A stretch of DNA of 64,000 nt, from contig NZ_CP025546.1 in the NCBI RefSeq assembly GCF_003614435.1, positions 3,410,001 to 3,474,000 on the forward strand. The letters run 5' to 3'. Both the position numbers and the translations under genes were made by a program. Source of the stretch: Mycobacterium paragordonae. GTDB lineage: Bacteria; Actinomycetota; Actinomycetes; Mycobacteriales; Mycobacteriaceae. Below are positions 1 to 64,000 of the stretch, in pieces. The notes below the pieces were generated by a model. It was not told the DNA's origin. It did no database searches and saw only the letters and a program-made list of their open reading frames with translations. The stretch's first letter is position 1. Every line of letters begins with the position of its first letter.

Positions 1-761
1 TCGCCACCAACATCCTGGGGCAGAACACCCCTGCGATCGCGGCCACCGAGGCTCAGTACTTCCAGATGTGGGCGCAGGACGCGGCGGCCATGTACGGCTA
101 TGCCGGCTCGTCGGCTGCCGCTGCCGAGTTGAGCCCGTTCGCTGAACCGCAGGAAGCCACCAACCCGAGCGGCCTGGCGGCACAGGCGGTGTCGGTCGCC
201 CAGGCTTCCGGCGCGGCAGGTCAGCAAAGTGTTCTCGCGCAACTGATTTCGGCTGTGCCGAGCGCGCTTCAGGGACTCTCGGGAACGAGCGGGCCTGCGG
301 GACAGGGCTTTTGGTCCGACTGGGGACCCAACGCCAACGTGTGGAACACGATCGCGTCCACCGGACTCCTGGTGCCGGGCAGCACGTTCGGCCCCTTTCT
401 GGACATGCTCGGCGGCGGCGCCGGTGCCGCGACGGACGGCGCCGTGGCAGCGGCCGGTAACGCCGTTTCGGAATCCGTAGGATCCACGAGCGGCCTGGCC
501 GGCGTCGTGTCGGCCGGTGCGGGCAATGCGGGGACTGCCGGGAGGCTCTCGGTGCCGCCGGCCTGGACGGCGGCCACTCCGCTGACCAGTCCGCTGCATT
601 CGGCGCTGGGCGGCACCCCGATGGTGGCGCCGCCGCCGGCGGGCGCACCCGGAATGCCCGGTGTCCCACTGGGTAACGTCGCAGGACAACCCTACGGACG
701 GGCCGTACCGCAGTACGGTTTCCGCCCCACCGTGGTCGCGCGGCCCCCTGCTGCCGGGTGA
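1..761 (+). CDS. PPE family protein (PPE-SVP), 5' end outside window
   Basis: C-terminal 252 or so codons of a PPE protein. The frame is open from the first base (reading from base 3: [19 protein letters not shown]). This is the end of the conserved PPE domain, with the usual [16 protein letters not shown] segment. A variable Ala/Gly-rich stretch follows, then the PPE-SVP signature region ([13 protein letters not shown]) and a proline-rich end ([15 protein letters not shown]) typical of many PPE-SVP proteins. PPE proteins are exported by ESX (type VII) systems, usually as heterodimers with PE proteins, and act at the cell surface. Its tail differs from the other PPE proteins at 1.4-7.5 kb, so it is not a third copy of the repeated cassette. 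By synteny it could correspond to Mtb PPE31, but the missing N-terminus prevents a firm assignment. Confidence 0.9.
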
Positions 762-1472
762 CGGCACCCGTATCGACCTGCAAGAACGGGCCTTTCAGGA
801 AACCGTCAGGAAAGGGCCAGTTCCGATACAGGTGTTCGCGGCTACCGTTCCCTAACGTCTTACGTAGGTTAATTCCTAACGTTGGGAGAACAACTCATGA
901 CGGCCGATCGGTCACCGGGCGACATCGCCCCCCGCAGGGCGGTCCGTGCTGACCGGGCGTGCTCGGCCGATTCCAGGCGGGTCAGGTCACGATCCGCCGA
1001 CGGCACGGTTCGCAGACGAAAACGGTTTGGCTGACAATCTCGATCTGACCGCGAGCTAGTCGCACCGCACCTATAACATCGGCCGCAATTCCTGAACGCC
1101 GACTTCGCCCGATTACCGATGGGCAATTGACACATTTCTGTGCGTCATTTAATTGTCATATAGATTTACTCATCACAATTTGCTGTGTAATCCACATTGG
1201 GCTGTGAGCTGTATATACCTAGATTCTAGGCCATAGCTAGTAGCTTTTGATCACACAGGCCAATAGATCGGCGAGAGTTCTTGTTTACGTTGTCATTACA
1301 TTACGGGAACGCGACGAAAATAACTTCCACTGAGGATGGTGTTCGAATCAGGCAGGGGGGCCTGCAATAGCGAATCACTGCACGCTTGCCAAGCATTTCT
1401 AGTCAGGGAGTAGATGATCGCCCGCTGCAGCTCGGCCCGGGCGGCCATCCAGGGGATGAAGAGGTAATACGT
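762..1472. other. 711-bp intergenic region, AT-rich in its second half
   Basis: No credible gene is seen on either strand. About 1120-1330 is strikingly AT-rich against a high-GC genome and contains a short perfect dyad (CCTAGATTCTAGG, 1218-1230). This is the probable promoter region for the PPE/DUF732/mgtC genes that follow. AT-rich islands of this kind upstream of PPE genes are typical binding regions for the silencer Lsr2 or for EspR, but that is inference. I looked for an M-box (Mg2+) riboswitch core, expected near Mtb PE20, and did not find one here. The PPE gene at 1473 has an SD sequence GAAGAGG at 1458-1464. Confidence 0.6.
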
Positions 1473-2774
1473 ATGGATTACGGGGCATTGCCACCCGAAA
1501 TCAACTCCGGTCGCATGTACACCGGGCCCGGCCCGGGTCCGATGCTGGCCGCAGCCGCGGCCTGGGATGCACTGGGCGCCGAATTACATTCCACCGCAGC
1601 CTCATACGCGGCCGCGATCGAGAACCTCACCGCTGGAACCTGGCACGGCCCGACGGCGATCGCGATGGCGGCCGCGGTCGGCCCCTACGTGTCATGGATC
1701 TCGGCCACGGCCGCCCGGGCCGATCAGGCGGCCGCGCAAGCCAAGATCGCGGTTGGAGCCTACGAAACCGCCTTCGCCGCAACGGTTCCGCCACCGGTGA
1801 TCGCGGCGAACCGCGCACTGCTGCTGTCGCTGATCGCTACCAATATCTTCGGGCAGAACACGCCCGCCATCGCCGCGACTGAGGCCCAGTATCTGGAGAT
1901 GTGGGCTCAAGATGCCGTCGCGATGTACGGGTATGCCGGATCATCCTCGGCGGCAACTCAATTGACGCCTTTCACCGAGCCGCCGCAGACCACCAACGCC
2001 TCGGGGCCGGCCCTGCAGTCGGCTGCGGTCACCCAGGTCACCGGCGCCGCAACGGGTTCGGACGTGGCGACGCAGCTATCGCATTTGGTCACCTCGGTGC
2101 CGACGGCCCTGCAGAACCTGGCGACAACGGTCGGGGCCGCGCCGACGACGGGCTCGACGTCGCTGCTGCAGGGCCTGGCCGTGCCGCAGCTGGCCAACGC
2201 GTCACTGCCGCCGTGGCTCTCGAGCAACCTCGCGAACTGGAACACCATCATGAGCACGCTCACCGGGCCGTTCTCGCTGCAGGGTCTGACGTCGATTCCC
2301 GGCGGTCCATTCCTGTCCTTCGGGCAGGTGTACGCATACGGCCAGAACGGGCAGGGCCTGGCGTCCTTCTTCGCGCCTCCGCAGCCCATCACCGGTGCGC
2401 TCGCCCCCATCGCCCAGTCGATTCCGCCGCACCTGACCAGTGCCGGTTCGGTCGGCGCGTCAGGTGCGATGGGACGCGCGGCGCTGGTGGGGAGCTTGTC
2501 GGTGCCGCAGGGGTGGACCACCGCCGCCCCGGCCATCAGAACGGTTGCCGCGACGCTCTCCGCCAATCTGGCGGCGGCTCCGGCGGCCTCCCTGACGGGG
2601 GAGTCCGGCGTCTTCAGTCAGATGGCGCTGTCCAGCCTGGCGGGCCGGGCCCTGGCCGCCACCACGACGAGTTCGGGAGGCGGCGGCGCGGCGGCCGCCT
2701 CGCTGGGTGGTGTGGTCGCGGAAGCCGACCCGGCCGCGGCGATGATCTTCGTCCTCCCGGCGCTGGAGGAATGA
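1473..2774 (+). CDS. PPE-SVP protein, first gene of cassette copy 1
   Basis: 433-residue PPE protein. The start is ATG at 1473, chosen because it gives the canonical N-terminus [16 protein letters not shown] (Pro-Pro-Glu at 7-9) and has GAAGAGG 8 bases upstream; an in-frame ATG at 1386 would add 29 non-conserved residues. The helical PPE domain covers about residues 1-170, with the WxG-type turn (TWHG) and the [16 protein letters not shown] segment. The SVP signature GSLSVPQGW is at 340-348. The protein ends in a hydrophobic tail ([13 protein letters not shown]). Its closest relative in the window is the PPE at 4829-6073, including the tail. Position matches Mtb PPE32 (Rv1808). It probably forms a transcription unit with the downstream PPE and DUF732 genes. 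Function is unknown; the location near mgtC suggests a role under Mg2+ limitation. Confidence 0.92.
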
Positions 2775-2847
2775 CTCGGTGAGAGCGACGAATCACATTC
2801 CGGCACAGACGATTCAGACGTTTCCTCGGAGCAGGGGGTAGACCGCC

Positions 2848-4251
2848 ATGTTTTATGCAGCCTTTCCGCCGGAGATCAACTCCGGCCGGATGTACAGCGG
2901 CCCGGGCGCCGGACCCATGTTGGCCGCGGCGGCGGCCTGGAACGGGGTCGCCGCCGAATTGCAATCCACCGCTGCGTCTTTGACGGCGGCGATCTCCGGT
3001 CTGACCAGCGGACCGTGGGTCGGTCCGTCGTCGGCCGCGATGGCCGCGGCGGCCACACCGTATGTGGCCTGGGTAAGCGCCACCTCGGCACAAGCCGCGC
3101 AGACGGCGAATCAGGCCACCGCGGCGGCGGCCGCCTATGAGACCGCGTTCGCTGCGCATGTCCCGCCGGAGGAGATCGCGGCCAACCGTGCCCAGTTGGC
3201 GGCTCTGATGGCCACCAACCTGTTCGGGCAGAACACCGCGGCGATCGCCGCGACCGAGGCTCAGTACGGCGAGTTCTGGGCGCAGGATGCCCTCGCCATG
3301 GACACCTACGCCGGTTCGTCGGCGGCCGCGAGCAAGGTGACGCCATTCACCGAGCCGCCGCAGATCGTCAACGCGGGCGGTTTGGTCAACCAGGCCGCTG
3401 CGGCCGCACAGTCCGCAGGCACATCCGGTGGCACTGTCGCGCAATCGATCCTGGCGACCGGCGACCCGGTGTCGGGGTTGCTGCAGACGCTGGCCAACCT
3501 GAGCACCGACTACACCGCCACCATCAACGGCCTGCTGAACGGCATGTTCGGGCCGGCCGGAGCATCGACCTACACGACGCTGTATTCGGCCCTCAAGGTG
3601 CCGCTGGGCTTCACCACCCAGTTCAACGACATCGGCCTGCTCATCAACTTCCCGGTATCGCAGTTCCTCAAATTCGGTCCGCACTCGGCGGCCGGTCTGA
3701 GCGAGCTGCCGAAGGACGCGCTCGGCGGCGGTCTGGCGGCGCCGCACTGGGGGCGTGGGTGGCTGACGGGCGCCACCTCAGCGCCCACCGCCAACTTCGG
3801 AAGGGGCACCCTGGTCGGCGCCTTGACGGTGCCCCCGAGCTGGGCCGCGAACACACCGTCCATCCGGACCGTTGCCGCCGCACTGTCGGCGGCCGGGCCC
3901 GAAGCCGTCCCGGCCGCCGAACTCGGTCAGGGCGGACTGCTCAGCTCGATGTCGCTGGCGGGCATGACCGGAGCCGCCCTCGGCGCCGGGGCGCCCGTGC
4001 CGGCGGGACGAACGGGATCCCGCAGCCGCCTCACTCCCGTCAAGGACCTCAAAGACCTCAAATCACCGGAAATGCTCAAGCGGATGGTCGCCCAGATATC
4101 GGAACGGCCGGACAGCGTTCAGCACCACACGGTCGATCAGGAAGGCCTCGACAGTCTGTTGGAACAACTGGCCAAGAAACCAGGCATTCATGCGGTGCAC
4201 CTGTCGAAAGGCGACAAGGCGGTCGTGCCGCCGGATGCGCAATTGGGCTGA
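2848..4251 (+). CDS. PPE-SVP protein with extra C-terminal module, cassette copy 1
   Basis: 467-residue PPE protein starting [16 protein letters not shown], with a strong SD (AGGGGG) just upstream of ATG 2848. The PPE domain occupies about the first 170 residues. The SVP region is a variant, GALTVPPSW, with Thr instead of Ser. After the SVP domain comes an unusual module of about 70 residues (about 394-467) that is charged and predicted helix-strand, with GLDSLLEQLAKKPGIHAVHL near its end. The same module ends the PPE at 6106-7524 (26 of 37 identical residues over its core). Its last helix-strand resembles the C-terminus of MgtC encoded downstream. Position matches Mtb PPE33 (Rv1809). The module would sit outside the PPE fold and may bind a ligand or partner, but nothing in the sequence proves this. 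Confidence 0.92.
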   Translation: MFYAAFPPEINSGRMYSGPGAGPMLAAAAAWNGVAAELQSTAASLTAAISGLTSGPWVGPSSAAMAAAATPYVAWVSATSAQAAQTANQATAAAAAYETAFAAHVPPEEIAANRAQLAALMATNLFGQNTAAIAATEAQYGEFWAQDALAMDTYAGSSAAASKVTPFTEPPQIVNAGGLVNQAAAAAQSAGTSGGTVAQSILATGDPVSGLLQTLANLSTDYTATINGLLNGMFGPAGASTYTTLYSALKVPLGFTTQFNDIGLLINFPVSQFLKFGPHSAAGLSELPKDALGGGLAAPHWGRGWLTGATSAPTANFGRGTLVGALTVPPSWAANTPSIRTVAAALSAAGPEAVPAAELGQGGLLSSMSLAGMTGAALGAGAPVPAGRTGSRSRLTPVKDLKDLKSPEMLKRMVAQISERPDSVQHHTVDQEGLDSLLEQLAKKPGIHAVHLSKGDKAVVPPDAQLG

Positions 4252-4277
4252 CCGCCAAGACGAAATCGGGCATCTCG

Positions 4278-4305
4278 AACGCAGGAAAGGTAACGCAGGA
4301 AAGGT
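4278..4305 (+). repeat. Perfect 14-bp tandem duplication carrying the ribosome-binding site
   Basis: AACGCAGGAAAGGT occurs twice back to back (4278-4291 and 4292-4305), just upstream of the GTG start of the DUF732 gene at 4312. Each copy carries AGGAAAGG. The second is correctly spaced (7 bases) from GTG; the first is 21 bases away. The duplication looks recent because the two copies are identical. The second cassette copy lacks it, since there the DUF732 gene overlaps its PPE gene. Confidence 0.85.
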
Positions 4306-4311
4306 ATCGAC

Positions 4312-4635
4312 GTGAAACTGCTTCTCGCGCTGATCGGCGTATGCACCGCGATCGGCTTCGCCGCCCCTGCGTACGCGGATCCATCGGATGCGCCCGGGGG
4401 AGACGACGCGGCGTTTCTCGCGGCGCTGCACACCGCCGACATCGGCTATAACTCGCCGTCGCAAGCCGTTCGATCCGCTCAGGCGGTATGCACCTGCCTG
4501 AACAACGGCGAATCGGGTCTGGAGCTCGTCCACGACGTGCAGACCCACAACCCGGCGTTCAATCTGGACGCCGCCGCCGAATTCGCCGTCATCTCCTCGA
4601 AGTTCTACTGCCCCCAACACCTCTCGAAGAGCTGA
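4312..4635 (+). CDS. Small secreted DUF732-family protein, cassette copy 1
   Basis: 107-residue precursor starting at GTG 4312. A clear Sec signal peptide (MKLLLALIGVCTAIGFAAPAYA) is cleaved before Asp-Pro, leaving about 85 residues. The mature part has the DUF732 pattern: DDAAFLAAL near the N-terminus, a central Cys-containing helix (AQAVCTCLNNGESG) and a second Cys near the end (FYCPQHL). The extra Cys (CTC) is not present in the second copy at 7521, so this protein has an odd number of cysteines. Position and sequence match Mtb Rv1810. DUF732 proteins are common, small and secreted, without known activity. It lies 60 bp downstream of a PPE gene, the same pairing as in the second cassette. 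Confidence 0.88.
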   Translation: MKLLLALIGVCTAIGFAAPAYADPSDAPGGDDAAFLAALHTADIGYNSPSQAVRSAQAVCTCLNNGESGLELVHDVQTHNPAFNLDAAAEFAVISSKFYCPQHLSKS

Positions 4636-4828
4636 CGGATCCCTTTTCGCCTCTCATCAAGGCGGCGAACCTTCGCACACCCGGTATCCCCAAATCCGGA
4701 AATACGTGGAATTACGCGGAGTGTCATTGGGGCATCTGGTGGACTTCATATGAGATCCGCCGGACCTACCCGCGCAACGGCACCTCGGCGATTACCATGG
4801 CGCCCACAATGGGGACCGGAGGGAATAG

Positions 4829-6073
4829 ATGGACTTCGGGGCGTTGCCACCGGAAATCAACTCGGGACGCATGTACATGGGGGCGGGATCCGGGCCGATG
4901 CTGGCCGCCGCGGCGGCGTGGGATGCGCTGGCAGCCGAGTTGCACAGCACTGCGTCGTCCTACGGTTCGACGATCCAGGGCGTGACCGTCGGGTCATGGC
5001 ACGGCCCAGCGGCCATGTCGATGGCGACCGCAGCTGCGCCGTTCGTGGCTTGGCTCACCGAGACAGGCACCCGCGCGGAGCAAACGGCAGCGCAGGCCAA
5101 ACTCGCCGCGGGCGCATACGAGGCCGCGTTTGCGGCGACGGTGCCTCCACCGATCATCGAGGCCAACCGAAATTTGCTGATCGCGTTGATCGCCACCAAT
5201 CTGCTCGGGCAGAACACGGCCGCCATAGCCGCCACCGAGGCGCTGTACGCGGAGATGTGGGCCCAGGACGCCGGCGCCATGTACGGGTATGCGGCATCGT
5301 CGGCCGCCGCGACGGAGCTGACTCCGTTCGCCGAGCCCCCAGAGACCACCGACCCCTCGGGTGTGGGACGACAGACCGCGGCAGTCACCGAGGCAGTCGG
5401 CGCCTCCGAAGTCCAGGCTGGCCTGTCGCAGTTGATGAACGCGGTGCCCAACGCGCTGCAGACGGTGGGTCCGGCAGCGGCCGCACCGGCGGCTGCGACA
5501 CCGATCGGCTCGGTCATCGAAGCGATCAATCCCTATGTCGTAGGGATCCGGCCCTTCTTCGCCGCCATCACCGGTGCTTACAGCCCCATCGTCGGGTTCG
5601 TCCTGTTCGGGGGTTGGTGGCTCTTCGCCCTGCAGATCCTCGGCTTGTCGCAGAACGCGCCGGGGGTCGCCTCGCTGCTGAGCACCGGCGGAAAGCCGCT
5701 GGCCGGCCTGTCGCCGCTACGCGGAGGTTACGTGTCATCGGTCGCGCCGGGGACCGGCGTGGCCGGGTCGATGGGGCACTCGACTCTGGTCGGCTCGCTG
5801 TCGGTACCGCAGGGCTGGGTGACGGCCGCTCCCGTGATGAGGACCATGGCGTCAGTGCTGCCTGCCGCCAGCCCCGAGGCGCTCGCTGCGGCCCCCGCGG
5901 CGGCCGAGGGTGGCGTGTTCGGCGAAATGGCGATGGCGAGTCTGGCGGGACGCGCGCTGGCCGGCGCCACCGTGCGCACCGTCAGCAACGGCACCGCCGG
6001 AGTTTCGGGCGGCGCGACGGCCGCCGAAGACGTCGCCGCCACGGCGACCATCATCGTTATACCGGCGGACTGA
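4829..6073 (+). CDS. PPE-SVP protein, first gene of cassette copy 2
   Basis: 414-residue PPE protein, [20 protein letters not shown] at the N-terminus, with SD GGAGGG at 4818-4823 5 bases upstream of ATG. It has the full PPE domain with the SWHG turn and [17 protein letters not shown]. It then has a hydrophobic segment rich in Phe/Trp (about residues 235-275, including [13 protein letters not shown]) and the SVP signature GSLSVPQGW. The hydrophobic tail (ATIIVIPAD) parallels the tail of the PPE at 1473-2774. The two proteins are collinear throughout, indicating duplication. The 193-bp gap in front of this gene is large enough for a separate promoter. Confidence 0.92.
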
Positions 6074-6105
6074 ACGATGGTGTTCGTAACGGAAAGGCCC
6101 GGCTC

Positions 6106-7524
6106 ATGAGCTTCGCGGTGCGACCACCGGAGATAACCTCCGGTTTGATGTATACCGGTCCGGGCGCCGGTCCGATGATTGCGGCCGCCACGGCATGGGA
6201 CAACCTGGCAGCCGAATTGCAGGCCACTGCATCCGCATACGGCTTGGTCGTCGACGGGTTGGCCAACGAATCGTGGACGGGTCCCTCGGCTGCCGCGATG
6301 GCTGCGGCCGCAACACCGTATGTGGCCTGGATGTCAGCGACCGCGGCACAGGCGAAGGCCGCCGCAGATCAGGCGAAGGCGGCAGTGAGCGCCTACGAGG
6401 CGGCTTTTGCGGCAGTAGTTCCGCCGATGCAGATCGCGATGAATCGCAGCCAGTTGGCCTTGCTGGTGGCGACGAACATCTTCGGGCAGAACACCGGCGC
6501 GATCGCCACTCTCGAGGCGCAGTACGGGGAGATGTGGGCGCAGGACTCCGCGGCGATGTTCGGTTACACCACTTCCTCAGCGGCCGCCGCCAGGCTGACG
6601 CCCTACACCGAACCACCGCAGGTCACCAATGCGGCCGGCCTGACCAGCCAGCAAGCGGCGGTCGGACAGTCCAGTGCGCTGGCCGCCGGTACCGGGGCGG
6701 CGACCGCTGCCGCGACGGCCGCCCCGGTGTTCCCATTCGACATCGTCCTGCAGGTCTTCGAGGCTCTCGGCAGCGGCGGCACCGCGTACATCCAGGCCAT
6801 GGGCCAGCTGCTCAACGCCCTGACCGGCACCCCGTTGGCCGCCTCTACCTGGGAGAACACCTTCGGAATCTTCGCTGACATCGGCCGATTCAGCACGGTC
6901 GCGAACGACTCGATGAGTGCGCCCAACCTGGGCATGACCGAGTTCAAGCTGTTCTGGAAACCCCCGCTCGAGGACATCCCGAAGTCGGCGCTGGGAGCGG
7001 GGCTGGGCATGGCTCCGACGACGGCTGCCGGCCTGAGCAGTGCGACATCGACCAGCGCGGCATCGGCAAGCGTGGGTGGGGCCAATGTGGTGGGGAAGTT
7101 GTCGGTTCCGCCCAGCTGGGCGTCGGCCACCCCGGCCATCCGGATGGTGTCCAACACGTTGCCGGCCACCAGCATCGCCGCGGCGCCCGCCGCCGCGATG
7201 CCGGCCGAGCTCATCAACCAGGCGGCGCTCGGCAGCTTGACCGGTGGTGCCGCCGGCACGGTCGGCGCCCAGGTCTACAGCGGAAGCGGGGCCCGGGCCC
7301 GCGCCAACGGCGGGGAGGGCCCGGTGGAACCGGTGAAGCTGGACCAGGTCATCGCTAAGCTGCAGCAGGAACCCGACGCGGTACAACATTGGAACGTCGA
7401 TAAGGCCGGGCTGGACGGGCTTCTCGAGCGGCTGTCGAAGAAACCGGGCATCCACGCCGTGCATGTCTCCAACAGCGACAAGCCCAAGATCATGGCGCCC
7501 GAGCCCGGGCAGGGTGGCGGATGA
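6106..7524 (+). CDS. PPE-SVP protein with extra C-terminal module, cassette copy 2
   Basis: 472-residue PPE protein from ATG 6106 (MSFAVRPPEITSGLMYTGPG), with GGAAAGG at 6091-6097. The frame is open much further upstream, but this ATG gives the conserved N-terminus. PPE domain, SVP region (GKLSVPPSW), then a Gly/Arg-rich linker and a module of about 70 residues with PDAVQHWNVDKAGLDGLLER and KKPGIHAVHVS. This matches the tail of the PPE at 2848-4251 and, over 18 residues, 10 identities with the end of MgtC. The stop codon overlaps the ATG of the downstream DUF732 gene (ATGA), which implies translational coupling. Closest Mtb counterpart by position is PPE33. Confidence 0.92.
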   Translation: MSFAVRPPEITSGLMYTGPGAGPMIAAATAWDNLAAELQATASAYGLVVDGLANESWTGPSAAAMAAAATPYVAWMSATAAQAKAAADQAKAAVSAYEAAFAAVVPPMQIAMNRSQLALLVATNIFGQNTGAIATLEAQYGEMWAQDSAAMFGYTTSSAAAARLTPYTEPPQVTNAAGLTSQQAAVGQSSALAAGTGAATAAATAAPVFPFDIVLQVFEALGSGGTAYIQAMGQLLNALTGTPLAASTWENTFGIFADIGRFSTVANDSMSAPNLGMTEFKLFWKPPLEDIPKSALGAGLGMAPTTAAGLSSATSTSAASASVGGANVVGKLSVPPSWASATPAIRMVSNTLPATSIAAAPAAAMPAELINQAALGSLTGGAAGTVGAQVYSGSGARARANGGEGPVEPVKLDQVIAKLQQEPDAVQHWNVDKAGLDGLLERLSKKPGIHAVHVSNSDKPKIMAPEPGQGGG

Positions 7525-7850
7525 AACTCCTGTCCGCGGTTCTTGCGGGCGCCGCCGCGATAGTCGGTCTGGCCGCTCCCGCCCACGGCGACCCCGCAGG
7601 TGACGACGCCGCGTTCCTTGCCGCACTGAGCAAAGCGGGCATCACCGTTCCCGATGCGAGTCGGGCCATCACGTCCGCTCAGGCGGTCTGCGGTTTGATG
7701 CGCAACGGCGAAACGGGCCTACAGGTACTCACCGACGTGCGCAAACAGAATCCCGGGCTGACCCTGGACGGCGCCGCCCTGTTCACGGCGATCGCGTCGA
7801 ACACCTACTGTCCCGAGCACCTGGGCCAATCTGAGGGCGGCTACTTCTAG
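7521..7850 (+). CDS. Small secreted DUF732-family protein, cassette copy 2
   Basis: 109-residue precursor whose ATG overlaps the stop codon of the upstream PPE gene (ATGA), so the two are probably translated together. Signal peptide MKLLSAVLAGAAAIVGLAAP with cleavage after AHG or nearby. The mature protein has DDAAFLAALSKAGI, AQAVCGLMRNGETGLQVL and a final TYCPEHLGQS, the DUF732 pattern with two cysteines positioned for a disulfide. It resembles the DUF732 protein at 4312 along its whole length and Mtb Rv1810. It probably acts in or outside the cell envelope; activity unknown. mgtC follows 87 bp downstream. Confidence 0.9.
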   Translation: MKLLSAVLAGAAAIVGLAAPAHGDPAGDDAAFLAALSKAGITVPDASRAITSAQAVCGLMRNGETGLQVLTDVRKQNPGLTLDGAALFTAIASNTYCPEHLGQSEGGYF

Positions 7851-7937
7851 CGGGAGCCCGGTTTGCCTGGCCGGCACCGAGTGTTAACCCGCTTCTGATT
7901 GGCTGCCGTATCGGTCCGCGAGGAGAGGAGTAGCGCC

Positions 7938-8696
7938 GTGCACACCCTGAGCATCGCCGACTTCGCGCTCCGCCTGGCCGTCGGCGTGGGATGCGGCGCG
8001 CTGATCGGATTGGAGCGCCAGTGGCGCGCCCGCATGGCGGGTTTGCGCACCAATGCACTTGTGGCAACCGGTGCCACGCTGTTCGTGCTCTACGCCGCCG
8101 CCACCGAGGACAGCAGCCCCACCCGGGTCGCGTCCTATGTGGTGTCCGGCATCGGGTTCCTGGGCGGCGGCGTCATCCTGCGGGAGGGCGCCAACGTCCG
8201 TGGGCTCAATACGGCGGCCACGCTGTGGTGCTCGGCCGCCGTCGGCGTGCTGGCCGCCTCCGGTCACCTGGTGTTCGCCCTGATCGCCACCGGCACGGTC
8301 GTCGCCGTCCATTTGCTGGGACGCCCGCTGGGGCGGCTCATCGACCACGACGATCCCGGCGACGACGACGAGGGACTGGAGCCCTACCTGGTCCAAGTGG
8401 TGTGCCGGCCGAAGTCAGCGAAGTATGCGCGGGCTCAGATCGTGCAGCACACCCGCAGCAACGACATCATCCTGCGCGGTATCCACACCGGCCAAGCCCC
8501 CGAGCAGGCCCCCGAACAGGCCCTGGAAAACGTTACGCTGACCGCGCACGTCCTGCTGGGCGGTCACTCCACGGCTAAACTAGCCAAGCTGGAACGGCTG
8601 GTGGCCGAGTTGTCGCTGCAGCCCGGCATCTATGCGGTGCACTGGTATGCGGGCGAGCAGACCAGCCCCATATTGCCCAGCGCCCAGCCCGAATGA
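7938..8696 (+). CDS. mgtC: MgtC family protein, Mg2+-limitation virulence factor
   Basis: 252-residue membrane protein starting at GTG 7938 after a purine-rich SD (GAGGAGAGGAG). The N-terminal half is the MgtC membrane domain with four to five helices and the family motif GALIGLERQWR near residue 20, followed by GGGVILREGANVRGLNTAAT. The C-terminal soluble domain (from about residue 145) is the ACT-like domain of mycobacterial MgtC. It carries a small tandem duplication (PEQAPEQALE) that makes the protein longer than Mtb MgtC (Rv1811). In Mtb and Salmonella MgtC is needed for growth at low Mg2+ and inside macrophages. It is the last gene of the PPE/DUF732 run. Its stop codon abuts the stop of the convergent reductase gene (TGATCA). 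Confidence 0.95.
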   Translation: MHTLSIADFALRLAVGVGCGALIGLERQWRARMAGLRTNALVATGATLFVLYAAATEDSSPTRVASYVVSGIGFLGGGVILREGANVRGLNTAATLWCSAAVGVLAASGHLVFALIATGTVVAVHLLGRPLGRLIDHDDPGDDDEGLEPYLVQVVCRPKSAKYARAQIVQHTRSNDIILRGIHTGQAPEQAPEQALENVTLTAHVLLGGHSTAKLAKLERLVAELSLQPGIYAVHWYAGEQTSPILPSAQPE

Positions 8697-9941
8697 TCAG
8701 GGTCGGGCCTGCAGCTCCGGCGCGGCGGCGGCGAGCAGGTCTGCGCGACTGGCGGTCAGCGGCGGATAGATGCGCTTGGTGTTGATCGTGCGCTTGGTGG
8801 TCTTGGCCTGATCGCCTTGTGCCACCACCATCCGATCCCATCCCTCGGTGTACACCGCGCCCGCCGGACCAAGGTCGAGAACCGTTACGTACCAAGGGAT
8901 TCGGAGTGCGAGCAACGGCTCGCCGAACAGGTCGCTGATGACGTTGTAACCCGCGTACCGGCCCATCGGCCGGCCATGCTGACACGACATGACGGACAGG
9001 TGCTCGTCGTCCATCCGGGCCGCGGCCACATCGCCGGCGGCGAACATCGCCGGCACCCCGATCACCCGCAGGTTGTCGTCGACCGCTACCCGCCCCAACC
9101 GGTCATGGGCCACCGGCAATTGCTCGGTCAGCGCACTGGCCCGCATGCCGGCACACCACACCACGGTGGCGGTGTCGAGCTGCTCGCCCGAGGTCAGCGA
9201 CACGCCGGCGGGTCCGACGGCCGTCACACCGACATCGGTGCGGCACTCAACTCCGTTGTCCGACAAGGCTTTCTGGATCACCGGCCGCGCCGAGGCGCCC
9301 ATGTCCGAGCCGACCAGCGGATTACGGTCCACCAGCACCACGCGCGGCGTCATGCCCAGTTCGCGCAGCCGGTGCGGCAGTTCGCAGGCGGTTTCGATCC
9401 CGGTCAGCCCGGCCCCGACCACCACCACGGTGGCCGCGGCCGGGCCGCCGGACAGCGTTTCCAGGTGGCGGCGCAAGCGCATGGCGCCGTCGTAGGTGTC
9501 GACATCGAATCCGAATTGCCGCAGCCCCGGAAGGTCGGGCTTGTTGACCCGGCTGCCGGCCGCGAGCACCAGGCGGTCGTAGCCGTACGCTGCGCCGGCC
9601 GACGTCGTGACGGTGCGGGCGTCGACGTCGATACGCGTCACCTCGGCGGTGACGTGCGCGACGCCGACGGGGTCGAGCAGCTCCGCGAGCGGGATGCGGC
9701 AGCTGCTCAGGTCGTCCTCGTAGTTGCGCACCCGGATGTCGTGGAACGGTTGGGCGCTGAGCACCGTGACCTCCACGCTCCCCGCGGGAACCCCGAGCTC
9801 GTCGAGGCGCCGCGCAGCGCCCAGCGCGGTCCACAGCCCGGCAAAACCGGACCCGACGATCAGGACCCGGGCCGGCCCGTCAGCACGTCGCGGATCTGGC
9901 CCAGGGTCATCTTGGCCTTGTGGCCGGGAAGGAGCATCCAC
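8697..9941 (-). CDS. NADH dehydrogenase-like FAD/NAD(P) oxidoreductase (Rv1812c type)
   Basis: 414-residue pyridine-nucleotide-disulfide oxidoreductase of the type II NADH dehydrogenase group. FAD-binding GxGxxG is near the start (VLIVGSGFAGLWTALG), the NAD-binding motif in the middle (VVVVGAGLTGIETACELP), and the second FAD motif near the end (FAAGDVAAARMDDE). Mtb Rv1812c is the evident orthologue. It lacks an obvious membrane anchor. The only canonical in-frame start is ATG 9941, which gives about 25 extra residues before the FAD motif and overlaps the upstream esterase gene by 82 bp. The Mtb protein begins right at the FAD motif, so the true start is uncertain. It probably moves electrons from NAD(P)H to a quinone or other acceptor; the substrate is unknown. 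Confidence 0.85.
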   Translation of the reverse strand: MDAPSRPQGQDDPGPDPRRADGPARVLIVGSGFAGLWTALGAARRLDELGVPAGSVEVTVLSAQPFHDIRVRNYEDDLSSCRIPLAELLDPVGVAHVTAEVTRIDVDARTVTTSAGAAYGYDRLVLAAGSRVNKPDLPGLRQFGFDVDTYDGAMRLRRHLETLSGGPAAATVVVVGAGLTGIETACELPHRLRELGMTPRVVLVDRNPLVGSDMGASARPVIQKALSDNGVECRTDVGVTAVGPAGVSLTSGEQLDTATVVWCAGMRASALTEQLPVAHDRLGRVAVDDNLRVIGVPAMFAAGDVAAARMDDEHLSVMSCQHGRPMGRYAGYNVISDLFGEPLLALRIPWYVTVLDLGPAGAVYTEGWDRMVVAQGDQAKTTKRTINTKRIYPPLTASRADLLAAAAPELQARP

Positions 9942-10792
9942 GTGTGCATGCCTCCTTCGAGTTCGTACCAGCCGATGTCCAGGCCCTCGGACTTCGCTCG
10001 CCGGCGGAAGGCGCGGGCGTCGGGGTTGAGTACATCATGGGTCCCGGTGAAAACCGTCAATCGCGGGAGCCCGTCCAGCGGTCCGACGCTGGGGCTGAGC
10101 AGGGGAGTGTCGAGCGGATCGCCGCCGGCGTAGCGGATGCCCGCGGCGCGCAGGTCGTCGAGGTTGAGGAACGGGTCGATCTTGGCGACCTTGGGCACGT
10201 CGGGGTCCGGCAGCCCGAGGTGCATCCAGGGCGAGAGCAACACGGCGTCGGTGGGCTGCGGCAGACCGGCGTCGCGCACCGCGTGGCACAACGCGAAGGC
10301 CATCCCGCCGCCGGCTGAATCTCCGATGAACGCCACCGACTCCGGGTCGCGGGTCTCCAGGATGCCGCGGTAAAGCTGTAGCAGGAAGGGAAAGACCTGG
10401 CGGTAGTTGTGCTCGGGCGCGATCGGGTAGATCGGCACCGTGATCGTGCGGTTCAGCATGGTGGCCAGCCGCGCGATGGCCGGCCAGTGGAAATGCGGCA
10501 GCAGGTCCAGCACGTAAGCGCCGCCGTGCAGGTAGATGAGGTGACCGGCGTGGCCGCGGGAATCGACATGACGCGGGGTGACCTGGTAGACCGGCCGGCC
10601 GTTGAGATCCTCGCGCACCACGTCGACCTTCTTGAGCACCAGCTTGGACGGTAGGCCGCAGTAGGGCGGACGGGGGTTGGCGGCCCAGCTTGCCAGCTTC
10701 GCCGGCGGGAACATCCGGTTCCGGACGCCGGACGCGCGCAGCAGGCGTTGAGTGACGTGCGGTTTGTGCACCGGGCGCGCCAGGGTCCTCAC
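9860..10792 (-). CDS. Alpha/beta-hydrolase, hormone-sensitive-lipase-type esterase
   Basis: 310-residue esterase of the HSL family. The oxyanion motif HGGAY is near residue 90, the nucleophile elbow GDSAGGG near 158, the catalytic Asp in GTHDVLNPDA, and the catalytic His in GGMHTW close to the end, so the triad is complete. There is no signal peptide, so it is likely a cytosolic esterase/lipase acting on short or medium acyl esters. It sits where Mtb has Rv1813c, a small secreted protein, so gene content at this point differs from Mtb. Its 3' end overlaps the predicted start of the downstream reductase by 82 bp. It is divergent from erg3. Confidence 0.85.
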   Translation of the reverse strand: MRTLARPVHKPHVTQRLLRASGVRNRMFPPAKLASWAANPRPPYCGLPSKLVLKKVDVVREDLNGRPVYQVTPRHVDSRGHAGHLIYLHGGAYVLDLLPHFHWPAIARLATMLNRTITVPIYPIAPEHNYRQVFPFLLQLYRGILETRDPESVAFIGDSAGGGMAFALCHAVRDAGLPQPTDAVLLSPWMHLGLPDPDVPKVAKIDPFLNLDDLRAAGIRYAGGDPLDTPLLSPSVGPLDGLPRLTVFTGTHDVLNPDARAFRRRAKSEGLDIGWYELEGGMHTWMLLPGHKAKMTLGQIRDVLTGRPGS

Positions 10793-10808
10793 CAGTGCCT
10801 ACCTAGCG

Positions 10809-10829
10809 ATATTCCGGGCCATATTCCGG
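10809..10829. promoter_or_regulatory. Direct repeat ATATTCCGG x2 in the divergent esterase/erg3 promoter region
   Basis: ATATTCCGG occurs at 10809-10817 and 10821-10829, a 12-bp period of roughly one helical turn, inside the 72-bp gap between two divergent genes. Spacing of this kind is common for regulator half-sites. No regulator can be named. Confidence 0.3.
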
Positions 10830-10864
10830 CGCAGACCGCCCGCGCTATCAGTAGCCTGTCAGCT

Positions 10865-11818
10865 GTGAGTGCTATTTCGGGCTTCTTTTCGGGACTACCC
10901 GCCGAGATGCGGGATCCGGTGTTGTTCGCCATTCCCTTCTTCCTCTTGCTGTTGACCCTGGAGTGGACCGCGGCCCGCAAGCTGGAGAAGCTTGATGCCG
11001 CCGCTGCGAGAAACCCGTCGCAGGACAGGCCGTCATCGGGTGCTTATCTCACCCGCGACTCCATGGCGAGTATCTCGATGGGACTGGTGTCGATAGCCAC
11101 GACTGCCGCCTGGAAGACCTTGGCGCTGGTCGGGTATGCCGCGATCTATGTCTACGTCGCTCCCTGGCACCTCCCTGCGACCAAGTGGTACACCTGGGTC
11201 GCCGCGATCGTCGGCGTAGACCTGCTGTACTACGCCTATCACCGCGTCGCCCACCGCATCCGGCTCATGTGGGCTACCCATCAGGCGCACCACTCAAGCC
11301 AGTACTTCAACTTCGCCACCGCGCTGCGCCAAAAGTGGAACAACAGCGGCGAAATCCTGATGTGGCTGCCGCTGCCGCTGCTGGGGCTCCCGCCGTGGCT
11401 GATCTTCTTCAGCTGGTCGCTGAACCTGATCTATCAGTTCTGGGTGCACACCGAGCGGATCGACAAGCTGCCGCGCTGGTTCGAGTTCATCTTCAACACC
11501 CCGTCGCACCACCGGGTGCACCACGGGATGGACCAGATCTACCTGGACAAGAACTACGGCGGCATCTTCATCATCTTCGACCGCATGTTCGGCAGCTTCC
11601 AGAAGGAGCTGTTCCGGCCGCATTACGGCCTGACCAAGCAGGTCGACACGTTCAACATCTGGAAGCTGCAGACGCACGAATACGTGGCCATCGCCCGCGA
11701 CGTCCGTTCGGCGAGCCGGTTGCGCGACCGGCTGGGCTACGTGTTCGGGCCGCCCGGTTGGGCGCCACGCACGGCCGGCCAGACCGGGGAAAACACCCCG
11801 CTCGCGGCGTCTCGGTAA
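10865..11818 (+). CDS. erg3: Sterol desaturase family membrane protein (Erg3-like)
   Basis: 317-residue integral membrane protein of the fatty acid hydroxylase/sterol desaturase superfamily. The three histidine clusters that hold the di-iron centre are complete: HRVAH at 126-130, HQAHH at 139-143 and HRVHH at 216-220. Four hydrophobic segments surround them. GTG 10865 was chosen as start because it begins a plausible N-terminus just before the first membrane helix; ATG at about residue 15 is an alternative, and an ATG at 10748 would run into the divergent gene. Mtb Rv1814 (erg3) is the positional orthologue. The true lipid or sterol substrate in mycobacteria is not settled. Confidence 0.88.
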   Translation: MSAISGFFSGLPAEMRDPVLFAIPFFLLLLTLEWTAARKLEKLDAAAARNPSQDRPSSGAYLTRDSMASISMGLVSIATTAAWKTLALVGYAAIYVYVAPWHLPATKWYTWVAAIVGVDLLYYAYHRVAHRIRLMWATHQAHHSSQYFNFATALRQKWNNSGEILMWLPLPLLGLPPWLIFFSWSLNLIYQFWVHTERIDKLPRWFEFIFNTPSHHRVHHGMDQIYLDKNYGGIFIIFDRMFGSFQKELFRPHYGLTKQVDTFNIWKLQTHEYVAIARDVRSASRLRDRLGYVFGPPGWAPRTAGQTGENTPLAASR

Positions 11819-11903
11819 CGCATCGGTCACGAGACGCGAAATCCACTACGGGGTTATCAATCCGTAACCTCGATAGGGGAGGTCGGCGCAGAGTCGGCCG
11901 GAG

Positions 11904-12581
11904 ATGGATCGGAGTCCGATGGTGCGCCGCACGGTGTTGCGTTCGATAACCGCGTCCCTGATGCTCCTCGCGCCAGTGTCGGCGCTAGCGCCGGCCACGG
12001 CCAGCGCGGATCCCACGGTGGTGTATCCGGGGATGGAGATCCACCAGGAGAACCGGGTCTGCACGCTGGGATTCGTCGATGTGCGGATGCACATGGCCTA
12101 CACGGCCGGGCACTGCCGGGGTGGCGGCAATGTCACCGACCAGGCGAACAACGTCATCGGACACATGACGACCTTCCGTGACAACACGCCGACGGGCTCG
12201 ACGGTGGCCACCGACCAGATGATCGCCGACTACGAGGCGATCGCCCTGGCCGACAACGTGACGGTGAGCAACGCGCTGCCGGGTGGACGCCAGTTACGGT
12301 CCGGGCCGGGCACCGTGAGTCCGGGCCAAGCGGTCTGCCATTTCGGCATCATCACCGGCGAGACGTGCGGAACGGTGGAAAGCGTCAACAACGGCTGGTT
12401 CACCATGACCAACGGCGTCCAGACCCAGCAAGGTGACTCGGGAGGACCCATCTACCTGGCCGGAGACGGGTCCGGCCAGATCGTCGGGATCTTCAACAGC
12501 GTGTGGGGCACGTTGCCCGCGGCGGTCTCCTGGCAGGCGGTCAGCCAGCAGGTGCGCGAAGACACGGGTTTCAATCCGTAG
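11904..12581 (+). CDS. Secreted trypsin-like serine protease (Rv1815 type)
   Basis: 225-residue precursor with an N-terminal signal peptide ending in ATASA before DPTVVYPG. A trypsin fold is indicated by TAGHC (catalytic His), DYEAI (catalytic Asp) and QQGDSGGP (catalytic Ser). Paired cysteines flank the His and Ser regions. The start is ATG 11904; ATG 11919 is a good alternative that still leaves a full signal peptide. Mtb Rv1815 is the positional orthologue. The protein should act in the envelope or medium; its substrate is unknown. Its 3' end overlaps the convergent gene by 11 bp. Confidence 0.87.
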
Positions 12582-13017
12582 TCGTCAGAGCGAACACCGG
12601 TATCTGGGCTCCGGCGGCGCGCAACTCGTCATCGCCGGATTCCGGCGTCACACCACCGACGTAATCCTTGACCTGCCAGTACCACCGCGCCAGATAGCGG
12701 CGCAGTATCTCGGGTTTGTCGTCGTCGGCAACCTCCGTGACGGTGGCGCGTCGACGCCGCCAGCGTGGGCCGGTCTCGACGACCCCGGCAGCCCTGACAT
12801 TGCGCGCCCACTGCGTATTGCCGCGCGGCGAGACGAGATACTCGGCGCCGTCAGCGACCAGCAGATTGACCACCACGCCGCGCAACTGGCCGGTCTTGCG
12901 CCCCCGCACCCGCAGCGCCCGGGTGCCGGCGATGCTGATGCCTGACTCCGCGAGCCAACGAATGACCGTGTTGGCGAACCGGGCGGCTTTGGTCGGGTCT
13001 TGGTACTGCGTTGACAT
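12571..13017 (-). CDS. Deazaflavin-dependent nitroreductase-type protein (DUF385/Ddn family)
   Basis: 148-residue protein from ATG 13017 ([14 protein letters not shown]). The frame extends upstream to 13059 but the extra residues look non-coding. Family features are the N-terminal helix followed by [20 protein letters not shown], then RGVVVNLL and [19 protein letters not shown]. These are typical of the F420-binding split-barrel proteins related to Ddn, though some members bind FMN or heme. No counterpart lies here in Mtb. The gene is convergent with the protease gene and divergent from the TetR gene, so it may be that regulator's target. Confidence 0.8.
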
Positions 13018-13131
13018 TGCTGACCTCCCGGGACATCGATACGAGAGCACTGCTCTCAATTGTCGATTACCGTGTCACAACCGTGACCAAAAAGCAAGAG
13101 CGGTGATCTCGGTCCTGCCAGACTTGACCCC

Positions 13132-13821
13132 GTGGGCAAACGCCAGGAGTCGCGGGAGCAGATCGAGTCGAAGATCGTCGAGACCGGGCGTCGGCACCTG
13201 CTTGAGCACGGCGCGGCCGGGCTTTCGCTGCGCGCCATCGCCCGCGAGCTGGGCATGGTCTCCTCAGCTGTTTACCGCTACGTCGCCAACCGCGACGAGC
13301 TACTGACTCTGCTTTTGATCGACGCCTATTCCGACCTGGCCGAGGCGGTGCGTCAAGCCCGCGACAGCACCGAGAGCGACTCCTGGAGTGAGGACGTGCT
13401 GGCCATTACGCACGCGGTGCGCGTTTGGGCGATCGCGCACCCGGCCCGCTGGGCCCTGCTGTACGGCAGCCCGGTACCCGGGTACCACGCGCCACCGGAC
13501 CGCACCGTGGGTGTCGGCACCCGCGTGGTGGCCGACCTGTTCGACGCCATCGCGGCGGGAATCACCACCGGCGACATCATGCTGACCAGCGATGCCGCGC
13601 CGCAACCGATGTCGTCGGACTTCGAACGCATCCGGCAGGAGTTCGGCTTTCCCGGCGACGACCGGGTGATGGCGAGATGCTTTCTGTTGTGGGCCGGCGT
13701 GCTGGGTGCGATCAGCATGGAGGTATTCGAGCAATACGGCGCCGACACCGTGACCGATCCCAGAAGTGTGTTCGACACCCAGGTGCGGCTGTTGATCGGC
13801 CTGTTCGGCCAGCCGAACTAG
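13132..13821 (+). CDS. TetR-family transcriptional regulator (Rv1816 type)
   Basis: 229-residue repressor starting at GTG 13132. The N-terminal helix-turn-helix is clear (LSLRAIARELGMVSSAVYRY, about residues 36-55), followed by NRDELLTLLL, the standard TetR linker. The C-terminal ligand-binding domain has the WALLYGSPVPGYHAP segment of the TetR_C_33/WHG type. Mtb Rv1816 is the positional orthologue. It is divergent from the DUF385 gene across a 114-bp gap. Confidence 0.9.
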   Translation: MGKRQESREQIESKIVETGRRHLLEHGAAGLSLRAIARELGMVSSAVYRYVANRDELLTLLLIDAYSDLAEAVRQARDSTESDSWSEDVLAITHAVRVWAIAHPARWALLYGSPVPGYHAPPDRTVGVGTRVVADLFDAIAAGITTGDIMLTSDAAPQPMSSDFERIRQEFGFPGDDRVMARCFLLWAGVLGAISMEVFEQYGADTVTDPRSVFDTQVRLLIGLFGQPN

Positions 13822-13921
13822 AACATGTTCAGCGGGCCGTTACGGGCCGGGCGAGGACGGTGACGGCAAAGTTTTTCCCCGTTCTTTCTGCTGACCCCGC
13901 GCTGCGCTAGTCTGCGAGACG

Positions 13922-14422
13922 ATGAACTTTCTTGTTGCGTCGCCGATCCAGATCGCCTGGGTGACGCGGGACCTCGACGCCACGGAAACGGCTCTCACCG
14001 GGCTTTTAGGAGCTCGCAAGTGGGTGCGGATACCTGATGTCCACTTCGCACCGGACACCTGCCGCCTGCGCGGTGAGCCGGCCGATTTCGTCGCGAGCAT
14101 TTCACTGAGCTACCTCGGCGATATGCAGCTGGAGCTGATCGCGCCGGTCCGCGGGGAGAATATCTATAGTGAATTTTTGCGCGATCACGGCCCGGGTCTG
14201 CACCACATCTGCATGGAGGCGGAATCGCTCGAGGCCTTCGACGCCGCACTGGCCGACGCGGCCCGGCATGACGCCGAGGTGGTGCAGCAGGGCGTGATGC
14301 CCGGTGGCATCCACTTCGCTTACGTCAGCGCGCCACAGGCGGGTGTTCCGTTTGTGGAGATCGCGTACCTGTCGCCCGAGATCAAAGCGTTTTACGACTA
14401 CATAAAACAGGAGCAGCGGTGA
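13922..14422 (+). CDS. Glyoxalase/VOC-superfamily protein
   Basis: 166-residue protein with two beta-alpha-beta-beta-beta units of the vicinal oxygen chelate fold. The first begins IQIAWVTRDLDATETALTGL and the second is marked by GPGLHHICMEAESLEAFDAA. The His in LHHIC and Glu residues in LELIAP and VEIAYL are candidate metal ligands, as in methylmalonyl-CoA epimerase and glyoxalase I relatives. The stop overlaps the GTG of the downstream flavoprotein (GTGA), so the two are coupled and may act in the same catabolic step, possibly on steroid or ring compounds. Confidence 0.8.
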   Translation: MNFLVASPIQIAWVTRDLDATETALTGLLGARKWVRIPDVHFAPDTCRLRGEPADFVASISLSYLGDMQLELIAPVRGENIYSEFLRDHGPGLHHICMEAESLEAFDAALADAARHDAEVVQQGVMPGGIHFAYVSAPQAGVPFVEIAYLSPEIKAFYDYIKQEQR

Positions 14423-15912
14423 GCACCGACATCCCCACGACGGTCAACGCAGACACGGTCGAGTCCTGGTCGGACGACGTGGACGTGCTCGTGATCGGCT
14501 TCGGCATCGGCGGTGGGTGTGCGGCGGTCAGCGCGGCTGCCGCGGGCGCCCGGGTTTTGGTGCTGGAACGCGCGGCCGCGGCGGGTGGCACCACTGCGAT
14601 GGCCGGCGGTCACTTCTATCTGGGTGGCGGCACCGCCGTCCAGGAGGCGACCGGCCACGCCGACTCTGCCGAGGAGATGTACAAGTACCTCGTCGCGGTG
14701 TCCCGCGAGCCCGAACTCGACAAGATCCGCGCCTACTGCGACGGCAGCGTCGAGCACTTCAATTGGCTTGAGGCACTTGGCTTTCAATTCGAGCGCAGTT
14801 ATTACCCCGGCAAGGTCGTGGTGCCGCCGGGCACCGAAGGGCTCAGCTACACCGGCAACGAAAAGGTGTGGCCGTACTGCGAGCAGGCCAAGCCGGCACC
14901 GCGTGGGCACTCGGTGCCGGTGCCCGGCGAACTGGGCGGTGCGGCGATGGTGATCGACCTACTGGTCAAGCGCGCCGACGAACTCGACGTGCAGGTGCAG
15001 TACGAGACCGGTGTCACCAACCTCGTCGTCGACAACGACGGAGCGGTCGTGGGCGTCAGTTGGAAGCGGTTCTCCGAGACCGGAGCGGTGCGGGCCAAGT
15101 CCGTCGTCATCGCGGCCGGCGGTTTCGCGATGAACCCCGATATGGTCGCCGAGCACACGCCGGCGCTGGGTCAGCCGCGGCGCACCAAACATCATGGATT
15201 GGTGGCGCCGTACATCCTGGGCAACCCGTACGACGACGGACTGGGCATCCGGCTGGGCGAGTCGGCCGGCGGCGCCACCAGGAACATGGACGAGCTGTTC
15301 ATCACCGCGGCGGCCTATCCGCCGGAGATCCTGCTGACCGGCATCATCGTCAACAAGGACGGCAAACGTTTCGTCACCGAGGACTCCTACCATTCGCGCA
15401 CGTCGGCGTTCGTGCTGGAGCAGCCGGAGCAGACCGCGTACCTGATCGTCGACGAGGCGCACATGAAGATGCCGGAGATGCCGCTGATCAAGTTTCTCGA
15501 CGGGTACGAGACGATCGCCGAAATGGAGACGGCGCTCGGCATCCCCGCGGGCAACCTCGCGGAAACCCTGCAGCGCTACAACGAATTCGCCAGCAAGGGC
15601 GAGGACCCCGACTTCCACAAGCAGCCCGAATACGTTGCCCCGCAGGACAAAAGCCCCTGGGCGGTGTTCGATCTGTCGTTGGGACGGGCGATGTACTCCG
15701 GATTCACGATGGGCGGCCTCACGGTCACTCTCGACGGAGAGGTGCAGCGGGCGGACGGCAGCGTCATCCCCGGGCTGTACGCGACCGGAGCCTGCGCCTC
15801 CAACATCGCCCAGGACGGCAAGGGGTACGCGAGCGGGACGCAGCTGGGTGAGGGCTCCTTCTTCGGGCGCCGCGCCGGAGCGCACGCGGCCCGTCGGGCC
15901 GCGGAAGCGTAG
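14419..15912 (+). CDS. FAD-binding ketosteroid-dehydrogenase/fumarate-reductase-like flavoprotein (Rv1817 type)
   Basis: 497-residue flavoprotein starting at GTG 14419. The dinucleotide-binding motif VLVIGFGIGGGCAAVSAA lies at about 24-41, followed by ERAAAAGGTTAMAGG, the FAD ribityl contact region. The C-terminal FAD motif is GLYATGACASNIAQDGKGYA with SGTQLGEGSFFGRRAG. The organisation is that of 3-ketosteroid delta1-dehydrogenases and fumarate reductase flavoproteins. Mtb Rv1817 is the orthologue. Translation is coupled to the VOC gene upstream. The substrate is unproven. The 3' end has been partly duplicated just downstream. Confidence 0.87.
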   Translation: MSTDIPTTVNADTVESWSDDVDVLVIGFGIGGGCAAVSAAAAGARVLVLERAAAAGGTTAMAGGHFYLGGGTAVQEATGHADSAEEMYKYLVAVSREPELDKIRAYCDGSVEHFNWLEALGFQFERSYYPGKVVVPPGTEGLSYTGNEKVWPYCEQAKPAPRGHSVPVPGELGGAAMVIDLLVKRADELDVQVQYETGVTNLVVDNDGAVVGVSWKRFSETGAVRAKSVVIAAGGFAMNPDMVAEHTPALGQPRRTKHHGLVAPYILGNPYDDGLGIRLGESAGGATRNMDELFITAAAYPPEILLTGIIVNKDGKRFVTEDSYHSRTSAFVLEQPEQTAYLIVDEAHMKMPEMPLIKFLDGYETIAEMETALGIPAGNLAETLQRYNEFASKGEDPDFHKQPEYVAPQDKSPWAVFDLSLGRAMYSGFTMGGLTVTLDGEVQRADGSVIPGLYATGACASNIAQDGKGYASGTQLGEGSFFGRRAGAHAARRAAEA

Positions 15913-15967
15913 GCGCCGTCAGACACCGCGGAGCGCACGCGGCCCGACGGGCCGCGGAAGCGTAGGC
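15877..15967. repeat. Duplicated 38-bp gene end with GC hairpin
   Basis: Bases 15877-15914, covering the last codons and stop of the flavoprotein gene, recur at 15930-15967 with a single substitution and a period of 53 bp. Each copy holds a perfect 8-bp hairpin (CGCGGCCC, three-base loop, GGGCCGCG). The two hairpins could help end transcription between the flavoprotein and the convergent transporter gene, although neither has a following U tract. Confidence 0.75.
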
Positions 15968-15975
15968 ACCCCTCG

Positions 15976-16032
15976 CGAGATTGCCGCTACGGTAGTGATC
16001 TGGCCAAATCCACAGCCCTCGCGGCAATCTCG
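15976..16032. repeat. 12-bp inverted repeat with 33-base loop
   Basis: CGAGATTGCCGC (15976-15987) is followed by its exact complement GCGGCAATCTCG (16021-16032). It lies between the convergent flavoprotein and bacA-like genes. It may form a bidirectional terminator or be a dispersed intergenic element; no second copy was noticed in the window. Confidence 0.6.
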
Positions 16033-16067
16033 GCGGCAACGCCCAGTAAAGCCGTCCAGAGCCACAC

Positions 16068-17996
16068 CTAGGAACTGCCCGAAGCCACGGACTGTTTGTC
16101 GACCGGACCGAGCCGCCACTGAGCTTCCCCGAGCAGTTCCAGGTGCCGCTCGTGGTGCTGCTCGACCGTGGGGCGGTGGCTGACGCTGATCACGATGGTG
16201 TCCGGCAGCTCGGTGCGCACCAGGGAATACAGCGCATACTCCAGGCCGGGGTCCAGCGCCGAGGTGGCCTCATCGAGGAACACCGCCTTGGGTTTGGTGA
16301 GCAGGATCCGCGCGAACGCGACCCGCTGCTGCTCGCCCGGTGAGAGCACCTTGGCCCAGTCCTGGTCCTCGTCGAGACGCGAAATGAGCGGGGCCAGAGC
16401 AACTTTGGTCAGAACTTCATGCAGCTGGGACTCGGAGACCTCCCGCGTCGCCAGCGGGTAGCAGACCACCGAACGCAGATCGCCCAGCGGCACGTAGGGC
16501 AGCTGGGACAGGAACATGGTCTCGTTTTCCCCGCCGGGGCGGTGCAGCGTGCCGGTGGCAAACGGCCACAATTCGGCCAGACTGCGCAGCAGGGTGGTCT
16601 TGCCCGATCCCGAGCGCCCGGTAATCACCAGCGAATCGCCGGTTTCCAGCCGCACATCCAACGGGTCGATCAACCGGTCGCCGTCGGGCTTGCGCACTTC
16701 GACGTTGTCGATCTGCACCGAGCCGTCGGTGCTCGGCAAGGCCAGGACCGACGGCAAAGCGCGTCCCTGCTCGTTGGCTTCCACCAGTCCGTGCAGCCGG
16801 ATGATGGCGGCGCGGTACGACGCGAACGAGTCGTAGGCATTACGGAAGAACGACAACGAATCCGAGATGTTGCCGAATGACGACGCCGTCTGGCTGACGT
16901 CACCGAAATCGATTGCGCCGGAGAACAATCGCGGCGCCTGGATGACCCACGGCAACGGCACGATCGCCTGGCTCACCGCGAGGTTCCAGCCGTAGAACCC
17001 GACGCTGCGGTTGACGTAGTGCAGGTAGTTGTCGATGACCGGGGCGAAACGCTTGCGCAGCTGGGTGCGCTCGGCCCGCTCGCCCCGGTAGAAGCCCACC
17101 GCCTCGGCGGCATCGCGCAGCCGAACCAGCGCATAACGGAACGCGGCGTTGAGCTTCTCGTTGCGGAAACTCAGCCAGATCAACGGACGACCGATGATGA
17201 ACGAGATGATCGTGGCCACCAGCACGTAGATGATGACGGTCCAGAACATGACGCGCGGGAAGGAGACGCCGAAGAACGTCAGCGTGCCGGACAGGTTCCA
17301 CAGGATGCTGGTGAAGGACACCACCGAGATCACCGATTGCACGGCACCGAACAAGAGAATGCTGCCGGTTCCGGTGCCCGGCTGGTTCGGGCCGTTGCCC
17401 GTCCCGGCGGTGAAGATGTCGATGTCCTGCTGGATGCGCTGGTCGGGGTTGTCGATCGTCTCGTCGATGAACAGGTCGCGGTAGTACGCCCGGCCCTCCA
17501 GCCAGTCCCCGGTGAGGTGGTCGGTGAGCCACACCCGCCAGGCGACCACGAAGCGCTGCGTCAGGTAGATGTCGGCCATCACCCGGGTCACGTGAATGAC
17601 GGCCATGATGCTGAAGATTCCGATCGACATCCAAAAACCGTGCACGCCAGAGTTTTTCACGACGTCGTTGTCGCCGGCAGCGCCTTGGAAGGCCTTCTGC
17701 AGGGCCGTGTACATGTCGTTGCCCTGGTAGCTGAATAACACATTCAGCCGCACCGCCAGCACGACCGAGAAGAGCAGCACACCGAACATCAGCCACACCC
17801 GGATGCTGTGCCGGCCGGTGAAGTAGCCCCCGGTGATCCGCCAGAACTGGCGGCCCCAGGGGGTGATGAACCGGAACAGCACCAGCGCGGCCAGGACGCA
17901 GACCGCGCTGATCGCCCATGCGATCGCCGTCCACCGCAGCGAATCCAGCAACGCATGAGACCAGTCGATCGACGGCGTAAACGGCTTGGGACCCAC
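16068..17996 (-). CDS. bacA: BacA/SbmA-like ABC transporter (multi-solute, vitamin B12/peptide importer)
   Basis: 642-residue fused ABC transporter. The N-terminal half is an SbmA/BacA-type membrane domain with about six helices, including [19 protein letters not shown]. The C-terminal half is a nucleotide-binding domain: Walker [10 protein letters not shown] at 460, signature LSPGEQQR at 551, Walker B VFLDE at 572 and switch His at 607. Mtb Rv1819c is the orthologue. It is known to import corrinoids and hydrophilic peptides such as bleomycin, and is needed for chronic infection. It is divergent from ilvG with an 84-bp gap. All ATPase motifs are intact. Confidence 0.93.
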
Positions 17997-18080
17997 GGCG
18001 GTGTCTCCTCAGAGTCGAACGGCTGCGCAACAGAAATCCTCCGGCGAAGGTACCGGACGGCCGGTGGATAGGCTGCGTCA

Positions 18081-19724
18081 ATGAGTGCTGAAGCCCTTCC
18101 CACCCAAACCGTGCACGCCGGCCGACTCGTCGCCCGCCGGCTCAAGGCGAGCGGCATCGACACACTGTTCACACTGTCCGGCGGCCACCTGTTCTCTATC
18201 TACGACGGTTGTCGCGACGAGGGCGTGCGGCTGATCGACACCCGCCACGAGCAGACCGCGACGTTCGCCGCCGAGGGCTGGTCCAAGGTGACCCGGGTGC
18301 CCGGAGTCGCCGCACTGACCGCCGGGCCAGGCATCACCAACGGCATGAGCGCCATGGCCGCGGCCCAGCAGAATCAGTCGCCGCTGGTGGTGCTGGGTGG
18401 GCGGGCGCCGGCGTTGCGCTGGGGGATGGGTTCGCTGCAGGAGATCGACCACGTGCCGTTCGTCGCGCCACTGTGCCGCTTCGCCGCTACCGCACAGTCG
18501 GCCCAGGATGCCGGAGAGCTCCTCGACCGGGCGCTGCAGGCGTCGGTCGGGGCCCCGTCGGGCGTCGGATTCGTCGACTTCCCGATGGACTACGTCTTCT
18601 CCATGTCCGAGGACGACGGCCGCCCCGGCGCACTCAGTGACCTACCGCAACCGCCCGCCGTCGACGCGGACGCGCTGGATCGGGCCGTCGAACTGCTGTC
18701 GAAAGCACAGCGCCCGGTGATCATGGCCGGCACCAATGTCTGGTGGGGACACGGCGAAACCGCGCTGCTGCGACTCGCCGAACAGCTGGGCATCCCGGTG
18801 TTGATGAACGGGATGGCCCGGGGCGCGGTGCCCGCCGACCATCCGCTGGCGTTCTCGCGGGCCCGCTCGAAGGCGTTGGGCGGCGCCGACGTCGCCCTGA
18901 TCATCGGGGTGCCAATGGATTTCCGGCTCGGCTTCGGCGGGGTCTTCGGCGCGGATACTCAGCTCATCGTGGTCGACCGCGCCCGCCCCGAGCGCAGCCA
19001 TCCGCGTCCGGTCGCCGCCGAACTCTATGGCGACCTGAGCGGGATCCTGTCCGCGCTGGCCGGCGCCGGCACGTCCGCGCACCAGGACTGGACCGGCGGA
19101 CTGCGCACGGCCGAGACCGCCGCCCGGGATCTGGAACGGGCCGAACTCGCCGAAGACCGCATCCCGCTGCACCCGATGCGGGTCTATGCCGAACTGGCTC
19201 CGCTGCTGGACCGCGACGCCATCGTCGTCATCGATGCCGGCGACTTCGGGTCCTACGCCGGCCGGGTGATCGACAGCTACCAACCGGGTTGCTGGTTGGA
19301 CAGCGGACCGTTCGGGTGCCTGGGCTCGGGCCCCGGTTACGCGCTGGCGGCCAAGCTGGCCCACCCCGACCGCCAGGTGGTCCTGCTGCAGGGCGACGGC
19401 GCGTTCGGGTTCAGCGGCATGGAGTGGGACACCCTGGTCCGGCACAACGTTCCGGTGGTGTCGGTGGTGGGCAACAACGGCATCTGGGGTCTGGAGAAGC
19501 ACCCCATGGAGGCGCTCTACGGCTATTCCGTGGTGGCCGAGCTGCGGCCGGGCACCCGCTACGACGAGGTGGCGCGCGTGCTGGGCGGCCACGGAGAGTT
19601 GGTGTCGGCGCCCGCGGAGCTTCGTCCGGCGCTGGAACGGGCTTTCGCCAGCGGGCTGCCCGCCGTCGTCAACGTGCTCACCGACCCGAGCGTCGCCTAC
19701 CCGCGCCGATCCAACCTGGCCTGA
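18081..19724 (+). CDS. ilvG: Thiamine-diphosphate enzyme, acetolactate-synthase-like
   Basis: 547-residue ThDP enzyme with the usual three domains: an N-terminal PYR domain with the catalytic Glu in [14 protein letters not shown], a middle domain, and a C-terminal PP domain with the ThDP motif [14 protein letters not shown] ending in VVGNN. Mtb Rv1820 is annotated ilvG, a catalytic acetolactate synthase-like subunit. No regulatory subunit gene is nearby, so it may not act in branched-chain amino acid synthesis. An oxalyl-CoA-decarboxylase or benzaldehyde-lyase-like activity is also possible. The stop TGA shares its last base with the ATG of secA2. Confidence 0.85.
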
Positions 19725-22084
19725 TGCCAACCGCGTACCGTGGGGCTGTGCCGAAGACCACCCGCTCCCAGCCCGGACGGCTGAGCAGCCGCTTCTGGCG
19801 CCTGCTCGGCGCCACGACGGAGAAGAACCGCAGCCGTTCGATGGCCGTGGTGACCGATTCCGACGAGTACGAGAAGGAAGCCGCCGACCTCAGCGACGAG
19901 AAGCTGCGCAAGGCGGCGGGGCTGCTCAAGCTGGACGATCTCGCCGACTCAGCCGACATTCCGCAATTCCTGGCGATCGCGCGGGAAGCGGCCGAGCGCG
20001 CGACCGGGCTGCGTCCGTTCGACGTTCAATTGCTCGGAGCGCTGCGGATGCTGGCCGGCGACGTGATCGAGATGGCCACCGGCGAGGGCAAGACGCTGGC
20101 CGGAGCCATCGCGGCCGCGGGCTACGCGCTGGCGGGACGGCACGTACACGTGGTGACCATCAACGACTACCTGGCCCGCCGCGACGCGGAGTGGATGGGA
20201 CCGCTGATCGAGGCGATGGGACTGACCGTCGGCTGGATCACCGCCGAGTCGACCAGCGAGGAACGCCGGGCGGCCTACGGCTGCGACGTCACCTACGCCT
20301 CGGTCAACGAGATCGGCTTCGACGTGCTGCGCGACCAGCTGGTCACCGACGTCGACGACCTGGTGTCGCCCAACCCCGACGTCGCGCTGATCGACGAGGC
20401 CGACTCGGTGCTGGTGGACGAGGCGCTGGTGCCGCTGGTACTCGCCGGCACCACCCACCGGGAGACGCCGCGGCTCGAGATCATCAAGCTGGTCGGCCAG
20501 CTCGTCCACCACAAGAACGCCGACGACTACTTCGCCACCGACGCCGACAGCCGCAATGTGCACCTGACCGAGATGGGCGCCCGCAAGCTCGAGAAGGCGC
20601 TCGGCGGCATCGATCTGTACTCCGAGGAGCACGTCGGCACCACGCTCACCGAGATCAATGTCGCGCTGCACGCCCATGTGCTGCTGCAGCGCGACGTCCA
20701 CTACATCGTGCGCGACGACGCCGTGCACCTGATCAATTCCTCCCGCGGCCGCATCGCCCAGCTGCAGCGCTGGCCGGATGGCCTGCAGGCGGCGGTCGAG
20801 GCCAAGGAAGGCATCGAGACCACCGAGACCGGCGAGGTCCTCGACACCATCACGGTGCAGGCGCTGATCAACCGTTACACCACCGTCTGCGGCATGACCG
20901 GCACCGCGCTGGCCGCCGGTGAGCAGCTGCGCCAGTTCTACAAACTCGGGGTGTCGCCGATACCGCCCAACACCCCGAACATCCGCGAGGACGAGACCGA
21001 CCGGGTGTACATCACCGCCGCCGCCAAGAACGACGCGATCGTCGAGCACATCGCCGAAGTGCACGAGACCGGGCAGCCGGTCCTGGTCGGCACCCGCGAC
21101 GTCGCGGAATCCGAGGACCTCTACGAGCGGCTGACCCGGCGCAACGTGCCCGCGGTGCTGCTCAACGCCAAGAACGACGCCGAGGAAGCCCAGGTGATCG
21201 CCGAGGCCGGCACCTACGGCTCGGTCACCGTGTCCACCCAGATGGCCGGGCGCGGCACCGACATCCGCCTCGGCGGGTCCGACGAATCCGACCACGACCG
21301 CGTCGCCGAACTGGGCGGCCTGCATGTGGTCGGTACCGGCCGGCATCACACGGAGCGTCTGGACAACCAGCTGCGCGGCCGGGCGGGGCGGCAGGGGGAC
21401 CCGGGGTCGTCGGTGTTCTTCTCGAGCTGGGAAGACGACGTGGTGGCGGCCAACCTCGACAGCAACAAGCTGCCCACCGAAACCGACGAGGACGGCCGGA
21501 TCGTCAGCCCCAAGACCAACACGCTGCTCGACCATGCGCAGCGGGTCGCCGAAGGCCGGCTGCTCGATGTGCACGCGAACACCTGGCGCTACAACCAGCT
21601 CATCGCCCAGCAGCGCGCCATCATCGTCGATCGGCGAAACACCTTGCTGCGCACGCCGACTGCGAGTGAAGAGCTGGAGGAACTGGCGCCCAAGCGGTAC
21701 AAGGAGCTGCGCGAGGAGATCTCCGAGGAGCGCCTGGAGAAGATCTGCCGGCTGATCATGCTGTATCACCTCGACCGCGGCTGGGCCGATCACCTGGCCT
21801 ACCTGGCCGACATCCGGGAGAGCATCCACCTGCGTGCGCTGGGGCGGCAGAATCCGCTCGACGAGTTCCACCGGATGGCTGTCGACGCGTTCGCATCGCT
21901 GGCTGCCGACGCCATCGAGGCCGCTCAGCAGACGTTCGAGACCGCGAACATCCTCGAGGACGAGCCGGGGCTGGACCTGTCGAAGCTGGCCCGCCCGACG
22001 TCCACGTGGACCTACATGGTCAATGACAACCCGCTGTCCGACGACACGTTGTCCACCCTGAGCCTGCCCGGCGTCTTCCGCTGA
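19724..22084 (+). CDS. secA2: Accessory preprotein translocase ATPase SecA2
   Basis: 786-residue SecA2. Walker A MATGEGKT is at 117-124. Walker B/DEAD motif is IDEADSVL near 220. Helicase motifs include [14 protein letters not shown] and [14 protein letters not shown]. It is shorter than SecA1 (about 900 residues) and lacks the C-terminal zinc/linker region, as SecA2 does. ATG 19724 overlaps the ilvG stop; GTG 19748 ([10 protein letters not shown]) is an alternative start. It powers export of a small set of proteins, including SodA and envelope or virulence proteins in mycobacteria, through the canonical SecYEG. Mtb Rv1821 is the orthologue and the downstream order is conserved. Confidence 0.96.
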
Positions 22085-22142
22085 CCTGGAGCGCCAGTCC
22101 CGTCGTGCGCAGCACGCGGTTGCCCGGCTAATGTCACGGCAC

Positions 22143-22733
22143 ATGGAGCCAGTGCTCGCGCAGAACCGGGTACTGACGGTGCCCAACGTGCTGAGCGTCG
22201 TCCGCCTCGGGCTGATCCCCGTCTTCGTGTACCTGATGCTGGTCACCCACACCCTCAGCTGGGCAGTGGCGATCCTGATGTTCAGCGGGGTCTCGGACTG
22301 GGCCGACGGCAAGATTGCCCGGCTGCTGAATCAGCAGTCGCGGCTGGGCATGCTGCTGGATCCGGCGGTCGACCGGCTCTACATGGTGACCGTGCCGATC
22401 GTGTTCGCGATCAGCGGCATCGCCCCTTGGTGGTTCGTCCTGACGCTGCTGGCCCGCGACGCGGCGCTGGCCGGCACCCTGCCGCTGCTGTGGAGCCGCG
22501 GACTGTCGGCGCTGCCGGTCTCCTACGTCGGCAAGGCCGCGACGTTCGCACTGATGTCCGGGTTCCCGCTGGTTCTGCTGGGACAGTGGCACGCATTGTG
22601 GAGCCGCGTCGTACTGGCCTGCGGCTGGGCGTTTCTGGCCTGGGGCCTGTACATGTACCTGTGGGCGTTCGTGCTGTACATCGTGCAGATGGTCCTGGTG
22701 ATGCGCCGGATGCCGAAGGTCACCCATGGCTGA
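22143..22733 (+). CDS. pgsA2: CDP-alcohol phosphatidyltransferase PgsA2
   Basis: 196-residue membrane enzyme (200 if ATG 22131 is used; ATG 22143, [15 protein letters not shown], matches the Mtb start). The family signature is complete: Asp-x2-AspGly-x2-AlaArg in DWADGKIAR, then Gly-x3-Asp-x3-Asp in GMLLDPAVD. Four or five hydrophobic helices follow. It transfers a phosphatidyl group from CDP-diacylglycerol to an alcohol, probably a glycerol-phosphate-type acceptor; the precise product in mycobacteria is debated. Mtb Rv1822 is the orthologue. Its 3' end overlaps the downstream DUF881 gene by 8 bp. Confidence 0.93.
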
Positions 22734-23652
22734 ACCCGACCGGCTGCTGGGCGGCTACGACCCCAACGCCGGCTACAGCACCCACGACGCGGCGCGCCCT
22801 CAGCGCATTCCGGTGCCGTCGCTGTTGCGCGCGCTGCTGTCCGAACATCTCGACCCCGGATACGCGGCGGCGGCCGCCGAACGCCAGCGTCGCGACGAAC
22901 CCGAGAGCCGGCGCGACCGCGCGTTCGGCTGGCTGTGGCAGGCACTGGCGGCGACGCTGGTGGCCGCCGTGTTCGCGGCCGCGGTCGCGCAGGCCCGCTC
23001 GGTGGCTCCCGGGGTGCGCTCGGCGCAGCAACTGCTGGCCACCAACGTGCGTCTGACGCAGGCCACGGCGACCCGGCTGGCCCAGCAACGCAGCGCGCTG
23101 GCGGCCAAGGTCGATCAGGTGCAGCGCCTCGCCCTGGCGGACGACGCCGAGGGCCAACGGCTGTTGAACGGTCTGGACGCGCTGAGCCTGGCTGCGGCCA
23201 GCACGCCGGTGACCGGCCCCGGCTTGACCGTGACCGTGACCGACCCCGGTGCCGGCCCGAACCTGTCCGATGCGTCCAAGCAGCGGGTCAGTGGCAGTCA
23301 GCAGATCATCCTCGACCGTGACCTGCAGCTCGTCGTGAATTCGTTGTGGGCCAGTGGCGCGGAGGCCATTTCGGTCGACGGAGCCAGAATCGGGCCCAAC
23401 GTGACCATCCGGCAGGCCGGGGGAGCGATCCTGGTCGACAACAACCCGACCACCAGTCCGTACACCATCCTGGCGGTCGGGCCGTCGAAGGCGATGCGGG
23501 ACACCTTCGACCGCAGTCCCGGACTGCGTCGGCTTAGGCTGCTGGAGGCCTCCTACGGGGTAGGCGTCAGCGTGAACCTCGGCGACAGTCTGGCTCTGCC
23601 GGCCGGAGCGATCCGGGACATCAAGTTCGCCAGAGAGATTGGGCCCAAGTGA
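22726..23652 (+). CDS. DUF881 membrane-anchored protein (Rv1823 type)
   Basis: 308-residue protein with a cytoplasmic N-terminus of about 70 residues, one membrane helix ([15 protein letters not shown]), then an extracytoplasmic coiled-coil and DUF881 domain ([42 protein letters not shown]). DUF881 proteins, which share a fold with YlxW/YlxX-type proteins, lie beside envelope and division genes in Gram-positives. It overlaps pgsA2 upstream, and its stop overlaps the GTG of the next gene (GTGA). The trio DUF881-DUF1290-DUF881 is conserved in mycobacteria and probably forms one membrane complex. Confidence 0.9.
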
Positions 23653-23981
23653 TCGGTATCGCCGCGCTCGTCATCGGCATCGTGCTGGGGCTGGTGTTCC
23701 ATCCCAGCGTGCCCGAGGTCATCCAGCCGTACCTGCCGATTGCGGTGGTCGCCGCGCTGGACGCGGTGTTCGGCGGGCTGCGCGCCTACCTGGAACGCAT
23801 CTTCGATCCGAAGGTATTCGTTGTCTCGTTCGTGTTCAACGTCCTGGTGGCCGCGCTGATCGTCTACGTCGGCGACCAGTTGGGGGTCGGTACCCAGCTG
23901 TCGACGGCGATCATCGTGGTGCTGGGAATCCGGATCTTCGGCAACGCGGCCGCGCTGCGCCGCCGGCTGTTCGGAGCGTGA
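23649..23981 (+). CDS. Small basic membrane protein, DUF1290 (Rv1824 type)
   Basis: 110-residue protein starting at GTG 23649, overlapping the DUF881 stop. Three hydrophobic helices, with the conserved centre [19 protein letters not shown] of the small-basic-protein (Sbp/DUF1290) family. Relatives in Bacillus sit next to division genes. It is sandwiched between two DUF881 genes with overlapping or near-overlapping ends, so co-translation is likely. Confidence 0.92.
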
Positions 23982-23986
23982 CGCCT

Positions 23987-24829
23987 GTGTCCGAGAAGAT
24001 GTCCGACGACGAGCCGAACCCCAGCGACAAGGACGAGAAGTCCGCACACCGCGGCCGGCACGAACTGCCGTCGGACCGTCCGCGCCCCGAGATCGGGCCG
24101 GTTCGCCGGACCGGCCTGCGGGCCGCGTTGACCGGCGGCCGGTCCCGACTCATGTTCGGCACTCTGGCGGTGTTGCTGTGCCTGGTCCTGGGGATCGCGA
24201 TCGTCACCCAGGTGCGGCAGAACGAATCCGGCGACTCGCTGGAAACCGCTCGTCCCGCGGACCTGCTGGTGCTGCTGGATTCGCTGCGGCAGCGCGAAGC
24301 GACGCTGAGCACGGAAGTGGCCGATCTGCAGAACACCCTCAACGCGTTGCAGGCCTCGGGGAACACCGACCAGGCCGCGATCGAAAGTGCGCAGGCGAGG
24401 CTGGCCGCGTTGTCCATCCTGGCCGGCGCCGTGGGCGCAACCGGCCCGGGTGTCACCGTCAAGATCGAAGATCCCGGGCCCGGCGTCGCGCCGGAGGTGA
24501 TGCTCGACGTGATCAACGAGCTGCGCGCGGCGGGTTCCGAAGCGATCGAGATCAACGACACCCGCCAGTCCGTGCGGGTCGGCGTCGACACCTGGGTCAC
24601 CGGTTCGGCGGGTGCCCTTACCATCGACAGCAAGTCGTTCTCCCCGCCGTATTCCATTCTGGCGATTGGTGATCCGCCCACGCTGGCCGCGGCCATGAAC
24701 ATTCCGGGCGGGGCCGAGGACAGCGTCAAGCGGGTGGGCGGACGAATGTCGGTGCAGCAGGCCGACCGCGTCGAAGTGACCACCTTGCGGCAACCAAAAC
24801 CGCACCAATACGCTCAGCCCGGCAAGTGA
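23987..24829 (+). CDS. DUF881 membrane-anchored protein (Rv1825 type)
   Basis: 280-residue protein from GTG 23987 (VSEKMSDDEPNPSDKDEK), matching the Mtb start; GTG 23978, which overlaps the upstream stop, is an alternative. It has a charged cytoplasmic tail of about 55 residues, one membrane helix (LMFGTLAVLLCLVLGIAIV), a coiled-coil (SLRQREATLSTEVADLQNTL) and a DUF881 domain. It is a paralogue of the DUF881 protein at 22726, with the same order of elements. Mtb Rv1825 is the orthologue. It lies just upstream of gcvH. Confidence 0.9.
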   Translation: MSEKMSDDEPNPSDKDEKSAHRGRHELPSDRPRPEIGPVRRTGLRAALTGGRSRLMFGTLAVLLCLVLGIAIVTQVRQNESGDSLETARPADLLVLLDSLRQREATLSTEVADLQNTLNALQASGNTDQAAIESAQARLAALSILAGAVGATGPGVTVKIEDPGPGVAPEVMLDVINELRAAGSEAIEINDTRQSVRVGVDTWVTGSAGALTIDSKSFSPPYSILAIGDPPTLAAAMNIPGGAEDSVKRVGGRMSVQQADRVEVTTLRQPKPHQYAQPGK

Positions 24830-24856
24830 ACCACCCCCGACCAGAACAGGATCACC

Positions 24857-25261
24857 GTGACCGATATCCCGTCCGATCTGCACTACACCACCGAGCACGA
24901 GTGGGTGCGCCGCAGCGCGGAAGACACCGTCCGGGTCGGGATCACCGATTTCGCTCAGTCCGCGCTGGGTGACGTCGTCTTCGTTCAGTTGCCGGACGTG
25001 GGCGCCGAACTGAGCGCCGGTGATTCCTTCGGTGAAGTGGAATCCACGAAATCGGTCTCCGATCTGTACGCCCCGATTTCGGGCAAGGTGTCTGCGGTCA
25101 ACGGCGACCTGGAGAGCACACCGCAGCTGCTGAACTCCGATCCCTACGGCGAAGGCTGGTTGCTGGAGCTCCAGGTCGACGGTGCCGCCGTCAGCGAACT
25201 CGATGCGGCGATCGCCGGCCTGCTCGACGCTGAGGCGTACCGCGGCACGCTCACTGAATGA
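24857..25261 (+). CDS. gcvH: Glycine cleavage system H protein
   Basis: 134-residue lipoyl carrier starting at GTG 24857. The lipoylated Lys is residue 65 in [14 protein letters not shown], the standard GcvH context. The N-terminal [11 protein letters not shown] is also canonical. It carries the aminomethyl group between GcvP (gcvB in this window) and GcvT. gcvB lies 3.2 kb away behind its own riboswitch, and gcvT is not in the window. Mtb Rv1826 is the orthologue. Confidence 0.97.
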
Positions 25262-25517
25262 CGGTTGCTAAGGTCCCGAAAGCGTTGCGAGGCAGGATGC
25301 GGGACCGGTCGGGGGATTCGGTAGATCTAGGAGAAGCCGGGATGTCGGGCTTAGGATCCTGCAGGGGTTGGCACACGGCCGACCCGTGCGCGGTACGGTC
25401 AAGACATCAGTAATTTCAAGCAGTGGACAGCAGCGCAGTACAGGCGGTAGATCCGAGTGGGCGACCGGCCGAACGGCCCGGTCAGACAACGCCACAGCGG
25501 CCAGTGAGGAGCAGCGG

Positions 25518-25988
25518 GTGACGGGAATGGATAACGACCAGAGTGACGAAGTCACCGTGGAAACGACCTCGGTCTTCCGCGCCGACTTCCTCAACGAACT
25601 GGACGCGCCCGCTCAGTCGGGTACCGAGAGTTCGGTGTCCGGGGTGGAGGGACTCCCGGCGGGCTCGGCGTTGCTGGTCGTCAAACGCGGACCCAACGCC
25701 GGGTCCCGCTTTCTGCTGGACCAGGCCATCACGTCCGCCGGCCGGCATCCCGACAGCGACATCTTCCTCGACGACGTGACGGTGAGCCGCCGCCACGCTG
25801 AATTCCGTTTGGAGGGCGGCGAGTTCAGCGTCGTCGACGTGGGCAGCCTGAACGGCACCTACGTCAATCGCGAGCCGGTGGACTCCGCGGTGCTGGCCAA
25901 CGGCGACGAAGTTCAGATCGGCAAGTTCCGTCTGGTGTTCCTGACCGGACCCAAGGGCGACGACGACGGGGGATCCGGGGGCCAGTGA
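25518..25988 (+). CDS. garA: FHA-domain metabolic regulator GarA
   Basis: 156-residue protein from GTG 25518, chosen because GAGGAG (25506-25511) is ideally spaced and the resulting N-terminus aligns with Mtb GarA; ATG 25527 is an alternative. The Glu-Thr-Thr phosphorylation motif is at 15-17, so Thr16 and Thr17 correspond to the PknB/PknG sites of Mtb. The C-terminal FHA domain has GR (75-76), SRRH (90-93) and NGTYVNR (112-118), the phosphothreonine-binding residues. GarA inhibits 2-oxoglutarate dehydrogenase and NAD-glutamate dehydrogenase and activates glutamate synthase until phosphorylated. Its stop overlaps the GTG of the next gene (GTGA). Confidence 0.96.
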
Positions 25989-26722
25989 CCGCGCCCGATA
26001 GCCCCGCGCTCGCCGGGATGTCGATCGGGGCGGTCCTGGACTTGCTGCGACCCGATTTTCCCGACGTCACAATCTCCAAGATTCGTTTCTTGGAGGCCGA
26101 AGGGCTGGTGACGCCACAGCGTGCGGCGTCGGGTTATCGGAGATTCACGGCATACGACTGTGCGCGCCTGCGCTTCATCCTCACCGCGCAGCGCGATCAC
26201 TACCTACCCCTGAAGGTGATCAGGTCGCAGCTGGACGCCCTGCCCGACGGGGAACTGCCGGCAGTCGGATCTCCCTACGGTGTACCGCGATTGGTGACGG
26301 TCGCTGACGGCGCCGGATCCGAAGCGGGCTCCGACGCCGTGGCACCCACCCGTATTCGGCTCAGTCGCGAAGACCTGCTGGAGCGCGCGGGGGTGGACGG
26401 CGAGCTACTGACCGGCCTGCTGAAGGCCGGCGTGATCACCACCGGCCCGGCCGGTTTCTTCGACGAACACGCCGTGGTGATTCTGCAGTGTGCGCGTGCG
26501 CTGGCCGATTACGGCGTCGAACCCAGACATCTGCGGGCATTTCGTTCTGCGGCCGACCGCCAGTCGGACCTGATCGCCCAGATCGCCGGGCCGCTGGTCA
26601 AGGCCGACAAGGCGGGGGCGCGTGACCGCGCCGACGACCTGGCCCGAGAGGTGGCCGCGCTCGCAATCACGTTGCATACCTCACTGATCAAGTCCGCCGT
26701 TCGCGACGTACTGCACCGCTGA
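25985..26722 (+). CDS. MerR-family transcriptional regulator (Rv1828 type)
   Basis: 245-residue regulator starting at GTG 25985, overlapping the garA stop. The winged helix is at the N-terminus ([42 protein letters not shown]), the classic MerR arrangement. The C-terminal part is helical and lacks the metal-binding cysteines of heavy-metal MerR proteins, as in Mtb Rv1828, which binds DNA with an unusual effector domain. Coupling to garA suggests co-expression. The target is not evident here. Confidence 0.93.
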
Positions 26723-26792
26723 GGACTAGACTTCCTTCGACAGCTGGTATTCGGCGAATTGTCACAGCAGCGCGTGCGGAGGGCAGACACAG

Positions 26793-27287
26793 ATGGGTGA
26801 AGTTCGTGTTGTCGGCATTCGCGTCGAGCAGCCCCAGAACCAGCCGGTGCTGTTGCTGCGCGAAGCGAACGGTGACCGCTACCTGCCGATCTGGATCGGC
26901 CAGTCGGAGGCTGCGGCCATCGCGCTCGAGCAGCAGGGGGTGGAGCCGCCCCGGCCGCTGACCCATGACTTGATCAGGGATCTCATTGCCGCGCTTGGGC
27001 ATTCGCTCAAGGAGGTGCGCATCGTCGATCTGCAGGAGGGCACGTTCTACGCCGACCTGATCTTCGACCGCGACATCAAGGTGTCGGCGCGGCCTTCGGA
27101 CTCGGTCGCGATCGCCCTGCGGGTGGGGGTGCCGATCTATGTCGAGGAGGCCGTTCTCGCCCAGGCCGGCCTGTTGATTCCCGACGAGGGCGACGAAGAG
27201 GCCAGCAGTGCCGTCCGCGAGGACGAGGTGGAGAAGTTCAAGGAGTTTCTCGACAGCGTCTCCCCGGACGACTTCAAGGCGACCTGA
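26793..27287 (+). CDS. Bifunctional-nuclease-domain (DUF151/BFN) protein
   Basis: 164-residue protein of the BFN family. The core features are VVGIRVEQPQNQPVLLLREA, YLPIWIGQSEAAAIALEQQG and RPSDSVAIALR. Plant members of the family have RNase and DNase activity, and bacterial members are widespread but little studied. Mtb Rv1829 is the orthologue. It lies between two MerR-type regulator genes with its own 70-bp upstream gap. Confidence 0.92.
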   Translation: MGEVRVVGIRVEQPQNQPVLLLREANGDRYLPIWIGQSEAAAIALEQQGVEPPRPLTHDLIRDLIAALGHSLKEVRIVDLQEGTFYADLIFDRDIKVSARPSDSVAIALRVGVPIYVEEAVLAQAGLLIPDEGDEEASSAVREDEVEKFKEFLDSVSPDDFKAT

Positions 27288-27552
27288 CCGGCACGCACCC
27301 GTGCCCGCCGGGTACCCGCCTTACGTCACGGATGCGTCTCATATCACACAACGGATTGTCGACACGCCTGGCAGATATCGCCGACTGATCCGGGCGGCAG
27401 CCATACTTTGTTGACGAGTTGATGATCGACCACCCGCACAGCAGCCACCGAACAGCGTATGCTCTCAAGCACTCGAACCTGAGATAACGTGGCTGTTGGG
27501 GCAGCCAGTGCCGCAGCTAGTGCCAACAGCGCGATCGGCGAGAGGACGCACC
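27288..27552 (+). promoter_or_regulatory. Upstream region of the Rv1830-type regulator
   Basis: 265-bp gap without a gene. A candidate -10 element TATGCT lies at 27459-27464, about 90 bp before the GTG start. The sequence just after it (CTCAAG to CTGAG, about 27463-27483) is an imperfect dyad that could be an autoregulatory MerR-type site. In Mtb, the upstream region of Rv1830 (resR/mcdR) is a site of positively selected mutations in clinical strains, so it is a meaningful control region. The promoter call is inference. Confidence 0.35.
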
Positions 27553-28176
27553 GTGAGCGAGCAGCCACGTCAAGGACAGCTGGATCTTGCTGACCACCCG
27601 GCCACCGCGCCGAAGGGCAACAACAAACCGGCCGAAGCCGTGCAACCCGGACTCTTCCCGGACGATTCGGTGCCCGACGAGCTGGTGGGTTACCGCGGTC
27701 CGAGTGCATGTCAGATCGCCGGGATCACCTACCGCCAGCTGGACTACTGGGCCCGCACCTCGCTGGTGGTGCCGTCCATCCGCAGCGCGGCCGGATCCGG
27801 CAGCCAGCGCCTCTATTCGTTCAAGGACATCCTGGTCCTCAAGATCGTCAAGCGGCTCCTGGACACCGGGATCTCGCTGCACAATATCCGGGTCGCGGTC
27901 GACCATCTGCGCCAGCGCGGCGTGCAGGACCTGGCCAACATCACCCTGTTCTCCGACGGCACCAGCGTGTATGAGTGCACCTCGGCGGAAGAAGTCGTCG
28001 ACCTGCTGCAGGGCGGCCAGGGCGTGTTCGGCATCGCCGTGTCCGGGGCGATGCGCGAGCTGACCGGCGTCATCGCCGACTTCCCCGGCGAGCGGGCCGA
28101 CGGCGGCGAATCGATCGCCGCGCCCGAGGACGAGCTGGCCTCGCGCCGCAAGCACCGCGACCGCAAGATCGGCTAG
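27553..28176 (+). CDS. MerR-family cell-growth/division regulator (Rv1830, ResR/McdR type)
   Basis: 207-residue protein starting at GTG 27553 with GAGAGGA upstream. After a poorly conserved N-terminal 45 residues comes a MerR-like HTH (GPSACQIAGITYRQLDYWAR, LYSFKDILVLKIVKRLLDTG). A C-terminal region includes QGVFGIAVSGAMRELTGVIADFP, and the end is basic (RRKHRDRKIG). Mtb Rv1830 is the orthologue; it has been named mcdR/resR for effects on cell division and recovery after antibiotics. It is followed directly by the glycine riboswitch of gcvB. Confidence 0.93.
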   Translation: MSEQPRQGQLDLADHPATAPKGNNKPAEAVQPGLFPDDSVPDELVGYRGPSACQIAGITYRQLDYWARTSLVVPSIRSAAGSGSQRLYSFKDILVLKIVKRLLDTGISLHNIRVAVDHLRQRGVQDLANITLFSDGTSVYECTSAEEVVDLLQGGQGVFGIAVSGAMRELTGVIADFPGERADGGESIAAPEDELASRRKHRDRKIG

Positions 28177-28212
28177 CTACCCGGCGGCGTAAACTGGTAG
28201 CCGCATCGACCT

Positions 28213-28431
28213 CGCGCGGGAGAGTTCCGTGGCCGCCAGCTACGGACGCCGAAGGAGCAATACCTCTCCGTCAACCTCTCAGGCACCCGGACCGCCCGAG
28301 CTAACGATGCCTCTGGAAAGCGGTGTCGACCTTGCCGGTCGCCACCCGCCGATGGGGAAAGGCGCCGCACGCGCCGAATCTCTCAGGCGCCCGACGCACG
28401 GGTGAAGACAGAGGGAGAGGGCCCCGTCTTC
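28213..28431 (+). ncRNA. Tandem glycine riboswitch upstream of gcvB
   Basis: Two consecutive glycine-aptamer cores are seen. The first has GCGGGAGAG (from 28216), CGCCGAAGGAGCAA (28247-28260) and CTCTCAGGCAC (28276-28286). The second has GGAAAG (28315-28320), CGCCGATGGGGAAAGGCGC (28347 on) and AATCTCTCAGGCGC (28377-28390). The closing stem of aptamer two is CCTCTG (28310-28315) with CAGAGG (28409-28414). An alternative stem GAAGAC (28404-28409)/GTCTTC (28426-28431) overlaps that strand and could be the expression platform. The conserved AGGAGCAA and CTCTCAGG elements are diagnostic of gcvT/glycine riboswitches. In Mtb a small ORF (Rv1831) is annotated in this place; I see no credible protein here. 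Confidence 0.92.
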
Positions 28432-28460
28432 AGTGGTGCCCTACGTCAGGAGAATCCCTC

Positions 28461-31286
28461 GTGTCCGACCATTTCACGTTCGCAGACCGGCACATCGGTC
28501 TGGACAGCCCGGCCGTCACGAAAATGCTCGACGTCATCGGCGTCGACTCGCTCGACGAGCTGGCCGTCAAAGCAGTGCCCAGCGGCATCCTCGACAAGGT
28601 GACCGACACCGGTCTCGCCCCGGGCCTGGACTCGCTGCCGCCGGCCGCCAGCGAGGCCGAGGCGCTGGCCGAACTGCGCGCGCTGGCAGATAGCAACACA
28701 GTCGCCGTGTCGATGATCGGCCAGGGCTACTACGACACGCTCACGCCGCCGGTGCTGCTGCGCAACATCATGGAGAACCCGGCCTGGTACACCGCCTACA
28801 CGCCGTATCAGCCCGAGATCAGCCAGGGCCGGCTCGAGGCGCTGCTGAATTTCCAGACGATGGTCACCGACCTCACCGGCCTCGAGATCGCCAACGCCTC
28901 CATGCTCGACGAGGGCACCGCGGCCGCCGAGGCCATGACCCTGATGCACCGCGCCTTCCGGGGTGCCACGAACCGGCTCGCGGTCGATGTCGATGTCTTC
29001 GCACAGACCGCCGCGATCCTGGCCACCCGGGCCAAGCCGCTGGGCATCGAGATCGTCACCGCCGACCTCCGGGACGGCCTGCCCGACGGCGACTTCTTCG
29101 GGGTGATCGCCCAACTGCCCGGCGCTAGCGGGCGGATCACGGACTGGAGCGTGCTGGTGCGCCAGGCGCACGACAGCGGGGCACTGGTGGCCATCGGAGC
29201 CGACCTGCTGGCCCTGACGCTGCTGACGCCCCCCGGTGAGATCGGCGCCGACGTGGCGTTCGGCACCACCCAACGGTTCGGCGTGCCAATGGGATTCGGC
29301 GGCCCGCACGCCGGGTACCTGGCGGTGCACACCAAGCACGCCCGGCAGTTGCCCGGACGTCTGGTCGGGGTGTCCAAAGACGCCGACGGCAGCGACGCGT
29401 ACCGCCTGGCGCTGCAGACCCGCGAGCAACACATCCGCCGCGACAAGGCCACCAGCAACATCTGTACCGCGCAGGTGCTGCTGGCGGTGATGGCCGCCAT
29501 GTATGCCAGCTATCACGGCCCCGAGGGTTTGACCGCCATCGCGCGCCGGGTGCATTCCCAGGCCGCAACCATCGCCGGCGCCCTGGGCGAGGCACTGGTG
29601 CACGACACCTTCTTCGACACCGTGCTGGCCCGTGTGCCGGGCCGCGCCGACGAGGTGGTGGCCGCGGCGAAAGCCGACGGAATCAACCTGTGGCGCATCG
29701 ACGCCGACCACGTGTCGGTGGCCTGCGACGAAACCACCACCGACGCCCACGTCACCGCGGTGCTGGCGGCGTTCGGTGTGCCGTCCACCGAGCCGAGGCG
29801 GACCGAAATCGCCACGCGCACATCGGAATTCCTTACTCATCCGGCGTTCCACCGGTACCGCACCGAGACGTCGATGATGCGGTATCTGCGCACCCTGGCG
29901 GACAAAGACATCGCCTTGGACCGCAGCATGATCCCGCTCGGCTCCTGCACCATGAAGCTCAATGCGGCCGCCGAGATGGAGTCGATCACCTGGCCGGAAT
30001 TCGGACGTCAGCACCCGTTCGCGCCGGCGGCCGACACCCCGGGGCTGCGCAGGTTGATCGTCGACCTGGAGAACTGGCTGGTCGCCATCACCGGCTACGA
30101 CGCCGTCTCGCTGCAACCCAACGCGGGTTCCCAGGGCGAGTACGCGGGACTGCTGGCGATCCACGACTATCACGCGAGCCGCGGCGAACCGCATCGCGAC
30201 ATCTGCCTGATCCCGTCCAGTGCGCACGGCACCAATGCCGCCTCGGCCGCACTGGCCGGCATGCGGGTGGTGGTCGTGGGCTGCCACGAGAACGGCGACG
30301 TCGACCTCGACGATCTGCGGGCCAAGGTCGGCGAGCACGCCGACCGGCTGTCGGCGCTGATGATCACCTATCCGTCCACCCACGGTGTCTACGAGCACGA
30401 CATCGCCGACATCTGCGCGGCCGTGCACGACGCCGGCGGACAGGTCTACGTCGACGGCGCCAACCTGAACGCACTGGTGGGTCTGGCCCGGCCGGGCAAG
30501 TTCGGCGGCGACGTCAGCCACCTGAACCTGCACAAGACGTTCTGCATTCCGCACGGCGGGGGCGGTCCCGGCGTCGGCCCGGTGGCGGTGCGTGCGCACC
30601 TGGCGGAGTTCCTCCCGGGACACCCGCACGCACCCGAGTTGCCACAGGGGCACCCGGTGTCCGCGGCGCCCTACGGCTCGGCGTCGATTCTGCCGATCAG
30701 CTGGGCCTACATCCGGATGATGGGCGCCGACGGGTTGCGGGCCGCCTCGCTGACCGCGATCGCCTCGGCCAACTACATCGCGCGCCGCCTCGACGAGTAC
30801 TTCCCGGTGCTCTACACCGGCGAGAACGGGATGGTCGCCCACGAGTGCATCCTGGATCTTCGTGGCATCACCAAGGCCACCGGCGTGACGGTCGATGATG
30901 TGGCAAAGCGATTGGCGGACTATGGTTTTCACGCGCCAACCATGAGCTTCCCGGTGGCCGGCACGCTGATGGTGGAGCCCACCGAGAGTGAAAGCCTGGC
31001 CGAGGTCGACGCATTCTGCGAGGCGATGATCGGCATCCGCGCCGAGATCGACCGCGTCGGGTCCGGGCAGTGGCCGGTGGACGACAACCCGCTACGCGGC
31101 GCGCCACACACCGCCGAGTGCCTGGTGGACTCCGAGTGGAACCATCCGTATACGCGGGAAGAAGCCGCCTATCCGCTGGGCAAGGCATTCCGGCCCAAGG
31201 TGTGGCCGCCGGTACGGCGGATCGACGGCGCCTACGGCGACCGCAACCTGGTCTGCTCCTGCCCGCCCGTCGAAGCGTTCGCGTAA
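28461..31286 (+). CDS. gcvB: Glycine dehydrogenase (decarboxylating), P protein
   Basis: 941-residue single-chain P protein from GTG 28461, with AGGAG (28448-28452) eight bases upstream. The N-terminal half contains [13 protein letters not shown] and the C-terminal half the PLP-binding Lys692 in [16 protein letters not shown], both strongly conserved. It decarboxylates glycine and loads the aminomethyl group on GcvH. In mycobacteria it is also linked to glycine dehydrogenase/glyoxylate balance. Expression should be induced by glycine through the tandem riboswitch. Mtb Rv1832 is the orthologue with the same length. Confidence 0.97.
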
Positions 31287-31299
31287 GGGGCTGTCAGGG

Positions 31300-32172
31300 T
31301 CAGCCGAAGCGGTCGAGGATGGCCGCGGCGATCTCGTCGGGGGCATCCTCCTGGATGAAGTGCCTGGCGTTCGGCAACTCGACCAGCACATGGTCGGGGA
31401 ACGCCGCGCGCATGTGCGGCAGCGACGGTCCGGGCCGGAACGCGAAATCCTTCATGCCCCAGACGAACAGGGCGGGTTTGCCGCCCAGCTTGGCCGGCAC
31501 TACCCGGCCCAACCGTTCCAGCAGGGGATGGGCGGCCAGGATCTGTTTCGGCATCTCGGCGACACCTCTGCGCGCGTCGGGGTCGGGCTGCACGGCCCGG
31601 TAGTGCTCCATCACGGCCGGACTGAGCCGGCGCGCCGTCCCGGCGGGGATCATCCGTTCCACAAAGAAATTGCGGTGCAGGATCGCGTACTGCATGGGCG
31701 GACTGGACATCACCCGGCTGAAGATCTTGGTGGTCAACACGTCCGTCGGCCAGAACCAGGTGTTGCCCAGCACGACTCCGCGGATCCGGTCGGCCCGCTC
31801 GACTGCGACGGCCATGCTGACCGGACCGCCCCAGTCCTGTCCCACGGTCAGAAATCCGCCTAGGCCCTCCTCGGCGGTCAAGTGGTCGACGAACTCTCCG
31901 ACCACGCCGGCGTGCTCGTCGATCGTGTACCCGAAGCCGGCCGGGCGTTCGGACAAACCGAAGCCGAGATAATCCGGTGCGATGCAACGGAATCGGTGCC
32001 GCAGCGCCTTGATGATGTCGCGGTAGAGAAAACTCCAGGTGGGATTGCCGTGGCAGAAGAGGATCGGCGGACCGTCACCCTCGTCGATGTAGTGGACCCG
32101 GCCCCGGGAGCTGTCGAACCAGCGTGACTCGAACGGGTAGAGCGTGGGGTCCGGAAGGAAATCGATGGTGAT
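31300..32172 (-). CDS. Haloalkane dehalogenase (DmbC/Rv1833c type), apparent ATC start
   Basis: 290-codon alpha/beta hydrolase of the haloalkane dehalogenase family. Key residues are intact: oxyanion-hole HGNPTW (41-46), nucleophile Asp in GQDWGGP, and catalytic His in NARHFIQED. The reading frame aligns from its first codons with Mtb Rv1833c (IDF..PDP.LYPFESRWFDSS), but the codon at the expected start is ATC (32172-32170), 6 bases after AAGGAG. An in-frame TGA lies 13 codons further upstream, with no ATG, GTG or TTG between. The next canonical start (TTG 31956) would delete the first 72 residues including the oxyanion hole. The gene therefore either starts at ATC or has lost its start. The frame otherwise has no stop or frameshift. 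Confidence 0.82.
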   Translation of the reverse strand: MTIDFLPDPTLYPFESRWFDSSRGRVHYIDEGDGPPILFCHGNPTWSFLYRDIIKALRHRFRCIAPDYLGFGLSERPAGFGYTIDEHAGVVGEFVDHLTAEEGLGGFLTVGQDWGGPVSMAVAVERADRIRGVVLGNTWFWPTDVLTTKIFSRVMSSPPMQYAILHRNFFVERMIPAGTARRLSPAVMEHYRAVQPDPDARRGVAEMPKQILAAHPLLERLGRVVPAKLGGKPALFVWGMKDFAFRPGPSLPHMRAAFPDHVLVELPNARHFIQEDAPDEIAAAILDRFG

Positions 32173-32254
32173 GGCGCGCTCCTTGGAGAGGTCTGCCCGT
32201 GATGGTAGTCAAGGGGCGCCGCGGTCGCTGAGAACGAGGTCCCGAGATGCGCGG

Positions 32255-33865
32255 TTACGGCAGCAGACTCCTCAGGCCGAACAATCCTGATACGAAACTG
32301 CTGCCGAGGTTGAACAAGCCGGAGTTGCCGCCGGCCCAGTCCTGAACACCGATCGGGACTCCCGCGTTCCCGATGCCCGACGTCACGCCGACGGTCTTGT
32401 TGTTCATGCCGGTGGCACTGTTGAAGAAGCCGGACATGAACCCGCTGTCGCCCGTCGGGTCGGCGCCGGTGGCTTTATTGAAGAAACCTGACGTCGTGTT
32501 ACCGGTGTTTCCGAACCCGGAATTGGCGAGGCCGGAATCGGTGGTGTAACCAAATCCCGTGTTTACGTCTCCCGAATTCCAGAAACCGGTGTTGGCAGTA
32601 CCCGAATTACCGCCTCCGGTATTGATCAGTCCGGTGTTGGTCCACCCGGTGTTACCCCCGCCCGCGTTACCGAAGCCGGTATTGAAAATTCCGCCGTTTC
32701 CGAGACCGGTGTTCAATCCGCCGGAGTTGCCGATGCCGAAGTTCACCTGGCCCGAGTTCCCGACCCCGATATTGTTGAGATGTCCTGGCATAGTGGCGTT
32801 GACGCCCGAGTTGAAGATGCCGACGTTGCCGTCGCCGGAGTTGAAGAATCCGATGTTGTTGTGCCCGGAGTTACCGAATCCCAGGTTGCCGCCGCCGGAA
32901 TTCAGCAAACCCAGGAGGTTTATGCCCACCTGATTGTTGCCGGTAAGGCCAATTCCGATGTTGTTGTTACCGGTATTGCCGAAACCGAAATTGGACGTGC
33001 CATTGTTTCCGGCACCGATGTTGCCGTTACCGGAGTTGCCACCGCCATAGTTACCGCTGCCGGTATTCCCTAGTCCGACGTTGCTGTTGCCGACATTCCC
33101 CAAGCCGAAATTGCTGTTGCCCACGTTGCCGGCGCCTACGTTTCCATTGCTCTGCAGGGTGATCGTGGGTTTGTCGGGGTCGATGGAACCGTTCCCGAAG
33201 CCGAAGTTGTTGTTCCCGATGTTTCCGCCGCCCACGTTGGAGCTGCCGGTATTCCCACTACCTACGTTGCCACTGCCGATGTTGCCGTTACCAAGGTTGG
33301 CGTTGCCGGTGTTACCGATGCCCAGGTTAGGCAGAGTTTGCAGGATGTCCTGCAAACTCTGCGCCGGCGCCAACTGAGCCGCCGCTACTGACGCTTCCCC
33401 GTGGTAGTCGAACATCGCGGCCACATCCCGCGCCCACATCTGTTCATAATCACTTTCCAGCGCGGCGATAGCCGGCGCTTGGAGACCGAACCAATTTGTC
33501 AGCACAGCGCGTACCAGTGAATTGCGGTTGAGTTCGACCGTCAGCGGATGCACGGTGGCCGCCCTGGCTGCCTCGAAGGCCGATGCCACCGTCCGGGCCT
33601 GACCAGCCGCGGCCACGGCTTGGGCGGCCGCGGCGCCCAGCCACTGCGAATACGGGGCCGCCGCACGCATCATGGCGGCAGACGCCGGGCCCTGCCAGGC
33701 CTGACCAGCGAGCCCCGCCGTCACCGACCCGAACGACGACGCCGCCGAACCCAACTCCGAAGCCAGTCCTTCCCAGGCCGCTGCCGCATCCAACATCGGG
33801 CCCGAACCGGCACCCGAGAACATCAACAATGAATTGATTTCCGGGGGCAGTATCGAAAAATTCAC
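32255..33865 (-). CDS. PPE-MPTR family protein
   Basis: 536-residue PPE protein starting [20 protein letters not shown], with a PPE domain of about 175 residues containing the AWQG turn. About 300 residues follow of Asn-Gly pentapeptide repeats (NxGxGNxG, for example [17 protein letters not shown]), the major polymorphic tandem repeat that forms a beta-helix-like rod. The last 60 residues leave the repeat ([20 protein letters not shown]). PPE-MPTR proteins are surface or secreted ESX-5 substrates. Mtb has Rv1834 and Rv1835c (hydrolases) in this interval, so this is a lineage-specific replacement. No PE gene is next to it. Confidence 0.93.
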
Positions 33866-34174
33866 GATCCGAACCTCCTAGCAAGTAGCCGACACTTAAT
33901 GCACCAGCACAGCCGAAACGAATCAACATCCTCCGCGCAAACATGCTAGGACTCCGACTGCCGTCACACCAGACATTCGAAATAAAGCGCGCGAATTCAA
34001 TCGGAATTGAGCGGGGACACCGGGCCGGCGCTCACTCCGTGTCAATGGCATCTGCCCCGGCTGGTGAGAATCCGCCGCGGCGCTTCGGCATTCTTTCTGC
34101 CATCCAGTCGGCGAAGTCGGTGTGGACGTTGGCGCGACGCAGACCGCGCTGTTGCCGCCGGTGTGCGGCTACGG
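33866..34174. other. 309-bp intergenic region upstream of the PPE-MPTR gene
   Basis: No convincing gene on either strand. The part next to the PPE gene (33866-34020) is relatively AT-rich and should hold its promoter; the SD of the PPE gene on the - strand is AGGAGG. The remaining 150 bases have normal GC and a minus-strand open frame that merely continues an out-of-frame shadow of the vWA gene. Confidence 0.5.
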
Positions 34175-36262
34175 CTAACTCAGGAAATTGCTGACTGCGG
34201 TGCCCAAGTCGGGCCCGGCGGAGGTCGGCAGGTTCTGGTAGTTGCCGCCGCTGAGCCGGGCAACCGCTTCCCAGGTGGCCCGGTCCGGGTCCCCACCGAA
34301 ATCGATGACGTTGACCGCGATGGGCTTGGCGGGGTCGGCACTGTTCTTGATGAAATCCTGCAGCCCGGGGCCGTCCAGACTCTGGTCGGTGTGCGGTCCG
34401 GCGGTGATCACCAGAATCGAGTTCTCTTGTCCGGCACGGTAATTCGCCAGCATTTCCTGATAGATCATGCGCAGCGTGGTGAACGAGACCGCGCCGCCGC
34501 CGGACGAATACTGCTTGTCCAGCGCCGCCGCCAGCGCCGCCGAGCGCGGCTGACCGTTGACCTGGTCGGCCAGCGGCCCGGCCGGCACTTCGGCCCGTCC
34601 TTCGTGGCCGTCGAACGTCCACAGTCCGATGACCGCCGTGGGCGGCAACGCCTTGATCCGGTTGTCGAGAGCCGCGATGACGTTGGCCAGCCGGGTCTTG
34701 CCGCCGCCGTCGTCGTTGGGCAGCGACTGGTCGAGCATGATCGTGGCGGCGACCCCGGTCGACGGGGTGGCCATGGTGTCGGCCAGCGTCGCTCGCATGG
34801 CGTCGTCTCCGACCGAGAGGGTGGAGGGCAAGGCCGCGAAGCCGGTCACCGGGCTGCTCGGCGGTTTGACGCCGTTGACCCGGAATCCCGCCTTCGCCAG
34901 CTTCGCGAGTTGTTCGGGTGTGTGCATGTACCGCGCGAAGGCGCTGGCGGCGGTGGTCTGCTCCTGCTTGAGCCAGGAGCCACTGAGCAGCACGGTCGGG
35001 TAGTCGGCCACCGGAACCGGGCCGGGCGGAGTCCAGGAACCCAACTTGCTCTTGGCATCCGAGATCGACTGGCCGCGGGCGAACAGTTGCTGCTCGGTGG
35101 TGACGACGGCATGCACGGGCGCGGCCGCGACCTCCTCTGCCTTCGAACCCGGCTTGAGCAGAGCGTTCATCGCCTCGTTCAGCGAGTCGTCGGGCAGTTT
35201 GGGTTGCCCGCTCACCAGGGTGCGCACCGCGGCGCTGCCGGACGTCGGCGGCGCGCCCGCCGGTGCCGACGCCGCCGCGATGGCCTCACCGGCCAGGAAT
35301 GACGCGTCGCCGTTGCCGCCGACCGGCAGTGCCAGCCGCAACGATCCCCAGTTCGCCATGGACGTCGGGTTCGATTGCAGGCCAGGCAGTGCCGCCCAGT
35401 TCTGTTTGGACAGGGGCTGGCTGAACTCGGGCCGGATCGCCAGCAGGACCGGCGAGGTCACCAGCGAGCGGCTGTCGCTGATGATCTTCTGCCCGGCGGC
35501 ACCGGACAGGCGGGCCGCGGAGATCGAACTTCCCGGGATCCACAGGCCAGGCTGGGCACCCAGGTCGGACGGCCATTTGCCGATGAAGCCGCTGATGACG
35601 GCGTCGGAGTTGGCGGCTTTGACGGTGACGTCGACACAGCGGTCGCCGATCGGGCCCGCCTGCTTGTTATAGCCGTCCGCGAGCTCCTTCACCTGGTCGG
35701 CGATCGACGGGTCGGCCAGGACGGCGACGGCGTCTTTGCCGCCCGCGCAGGTCGCGGCGGCCGTGTGCGAACGGTGCGACAGCGCGTCACCGATGAACTG
35801 CCACAGGATCACTCCGGCGACTACGACGACGACGGTGACCAGGGCGACGATGACGCCGATGCTGACACCGCGCCGGCCACCGGCACTGCGGTGCCCGCCC
35901 TGCCAATCCCGCAGTCCGCGGTGGCTGGCCCGGAACGGCGGCGGCGGGGGGGCTATCCCCGACGGCTCTTCGGCCGGCGGCTCCGCGTCGGCCGGGTGCT
36001 CCGCGTCGGCCGGGTGCTCCGCGTCGGCCGGGCGGAACCCGAAGTCGGGGTAGTCGTCGGCGGCAGGCTCCCCGTACTCGTCACCGAAGCGACCGGCACC
36101 CCAGGTATCGGCGGGCGGCTCAGCGGCAGGCGCCTCGTGCCCCGAACCCCCGGAAGGCTCCTGGAAAGACTCCTCATGAGGCTCATCGGACGCCGCCTCA
36201 AACGGCTCCGGTTCGCGATCGGGCAGGGAATCCCCGGAGTCGGGCTTGCTGTGCCTACCCAT
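34175..36262 (-). CDS. Membrane-anchored solute-binding/von Willebrand factor A protein (Rv1836c type)
   Basis: 695-residue protein. An acidic, Pro-rich cytoplasmic N-terminus of about 130 residues is followed by one membrane helix (VIVALVTVVVVVAGVILWQF, about 135-155). Next comes an extracytoplasmic domain resembling type 2 periplasmic binding proteins, and then a C-terminal vWA-like domain (TVSVGDDAMRATLADTMATP, AATIMLDQSLPND, GLWTFDG, ILVITAGPHTD). Mtb Rv1836c is the orthologue. It probably acts at the membrane surface in binding or assembly; ligand unknown. It is transcribed away from glcB in the same direction, 119 bp downstream of that gene's upstream neighbour region. The acidic tail carries an 18-bp tandem repeat. 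Confidence 0.87.
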   Translation of the reverse strand: MGRHSKPDSGDSLPDREPEPFEAASDEPHEESFQEPSGGSGHEAPAAEPPADTWGAGRFGDEYGEPAADDYPDFGFRPADAEHPADAEHPADAEPPAEEPSGIAPPPPPFRASHRGLRDWQGGHRSAGGRRGVSIGVIVALVTVVVVVAGVILWQFIGDALSHRSHTAAATCAGGKDAVAVLADPSIADQVKELADGYNKQAGPIGDRCVDVTVKAANSDAVISGFIGKWPSDLGAQPGLWIPGSSISAARLSGAAGQKIISDSRSLVTSPVLLAIRPEFSQPLSKQNWAALPGLQSNPTSMANWGSLRLALPVGGNGDASFLAGEAIAAASAPAGAPPTSGSAAVRTLVSGQPKLPDDSLNEAMNALLKPGSKAEEVAAAPVHAVVTTEQQLFARGQSISDAKSKLGSWTPPGPVPVADYPTVLLSGSWLKQEQTTAASAFARYMHTPEQLAKLAKAGFRVNGVKPPSSPVTGFAALPSTLSVGDDAMRATLADTMATPSTGVAATIMLDQSLPNDDGGGKTRLANVIAALDNRIKALPPTAVIGLWTFDGHEGRAEVPAGPLADQVNGQPRSAALAAALDKQYSSGGGAVSFTTLRMIYQEMLANYRAGQENSILVITAGPHTDQSLDGPGLQDFIKNSADPAKPIAVNVIDFGGDPDRATWEAVARLSGGNYQNLPTSAGPDLGTAVSNFLS
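35981..36034 (-). repeat. 18-bp tandem repeat, three copies, inside the vWA gene
   Basis: Three adjacent 18-bp units (35981-35998, 35999-36016, 36017-36034), identical apart from one base in the last. They encode repeats of the six residues ADAEHP in the acidic cytoplasmic tail. In-frame units can expand or contract without breaking the gene, so length variation between strains is expected. Confidence 0.85.
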
Positions 36263-36381
36263 GCCGGTGTCTGAGTCCTCTCCGTCAAATCGTGGTCAGG
36301 TCACTGCCCGCGTGGGCAGATCAGGCACCCGCTGTGCCCGACTTGCCCGCCTCCTCCTCGGGCCGCAAGCGGCCCGCATCG

Positions 36382-38565
36382 TCAGCGGGCCCTAGCCTTG
36401 AACTCCCGACGCCGGCGGTGCAGGATCGGCTCGGTGTAGCCGTTGGGCTGTTGGCCGCCGGACAGGATCAGCTCCTGCGCGGCCAGGAACGCGATGCTGT
36501 CGTCAAAATTGGGCGCCATCGGCCGGTAGGCCCGGTCACCCTCGTTCTGCTTGTCCACCAGCGGCGCCATCCGCTCCAGGCTGGCCCGCACGTCCTCGCT
36601 GGTGATCACGCCGTGGCGCAACCAGTTGGCTAGCAACTGGCTGGAAATGCGCAGGGTGGCGCGGTCCTCCATGAGCGCGACGTTGTGGATGTCGGGCACC
36701 TTCGAGCAACCGACGCCCTGTTCGACCCAGCGCACCACGTAGCCCAGGATCGACTGGCAGTTGTTGTCGACCTCTTCGCGGATCTCCTCCGGCGCCCAGG
36801 CCAGCTCCTTGGCCAGCGGAATCGTCAACAGTTCGTCGAGCGCGGTCCGCTTCTTGCCGGCGAGCTCGTCCTGGACGGCGGCAACGTCCACCTGGTGGTA
36901 GTGCATCGCGTGCAGCGTCGCCGCAGTGGGCGAGGGCACCCACGCCGTGGTGGCGCCCGCTTTCGGCTGGCCGATCTTCTGCTCGACCATGTCGGCCATC
37001 AGCTCGGTCATCGCCCACATGCCCTTGCCGATCTGCGCCTTGCCCTTGAAACCGGCGGCGAGCCCGGTGTCGACGTTGGCGTCCTCGTAGGCCTTGATCC
37101 AGGTGCTGTTCTTCATCGCGCCCTTGCGGATCATCGGGCCGGCTTCCATCGAGGTGTGGATCTCGTCGCCGGTGCGGTCCAGGAAGCCGGTGTTGATGAA
37201 CACCACACGGTCGGCCGCGGCTTTGATGCAGGCCTTCAAGTTGACCGTGGTACGCCGTTCCTCGTCCATGATGCCGACCTTGAGGGTGGCCTGCGGCAAT
37301 CCGAGCACGTCCTCGACGCGGCTGAACAGCTCACAGGTGAACGCGACCTCCTCGGGGCCGTGCATCTTCGGCTTGACGATGTACACCGAACCGGTGCGGC
37401 TGTTCTGCAGCGGACCGTTGTCGTCGCCGGTGCGCAATCCGTGGATGGCGATCAGCCCGGTGAACAGCGCGTCCTGGATGCCTTCAGGGACCTCGTTACC
37501 CTCTGCGTCCACGATGGCGTCGTTGGTCATCAGGTGGCCGACGTTGCGGACGAACAGCAGGCTGCGGCCGGGCAGCGTCAGCTCCCCGCCGTCCGGGGTG
37601 GCGTAGGTGCGGTCGGGGTTGAGCACGCGGGTGAACGTCTTGCCGTCCTTGCTCACGTCTTCGGACAGGTCACCGCGGTTCAGGCCGAGCCAGTTGCGGT
37701 AGCCGAGCACCTTGTCGTCGGCGTCGACGGCGGTCACCGAGTCTTCGAAGTCCATGATCGTGGTGATCGCGGACTCCAGCACCACGTCCTTGATCCCGGC
37801 CCGGTCGGTCTTGCCGACCGGCGACTCCGGGTCGACGAGGATCTCGATGTGCAGGCCGTTGTTGACCAGCAGCACCGACCAGCTGGGCGAGCCGAGCTCA
37901 CCGGAGTACCCGAGGAACTTCTCCGGGCTGGCCAGGCCGGTGGACTCGCCGCCGAGCGCAACCTGCAACTGGCCATCCTCGATGCTCAGGCCGGTGGCGT
38001 CGGCCCACGAGCCCGACGCCAGCGGCACTGCGCCGTCCAGGAACTCGCGGGCGTAGGCGATGACTTTGTCGCCGCGCACCTTGTTGTAGCTGGACCCCTT
38101 CTCGGCGCCGTCCTCCTCGGAGATGACGTCAGTGCCGTACAACGCGTCGTACAGCGACCCCCACCGCGCGTTCGCGGCGTTGAGCGCAAAGCGGGCGTTG
38201 AGCACCGGCACCACCAGCTGCGGACCTGCGGTGGTGGTGATCTCGTCGTCGACGCCGGAGGTGGTGATGGTGAAGTCGTCCGGTTCCGGCTGCAGGTACC
38301 CGATGTCGGTGAGGAACTGCCGGTAGGCGTCCTGGTCGACCGGTGCGATGACCCGCTGCTTGTGCCACTTGTCGATCTGGGCCTGCAGCTCGTCGCGGGT
38401 CGCGAGAAGTTCCTGGTTGCGGGGGGTGAGGTCGGTGACGACTTTGTCGACGCCGGCCCAGAAGCTGTCCGGGTCTATACCGGTGCCGGGCAGCGCCTCG
38501 TTGTTCACGAAGTCATAGAGCACGCGAGCCACGCGCAGGTTGCCTTCGGTCACCCGATCAGTCAT
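36382..38565 (-). CDS. glcB: Malate synthase G
   Basis: 727-residue malate synthase. The start ATG 38565 follows GGAGGAG with ideal spacing and gives [19 protein letters not shown]; the open frame upstream (to 38730) is not conserved. It carries the G-form features: long N-terminal domain, [15 protein letters not shown] with the catalytic acid region, [12 protein letters not shown], and a C-terminal basic end ([11 protein letters not shown]). The enzyme condenses glyoxylate with acetyl-CoA to malate in the glyoxylate shunt. The end is a little shorter than Mtb GlcB (741 residues). Mtb Rv1837c is the orthologue. The VapBC and PE_PGRS genes that follow in Mtb are absent. Confidence 0.96.
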
Positions 38566-38698
38566 CGTTCTCCTCCGTAATGGCCTTACCGGCCCCTCAC
38601 CAACCTCGCCGAACCATCTCCGGACCCGCCGACTAGCTACCGTCAGACTACCGATGGGTAGCTCGACGAGCCTAGCCCGGCCGACCCGCAATGCCAGG

Positions 38699-38773
38699 TC
38701 ACGGCGCGCTGACTGCTTCGCCCGCAGCAACGCGGCGGGCCTCGTGAATCGCTTTCTGGCAACGCGGACACAT
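38699..38773 (-). CDS. Possible small CxxC ORF in the glcB upstream region
   Basis: A 24-codon frame ([20 protein letters not shown]...) with ATG at 38773. The same frame continues upstream without a start as KCCRERNL before a stop, giving four cysteines and a His in about 20 residues, like a small zinc ribbon. It could be a real microprotein, the remnant of a lost gene, or chance. It lies in the 273-bp gap between glcB and the CBS-domain gene. A 7-bp inverted repeat (AGCTACC 38635-38641/GGTAGCT 38657-38663) is nearby. Confidence 0.25.
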
Positions 38774-38838
38774 GAGATTTCGTTCCCTGCAGCACTTGTC
38801 TGGTACCCGCGGCCGCTCAGATCATACGGGCTTTTCGA

Positions 38839-39891
38839 TCACTCCCGGGGCGCGCGGTCGCGCATGCTGCCGACGAGGTCCTCCACCAGATCCTCCAGCG
38901 CCACCAGCGCGACCACCTCGCCGTTGTCGGCTGTCACCAGGGCGAGGTGGCTGTTGCTGCGGCGCATCCGCGACAGGGCGTCGGGCAACCCCAGCGCCTG
39001 CGGAATCGTCGGCAGCGGACGCACCAGCGCCCGGCCGATCACCGTGTGCGGATTATCACCGAGGGCGAGCACATCTTTGATGTGCAGGTAGCCGATGTAG
39101 TTGCCCTCGCGGTCCACCACCGGGAAGCGGGAGTACCCGGTCTGCGCCAGGGCCTGCTCGACCGCGCCGATCGTCGGCCCGGAGCCCGCCGAGGCCACCG
39201 AAACCGCGTGGACTTTGGCCAGCGGAACCGCGACGTCGCCGACCACCCGGGTGCGCACCCGCAGCGCGCGGGTCAGCCGGACGTGCTCCTCCTTGTCGAG
39301 CAGGCCTTCGGAGAGCGATTCGGCGATCAACTCGGACAGTTCGGCGGTGGACACCGTGATGTCGAGTTCGTCTTTGGGTTCCACGCCCAGCAACCGCAGT
39401 ATCCCGTTTGCGCACTTGTTGTAGACGACGATGACCGGGCGGGCGGCGCGCACGTAGGGCAGATATGCGGGGACCAGCAACATCGCGGTGCGTTCCGGAC
39501 CGGCCAGCGCGATGTTCTTGGGCACCATCTCGCCCAGCAGCACGTGCAGCGTCACCACCAGGCCCAGCGCCAGGATGAAGGCCAGCGTGTGCACCAGCGC
39601 CGGGTGAACGCCGGTCAGCTCGAACGCCGACTGCAGCAACGAGGCGACCGCCGGCTCGGCGATCCGCCCGAGCAGCAGCGATGCCACCGTCACGCCCAGT
39701 TGAGCGCCGGCCAGCATCGCCGGCAGCTGTTCGCCGGCGCGGATGACGGTGACGGCGCTGGCCCGGCCCTGCTCGGCGAGCGCTTCGAGCCGGTCGCGGC
39801 GGGCCGAGATCATTGCGAACTCCGCGCTGACGAAGAAGGCGTTCAGGGCGATCAGCAGGATCGCCAGCAGCACCGCCACGATCGAGTTCAT
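38839..39891 (-). CDS. CNNM/CorC-type membrane protein with CBS domains (Rv1841c type)
   Basis: 350-residue protein with an N-terminal DUF21 membrane domain ([20 protein letters not shown], four helices up to about residue 150). Two CBS domains follow ([13 protein letters not shown] to [13 protein letters not shown], and [20 protein letters not shown] to [12 protein letters not shown]). This is the architecture of CNNM/CorC proteins linked to Mg2+ or Co2+ movement. Its ATG overlaps the stop of the paralogous gene upstream (ATGA). It lacks the C-terminal CorC_HlyC domain that the partner has. Mtb Rv1841c is the orthologue. Confidence 0.9.
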
Positions 39892-41243
39892 CGCTCGTCC
39901 CCGGACAATCGGGGGAGTTCCTTGAGCTCCAGCAGGTCCAGCCGGCGCCCGTCCAGCTGCACCACCTTGGCCTGCCAGCGGATGGTTTCATCGGGCAGGC
40001 CGTTCCGGTTCAGGGCGGGGAGCTCGACCGTCTCGCCGGCTATCGGGATGTGACCCAGCTGGCGCAGTACCAGGCCGCCGATCGTCTCGTACGGCCCTTC
40101 CGGCGCGCGGTAACCGATAGCGGTCTCCACTTCGTCGATGCGCAGCAGCCCCGACACCCGCCAGCCACTGCCGTAGGCGACCACATCCGGGGTCGCGTCG
40201 TCGTGCTCATCGCGCACGTCACCCACGATTTCCTCGATCAGGTCTTCGACCGTGACCATGCCGGCGGTGCCGCCGTATTCGTCCACCACCATCGCGGTCT
40301 GCAGGGAGTTGGCGCGGATCTGAGCCATCACGGCGTCGCCGTCGAGCGTCGAGGGCACCACGGCGACGGGTTTGACCACCGTCCGCAGCAGGGTGTGCGC
40401 CCGCTGCGCCGCCGGCACCTGGAAGGCCTGCTTGACGTGCACGATGCCGACGGTCTCGTCCAGGTCGCCCTGCACGACCGGGAAACGCGAGAATCCGGTG
40501 GCGGCGACGGCGGCCACCAGGTCGACGACGGTGTCGTCGGTCTGCAGCGCGACGATCTTTGAGCGGGGGGTCATCAGCTCCTCGGCGGTACGCGTGCCGA
40601 ACTGCAGGGAGCGGTGCATCAGCGCCGCGGTGACGTCGTCCAGCGACCCGCGACGTGCCGAGGTGCGCACCAGCGACACCAGTTCCTGGGGCGTACGTGC
40701 CGAGCGCAGCTCTTCGGCCGGTTCGATGCCGAGGCGGCGGACGATCCAGTTCGCCGCCCCGTTGGTCATCCGGATGGCCGGGGTGAACAGCACGGAGAAC
40801 AACCACTGCGGCAGTACGACGGCACGGGCGGTCCGCAACGGCCGCGCAACGCCGAGGTATTTGGGCACCAGCTCGCCGAACACCATCGACACCGACGTCA
40901 CGACGATCAGCGCCAGCACCGTGGTGATGGTGTCGGCCATCTTGTCGGAGACACCCATCGCGTCCAGCCACGGATGCGGCAGCGCCGCCACCAACGGCTC
41001 GGTCAGGTAACCGGTGGCCAGCGTGGTGATCGAGATGCCCAGCTGCGCACCCGAGAGCTGGAAGGACAGCCTGCGGTGGGCCCGGCGGATCAACCGGTCC
41101 CGGCCGCCGCCGCTGCGTGCGTTGGCTTCCACGGCGCTGCGGTCCAGCGCGGTCAGGGAGAACTCGGATGCGACGAAGATCGCGGTGCCGAAGGTGAGCG
41201 CCAGGATGGCCAGCACGCTCAGCACGGTGCCGGAGTGGTTCAT
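39888..41243 (-). CDS. CNNM/CorC-type membrane protein with CBS and CorC_HlyC domains (Rv1842c type)
   Basis: 451-residue protein from ATG 41243 ([20 protein letters not shown]), 7 bases after the guaB1 stop, with AGGACT as SD. The order is DUF21 membrane domain (about 1-200), two CBS domains ([13 protein letters not shown] and [24 protein letters not shown] segments), and the C-terminal CorC_HlyC domain ([20 protein letters not shown]). It is probably a divalent-cation transporter or its regulator, acting with the overlapping downstream partner. Mtb Rv1842c is the orthologue. Confidence 0.9.
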
Positions 41244-41250
41244 GAGTCCT

Positions 41251-42696
<1,446 letters not shown>

Positions 42697-44154
42697 CTAG
42701 GCAGGAACTTCGCTTCGGTCTCCGCTCCACAGGGTGTGGAACTTCTTGCCGGGTTCCTCATCGGTGCGCCCGTAGGTGTGCGCGCCGAAGAAATCGCGCA
42801 GACCCTGGGTCAGCGCGGCGGGCAGCCGTTCGGTGCGCAAGCCGTCGTAATAGGACAACGCCGAAGAGAACCCCGGTATCGGGATACCCAGCTGGGTGGC
42901 CGTCACCACCACGCGCCGCCAGCTGTCGATGGCCGCTTCGATCGCACTGCGGAAGTACGGCGCGACGATCAGCGAGGGCAGGTCGGGGTCTTCGTCGAAT
43001 GCCTCTTTGATCCGGTTGAGGAACTTGGCCCGGATGATGCAGCCGCCACGCCAGATGGTCGCCAGGTCGCCGGGCGTGACTCCCCAGTCGTACTCGGCGC
43101 TGCCGGCCTGGATCTGGTTGAAGCCCTGGGCGTAGGCAATGATCTTCGACGCGTACAGGGCCTGCCGGACGTCTTCAGTGAATTGCGCTGCATCGCCGGG
43201 CTTTTCGCCCAGGTCGCCGGAGGCCAGTCCGGTGGTCGCCTTGCGCTGGGCCACCGAACCCGAGAGCGCCCGCGCGAACACGGCCTCGGCGATGCCCGTC
43301 ACCGGCACGCCGAGGTCCAGCGCCGACTTCACCGTCCAGCGGCCGGTGCCCTTCTGCTCGGCCTCGTCGACGATGACGTCGACGAGCGGCTTGCCGGTCC
43401 TGGCGTCGGTCTGGCGCAGCACCTGAGCGGTGATCTCGACCAGGAAGCTGTCCAGGTCGCCCTTGTTCCACTCGTCGAACACCTCGGCGATCTCACCCGC
43501 CGACTTACCCAGCCCGTCGCGCAGCAGTTGGTAGGCCTCGCCGATCAACTGCATGTCGGAGTACTCGATGCCGTTGTGCACCATCTTGACGAAGTGGCCG
43601 GCCCCGTCGGGTCCGATGTGCGTGCAGCAGGGCACGCCGTCGACGTGCGCGGATATCTCCTCGAGCAGCGGTCCCAGCGACTCGTAGGACTCGGCGGGCC
43701 CGCCGGGCATGATCGAGGGCCCGTTCAGCGCCCCTTCCTCGCCACCGGAGATGCCGGCGCCGACGAAGTGCAGCCCACGCTCACGGATCGCCTTCTCCCG
43801 GCGGATCGTGTCGGTGTACAGGGCGTTGCCACCGTCGATGATGATGTCGCCCTCTTCCATGGCGTCGGCGAGTTCGTTGATGACGGCATCGGTGGGGTCG
43901 CCGGCCTTGACCATGATGATCACCCGCCGCGGCTTTTCCAGTGCGGCAAGGAATTCCGGGATCGTCTCACTGCGCACGAAGTTGCCGTCGGAGCCGTGCT
44001 CGTCCAGCAGCGCGTCCGTCTTGGCCACCGACCGGTTGTGCAGCGCCACCGTGTAGCCGTGCCTGGCGAAGTTCCGGGCCAGGTTCGAGCCCATCACGGC
44101 CAGCCCGGTCACCCCGATCTGTGCGGTCGCAGTCTTCGAATCCGACGAACTCAT
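42697..44154 (-). CDS. gnd1: 6-phosphogluconate dehydrogenase (decarboxylating)
   Basis: 485-residue enzyme of the long form. The NADP-binding motif is GLAVMGSNLARNFA, the substrate-binding signature is IDGGNALYTDT with GISGGEEGAL, and the catalytic Lys region is HFVKMVHNGIEYSDMQ. It converts 6-phosphogluconate to ribulose 5-phosphate, giving NADPH. Start ATG 44154 has AGGCAGGA upstream. Mtb Rv1844c is the orthologue. First gene of the probable gnd1-guaB1-CNNM-CNNM operon. Confidence 0.97.
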   Translation of the reverse strand: MSSSDSKTATAQIGVTGLAVMGSNLARNFARHGYTVALHNRSVAKTDALLDEHGSDGNFVRSETIPEFLAALEKPRRVIIMVKAGDPTDAVINELADAMEEGDIIIDGGNALYTDTIRREKAIRERGLHFVGAGISGGEEGALNGPSIMPGGPAESYESLGPLLEEISAHVDGVPCCTHIGPDGAGHFVKMVHNGIEYSDMQLIGEAYQLLRDGLGKSAGEIAEVFDEWNKGDLDSFLVEITAQVLRQTDARTGKPLVDVIVDEAEQKGTGRWTVKSALDLGVPVTGIAEAVFARALSGSVAQRKATTGLASGDLGEKPGDAAQFTEDVRQALYASKIIAYAQGFNQIQAGSAEYDWGVTPGDLATIWRGGCIIRAKFLNRIKEAFDEDPDLPSLIVAPYFRSAIEAAIDSWRRVVVTATQLGIPIPGFSSALSYYDGLRTERLPAALTQGLRDFFGAHTYGRTDEEPGKKFHTLWSGDRSEVPA

Positions 44155-44259
44155 TTCCTGCCTCTCAGTCGGGCCCAGCAGTTGAGGAATCTTGGGAAAT
44201 ACCTTCGCACAACGGCCGCACCGGCGTTCCCCGGCATTCCAAGGCGCTCGGCTCAGTGC

Positions 44260-45210
44260 CTAGGCGGTGACCAACCGGTGCAGCTCCGTCAGCCACGGTA
44301 CGGCCAGCGCGACAGTGGGCACCACCAGCACCGCCGCCGCGGTCAGATAGGCGGCGGCGGACAGCAGTGGGCTGTTGCCCCGGCCGGACAACCGCCGGAC
44401 CCGCACCACGGTGCTGGGACCGCCCGCGGCCAGTGCGCCCGACGGCGCACGACCGGAAGCACAGGCCACCAGAGCGCGGGCCAGGGGAGTGCGACCAACC
44501 GTGCGGACGGCGGCGTCGTCGGCCAGCAGCTCGACCAGCAGCTGTACCGCACCCAGGGCGTTGGCACTGCGCACCAGGCGCGGAAACGCGGCGTGGACCG
44601 CCGTGAACGCTTCCAGGACCAGATCGTGGCGGGCCCGGAGATGAGCCCGCTCGTGGGACAGGATGGCTGCCACTTCGGTATCGGCGAGCGTGCTCAGGGC
44701 CCCTTCGCTGACCACGACCCGGCTGCGCACTCCGGGCAGGCAGTAGGCCAGTGGCTGCTCGACGTCCAGCACGCGCAGGTCCCGGGTCCGCGCGCACGGC
44801 TGGCTCAGCGCGGAATCGTGTCCCACCCCGACCAGGTCGACGACCATCCGGTGGTGCGCCCGGCGCCGCCGGTTCGCGATGGCCACCCGCACCACGGCCA
44901 CCACCAGGCGCGCCCCGACCAGCACGGTCAGCGCGAAGACGGTCACGTAAGCCGCCCACAGCGGCCACCCGAGGCGACTCTCGGCATCGACGATGCCTGC
45001 GGTGGGCCGCCCGTCCGGGCCGGGCATCAACAGCCGGCTGGCAATGGCGATTCCCGCGCTGAACGTGGACAGGACGGCGGCCAGTGCAACCGCCTGCCAG
45101 AGCACCATCGCCGCCCGGGGAGCGCGCAGCGGCCACTTCGCGCGTGCCAATGCTGCCGGTGTAGGGCCAGCCAGCAGCACCGCAAGGATGGTGAAGGCCA
45201 GCGCGGACAC
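44260..45210 (-). CDS. blaR: BlaR-like M56 family membrane metallopeptidase
   Basis: 316-residue membrane protein starting at GTG 45210. Hydrophobic helices lie at the N-terminus, around 85-115 and at the C-terminus. The zinc-protease motif HERAH is in ILSHERAHLRARHD. It lacks the penicillin-binding sensor domain of staphylococcal BlaR1, as does Mtb Rv1845c. It lies 14 bp downstream of blaI, so the pair is an operon in which BlaR is expected to trigger inactivation of BlaI. What signal it senses is not evident. Confidence 0.9.
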   Translation of the reverse strand: MSALAFTILAVLLAGPTPAALARAKWPLRAPRAAMVLWQAVALAAVLSTFSAGIAIASRLLMPGPDGRPTAGIVDAESRLGWPLWAAYVTVFALTVLVGARLVVAVVRVAIANRRRRAHHRMVVDLVGVGHDSALSQPCARTRDLRVLDVEQPLAYCLPGVRSRVVVSEGALSTLADTEVAAILSHERAHLRARHDLVLEAFTAVHAAFPRLVRSANALGAVQLLVELLADDAAVRTVGRTPLARALVACASGRAPSGALAAGGPSTVVRVRRLSGRGNSPLLSAAAYLTAAAVLVVPTVALAVPWLTELHRLVTA

Positions 45211-45224
45211 GCTGATAGTCTCCC

Positions 45225-45641
45225 TCAGTCGTCGGCCGGAGGTCCAGCAGATAGCGAATTGCGTTGGTTTGCTTCCAATTCGGCGAGGGCCCGGCGCAGT
45301 GCGTCGGCCTCGTCCGCGCCGACCCGCTCGACGAAGTGCACCAGCGCGGCCTGCCGGCCGCCGGAGTCTTCCGCCTGGGCCAGCGCGTCAACCATGAGCC
45401 CGGCCACCAGTTCGTCGCGGCCGTGCACCGGCGCATAGCGATGCGCCCTGTCGTCCCGGAGTTGGGACACCAGGTTCTTCTTCGCCAGCCGTTGCAACAC
45501 GGTCATGACGGTCGTATAGGCAAGGTCGCGGTGCGCCGACAACGCCTCGTGGACTTGGCGAACGGTCTGGGGCTCCGCCATCGACCACAAGTGGTCCATC
45601 ACGGCGCGTTCCAGATCCCCCAGCCGCGTCAGCTTGGCCAT
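45225..45641 (-). CDS. blaI: BlaI-family transcriptional repressor
   Basis: 138-residue winged-helix repressor. The N-terminal MAKLTRLGDLERAVMDHLWS and YTTVMTVLQRLAKKNLVSQL are typical of BlaI/MecI. The C-terminal dimerisation part is helical. SD AGGAGATG precedes ATG 45641. Mtb Rv1846c (BlaI) controls blaC and genes of the ATP synthase region in response to beta-lactams. A dyad resembling its operator lies about 40 bp upstream. Coupled with blaR-like downstream. Confidence 0.95.
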   Translation of the reverse strand: MAKLTRLGDLERAVMDHLWSMAEPQTVRQVHEALSAHRDLAYTTVMTVLQRLAKKNLVSQLRDDRAHRYAPVHGRDELVAGLMVDALAQAEDSGGRQAALVHFVERVGADEADALRRALAELEANQRNSLSAGPPADD

Positions 45642-45680
45642 AGTTCATCTCCTGAGCGTTAGAACCAGCGTACTCCGGCT

Positions 45681-45697
45681 TACTACCGAGTGTCGTA
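45681..45697. promoter_or_regulatory. Candidate BlaI operator
   Basis: TACTACCGAGTGTCGTA is an imperfect dyad (TACTAC/GTCGTA, five of six paired) about 40 bp upstream of blaI. BlaI of Mtb binds TAC/GTA-type dyads upstream of its own gene, so autoregulation is expected. The assignment is by position and symmetry only. Confidence 0.5.
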
Positions 45698-45736
45698 CCC
45701 ACAACGAACCCCTTCGTCACTTTACGCAACGAAGGC

Positions 45737-45766
45737 TTGCGAAATTAGGGCAGCCTTGCCTATGCT
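45737..45766 (+). promoter_or_regulatory. Promoter with overlapping IdeR iron box, driving the mrsI-like sRNA
   Basis: A sigma-A-type promoter is visible: TTGCGA (45737-45742), 18-base spacer, TATGCT (45761-45766). Between and over these lies TTAGGGCAGCCTTGCCTAT (45745-45763), which matches 13 of 19 positions of the IdeR box (TTAGGTTAGGCTAACCTAA). An iron-loaded IdeR would block the promoter, so transcription should rise under iron starvation. Confidence 0.7.
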
Positions 45767-45772
45767 AAATCC

Positions 45773-45873
45773 GGTCGAGCGAAGACGGCCGCGGAGAGTC
45801 CTGAGGGCTGCAGCGACCCCGCGCCTCCTCGATCGGCGAGCCCCGTGCCTTGCGTACGGGGCTCGCCTGTTTT
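45773..45873 (+). ncRNA. mrsI: Iron-responsive small RNA MrsI (homologue of Mtb ncRv11846)
   Basis: The interval between blaI and the Rv1847-type gene is where Mtb encodes MrsI, an IdeR-controlled sRNA that represses non-essential iron proteins. Here there is a promoter with an iron box at 45737-45766 and a strong terminator at 45835-45873, which delimits an RNA of about 100 bases with no reading frame. The 5' end is placed 7 bases after the -10 element and is approximate. The region between promoter and terminator would carry the base-pairing seed. Confidence 0.75.
45835..45873 (+). terminator. Intrinsic terminator of the mrsI-like sRNA
   Basis: Perfect 12-bp stem GGCGAGCCCCGT (45835-45846) and ACGGGGCTCGCC (45856-45867) with a nine-base loop, followed by TGTTTT. 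This is one of the clearest rho-independent terminators in the window. Confidence 0.88.
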
Positions 45874-45908
45874 CGGGGACCGAAACGCCGATGGTGTAGA
45901 CACAAGAC

Positions 45909-46313
45909 GTGTCGTCAGCGCCTGAGCAGGAATTCGTTGCACCCTTCGACAGTGAGCTGGGTCTGCAGTTCACCGAACTGACTCCCGATGGCGCCCGCGC
46001 GCAACTCGAGGTCAAGCCGAAACTGCTGCAGCCGATGGGCATCGTCCACGGCGGCGTCTACTGCTCGATGATCGAGAGCATGGCCAGCGTGGCCGCCTAC
46101 ACCTGGTTCAACACCCAGGGCGCCGGCGGAAACGTGGTCGGCGTCAACAACAGCACCGACTTCCTGCGCGCCATCAAGTCGGGAACGGTGTACGGCAAGG
46201 CCGAGCCCATCCACCGTGGCCGCCTGCAGCAGCTGTGGCTGGTCACCATCACCGACGACGACGACCGGTTGGTGGCGCGCGGCCAGGTACGCCTGCAGAA
46301 CCTGGAGGCCTGA
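45909..46313 (+). CDS. Hotdog-fold thioesterase (PaaI/YbgC-like, Rv1847 type)
   Basis: 134-residue hotdog protein from GTG 45909. The active-site helix region HGGVYCSMIESMASVAAY is the PaaI-type motif, followed by NNSTDFLRAIKSGTVYGKAE. It should hydrolyse an acyl- or aryl-CoA. A TAGACA element six bases before the GTG suggests a leaderless transcript. Mtb Rv1847 is the orthologue. The sRNA terminator 35 bp upstream isolates it from the mrsI-like promoter. Confidence 0.88.
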   Translation: MSSAPEQEFVAPFDSELGLQFTELTPDGARAQLEVKPKLLQPMGIVHGGVYCSMIESMASVAAYTWFNTQGAGGNVVGVNNSTDFLRAIKSGTVYGKAEPIHRGRLQQLWLVTITDDDDRLVARGQVRLQNLEA

Positions 46314-46314
46314 C

Positions 46315-47826
46315 TCACCGCTCCGGGATGGCGTCGGCATACGGCGCATCGCTCTTGGTGTGCGCCCGGGTACTCGCCATGTAGAGCAGTCCGAAGCCGA
46401 TCACCAGTCCCGCCATCAGCAACACCACATAGTTGTCGTACCAGGGCGCGTCGGGGGACCGGGGCCAGCAGATGTTCACGATCGCCGCGACGCCGTACGC
46501 CAACGCCCCGACGTTGATCGGCAATCCCCATCGGCCCAACCGGTATTTCCCCGAAGGCTTCCAGCCCTTGGACCGGGCGCGCAGGGCGGCCAGCACCACC
46601 ATCTGGAACCCGAGGTACACCCCCACGGTGCCGAAGCTGACCAGTTTGTTGAGCGGGTGCTCGGAGACGATGGTCCCGATGATCAATCCCGCCGGGATGA
46701 TGACAGCGGCCAGCAGCGAGTACGGCGGCACGTGCCGCTTGTGGTCGAACCGCGCCAACAACCGAGAACCCAGGATCATGTCGTCACGGCCGTAGGAGAA
46801 GATCAGCCGGCTGGCCGCGGCCTGCAGGCTCAGCGCGCAGGACACGAACGAGATGAGCACGATGCCGAGCACCACCCGGGACCCGAGGTCGCCGAAGGCC
46901 GAACTCAGGACGGTCGAGATCGGGTTGGTGTCCTCGCCGCGGATCACCGCGCCGAAGTCGGTGACCGACAGGACCAGGCTCAGGCAGACGAACGTCGATG
47001 CCGCACCGCCGATGTAAATCGTGCGACGCATCGCCTTCGGTATCTGAATCCCCGGGTTGCGGACCTCCTCGGCGACGTCGCCACACGCCTCGAACCCGAA
47101 AAACTGGTAGAGACCGATGAGGCTGGCGGCGAGAAACGCGTACAGAAAGCTGTGTTCACCCTGGGCGCCGAAGCTGTGGAACAGCACTCCCAGCCCGTGG
47201 TGCCGGTGGGAGATCAGCAACCAGATGCCGACCACCAGCGCGCCGATGAGTTCGGCGGTGAAACCGAAGATCGCGAAATAGCCCAGTATCTTGGTCCCGG
47301 TCAGGTTGATCAGCGTGGCGACCGCCAAAACCGCCAGCGCACAATAGATCTTGGCCTGCGCCGTCGGACGGAATCCGACCATGGCCGCCAGGTAGGGACC
47401 CGCGCCGAACGCCGCGTCCGCGATGAGCGCCAACAGGCAGAACATGTACACCCAGCCGGTCATCCACGCCCATTTGCGGCCCCACAGCCGGCGCGCCCAC
47501 GGGTAGACGCCGCCGGCCACCGGGAACTGTGCGACCACTTCGCTGAACACCAGCGCGACGAGCATCTGGCCGGCGCCGACGATCAGCAGGCTCCAGATCA
47601 TCGCCGGACCGGCGGTGGCCAGCGCGAACGCGAACACCGTGTAGATGCCGACGACGGGCGACAGGTAGGTGAAGCCCAGCGAGAAGTTCGCCCACGGGCT
47701 CATGTCCCGCCGGAACTCCGAGGAGAAACCGAGCGCCTCGAGTTGGGCCTGATCCGCATCCTCAGCCGGTGGCGGGCCGACCGGCACCTCGCGTTCTTGG
47801 GGTTTCCCCGTACCAGCAAACACCAC
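46315..47826 (-). CDS. APC-superfamily amino acid/polyamine permease
   Basis: 503-residue membrane transporter with about 12 hydrophobic helices. APC features include SPWANFSLGFTYLSPVVGIY before helix 1, VAQFPVAGGVYPWARRLWG around helix 2, and FFGFEACGDVAEEVRNPGIQ, the conserved loop of the family. The start is GTG 47826 with GGAGGG eight bases upstream; GTG 47823 is equally possible. It most resembles APC permeases for amino acids, polyamines or choline-like amines; the substrate cannot be read from sequence. It lies 60 bp downstream of two coupled PPE genes and is not present here in Mtb. A 6-bp hairpin (47862-47879) sits in the gap. Confidence 0.88.
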   Translation of the reverse strand: MVFAGTGKPQEREVPVGPPPAEDADQAQLEALGFSSEFRRDMSPWANFSLGFTYLSPVVGIYTVFAFALATAGPAMIWSLLIVGAGQMLVALVFSEVVAQFPVAGGVYPWARRLWGRKWAWMTGWVYMFCLLALIADAAFGAGPYLAAMVGFRPTAQAKIYCALAVLAVATLINLTGTKILGYFAIFGFTAELIGALVVGIWLLISHRHHGLGVLFHSFGAQGEHSFLYAFLAASLIGLYQFFGFEACGDVAEEVRNPGIQIPKAMRRTIYIGGAASTFVCLSLVLSVTDFGAVIRGEDTNPISTVLSSAFGDLGSRVVLGIVLISFVSCALSLQAAASRLIFSYGRDDMILGSRLLARFDHKRHVPPYSLLAAVIIPAGLIIGTIVSEHPLNKLVSFGTVGVYLGFQMVVLAALRARSKGWKPSGKYRLGRWGLPINVGALAYGVAAIVNICWPRSPDAPWYDNYVVLLMAGLVIGFGLLYMASTRAHTKSDAPYADAIPER

Positions 47827-47885
47827 GATATGACCCTCCCATCGTCGAAACTTCCAAAGCTGTTGCGCCGTAACGCAACTAGGTG

Positions 47886-49220
47886 CTACTTGTGGGCCGC
47901 CTCCTGGATCAGCGTCGCGGCCGTGCGCTTGAGCACGTCCCGCTGCCGCGTCACATCGGCCACCGCTCGCCGGAGTTGGTTGAGCTCGTCCCGTTCGCCG
48001 AGCGGACCGTCATCAAGCCCGTCCTGCACCAACTCCGGCTCCCGCGCGATTGCGGGGATCACCTTCTGCCGCGACCGGGAACGCGGCTGGTCGCCTCTCG
48101 GCGCATTGACCACGCTGGCCACCGGACCGCCGAACCCGGACATGCCGCCGTAGAAGGGCGCGACCGAGCCCGGCGGTGCGCCATCGAGGCCGGCCGCGGG
48201 CAGTGCCGTTGCCGCCAGCCGGACCGCCGGCGTCGTGCCCCAGGACGGGGGCACGGACAACTTGCCCACATTGACCGCCTCACCGAGGCCGGCCGATGTC
48301 CCGGTGGCGGCGCTGCCCGCCGGGGCGCCGGTGGCCGGGGTGGTGACGTCCGAGGCCGCCGCGGCCGCCGGCGCGCTCAGCGAATCGGCGAGCGGGTTGA
48401 ACGCCACCGCGACCATCGGCGCGGCCGTCAGCAGCACCCCGGATATGGCGAAATTCAAACCGTAGGAAAGGATTCCGAGGCCCAGGGTGTCCTCGCTGGC
48501 CTGTTCGAACGCCTGAACGGGATAGCTGTTGAAGAAGTCGAGCAGCGCGTTGGATCCGGGAAATGTACCGGTGGAGAGCTGATTGAGCAGATCGGGGACG
48601 GCGGCCAGTTGGGCGGCGGTCGACTGGGTCGGGGCGGCCGCGGCCTGACTGACCGCCGCGGCTTGCGTGGCGGTTCCGGTCGGGTTGGTGTTCTGTTGCG
48701 GTGTGGTGAACGGCGACAACGTCGTGGCCGCCGCGGAGGCGCCGGCATAGCCGAGCATCGCGGCGGCATCCTGGGCCCACATCTGGGCGTATTGCGCCTC
48801 CGTGGCCGCGATCGCCGCCGCGTTCTGCCCCAGGATGTTGGTGTCCACCAATGCCGTCAGCAACGCCCGGTTCACCTCGATCTGGGCCGGCGGCACGGTT
48901 GCGGCGAACGCGGACTCGTAGGCCGCGATGGCCGCGCCCATCTGCCCGGCCGTCTGCTCGGCCTGGGCTGCGGTGGCAGTGATCCAGGACGCATAGGGCG
49001 CCGCCGCGGCCGCCATCGACGCCGACGACGGGCCCACCCACGGTCCGCCGGTCAGCTCGGCGATCACCGCGGAATACGAAGCCGCGGTCGCCTTCAACTC
49101 CGCAGCCAACGACGACCAGGCCGCCGCCGCGGTCACGAGTGACCCCGGGCCCGCGCCGGCATACATCCGGCCGGAATTGATCTCCGGTGCCAGCGCCGCG
49201 AAATCCAGGACCGGGATCAC
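47886..49220 (-). CDS. PPE-SVP protein with coiled-coil tail (second of a coupled pair)
   Basis: 444-residue PPE protein from GTG 49220, whose start overlaps the stop of the PPE gene upstream (GTGA). N-terminus [20 protein letters not shown] is unusual: the motif is Ala-Pro-Glu rather than Pro-Pro-Glu. The PPE domain and SVP region (GKLSVPPSW) are otherwise normal. The last 45 residues (ERDELNQLRRAVADVTRQRD) form a predicted coiled coil after a basic segment (RSRSRQK), as in the upstream PPE. The open frame continues 59 codons upstream of GTG but without conserved residues. The permease gene follows 60 bp later. Confidence 0.88.
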   Translation of the reverse strand: MIPVLDFAALAPEINSGRMYAGAGPGSLVTAAAAWSSLAAELKATAASYSAVIAELTGGPWVGPSSASMAAAAAPYASWITATAAQAEQTAGQMGAAIAAYESAFAATVPPAQIEVNRALLTALVDTNILGQNAAAIAATEAQYAQMWAQDAAAMLGYAGASAAATTLSPFTTPQQNTNPTGTATQAAAVSQAAAAPTQSTAAQLAAVPDLLNQLSTGTFPGSNALLDFFNSYPVQAFEQASEDTLGLGILSYGLNFAISGVLLTAAPMVAVAFNPLADSLSAPAAAAASDVTTPATGAPAGSAATGTSAGLGEAVNVGKLSVPPSWGTTPAVRLAATALPAAGLDGAPPGSVAPFYGGMSGFGGPVASVVNAPRGDQPRSRSRQKVIPAIAREPELVQDGLDDGPLGERDELNQLRRAVADVTRQRDVLKRTAATLIQEAAHK

Positions 49221-50557
49221 AGCATCGCTTCCTTGATCAACCGGGCTGCCGCGTCGCGTTCGGTCGCCAATTCGTTGAGCTCCCTGCGCAATTGAGCCAT
49301 CTCGTCGCGTTCGTGCTCGCTCAGAGCGCTGGCCACGGTTGGCGGCCGCTCCGGCGTGGCCGGGCCCGCCGACCGCCCACCGGTTTCGGTGACCCACGGC
49401 GGGAGCATCTTGCTGCGCGCGGCCGCGCGGGAGGCGGGTTCGCCGGTGCCGCGCGGCGCGTTCACCCAGCTGCCCACCGGCGGGATGCCGAAGCCGGAGC
49501 CGACGCCGGCGGCTTCTGCCTGCGGCGCGCCGGCGGCGCCGGCGGTCGGCAGGGCAGTGGCGGCGAGGCGGATATTCGGGTTCTCGACCCAGCTCTGCGG
49601 CACCGACAGTTTGCCGACTGTGGCCGCCTCGCCGACGCCGGCGGCCACCGGACCCTCCTGCGCACCCGATCCCACCAGTGCCGGGCCGGTCGCGCCACCA
49701 GACACGTCCGAAGCCGCGGCGGCGGCCGACGGCGGCAACGCCAGCGGGTACAGGGAGACGAAGAACGGTGTGATGCCGGAAGCCACGAATGCGAAGCCGC
49801 TGAATTCCGTGGCGACGTTGCCCACATCGGTGCCAAATCTGTTGATCGCCATGCCCAGCGGACTCGTCGCGAAGGTGTGCAGCAAGGTGAGCGGGTCGAT
49901 GGATCCGGGGGCCGCCAACCCCTGCAGCAGATTAGGTACCGCCGCCATCTGGGCCAGCGTCGACTGGGCGGAGCCGGCGGGCGCAGCCGCGGCTTGACCG
50001 ACCGCCGCCTCCTGCGTCGCCGATCCGGACGGGTTGGTGTTCTGCGGCGGCGTCGCAAACGGGGCCAGGGTCGTTGCCACCGCCGAGGCGGCGGCGTAGC
50101 CGAACATCGCCGCGGCATCCTGCGCCCACATCTGGGCGTACTGCGCCTCGGTGGCTGCGATCGCCGCCGTGTTCTGGCCCAGGAGGTTGGTGGCCACCAG
50201 CGCCGCCAGCAGTGCCCGGTTCACCTCGATCTCCGCCGGGGGCACCGTGGCTGCGAACGCGGCCTCATAGGCCGCCACCGCCGACTTCAACTGGGCGGCG
50301 GTCTGGCCGGTCTGGGCGGCCGTCGCACTCATCCAGGACACATAGGGGACTGCGGCCGCGGTCATCGAGGTGGACGACGGGCCGACCCACGGCCCACCGG
50401 TGAGCTCCGCTATCACCGCGCGGTAGGCCGCCGCGGTCGAGTCCAACTCGGCCGCCAGCGCCTCCCACGCGGCTGCCGCAGCGACCAGCGGCCCCGAGCC
50501 GGCGCCCGCGTACATCCGCCCGGAGTTGATCTCCGGCGGCAACACCGCAAAATCCAC
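49217..50557 (-). CDS. PPE-SVP protein with coiled-coil tail (first of a coupled pair)
   Basis: 446-residue PPE protein, [20 protein letters not shown] at the N-terminus, full PPE domain with PWVG and [20 protein letters not shown] region GKLSVPQSW, then a basic segment (SRAAARSKML). The C-terminal coiled coil is EHERDEMAQLRRELNELATE. It is a tandem paralogue of the downstream PPE (collinear along the whole length). No PE gene lies beside it. It is separated from the ureohydrolase gene by 439 bp containing a terminator, so it probably has its own promoter. Confidence 0.92.
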   Translation of the reverse strand: MDFAVLPPEINSGRMYAGAGSGPLVAAAAAWEALAAELDSTAAAYRAVIAELTGGPWVGPSSTSMTAAAVPYVSWMSATAAQTGQTAAQLKSAVAAYEAAFAATVPPAEIEVNRALLAALVATNLLGQNTAAIAATEAQYAQMWAQDAAAMFGYAAASAVATTLAPFATPPQNTNPSGSATQEAAVGQAAAAPAGSAQSTLAQMAAVPNLLQGLAAPGSIDPLTLLHTFATSPLGMAINRFGTDVGNVATEFSGFAFVASGITPFFVSLYPLALPPSAAAAASDVSGGATGPALVGSGAQEGPVAAGVGEAATVGKLSVPQSWVENPNIRLAATALPTAGAAGAPQAEAAGVGSGFGIPPVGSWVNAPRGTGEPASRAAARSKMLPPWVTETGGRSAGPATPERPPTVASALSEHERDEMAQLRRELNELATERDAAARLIKEAML

Positions 50558-50996
50558 CGTTTAAGCCCCCTAACAAGCGGCCCGGTTTGAGCGCTGAGAA
50601 GGCGTGCAATCGCCGGGCCGAACTAATAGTCGGTCCGCTGGCTGAAACCGCACTGGTTAATAGCTGGTAATTTGCTGGTAATCAAGTATTTCGTTTGCTG
50701 TACTGCCATTTCGTCGTCGGGCGCGACAACCGGACGATGACCGGTCGGCGGTGACGGCGGCGAAATAAGCTGAAGCCAAAAGCCCTGTTAAAGGCCGCCG
50801 AAATACGGTTCCTGACTGGAGTATTGACCGAGCAACGAAATGCCGCCGGGGGCGGAGCCTATTCGGCCCCGCCCCCGGCGATTGAAGAGATGTTCGTGGC
50901 ATTTCCGCGCCCATCGGCTGGCTTCACATGCATAGCCAGAGTGCGCTACAACTGAGCTTTTGATGTTGCCCTGCGTCTATCAGCAAGCTCTCTGTG
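50558..50996. other. 439-bp intergenic region between ureohydrolase and PPE pair
   Basis: No gene is evident. The ureohydrolase-proximal part holds a strong hairpin (see terminator). The PPE-proximal part (about 50600-50720) is AT-rich and includes a near-repeat GCTGGTAAT at about 50662 and 50675; it is the likely PPE promoter. No guanidine-III core was seen here. Confidence 0.6.
50845..50879 (-). terminator. Probable terminator downstream of the ureohydrolase gene
   Basis: A 15-bp GC-rich stem (50845-50859 with 50865-50879, one mismatch) and a five-base loop. On the - strand it is followed by GGCATTTCGTTG, a weak T-rich tail. It should end transcription from the riboswitch-controlled gene before the PPE pair. 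Confidence 0.65.
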
Positions 50997-52163
50997 TCAG
51001 TCCGCGAAGGGTCCCCAGGCGTGCCGTTTGAGCGACGCCGGCTTCTTGCCGAGTTTTCCGGCCCGCACCATGACGGCCAGACTGTCCAGGATGATCCGGC
51101 TGCTCATTAGCGCCGTCTGCTCTGCCCAGTCATACGGTGGTGAGCACTCCACCACCTCGATGCCGTCGAGACCGGGCTCGGAGATCATGCGAATCAGGTT
51201 CAGCGCTTCGCGGGGCAGCAGACCACCCGGTTCGGGCCAGCCGGTGCCGGGCACGAATCCCGCGTCGATCACGTCGATGTCGAAGGACAGGTACACCGCC
51301 TTGGCGTCCTTCCACGCCGTCTCCAGCGCGATCTCGGCGACCTTCTCCAGGCCGACTCTTTCGATGTCACCGACCGTGATCACGGTGCTGCCGCGCTGGC
51401 GGCCCACCTGAACGCCGGCGCGCGGAGCCTGCCACCCGCCGATCCCGATTTGCACCAGGTTGGTGGCCGGGGCGTTCTTGATGTTGGTGGCGTGGAACCA
51501 CGGCGTGGTGTGCATCCGCTCATCGAGATCGGTTTCCTGGGTGTCGACGTGGCGGTCGAAGTGGATGATGCCGACGTTGCCGTCCAGGTACGGGGCCAGC
51601 CCGCGCACGGTGGGGAAGCCGATCGAGTGATCGCCGCCGAGTACGACCGGGAACACGCCTTTCGAAACCACGTGGGCCATGGCCTGGCTGATCTGGTCGA
51701 ATGACTTCTCGATGTTGGCGGGGATGGTCAGCACGTCGCCGATGTCGACGATGTTCAGCTGTTCCCGTAGGTCGACTCCGAGTTCGTAGCAGTAGGTGCC
51801 GAACAGGTTGGTGGACCTGCGAATCCCGGTGGGGCCGAAGCGGGTTCCAGGCCGGTAGGTGGTTCCGGCATCCAGCGGCGCCCCGAAGACGGCCACTTCG
51901 GCGTCCGCGACGTCATTCACATCCTCGAGGAACGGCGCCTTCAGGAAGGTTCCGCGTTCCCCGGCGAAGTGCGGCAGCTCGCCGCGCGCGAAGGTCGACA
52001 GCGTGCGGTCGTTGATCGTCGGCGCGGCTTCCAACCCATGGGAGAGACACCGGTCGATTTCTTCGCGCAGCCGGCGGGTGGGCAGTTCGGCTTCGGCCTC
52101 CTGCGCCCACTTGCCCTCACGGTTGGGTATGTCGGCCTGTCCAGCGAATGGATTGAACACCAC
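50997..52163 (-). CDS. Ureohydrolase (agmatinase family), probable guanidine hydrolase
   Basis: 388-residue arginase-superfamily protein from GTG 52163, chosen for the well-spaced GAGAGGA; GTG 52184 would add 7 residues. Metal ligands are present: GGDHS (His179), FDRHVD (Asp203, His205, Asp207) and FDIDVID (Asp295, Asp297). Agmatinases usually have DAH-x-D and DxDxxDP; here the first is DRHVD and the last Pro is Ala (DAGFVPGTG). The chain is about 80 residues longer than typical agmatinases, with an N-terminal extension. A guanidine-III riboswitch lies about 100 bases upstream, so expression should respond to guanidine. Guanidine hydrolase (urea plus ammonia) is therefore more likely than agmatinase. 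Urease genes start 300 bp away on the other strand. Absent at this place in Mtb. Confidence 0.85.
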   Translation of the reverse strand: MVFNPFAGQADIPNREGKWAQEAEAELPTRRLREEIDRCLSHGLEAAPTINDRTLSTFARGELPHFAGERGTFLKAPFLEDVNDVADAEVAVFGAPLDAGTTYRPGTRFGPTGIRRSTNLFGTYCYELGVDLREQLNIVDIGDVLTIPANIEKSFDQISQAMAHVVSKGVFPVVLGGDHSIGFPTVRGLAPYLDGNVGIIHFDRHVDTQETDLDERMHTTPWFHATNIKNAPATNLVQIGIGGWQAPRAGVQVGRQRGSTVITVGDIERVGLEKVAEIALETAWKDAKAVYLSFDIDVIDAGFVPGTGWPEPGGLLPREALNLIRMISEPGLDGIEVVECSPPYDWAEQTALMSSRIILDSLAVMVRAGKLGKKPASLKRHAWGPFAD

Positions 52164-52266
52164 TGCTTCCTCTCGTCGATTCACGGCGGAGGATGCCTTG
52201 GTTACCGGCCTTTAAGCGGATAAATACCAGGTTGTTTCGGTGAGCCGGCGCGCCAGGCATCCAGTA

Positions 52267-52309
52267 CTCACCGTCTTGTCGCTGTCCGGGTACGGCGAAC
52301 TCGTCCGGG
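52267..52309 (-). ncRNA. Guanidine-III (ykkC-III) riboswitch
   Basis: The - strand reads CCGGACGAG, then TTCGCCGTACCCGG, then ACAGCGACAAGACGGTGAG. This matches the short guanidine-III consensus almost base for base (CCGGACGAG, CGCCGTACCCGG, GACAAGACGG). Pairing that makes the pseudoknot is kept: CCGG with CCGG, and TTCGCCGT with ACGGTGAG (8 pairs, two of them G-U). It lies in the 5' leader of the ureohydrolase gene. Between it and the SD an inverted repeat GGATGCCT/AGGCATCC spans about 70 bases and could act as expression platform. Confidence 0.88.
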
Positions 52310-52477
52310 CGGCCCCGGGGTGGCACGCCTGGTTTCAAACTACCGACCGCCACGGCGTCCGCAAGCCAGATCGGCCCGAGTTAGGTTGGAGATCGCTGTG
52401 AGTCTCCTTGGTGCTTCCGTGGCGTTCTGCTGGTCCAGGATGCGGTCATCGGCGCAAGCGTGGCAGGATCCGAGGAC

Positions 52478-52780
52478 ATGCGTCTGACGCCGCACGAGCA
52501 AGAGCGACTGCTGTTGTCCTACGCCGCCGAACTGGCCCGTCGCCGACGGGCCCGGGGGCTGCGGCTGAATCATCCTGAGGCCGTTGCGGTGATCACCGAC
52601 CACATCCTGGAGGGAGCGCGCGACGGCCGCACCGTGGCCGAACTGATGGCCAGTGGGTGTGATGTGCTGAGCCGCGACGACGTAATGGAGGGAGTGCCCG
52701 AGATGCTCGACGACGTCCAGGTGGAAGCGACGTTCCCGGACGGCACCAAGCTGGTCACCGTCCACCACCCGATCGCATGA
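52478..52780 (+). CDS. ureA: Urease gamma subunit
   Basis: 100-residue subunit from ATG 52478 ([20 protein letters not shown]), the standard UreA start; an in-frame start at 52460 would add 6 residues. Conserved [20 protein letters not shown] and [11 protein letters not shown] are present. The stop overlaps the ureB ATG (ATGA). First gene of the ureABCFGD operon, divergent from the guanidine-riboswitch gene. Mtb Rv1848 is the orthologue. Confidence 0.96.
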
Positions 52781-53091
52781 TTCCCGGCGAAATCCTTTAT
52801 GGCGCCGGTGATATCGACATCAACGCGGGAGCGCACCGCATCGACATCGAGATCGTCAACACCGGTGACCGCCCGGTCCAGGTCGGTAGTCACGTCCACC
52901 TGCCGCAGGCCAACGCGGCGTTGTCCTTCGATCGCACCACGGCCTTCGGCTACCGGCTCGATGTTCCCGCGGCCACCGCGGTGCGCTTCGAACCTGGTGT
53001 GCCACAGGTTGTCTCACTCGTGCCACTCGGCGGCCGGCGCGAGGTGCACGGGTTGACCCTGGATCCCCCCGGCCGGCTGGACCCGGCATGA
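52777..53091 (+). CDS. ureB: Urease beta subunit
   Basis: 104-residue subunit beginning [18 protein letters not shown], with the family segments [16 protein letters not shown] and VRFEPG. It overlaps ureA and ureC by ATGA at both ends. The three subunits assemble into the (UreABC)3 enzyme. Mtb Rv1849 is the orthologue. Confidence 0.96.
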
Positions 53092-54809
53092 CCCGACTGT
53101 CCAGGGAGCGCTACGCGCAGCTGTTCGGTCCCACCACCGGCGACCGGATCAGGCTGGCCGACACCGACCTGCTGGTCGAGATCATCGAAGACCGCAGCGG
53201 GGGACCGGGGCTGGCCGGCGACGAGGCGGTGTTCGGCGGCGGCAAAGTGTTGCGGGAATCGATGGGGCAGGGCCGCACCACCCGGGCACAGGGCGCGCCC
53301 GACACCGTCATCACCGGCGCGGTGATCATCGACTACTGGGGAATCATCAAGGCCGACATCGGGATTCGCGACGGGCGCATCGTCGGAATCGGCAAGGCCG
53401 GCAATCCCGACATCATGCACGGCGTGCACCGGGAGCTGGTGGTCGGCCCGTCTACCGAGATCATCGGCGGCAACGGCCGTATCGTCACCGCGGGCGCGAT
53501 CGACTGCCATGTGCACCTGATCTGCCCGCAACTGATGGAAGAGGCACTGGGCTCCGGCATCACCACGATCATCGGCGGCGGCACCGGCCCGGCCGAGGGC
53601 AGCAAGGCCACCACCGTCACCCCGGGATCCTGGCATCTGGCCAGAATGCTCGAAGCCCTCGACGGCTGGCCGGTCAACTTTGCCCTGCTGGGCAAGGGCA
53701 ACACCGTCAGCTCCGAGGGTTTGTGGGAGCAATTGCGTGGCGGCGCATCGGGTTTCAAACTGCACGAGGACTGGGGCTCCACGCCGGCGGCCATCGACAC
53801 ATGTCTGACCGTCGCCGACGCCGCGGGAGTACAGGTCGCACTGCACACCGACACCCTCAACGAGATGGGCTTCGTGGAGAACACGCTGGCGGCCATCGCC
53901 GGCCGGTCGATTCACACCTACCACACCGAGGGGGCGGGCGGCGGGCACGCACCGGACATCATGACCGTTGCGGCGCATCCGAATGTGTTGCCCAGCTCCA
54001 CCAACCCGACCCGGCCGCACACCGTCAACACCCTTGACGAGCACCTCGACATGCTGATGGTGTGCCACCACCTCAACCCGGCCGTGCCCGAGGACCTGGC
54101 CTTCGCGGAGAGCCGGATTCGGCCGTCGACGATGGCGGCCGAGGATCTGCTGCACGATCTGGGCGCAATCTCGATGATCGGCAGCGACTCCCAGGCGATG
54201 GGCCGCATCGGCGAGGTGGTGTTGCGCACGTGGCAGACCGCGCATGTGATGAAGCGCCGCCGCGGGGCCCTGCCCGGCGATGGCGATGCCGACAACGTGC
54301 GGGCGCGCCGCTACGTCGCCAAGTACACCATCTGTCCGGCCGTCGCCCACGGCATGGACCACCTGATCGGCTCGGTGGAAGTCGGCAAGTTGGCCGACTT
54401 GGTGCTCTGGGAGCCGGCGTTCTTCGGAGTGCGCCCGCACGCCGTGATCAAGGGCGGGGTAATCGCCTGGGCCGCAATGGGTGACGCGAATGCGTCCATC
54501 CCGACCCCGCAGCCCGTGCTGCCGCGGCCGATGTTCGGCGCCGCCCCGGTGACCGCGGCCGCATCCTCCGTGCACTTCGTCGCACCGGCGGCCCTGGAAG
54601 CCGGGCTGGCCGACCGGCTGAGGATCAACCGGCCGCTGGTGCCGGTCGGCGATGTGCGCGCGGTCGGCAAGGCCGAACTGCCCCTGAACGACGCGATGCC
54701 GCGCATCGAGGTGGAACCCGACACATTTACCGTCCGCATCGACGGTGAGGTCTGGCAACCCGAGCCGCCCGCCGAACTTCCAATGGCGCAACGGTATTTC
54801 CTGTTCTGA
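53088..54809 (+). CDS. ureC: Urease alpha (catalytic) subunit
   Basis: 573-residue nickel amidohydrolase. Nickel ligands His141 and His143 lie in DCHVHLICP. The Lys to be carbamylated is Lys224 in GFKLHEDWG. The flap Cys is Cys326 in MVCHHLNP. All are intact, so the enzyme should be active, hydrolysing urea to ammonia and carbamate. It could take urea from the neighbouring ureohydrolase. Mtb Rv1850 is the orthologue. Confidence 0.97.
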
Positions 54810-55444
54810 TGGCATCGCTCGCGACGCTTCTCGCTCTTGCCGACTCCCGGCTGCCCACCGGCGCACACGTGCACTCCGGTGGTCTCGAAGAGGCGGTCAG
54901 CAGCGGGCTGGTGACGAATCTGCGCACCCTGGAGGCGTTTCTCACCCGACGGATCCGCACCCACGGGTTGGTCACCGCATCCATTGCCGTCGCGGTCCAG
55001 CGCGGGGACCTCACCACCGAGGACGCCGATCTCGAAACCGACGCCCGCACACCGTCTCCCGCGGCTCGCGAGGCGTCCCGCAAGCAGGGCCGCGGTCTGA
55101 CCCGGCTGGCCCGACTGGTCTGGCCCGATCCCGGCTGGGACCTGCTGGGCCGTCAACCGCACCTGGCGGTGGCCGCCGGGCGCGTCGGCGCACGCTGCGG
55201 TCTGCCCGCCGAACACAACGCGCTGCACGTCGTCTACACGACGATGACCGGGTCGGCGACGGCCGCTCAGCGTTTGCTTGCCCTCGACCCGGCGGAAGTG
55301 GCCGCGCTGACGATCCGGCTGTCCGCCCTCTGTGAGGACACCGCCGCCGCGGCGACTAGAGGACTGGCCGAGCTCTCCGACCCGCTACTGGACACGCTGG
55401 CACAACAGCACGCCCAACGCGAGCGCCCCCTGTTCGCCTCCTGA
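54809..55444 (+). CDS. ureF: Urease accessory protein UreF
   Basis: 211-residue helical accessory protein; the ATG shares a base with the ureC stop. Conserved N-terminal [20 protein letters not shown] is typical of actinobacterial UreF. It acts with UreG and UreD in GTP-dependent nickel delivery and Lys carbamylation. Mtb Rv1851 is the orthologue. Confidence 0.93.
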
Positions 55445-55454
55445 AAGGTCAACC

Positions 55455-56120
55455 ATGCCAACGCATTCCCACACACACAGCCACACCGAGCGGCCCAGGC
55501 GGGTCCGCCGGCCGGGTGAGCCGCTGCGCATCGGGGTCGGTGGCCCGGTCGGCTCGGGCAAGACGGCGCTCGTGGCGGCGCTGTGCCGCCAGCTGCGCGA
55601 CGAACTCTCGGTGGCGGTGCTGACCAACGACATCTACACCACCGAGGATGCCGACTTCCTGCGCCGCCACGCCGTGCTGCCCGACGACCGGATCGCCGCC
55701 GTGCAGACGGGAGGCTGCCCGCACACGGCAATCCGCGACGACATCACCGCCAACCTCGACGCGATCGACGACCTGCAGGCCGCCCACGAACACCTGGACC
55801 TGATCCTGGTGGAGTCCGGCGGCGACAACCTGACGGCCACCTTCTCCTCCGGCCTGGTCGATGTGCAGATCTTCGTCATCGATGTGGCCGGGGGTGACAA
55901 GGTGCCACGCAAAGGCGGACCCGGTGTCACCTATTCGGATCTGTTGGTGGTCAACAAGACTGACCTCGCTCCGCTGGTCGGCGCCGACCTCACGGTAATG
56001 GAGCGCGACGCCGAGGCCGTGCGCGACGGCCGTCCCACGGTGCTGCAGTCGTTGACCGACGACCCGGCGGCCGGCCAGGTGCTGACGTGGGTCCGCGACC
56101 AACTGGCGGCCGCCCGCTGA
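55455..56120 (+). CDS. ureG: Urease accessory GTPase UreG
   Basis: 221-residue GTPase from ATG 55455. The His-rich start ([12 protein letters not shown]) probably binds nickel. P-loop GPVGSGKT is at 30-37, and the nickel-binding CPH motif is in [25 protein letters not shown] and NKTDLAP are also conserved. Start is 10 bp after ureF. Mtb Rv1852 is the orthologue. Confidence 0.96.
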
Positions 56121-56758
56121 TGGAATCGCGGGTGCTGCTGGTGGCTGCACGCAATCGGTTGCCGCGCCTGCAGTGGCAGGGTGGTATCCAGGCCAGGTGC
56201 ACCAATCCCGATACGGTGCACCTGATTTCGACCGCCGCGATCCCGCTGGGCGGCGACCGCATCGACATCCGGGTGATCGTCGAAGACGGTGCCCGGCTTC
56301 GGGTGCGCAGCGCCGCCGCCACTGTGGCGTTGCCCGGCACCGAGACCGACACCTCACATACGCATTGGAAGATCGACGTCACCGGGGAGCTGGACCTGGA
56401 TCTGCAGCCAACCGTCGTGGCCGCCGCAGCCCGGCATGTCTCGACGGTGAACCTGCGCCTCCACGAAGACGGCCGGGTGCGGCTGCGCGAACGCGTCCAG
56501 ATCGGCCGATGCAACGAGGGCCAGGGCTTCTGGTCGGGATCCATTCGGGCCGACCGGCATTCCCGACCCATGCTGCGGCACCGGCTGGAACTCGGCGCCG
56601 GGTCTCCGGCCGACGACGAACTGTCCGCACCCCGGGCCATGGTCAGCGAATTATGCTATCCCGCAACATGTTCCGAATTCGAACCCGGCTCGACGGTGCT
56701 GGCGCTGGCCGGCGGAGGGACGCTGAGTACCTGGCAGGCCGATCGGCTGACCGGCTAA
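56120..56758 (+). CDS. ureD: Urease accessory protein UreD (UreH)
   Basis: 212-residue protein from ATG 56120, whose first base is the last base of the ureG stop. Beta-rich, with the UreD-type GGDRIDIRVIVEDGARLRVR and ATVALPG segments. Forms the UreD-UreF-UreG complex that activates urease. It overlaps the convergent ndh gene by 4 bp. Mtb Rv1853 is the orthologue. Confidence 0.9.
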   Translation: MESRVLLVAARNRLPRLQWQGGIQARCTNPDTVHLISTAAIPLGGDRIDIRVIVEDGARLRVRSAAATVALPGTETDTSHTHWKIDVTGELDLDLQPTVVAAAARHVSTVNLRLHEDGRVRLRERVQIGRCNEGQGFWSGSIRADRHSRPMLRHRLELGAGSPADDELSAPRAMVSELCYPATCSEFEPGSTVLALAGGGTLSTWQADRLTG

Positions 56759-58146
56759 CTGGCCTTTCGGGTGACGGCCCCGGAATTCTGCGCCTCGGCC
56801 GCCGCTTCGGCGAGTTGTTCCAGGCGCGTTCGCGCGAACGCCTGCTGGTCGGTGATGGTCAGCTGTCCCCGCCGGGTGCTCAGGAACGTCACCGTCCACG
56901 ACAGCAGCGTGGCCACCTTGGTCTTGAACCCGACCAGGTACACCAGGTGCAGCACCAGCCACATCAGCCAGGCGATGAACCCGCTGAACTCCATCGGCCC
57001 GATCTTGGCGACCGCGGAGAAGCGCGACACCGTTGCCATCGAGCCCTTGTCGAAGTACTGGAACGGCTCACGCTCGGCAGCGTCGGCCCCGGCAAGCTCG
57101 GCCTTGATGTTGTTGGCGACGTATTTCCCGCCCTGGATGGCGCCCTGCGCCACGCCGGGCACGCCTTCGACCGCGGCCATATCACCGACGACGAAGACGT
57201 TCGGGTGCCCCGGGATCGACAGGTCGGGTAGCACCTGCACCCGGCCGGCCCGGTCGAGTTCAACGTCGGACTGCTCGGCGAGGTCGCGGCCCAGCCTGCT
57301 CGCGGCGACCCCGGCCGACCACACCTTGCAGGCGGATTCGATGCGCCGCTCGGTGCCGTCGGCGTCCTTGACCGTGATGCCGTTGCGGTCCACGTCGGTG
57401 ACCATGGCACCCAATTGGATTTCGACGCCCAGTTTCTCCAACCGTGCGGCGGCCCGCTCACCCAGCTTTTCGCCGAACGGCGGCAGCACCGCGGGCGCGG
57501 CATCGAGCAGGATCACCCGTGCCCTCGTCGAATCGATATGCCGGAAAGCACCTTTCAGGGTGTGCTCGGCCAATTCGGCGATCTGCCCGGCCATCTCGAC
57601 ACCGGTCGGACCGGCACCGACGACGGTGAAGGTGAGCAGCTTGGCGCGGCGTTCCGGGTCGCTCGACCGTTCCGCCTGCTCGAAAGCGCTCAGGATCCGG
57701 CCCCGCAACTCCAGGGCGTCGTCGATGGTCTTCATGCCTGGGGCGAATTCGGCGAACTGGTCGTTGCCGAAGTAAGACTGGCCGGCGCCGGCCGCGACGA
57801 TCAGGCTGTCGTACGGGCTCTCGTAGGTGTGGCCGAGCAACTCCGAGATGACGACCTTGCGGGCCAGATCGATGTGCGTGACATTGCCCAGCAGCACCTG
57901 CACGTTGCGCTGCTTACGCAGGATGACGCGGGTGGTCGGCGCGATCTCGCCCTCGGAGATGATGCCGGTCGCCACCTGGTACAGCAAAGGCTGGAAGAGG
58001 TGGTGGGTGGTGCGGGCGATCAGCTTGATGTCGACGTCGGCATGCTTGAGCTTCTTTGCCGCCGTGAGCCCGCCGAACCCCGATCCGATGATCACGACGC
58101 GATGCCGTTGACGTGGTTCAGCTGTGGATTCTTGTTTGGGGCTCAT
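56755..58146 (-). CDS. ndh: Type II NADH dehydrogenase
   Basis: 463-residue NDH-2. FAD motif VVIIGSGFGGLTAAKKL, NAD motif TVVGAGPTGVEMAGQIAELA, and VFVVGDMAAVEGVPGVAQGA. A C-terminal membrane-binding region (SGFIAWLMWLVLHLVYLVGF) is present. It passes electrons from NADH to menaquinone without pumping protons. SD AGGAG precedes ATG 58146. A CRP-like site lies about 100 bp upstream. Mtb Rv1854c is the orthologue. Confidence 0.96.
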   Translation of the reverse strand: MSPKQESTAEPRQRHRVVIIGSGFGGLTAAKKLKHADVDIKLIARTTHHLFQPLLYQVATGIISEGEIAPTTRVILRKQRNVQVLLGNVTHIDLARKVVISELLGHTYESPYDSLIVAAGAGQSYFGNDQFAEFAPGMKTIDDALELRGRILSAFEQAERSSDPERRAKLLTFTVVGAGPTGVEMAGQIAELAEHTLKGAFRHIDSTRARVILLDAAPAVLPPFGEKLGERAAARLEKLGVEIQLGAMVTDVDRNGITVKDADGTERRIESACKVWSAGVAASRLGRDLAEQSDVELDRAGRVQVLPDLSIPGHPNVFVVGDMAAVEGVPGVAQGAIQGGKYVANNIKAELAGADAAEREPFQYFDKGSMATVSRFSAVAKIGPMEFSGFIAWLMWLVLHLVYLVGFKTKVATLLSWTVTFLSTRRGQLTITDQQAFARTRLEQLAEAAAEAQNSGAVTRKAS

Positions 58147-58244
58147 GTCTCGCTGCTCCTGACGGGATCTCCTTGCGCGGGCGACTGCAGTTAGCTAATA
58201 CCCAAAGCCTAGTCAACCCACCCGCACAAACCCAACCACGAGCA

Positions 58245-58260
58245 TGTGTAATTAGCCACA
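58245..58260. promoter_or_regulatory. Candidate cAMP receptor protein (CRP) site upstream of ndh
   Basis: TGTGTAATTAGCCACA has the TGTG-N8-CACA pattern of mycobacterial CRP sites. On the - strand a TTGACT element follows at 58216-58211. The site would then be around -60 to -70 for an ndh start, a usual activating position. Exact promoter spacing was not convincing, so the call is tentative. Confidence 0.45.
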
Positions 58261-58293
58261 CTCAGCGAATTGCGTTCTGTGGCCGCACTTTCG

Positions 58294-59214
58294 CTACCCG
58301 GCGAGCAGTGGGCGCAGCGCCTCGGCGACGCTGGTGATGACCCCCGGGATGTGACCGCCGGGGATGTTGATGATGGCGCCGTCCAGGCCGGCGCCCAGCA
58401 CTTTGGCCTCGACCTGGTCGGCTATCTGGGCGGGGCTGCCGATCGCCATGCGAGCCGTCAGATTTTCCGGCAGCTGTTCGGGTTTCGCGTTCTCATCGAC
58501 CATCACCGTCAGCATCATGCTGGTCTCGAGCGTGGCCGGGTCCCGGTCGACTTCCGTGCAGCGCGCCTTGACGGCGTCCATCTTGCGGGGCAGTTCGTCG
58601 AACGCCGCAACGATGTTCAGGTGGTCGGCGTAGCGCGCGGCAATGCCGAACGTCTTCTTCTCACCGCCGCCGCCGATCAGCACCGGAATGCGTTCGCGGT
58701 AACGCGGTTCGGCCATCGCGGACTCGGTGGAGTACCACTGACCGGAGAACGTGGGCCGCTCGCCCTTGATCATCGGATCGAGGATCTGCATGGCTTCCTC
58801 GAGCCGGTTGAACCGGTCGGTGAAGGTGCCGAACTCGAAGCCCAGTTGCCGATGTTCGAGTTCGAACCAGCCGGCCCCGATACCCAGCACCGCGCGACCG
58901 GCGCTGACCACGTCCAGGGTGGTGATCACCTTGGCCAGCAGGGTCGGGTTGCGGTAGGTGTTGCCGGTCACCAGCGTGCCGAGTTGCATCCGCTCGGTCG
59001 CGGTGGCCAACGCGCCCAGGGCCGTGTACGCCTCCAGCATCGGCTGATCCGGGGTTCCCAGCATGGGCAGCTGGTAGAAGTGGTCCATCACGAAAAGCGA
59101 GTCGTAGCCGGCAGCTTCGGCTTCCCTGGCTTGCGCGATGACGGTGGGGAACAGGTTTTCTACGCCGGTTCCGTAAGAGAAATTGGGAATCTGAAATCCA
59201 AGCCGAATAGCCAC
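58294..59214 (-). CDS. LLM-class F420-dependent oxidoreductase (Rv1855c type)
   Basis: 306-residue luciferase-like monooxygenase-fold protein. MAIRLGFQIPNFSYGTGVEN, EAAGYDSLFVMDHF and RAVLGIGAGWFELEHRQLGF are typical of the F420-binding mycobacterial branch. No membrane segment or signal. Mtb Rv1855c is the orthologue. It is 80 bp upstream of the ndh promoter region on the same strand; the substrate is unknown. Confidence 0.9.
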   Translation of the reverse strand: MAIRLGFQIPNFSYGTGVENLFPTVIAQAREAEAAGYDSLFVMDHFYQLPMLGTPDQPMLEAYTALGALATATERMQLGTLVTGNTYRNPTLLAKVITTLDVVSAGRAVLGIGAGWFELEHRQLGFEFGTFTDRFNRLEEAMQILDPMIKGERPTFSGQWYSTESAMAEPRYRERIPVLIGGGGEKKTFGIAARYADHLNIVAAFDELPRKMDAVKARCTEVDRDPATLETSMMLTVMVDENAKPEQLPENLTARMAIGSPAQIADQVEAKVLGAGLDGAIINIPGGHIPGVITSVAEALRPLLAG

Positions 59215-59248
59215 GGTGTCTACCGTAGCGTCCGGCTCGAGACGCGGT

Positions 59249-59926
59249 TCAGGCGAACTGAGCGAGCGCGCCGTGGCTGACGTGCAGCGTCTGGCCGGTG
59301 ATGTGGCGGGCCGCCGGAGTGGTCAGGAACAGCGACAGCCGGGCGATCTCCGCCGCGACCGGTGCCGGCGTGCGCGAGAGGCCGTCGTAGCCGGCCTGCA
59401 CACTGCGGCCGGTTGCGACGGCGTTGACCGTGATGCCGCGGGTGCCGTAGACCTCGGCCTGCCCGCTGACCCAACTGGACACGGCGGCCTTGATCGAGGC
59501 GTCGACGCTGCCGACAGGCGGGTTCTCGGTCAGCACGGTGATGATGTGGCCGCCGGAGCGCAGGTGGTCGCCCACGCACTGCACCGTCAGGACGGCGGAC
59601 AGCAGGGTCGCGTCCAGCGTGCGCCGCCATGCGGTGGCCGTGTCGGACAGCGAGTAGGTGCGCGGGTCGCCCGCGTCCCAGGTGGGGGCGGGGATGTTGA
59701 CGATGGTGTCGAGGTGGTGGGGGAACAGCGACCGGGCCTCTTGGAGGCTGGCCGGGTCGGTGGTGTCGCAGACGATCGCGTCGACGTCGAGTTCCTTGGC
59801 GACGACCTCCAGGTCGCCACCGCGGGCACCCACCAGGGTTACCTTGTGTCCGTCGTCACGAAAGCTCTCGGCTACTGCGCGTCCCAGATCGGTGTCTCCA
59901 CCGGTGACCACAACCTCCACTGCCAC
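59249..59926 (-). CDS. Short-chain dehydrogenase/reductase-like protein, degenerate active site (Rv1856c type)
   Basis: 225-residue Rossmann protein with TGGDTDLGRAVAESF in place of the usual TGxxxGxG. The YxxxK motif is missing its Tyr: the corresponding stretch is DASIKAAV with Asp at the Tyr position. It may bind NAD(P) without normal catalysis, or act on an unusual substrate. Mtb Rv1856c is the orthologue. It is divergent from modA. Confidence 0.87.
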   Translation of the reverse strand: MAVEVVVTGGDTDLGRAVAESFRDDGHKVTLVGARGGDLEVVAKELDVDAIVCDTTDPASLQEARSLFPHHLDTIVNIPAPTWDAGDPRTYSLSDTATAWRRTLDATLLSAVLTVQCVGDHLRSGGHIITVLTENPPVGSVDASIKAAVSSWVSGQAEVYGTRGITVNAVATGRSVQAGYDGLSRTPAPVAAEIARLSLFLTTPAARHITGQTLHVSHGALAQFA

Positions 59927-59975
59927 GACCTCCTCGTGCTATGGCGTCAGCGCGGTCCATGTTACTGGACAGTAG

Positions 59976-60047
59976 CTATTCGACGAAACCACGCGCCGCG
60001 GCGACGCGCTGATCAATTGCATAACTATTCGACCGCGTCGCCGCAGC
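59976..60047. promoter_or_regulatory. Repeats in the Rv1856c-type/modA divergent promoter region
   Basis: CTATTCGAC occurs at 59976-59984 and 60025-60033 in the same orientation. An inverted repeat, 13 of 14 bases paired, lies at 59995-60008 and 60034-60047, just before modA (start 60062). Either could bind a regulator of molybdate uptake, or the inverted repeat could act as an RNA hairpin in the modA leader. No known regulator motif was recognised. Confidence 0.35.
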
Positions 60048-60061
60048 GCTAGGTTTGACCG

Positions 60062-60829
60062 ATGCGTCGCAGTCGGGTGTTGGCCGGATTGGTGGCGATG
60101 CTGCTGGTGGGCAGCCTGACGGCGTGCAGTTCGGGGTCTCGGCAGGGTCAGGACTCCCGCGCGGTCGTGGTGTTCGCGGCCGCGTCACTGAAACAGGTCT
60201 TCACCTCGATCGGCGAGCAGTTCAAGTCTGACAACCCGGGTACGACGGTCACGTTCAATTTCGCGGGCTCGTCCGAGTTGGCGACGCAACTGATCCAGGG
60301 CGCCGCCGCAGATGTCTTCGCGTCGGCAGACACCGCGCAGATGGACCGGGTGGCGCAGGCGGGCTTGCTGGCCGGTGCCGCGACCAACTTCGCCGCCAAC
60401 ACCCTGGTGATCGTCACAGCGCCCGGCAACCCCAAGAACATCGGTTCCTTCGCCGACCTCACCCGGCCGGGGCTCAGCGTGGTGGTGTGCCAGCGACCGG
60501 TGCCGTGCGGTTCGGCCACCCACCGCATCGAGGACGCCGCCGGCATGCAATTGCACCCGGTCAGCGAAGAACCGAGCGTCAGCGATGCTCTCAACAAAGT
60601 GACCACGGGGCAGGCCGATGCCGCACTGGTATACGTCACCGACGCGTCGAATGCCGGAAGCAAGGTGACGACGGTCAACTTCCCGGAAGCCGCGCAGGCG
60701 GTGAACGTCTACCCGATTGCGGTGCTCAAGAAATCGCCGCAAGCCGAGCTGGCCGGGAAATTCCAGGCCGCGGTGACGGGTCCGGCCGGCCGAGAGATAT
60801 TGGACCGGGCCGGCTTCGCCAAGCCCTGA
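60062..60829 (+). CDS. modA: Molybdate-binding lipoprotein ModA
   Basis: 255-residue periplasmic-type binding protein. Lipobox LTAC with Cys22 marks it as a lipoprotein. VVVFAAASLKQVF, FAGSSELATQLIQGAAADVF and SADTAQMDRV are the oxyanion-binding segments of ModA. It captures molybdate (or tungstate) for ModBC. Mtb Rv1857 is the orthologue; modB starts 6 bp later. Confidence 0.95.
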   Translation: MRRSRVLAGLVAMLLVGSLTACSSGSRQGQDSRAVVVFAAASLKQVFTSIGEQFKSDNPGTTVTFNFAGSSELATQLIQGAAADVFASADTAQMDRVAQAGLLAGAATNFAANTLVIVTAPGNPKNIGSFADLTRPGLSVVVCQRPVPCGSATHRIEDAAGMQLHPVSEEPSVSDALNKVTTGQADAALVYVTDASNAGSKVTTVNFPEAAQAVNVYPIAVLKKSPQAELAGKFQAAVTGPAGREILDRAGFAKP

Positions 60830-60835
60830 GCTCCG

Positions 60836-61630
60836 ATGCCCACGCCATCCCACCTGCCTCGCTGGGTCTACGTTCCAGCCGCAGCGGGGACGCTGTTTGT
60901 CGGACTGCCGCTACTGGCGGTCGCGATCAAGGTGGACTGGCCGCACTTCTGGTCACTGATCAGCAGCGAATCCGCCACCACGGCCTTGCTGCTGAGCCTG
61001 AAAACCGCCGCGGCCAGCACCCTGCTGTGCGTGCTGTTCGGGGTCCCGATGGCGCTGGTCCTGGCCCGTAGCGGGCTGCGCCTGGTCCGGGCGCTGCGGC
61101 CGGTGATCCTGCTGCCCCTGGTGCTGCCCCCGGTCGTCGGCGGCATCGCACTGCTCTATGCGTTCGGCCGGCTCGGCCTGATCGGGCGCTACCTCGAAGC
61201 GGCGGACATCAGCATCGCCTTCACTACCACGGCCGTCGTGCTGGCGCAGACGTTCGTCTCGCTGCCGTTTCTGGTGATCTCGCTGGAAGGCGCGGCGCGC
61301 AGCGCGGGAGCCGACTATGAAGTGGTGGCGGCCACGCTCGGGGCACGGCCGACCACGATCTGGTGGCGGGTCACCCTGCCCCTGCTGCTGCCCGGTCTGG
61401 CCTCCGGAGCGGTGCTGGCGTTTGCGCGGTCGCTGGGGGAGTTCGGCGCGACGCTGACGTTTGCCGGTTCGCTGCAGGGCGTGACCCGTACGCTGCCGCT
61501 GGAGATTTACCTGCAGCGCGTAGGGGACCCGGATGCGGCTGTGGCACTGTCGCTTCTGCTGGTGGCGGTCGCGGCGGTGGTGGTGCTGGGGCTGGGCGCG
61601 CGCCGGCTCACCGGGGCCGACGTGAGGTAG
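60836..61630 (+). CDS. modB: Molybdate ABC transporter permease ModB
   Basis: 264-residue permease with about six helices. The cytoplasmic coupling loop is [20 protein letters not shown], the EAA motif that docks on the ATPase, and [18 protein letters not shown] is typical of ModB. Mtb Rv1858 is the orthologue. The modC gene starts 6 bp downstream. Confidence 0.96.
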
Positions 61631-61636
61631 CCGGCG

Positions 61637-62731
61637 ATGAGCGATCTGCAGTTGCGTGCCGTGCTGGCCGCCCGGGGTCTGGATGTGGAGTTTTCGGTGG
61701 CCGCCGGCGAGGTACTGGCCGTCCTCGGCCCCAATGGCGCGGGCAAGTCGACGGCTCTGCATGTCATCGCCGGGCTGCTCCGGCCGGACTCCGGTGTGGT
61801 GCGGCTGGGGGACCGGGTGCTGACCGATACCGCGGCGGGAGTGCAGGTGGCCACCCATGACCGTCGGGTGGGGCTGCTGATGCAGGACCCGTTGCTGTTT
61901 CCGCATCTGCGGGTGGGCGCCAATGTGGCGTTCGGGCCGCGGACTCGTCGCCGCCTGTTCTCGTCGGGTCCGGCCCGGGAAGCGGCGCTGCACTGGCTGC
62001 GGGAAGTCGATGCCGAGGAGCTAGCCGACCGCAGGCCGCGCCAGCTGTCCGGCGGTCAGGCGCAGCGCGTCGCCATCGCACGAGCCCTGGCCGCCGAACC
62101 GGAACTCTTGCTGCTCGACGAGCCGCTGACCGGGCTCGATGTGGCAGCGGCGGCGTCGATCCGCGCGGTGCTGCGCGACGTGGTCGGTCGTACCGGCTGC
62201 GCCGTCGTCCTGATCACTCACGACTTACTCGATGTGTTCGCGCTGGCCGATCGCGTGCTGGTGCTCGAGTCCGGGAAAGTTGCCGAGATCGGAGCGGTCG
62301 CGGAGGTGCTGGCGGCGCCCAGGAGCCATTTCGGAGCACGCATCGCGGGCGTCAATCTGGTCGGCGGGACCATCGGCCCCGATGGCGCGCTGCACAGCCG
62401 GTCGGGTCTGCGCTGGCACGGCACCACCGACGTACCGCTCGCGGCAGGCCAGCGGGCGGTTGCGGCCTTCGCGCCGGCAAGTGTGGCTGTCTACCCTGAC
62501 CTCCCCCACGGCAGTCCACGCAACACCGTCGAGGTGACCGTGGCGGAGTTGGACACCCGCGGCCCGGCGGTGCTGGTGCGCGGGGCGGACCAAGCAGACG
62601 GAGCACCCGGACTGGCAGCCAGCATCACCCCGGACGCCGCGGCCGAGCTGCACATCGCCCCGGGCCGGCGGGTGTGGTTCAGCGTCAAGGCCGCCGAGGT
62701 TTCGCTGTATCCGGCACCGGACGGCAGGTAG
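61637..62731 (+). CDS. modC: Molybdate ABC transporter ATP-binding protein ModC
   Basis: 364-residue ATPase. Walker A GPNGAGKS at 31-38, signature [15 protein letters not shown], Walker [13 protein letters not shown], switch [13 protein letters not shown]. The C-terminal 130 residues form a TOBE/Mop-type domain that can bind molybdate for feedback control. Mtb Rv1859 is the orthologue. Confidence 0.95.
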
Positions 62732-62805
62732 AGCCGCGACCTTATCTGCGAGACACCGGCTGGGCCTTCCTTGCTTCGGGCCGACGAGAGGGTAGGTTCG
62801 TCGCC

Positions 62806-63861
62806 ATGTACCAGGAGGACCCGAACCCGACACGCCGCAAGGGATTAGTGGCGTCGCTGGCCATTGCCGCGGCGACCGCCGTCACCATTGCGTTGCCGGC
62901 AACTGCCGGCGCCGACCCCGAGCCGGCGCCCTCACCGACTCCTACCGTCGCGCCGCCCGCGTCGCCCGCTCCGGCGTCGCCCGCACCGGCTGCGACCCCC
63001 AGCCCCTCGGCGACTCCTGCGCCAGGAGCCAGCCCCACGCCTGCGCCGGGAGCAAGTCCCACGCCGACCGCCCAGCCCGCCGACCCCAACGCGGTACCGC
63101 CACCGGCCGATCCCAATGCACCGCCGCCGCCGGACCCCAACGCGGTGGAAGCCGGACGGGTGACCAACGCCGTGGGCGGGTTCAGCTTCATCGTGCCGCC
63201 CGGCTGGGTGGAGTCCGACGCGTCGCACCTGGACTACGGCTCGGCGCTACTGAGCAAGGCAGCCGGTGAGGCTCCGATGCCCGGACAGCCGCAGCCGGTG
63301 GCCAACGACACCCGCATCGTGTTGGGCCGGCTGGACCAGAAGCTCTACGCCAGCGCCGAAGCCACCAACCCGAAGGCCGCCGTGCGGCTGGGATCGGACA
63401 TGGGCGAGTTCTTCATGCCGTATCCCGGCACCCGGGTCAACCAGGAGACCGTTCCCCTCAACGCCAACGGCGTCTCGGGCAGCGCGTCGTACTACGAGGT
63501 GAAGTTCAGCGACACCAGCAAGCCCAACGGCCAGATCTGGACCGGCGTGGTCGGCACCCCGGCGGGCGCCACTCCTGCCGCCGGACCGCCGCAGCGCTGG
63601 TTCGTGGTGTGGCTGGGCACGTCCAACAACCCGGTCGACAAGAACGCCGCAAAGGCGCTGGCCGAGTCGATCCGGCCCTGGAATGCTCCGGCCGCCCCAG
63701 CGGCTCCCGCTCCGGAAGCTGTCCCGGGTGCTCCCGCGCCTGCACCGGCAGCGCCTGCCGAGCCGGGTGCCCCGGCGCCTGCACCGGCCCCGGCACCGGC
63801 TCAGGCGCCGGCCGCTCAGACTCCGGCGTCGACGCAACCTCGGAGCACCCAACCGGCCTGA
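62806..63861 (+). CDS. apa: Alanine/proline-rich secreted glycoprotein Apa (fibronectin-attachment protein)
   Basis: 351-residue precursor from ATG 62806 ([18 protein letters not shown]); the frame is open upstream but not conserved. Signal peptide ends ATAGA before Asp37. Proline/alanine-rich N- and C-terminal arms flank a conserved central domain ([51 protein letters not shown]). Mtb Apa (Rv1860, also called ModD) is a mannosylated antigen that binds fibronectin and lectins. Here the N-terminal arm is longer, with repeats of PGASPTP, and adds potential O-mannosylation sites. No role in molybdate transport is implied by its place after modC. Confidence 0.95.
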
Positions 63862-63940
63862 AACCGGCCTGAAACCCGCCCTGAAAACTAGGCCGAATCG
63901 TTCCTCTATTCGTTACGCGGAAGGCGTATACCGATAGCAC

Positions 63941-63962
63941 GGTCCAGTGATTGCACTGGACC
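63941..63962. promoter_or_regulatory. 22-bp palindrome before the last gene
   Basis: GGTCCAGTG (63941-63949), ATTG, CACTGGACC (63954-63962): perfect 9-bp arms. It lies 22 bp before the ATG at 63985 and 10-20 bp after a possible -10-like GTATAC at 63926-63931. It could be an operator or a hairpin in the leader. Confidence 0.5.
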
Positions 63963-63984
63963 TAGCCAGCGGAGAGGAACCCTC

Positions 63985-64000
63985 ATGGACGTCGTCGCAA
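63985..64000 (+). CDS. Start of a downstream gene, truncated by the window end
   Basis: ATG at 63985 with SD GGAGAGGA (63971-63978); only MDVVA is visible. By position this corresponds to the gene after apa in Mtb (Rv1861, a small membrane protein). Too short to classify. Confidence 0.45.

Follow-up and report, generated by a model that had tools for sequence, protein, structure and literature searches.

A riboswitch-led block with a predicted guanidine hydrolase gene at the urease locus of slow-grower-type mycobacteria, a likely guanidine-assimilation module

Described guanidine systems and the locus of Mycobacterium paragordonae

In Actinobacteria, ykkC-III (guanidine-III) RNAs were reported before emrE and speB genes in 2010 (PMC2864571), and in Mycolicibacterium they were noted near arr genes in 2021 (PMC8492726). 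Sll1077 was described as a guanidinase in 2021, along with the control of its analogues by riboswitches, and riboswitch-linked "agmatinases" include a guanidinase (PMC8390497). The nickel dependence of GdmH followed in 2022, as cited in PMC12186494, and growth of comammox bacteria on guanidine in 2024 (PMC11410670).

The window, that is, the whole 64,000-nucleotide stretch of M. paragordonae DNA analysed here (NZ_CP025546.1, positions 3,410,001 to 3,474,000), resembles the Synechocystis GdmH (Sll1077) operon in the clade of its enzyme (60% identity), in the guanidine riboswitch ahead of the gene and in urease as the finishing enzyme (PMC12186494, PMC8390497). However, the Synechocystis operon carries a guanidine-I riboswitch together with nickel-chaperone and ABC-transporter genes, whereas the window has guanidine-III only, with urease, PPE and APC permease genes instead, and the HypB match of the genome (248.6 bits) lies outside the cluster, 0.85 Mb away. 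The Nitrospira inopinata system shares a 62% identical enzyme and an APC-superfamily permease, but it differs in its guanidine-I riboswitch, which directly precedes the APC permease and guanidinase genes, in having urease elsewhere in the genome and in lacking PPE genes (PMC11410670). The accessible text of that paper reports no nickel chaperone genes beside the riboswitch, and the window has only the urease ones; its permease gene comes last in the block, behind a PPE pair. The actinobacterial ykkC-III report places the same RNA class ahead of a speB (agmatinase) gene, while its accessible part leaves urease, PPE genes, permease and rearrangement unmentioned (PMC2864571).

An earlier note, made from the DNA letters, knew of no description of this arrangement in mycobacteria. 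We likewise found no mycobacterial guanidinase or cassette described in the open-licence literature, which is weak evidence with most subscription papers outside it, and the novelty is narrower than claimed because the ykkC-III/speB pairing (2010) and a riboswitch-linked guanidinase (2021) had been published. That note also overlooked a larger unit, comprising a PPE pair, a permease gene, three layouts and remnants. The features of the locus are as follows.

52265..52329, minus: Guanidine-III riboswitch aptamer (RF01763, 52.1 bits, E 9.3e-9)
52161..52264, minus: leader from aptamer to start codon, conserved across 22 leaders
52168-52174 and 52189-52193, minus: Shine-Dalgarno GAGAGGA and complementary TCCTC in the leader
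52269-52274 with 52183-52188, minus: ACGGTG and CGCCGT, candidate long-range helix
52256-52262 with 52191-52197, minus: GGATGCC and GGCATCC, candidate long-range helix continued
50997..52160, minus: gdmH, predicted GdmH-type guanidine hydrolase, 387 aa from GTG 52160 (PF00491; identity to 9fek and 7esr)
50843..50881, minus: 17-bp hairpin 3' of gdmH, possible terminator, tail CATTTCGTTG
50654..50677, minus: conserved 24-nt box 5' of the PPE pair, possible control site
49217..50557, minus: first PPE gene, PPE-SVP type (PF00823, PF12484)
47886..49220, minus: second PPE gene, PPE-SVP type (PF00823, PF12484), start overlapping the first PPE stop by 4 nt
46315..47826, minus: APC-superfamily permease (PF13520; best NCBIfam match TIGR03428, 214.7 bits)
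45909..46313, plus: thioesterase-family gene (PF03061), bordering the urease cluster in relatives
52460..52780, plus: ureA, urease gamma, likely start about 52478 (NF009712 and TIGR00193 above cut-off)
52777..53091, plus: ureB, urease beta (NF009682 and TIGR00192 above cut-off)
53088..54809, plus: ureC, urease alpha (NF009685, 1165.7 bits, above cut-off)
54809..55444, plus: ureF, urease accessory protein (PF01730, 68.1 bits)
55332..56120, plus: ureG, nickel-insertion GTPase, ORF start too early (TIGR00101, 280.8 bits)
56087..56758, plus: ureD, urease accessory protein (PF01774, 60.7 bits)
56755..58146, minus: putatively ndh-like gene at the opposite border of the urease cluster, conserved in place in relatives

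The urease genes and the accessory genes ureG, ureF and ureD that the earlier note had read beside gdmH were borne out, ureA, ureB, ureC and ureG by NCBIfam and ureD and ureF by Pfam. So was the divergent spacing of some 300 bp: the likely ureA start, taken as the point where the family match begins, lies about 318 bp from the gdmH start. A match to RF02514 (5_ureB_sRNA) at 53257-53536(-), antisense within ureC, recurs in the six scanned loci that contain ureC; it was rejected as a genuine sRNA and probably reflects similarity to urease coding sequence.

Aptamer, leader and enzyme

The minus-strand guanidine-III motif recognized in the earlier note is matched by the RF01763 covariance model at 52.1 bits, above the cut-off of 36. 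The E value of 9.3e-9 refers to a cmscan of 9 kb against the 4227 families of Rfam 15, and that for the whole window is 6.6e-8. This is the single RF01763 match across the 7.2 Mb genome (G000), and no further guanidine riboswitch was found within the window at the curated cut-off. Across 30 aligned copies, the aptamer core (CCGGACGA, CGTACCCGG, AAGACG) does not vary, and the window aptamer has the core nucleotides of guanidine-III as well as ACGA, an invariant element of ykkC-III (PMC2864571). Elsewhere in the window, two RF00504 matches form a tandem glycine riboswitch (28207-28421, plus strand).

Guanidine-III is predicted to be a translational ON switch (PMC12186494). TCCTC is paired with the Shine-Dalgarno sequence in nearly all 22 leaders (RNAalifold), which proves little because these columns hardly vary. 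A candidate long-range helix, which could compete with the aptamer, pairs the aptamer's 3' strand and GGATGCC with CGCCGT, a downstream copy of the aptamer strand, and GGCATCC. In the alignment, 95.4% of its cells are paired, versus 34-53% for slid partners, and none of 500 shuffles had as high a covariation score. Two pairs are changed on both sides, which 39 of 500 shuffles reach, the pair-type count is reached by 224 of 500, and the helix is partly broken in L051, L053 and L129. When the aptamer can fold, 19 of 22 leaders have a mostly paired ribosome-binding site (mean free probability <0.5), and all 22 do when it is blocked. This in-silico block gave no consistent release of the site among the 22 leaders, and in L052, L057, L065 and L129 it left the site less free, the opposite of an ON switch. 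A thermodynamic switch model was set aside on these folds.

The open reading frame downstream is as the earlier note described it, except for its start, which is most likely GTG at 52158-52160 and gives 387 rather than 395 aa, because GAGAGGA lies at 52168-52174 and the near-identical relative L095 has ATG at the aligned position. The product belongs to the arginase family (PF00491) and is the sole match to that family in the genome. Its metal motifs had been called deviating; DRHVD and DIDVIDAG are real, but all six positions taken as metal ligands (H178, D202, H204, D206, D294, D296) are retained, and DRHVD is found in both solved guanidinases too.

Judged on its sequence, gdmH is a gene for a GdmH-type guanidine hydrolase, the group to which the earlier note had likened it. 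The best solved-structure matches are 9fek, the N. inopinata guanidinase (508 bits; PMC11410670), and 7esr/7oi1, the Synechocystis guanidinase (494 bits), with a guanidinobutyrase third at 159 bits. The corresponding identities are 61.8% to 9fek, 59.9% to 7esr and 32.8% to guanidinobutyrase (33-34% to guanidinobutyrase and proclavaminate amidinohydrolase). In a small tree (19 sequences, two outgroups), the protein groups with the known guanidinases, apart from other ureohydrolases. The residues that call a guanidinase are Thr105, His222, Trp313 and Glu344 in N. inopinata numbering (PMC11410670), and window GdmH has T101, H217, W308 and E338 at these positions. We aligned 81 proteins, 80 of them taken one per locus and the last from the window: the Thr is present in all 81, and the His, Trp and Glu in 80 each, the exceptions being one Asn for His and one gapped row each for Trp and Glu. 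Both solved guanidinases have Ala where guanidinobutyrase has Pro.

The enzyme might instead act on agmatine, guanidinobutyrate or another guanidino compound, as its general arginase-family match and a near miss of the NCBIfam agmatinase model (165.1 of 174.3 bits) could suggest. We consider this highly improbable: the protein scores under every NCBIfam cut-off and groups with the two solved guanidinases, T101 and W308 match guanidine-specific residues that are S and T in guanidinobutyrase and proclavaminate amidinohydrolase, and a guanidine riboswitch stands ahead of the gene. No guanidine/urea carboxylase was found in the genome at the TIGR02712 cut-off.

Layouts, distribution and history of the block

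Twelve window proteins were compared with 80 loci by tblastn. Of the 20 loci whose gdmH is of the window type (L049-L067, L095), 18 have urease genes, and the remaining L054 and L059 run into a contig end and have the urease-flanking thioesterase gene. Only 2 of the 60 other loci (L126, L127) have urease genes, and chance placing of urease near gdmH was rejected on this comparison. L126 and L127 are distant relatives, so the linkage is either old or of more than one origin. In L127 (Dactylosporangium), the urease cluster ureABCFGD (3377-9074) immediately precedes a distant gdmH (66% identity) and runs in the same direction, apparently a linkage separate from the mycobacterial one. We term the 20 window-type loci slow-grower type on the strength of their species names, M. 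scrofulaceum and M. szulgai among them.

A riboswitch precedes gdmH in all 20 slow-grower-type loci. In each of the 17 loci complete from gdmH to the permease, the window included, one or more PPE genes and the APC permease gene follow 3' of gdmH on the same strand. Two full PPE genes, some recovered by tblastn after a motif search had missed them, are found in 15 of the 17; L058 has one, and in L055 the first is shortened. Where both PPE genes are full (15 loci), they share a 4-nt overlap in 13.

Three layouts can be distinguished. In layout a (the window, L051, L052, L053, L057, L095), the block lies between the thioesterase gene and ureA and points away from urease. Layout c (L055, L058, L060-L063, L066) has the same place with the direction of urease, and 4-63 nt separate the permease stop from the ureA start, as measured with longest-ORF starts. 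In layout b (L050, L056, L065, L067), the block stands beside ureF, opposite to urease; in L050, L065 and L067, ureG and ureD lie across it, so that the urease operon is split between ureF and ureG, and the L056 locus is too short to reach that side. Among partial loci, L049, L064 and L141 match layout b and L054, L059 and L144 match layout c.

When the permease tree is rooted at its midpoint, the layout b loci fall into a single clade (support 1.0) and those of layout c, apart from L066, into another (0.996), with layout a spread over the tree. Layout a may therefore have come first; b would then stem from a single move and c from one or two flips. The gdmH tree has too little depth to settle this history. 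Remnants were seen in 4 of 20 further stretches. L129 (8852-9207) retains a Guanidine-III riboswitch and gdmH codons 4-66 adjoining ureA, and L130 (8506-9379) has a Guanidine-III riboswitch, C-terminal pieces of gdmH and the last 40 permease codons before ureA. PPE and permease pieces lie in the ureA-thioesterase interval of L136, and a permease piece in the ureD-ndh interval of L148. Seven stretches (L137-L140, L145-L147) have urease, with gdmH, PPE and permease not found by tblastn at E <= 1e-5. Among the 14 ureC loci without an intact gdmH, 7 have the thioesterase gene adjoining ureA, 4 have remnants and 3 (L141, L142, L144) are from cassette genomes cut at contig ends; L141-L144 are all parts of cassette genomes.

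We also surveyed 218 genomes of the genus, partly from the same strains as the loci (e.g., L095 is G047), with limits of E <= 1e-100 for gdmH, 1e-200 for ureC and 0.001 for RF01763. gdmH was found in 52 genomes, RF01763 in 123 (121 above cut-off) and ureC in 151, most urease-bearing genomes being without gdmH. A riboswitch lies directly 5' of gdmH in 44 of the 52, and in G059 the gene is a fragment; in seven (G224, G200, G028, G199, G002, G044, G127), none was seen by an RNA search whose strict filters may miss weak RF01763 copies. In sixteen genomes, gdmH shares 91% identity or more with that of the window, and all 15 testable ones have the riboswitch; compared by eye, gdmH is <10 kb from ureC in 14 of them, and in G058 and G257 the two are on separate contigs. 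The other 36 gdmH genomes show 54-87% identity and a riboswitch in 29. A permease at least 78% identical, a threshold chosen after viewing the list, occurs in 17 of the 218 genomes, namely all 16 with window-type gdmH and G007, which has no gdmH or ureC match and whose contig (L131) ends inside a PPE gene. Four genomes have 75-77% permease relatives away from gdmH.

Fast-grower-type loci offer a separate observation. In 6 of 10 scanned with Rfam (L069, L068, L076, L078 and L079, at about 7600-8000, and L072, at 3598-3892), a Guanidine-I riboswitch stands back to back with the Guanidine-III of gdmH, so that two riboswitch classes for one ligand share one divergent promoter region. The Guanidine-I of L069 precedes a sodium/solute-symporter-like gene (match under cut-off).

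Control, uptake and proposed function

In the window, gdmH is probably the only target of the riboswitch, and the PPE-permease genes probably have their own promoter, because gdmH is followed by a 17-bp hairpin and the PPE genes are preceded by a conserved box. The box, about 97-120 nt 5' of the first PPE gene, has a mean column identity of 0.85 over a core of 25 columns (15 of the 17 loci aligned) and has a single match, in the window as in the whole genome, at up to 3 mismatches. None of the PPE genes in a run at the window start (1-7200; genome matches C1:3409640-3417197) has it. The shared strand, the 4-nt overlaps and the 4-63 nt to ureA in layout c would fit a single transcript, with the riboswitch controlling the whole block and, in layout c, urease as well. 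We judge this rather unlikely, given the 440-780-nt gap 3' of gdmH, the box and the window hairpin, which none of 100 shuffles reaches, although a hairpin reached by at most 5 of 100 shuffles is present in only 3 of 15 loci and absent from the close relative L095. The same three features set back a riboswitch-led operon running down to the permease or urease.

Both PPE genes are of the SVP type, with PF00823 and PF12484 above cut-off. PPE proteins have been reported as mycomembrane nutrient transporters, and the cargo named for PPE51-type channels in the accessible text comprises glucose, glycerol, trehalose and other disaccharides, and heme, with no nitrogen compound (PMC12607722). The two PPE proteins of the block match each other at 61%, the next one in the genome reaches 53%, and no PE partner gene was noticed in the gap 3' of gdmH when ORFs of the window and 11 loci were viewed by eye. 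The prospect is not far from even that these genes have nothing to do with guanidine and are members of a mobile, recombining family that helped the block to move: the first PPE protein has 43 matches in the genome at E <= 1e-40, the genes have their own upstream box, and one is shortened in L055 and the pair is reduced to a single gene in L058. Against this, PPE genes sit between gdmH and the permease in all 17 complete loci and all three layouts, and the 4-nt overlap is kept in 13 of 15. A dedicated mycomembrane guanidine channel is a possibility that we favour somewhat less. The block would then be a complete guanidine pathway from outer membrane to ammonia. Slow growers would have built it at the urease locus out of three parts, namely a riboswitch-led hydrolase, a channel and a permease, and it would since have been inverted, relocated and, repeatedly, lost.

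The permease scores 214.7 bits against TIGR03428 ("permease, urea carboxylase system"), whose cut-off is 740; a permease beside gdmH in L104 reaches 598.8 bits, also under it. L132-L135, picked for their 77% permease relatives, have neither gdmH nor urease. In L132, the relative is near P450-like and glutamine-synthetase-like genes (matches under cut-off), surroundings reminiscent of cyclic-amine degradation.

Taken together, the riboswitch, gdmH, the PPE pair and the permease gene form a block that slow-grower-type mycobacteria keep in their urease cluster and that is likely a guanidine-assimilation module. This reading, already put forward in the earlier note, remains the best one of a locus in which the aptamer precedes a urease-linked gene of guanidine-hydrolase type. 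Guanidine would cross the mycomembrane via the PPE pair and the inner membrane via the APC permease, and its binding to the aptamer would increase translation of gdmH. Using nickel that may come from the neighbouring UreG or the distant HypB, GdmH would split guanidine into urea and ammonia, and urease would split the urea into ammonia and CO2. Several findings count against a module: the 7 of 52 gdmH genomes without a riboswitch upstream in the strict-filter search, the lower TIGR03428 score of the permease than of its L104 counterpart, the 77% relative without gdmH and urease, the lack of ribosome-binding-site release on aptamer blocking, the many urease genomes without gdmH and the G007 permease without gdmH.

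It is also conceivable, though unlikely, that detoxification comes first, with GdmH clearing harmful guanidine and urease lying close by for reasons of history or of nickel insertion in common, rather than of nitrogen supply. Exporters are also among the targets of guanidine riboswitches (PMC12186494), and gdmH of other mycobacteria has a riboswitch and no urease nearby. Yet permease, PPE genes and urease accompany gdmH in 17 of 17 complete loci, and in layout c all of these genes are codirectional, the permease stop being 4-63 nt from ureA.

Such a module predicts a nitrogen source that we have not found described for mycobacteria, and it would give the urease of these species a substrate made in the cell. 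With two PPE proteins beside a pathway for a named small molecule, channel function becomes testable with a simple cargo; if the channel reading is true, this would be the first PPE pair with a nitrogen nutrient and the first mycobacterial guanidine pathway. The flips, moves and remnants show the rearrangement of a metabolic block around its partner operon.
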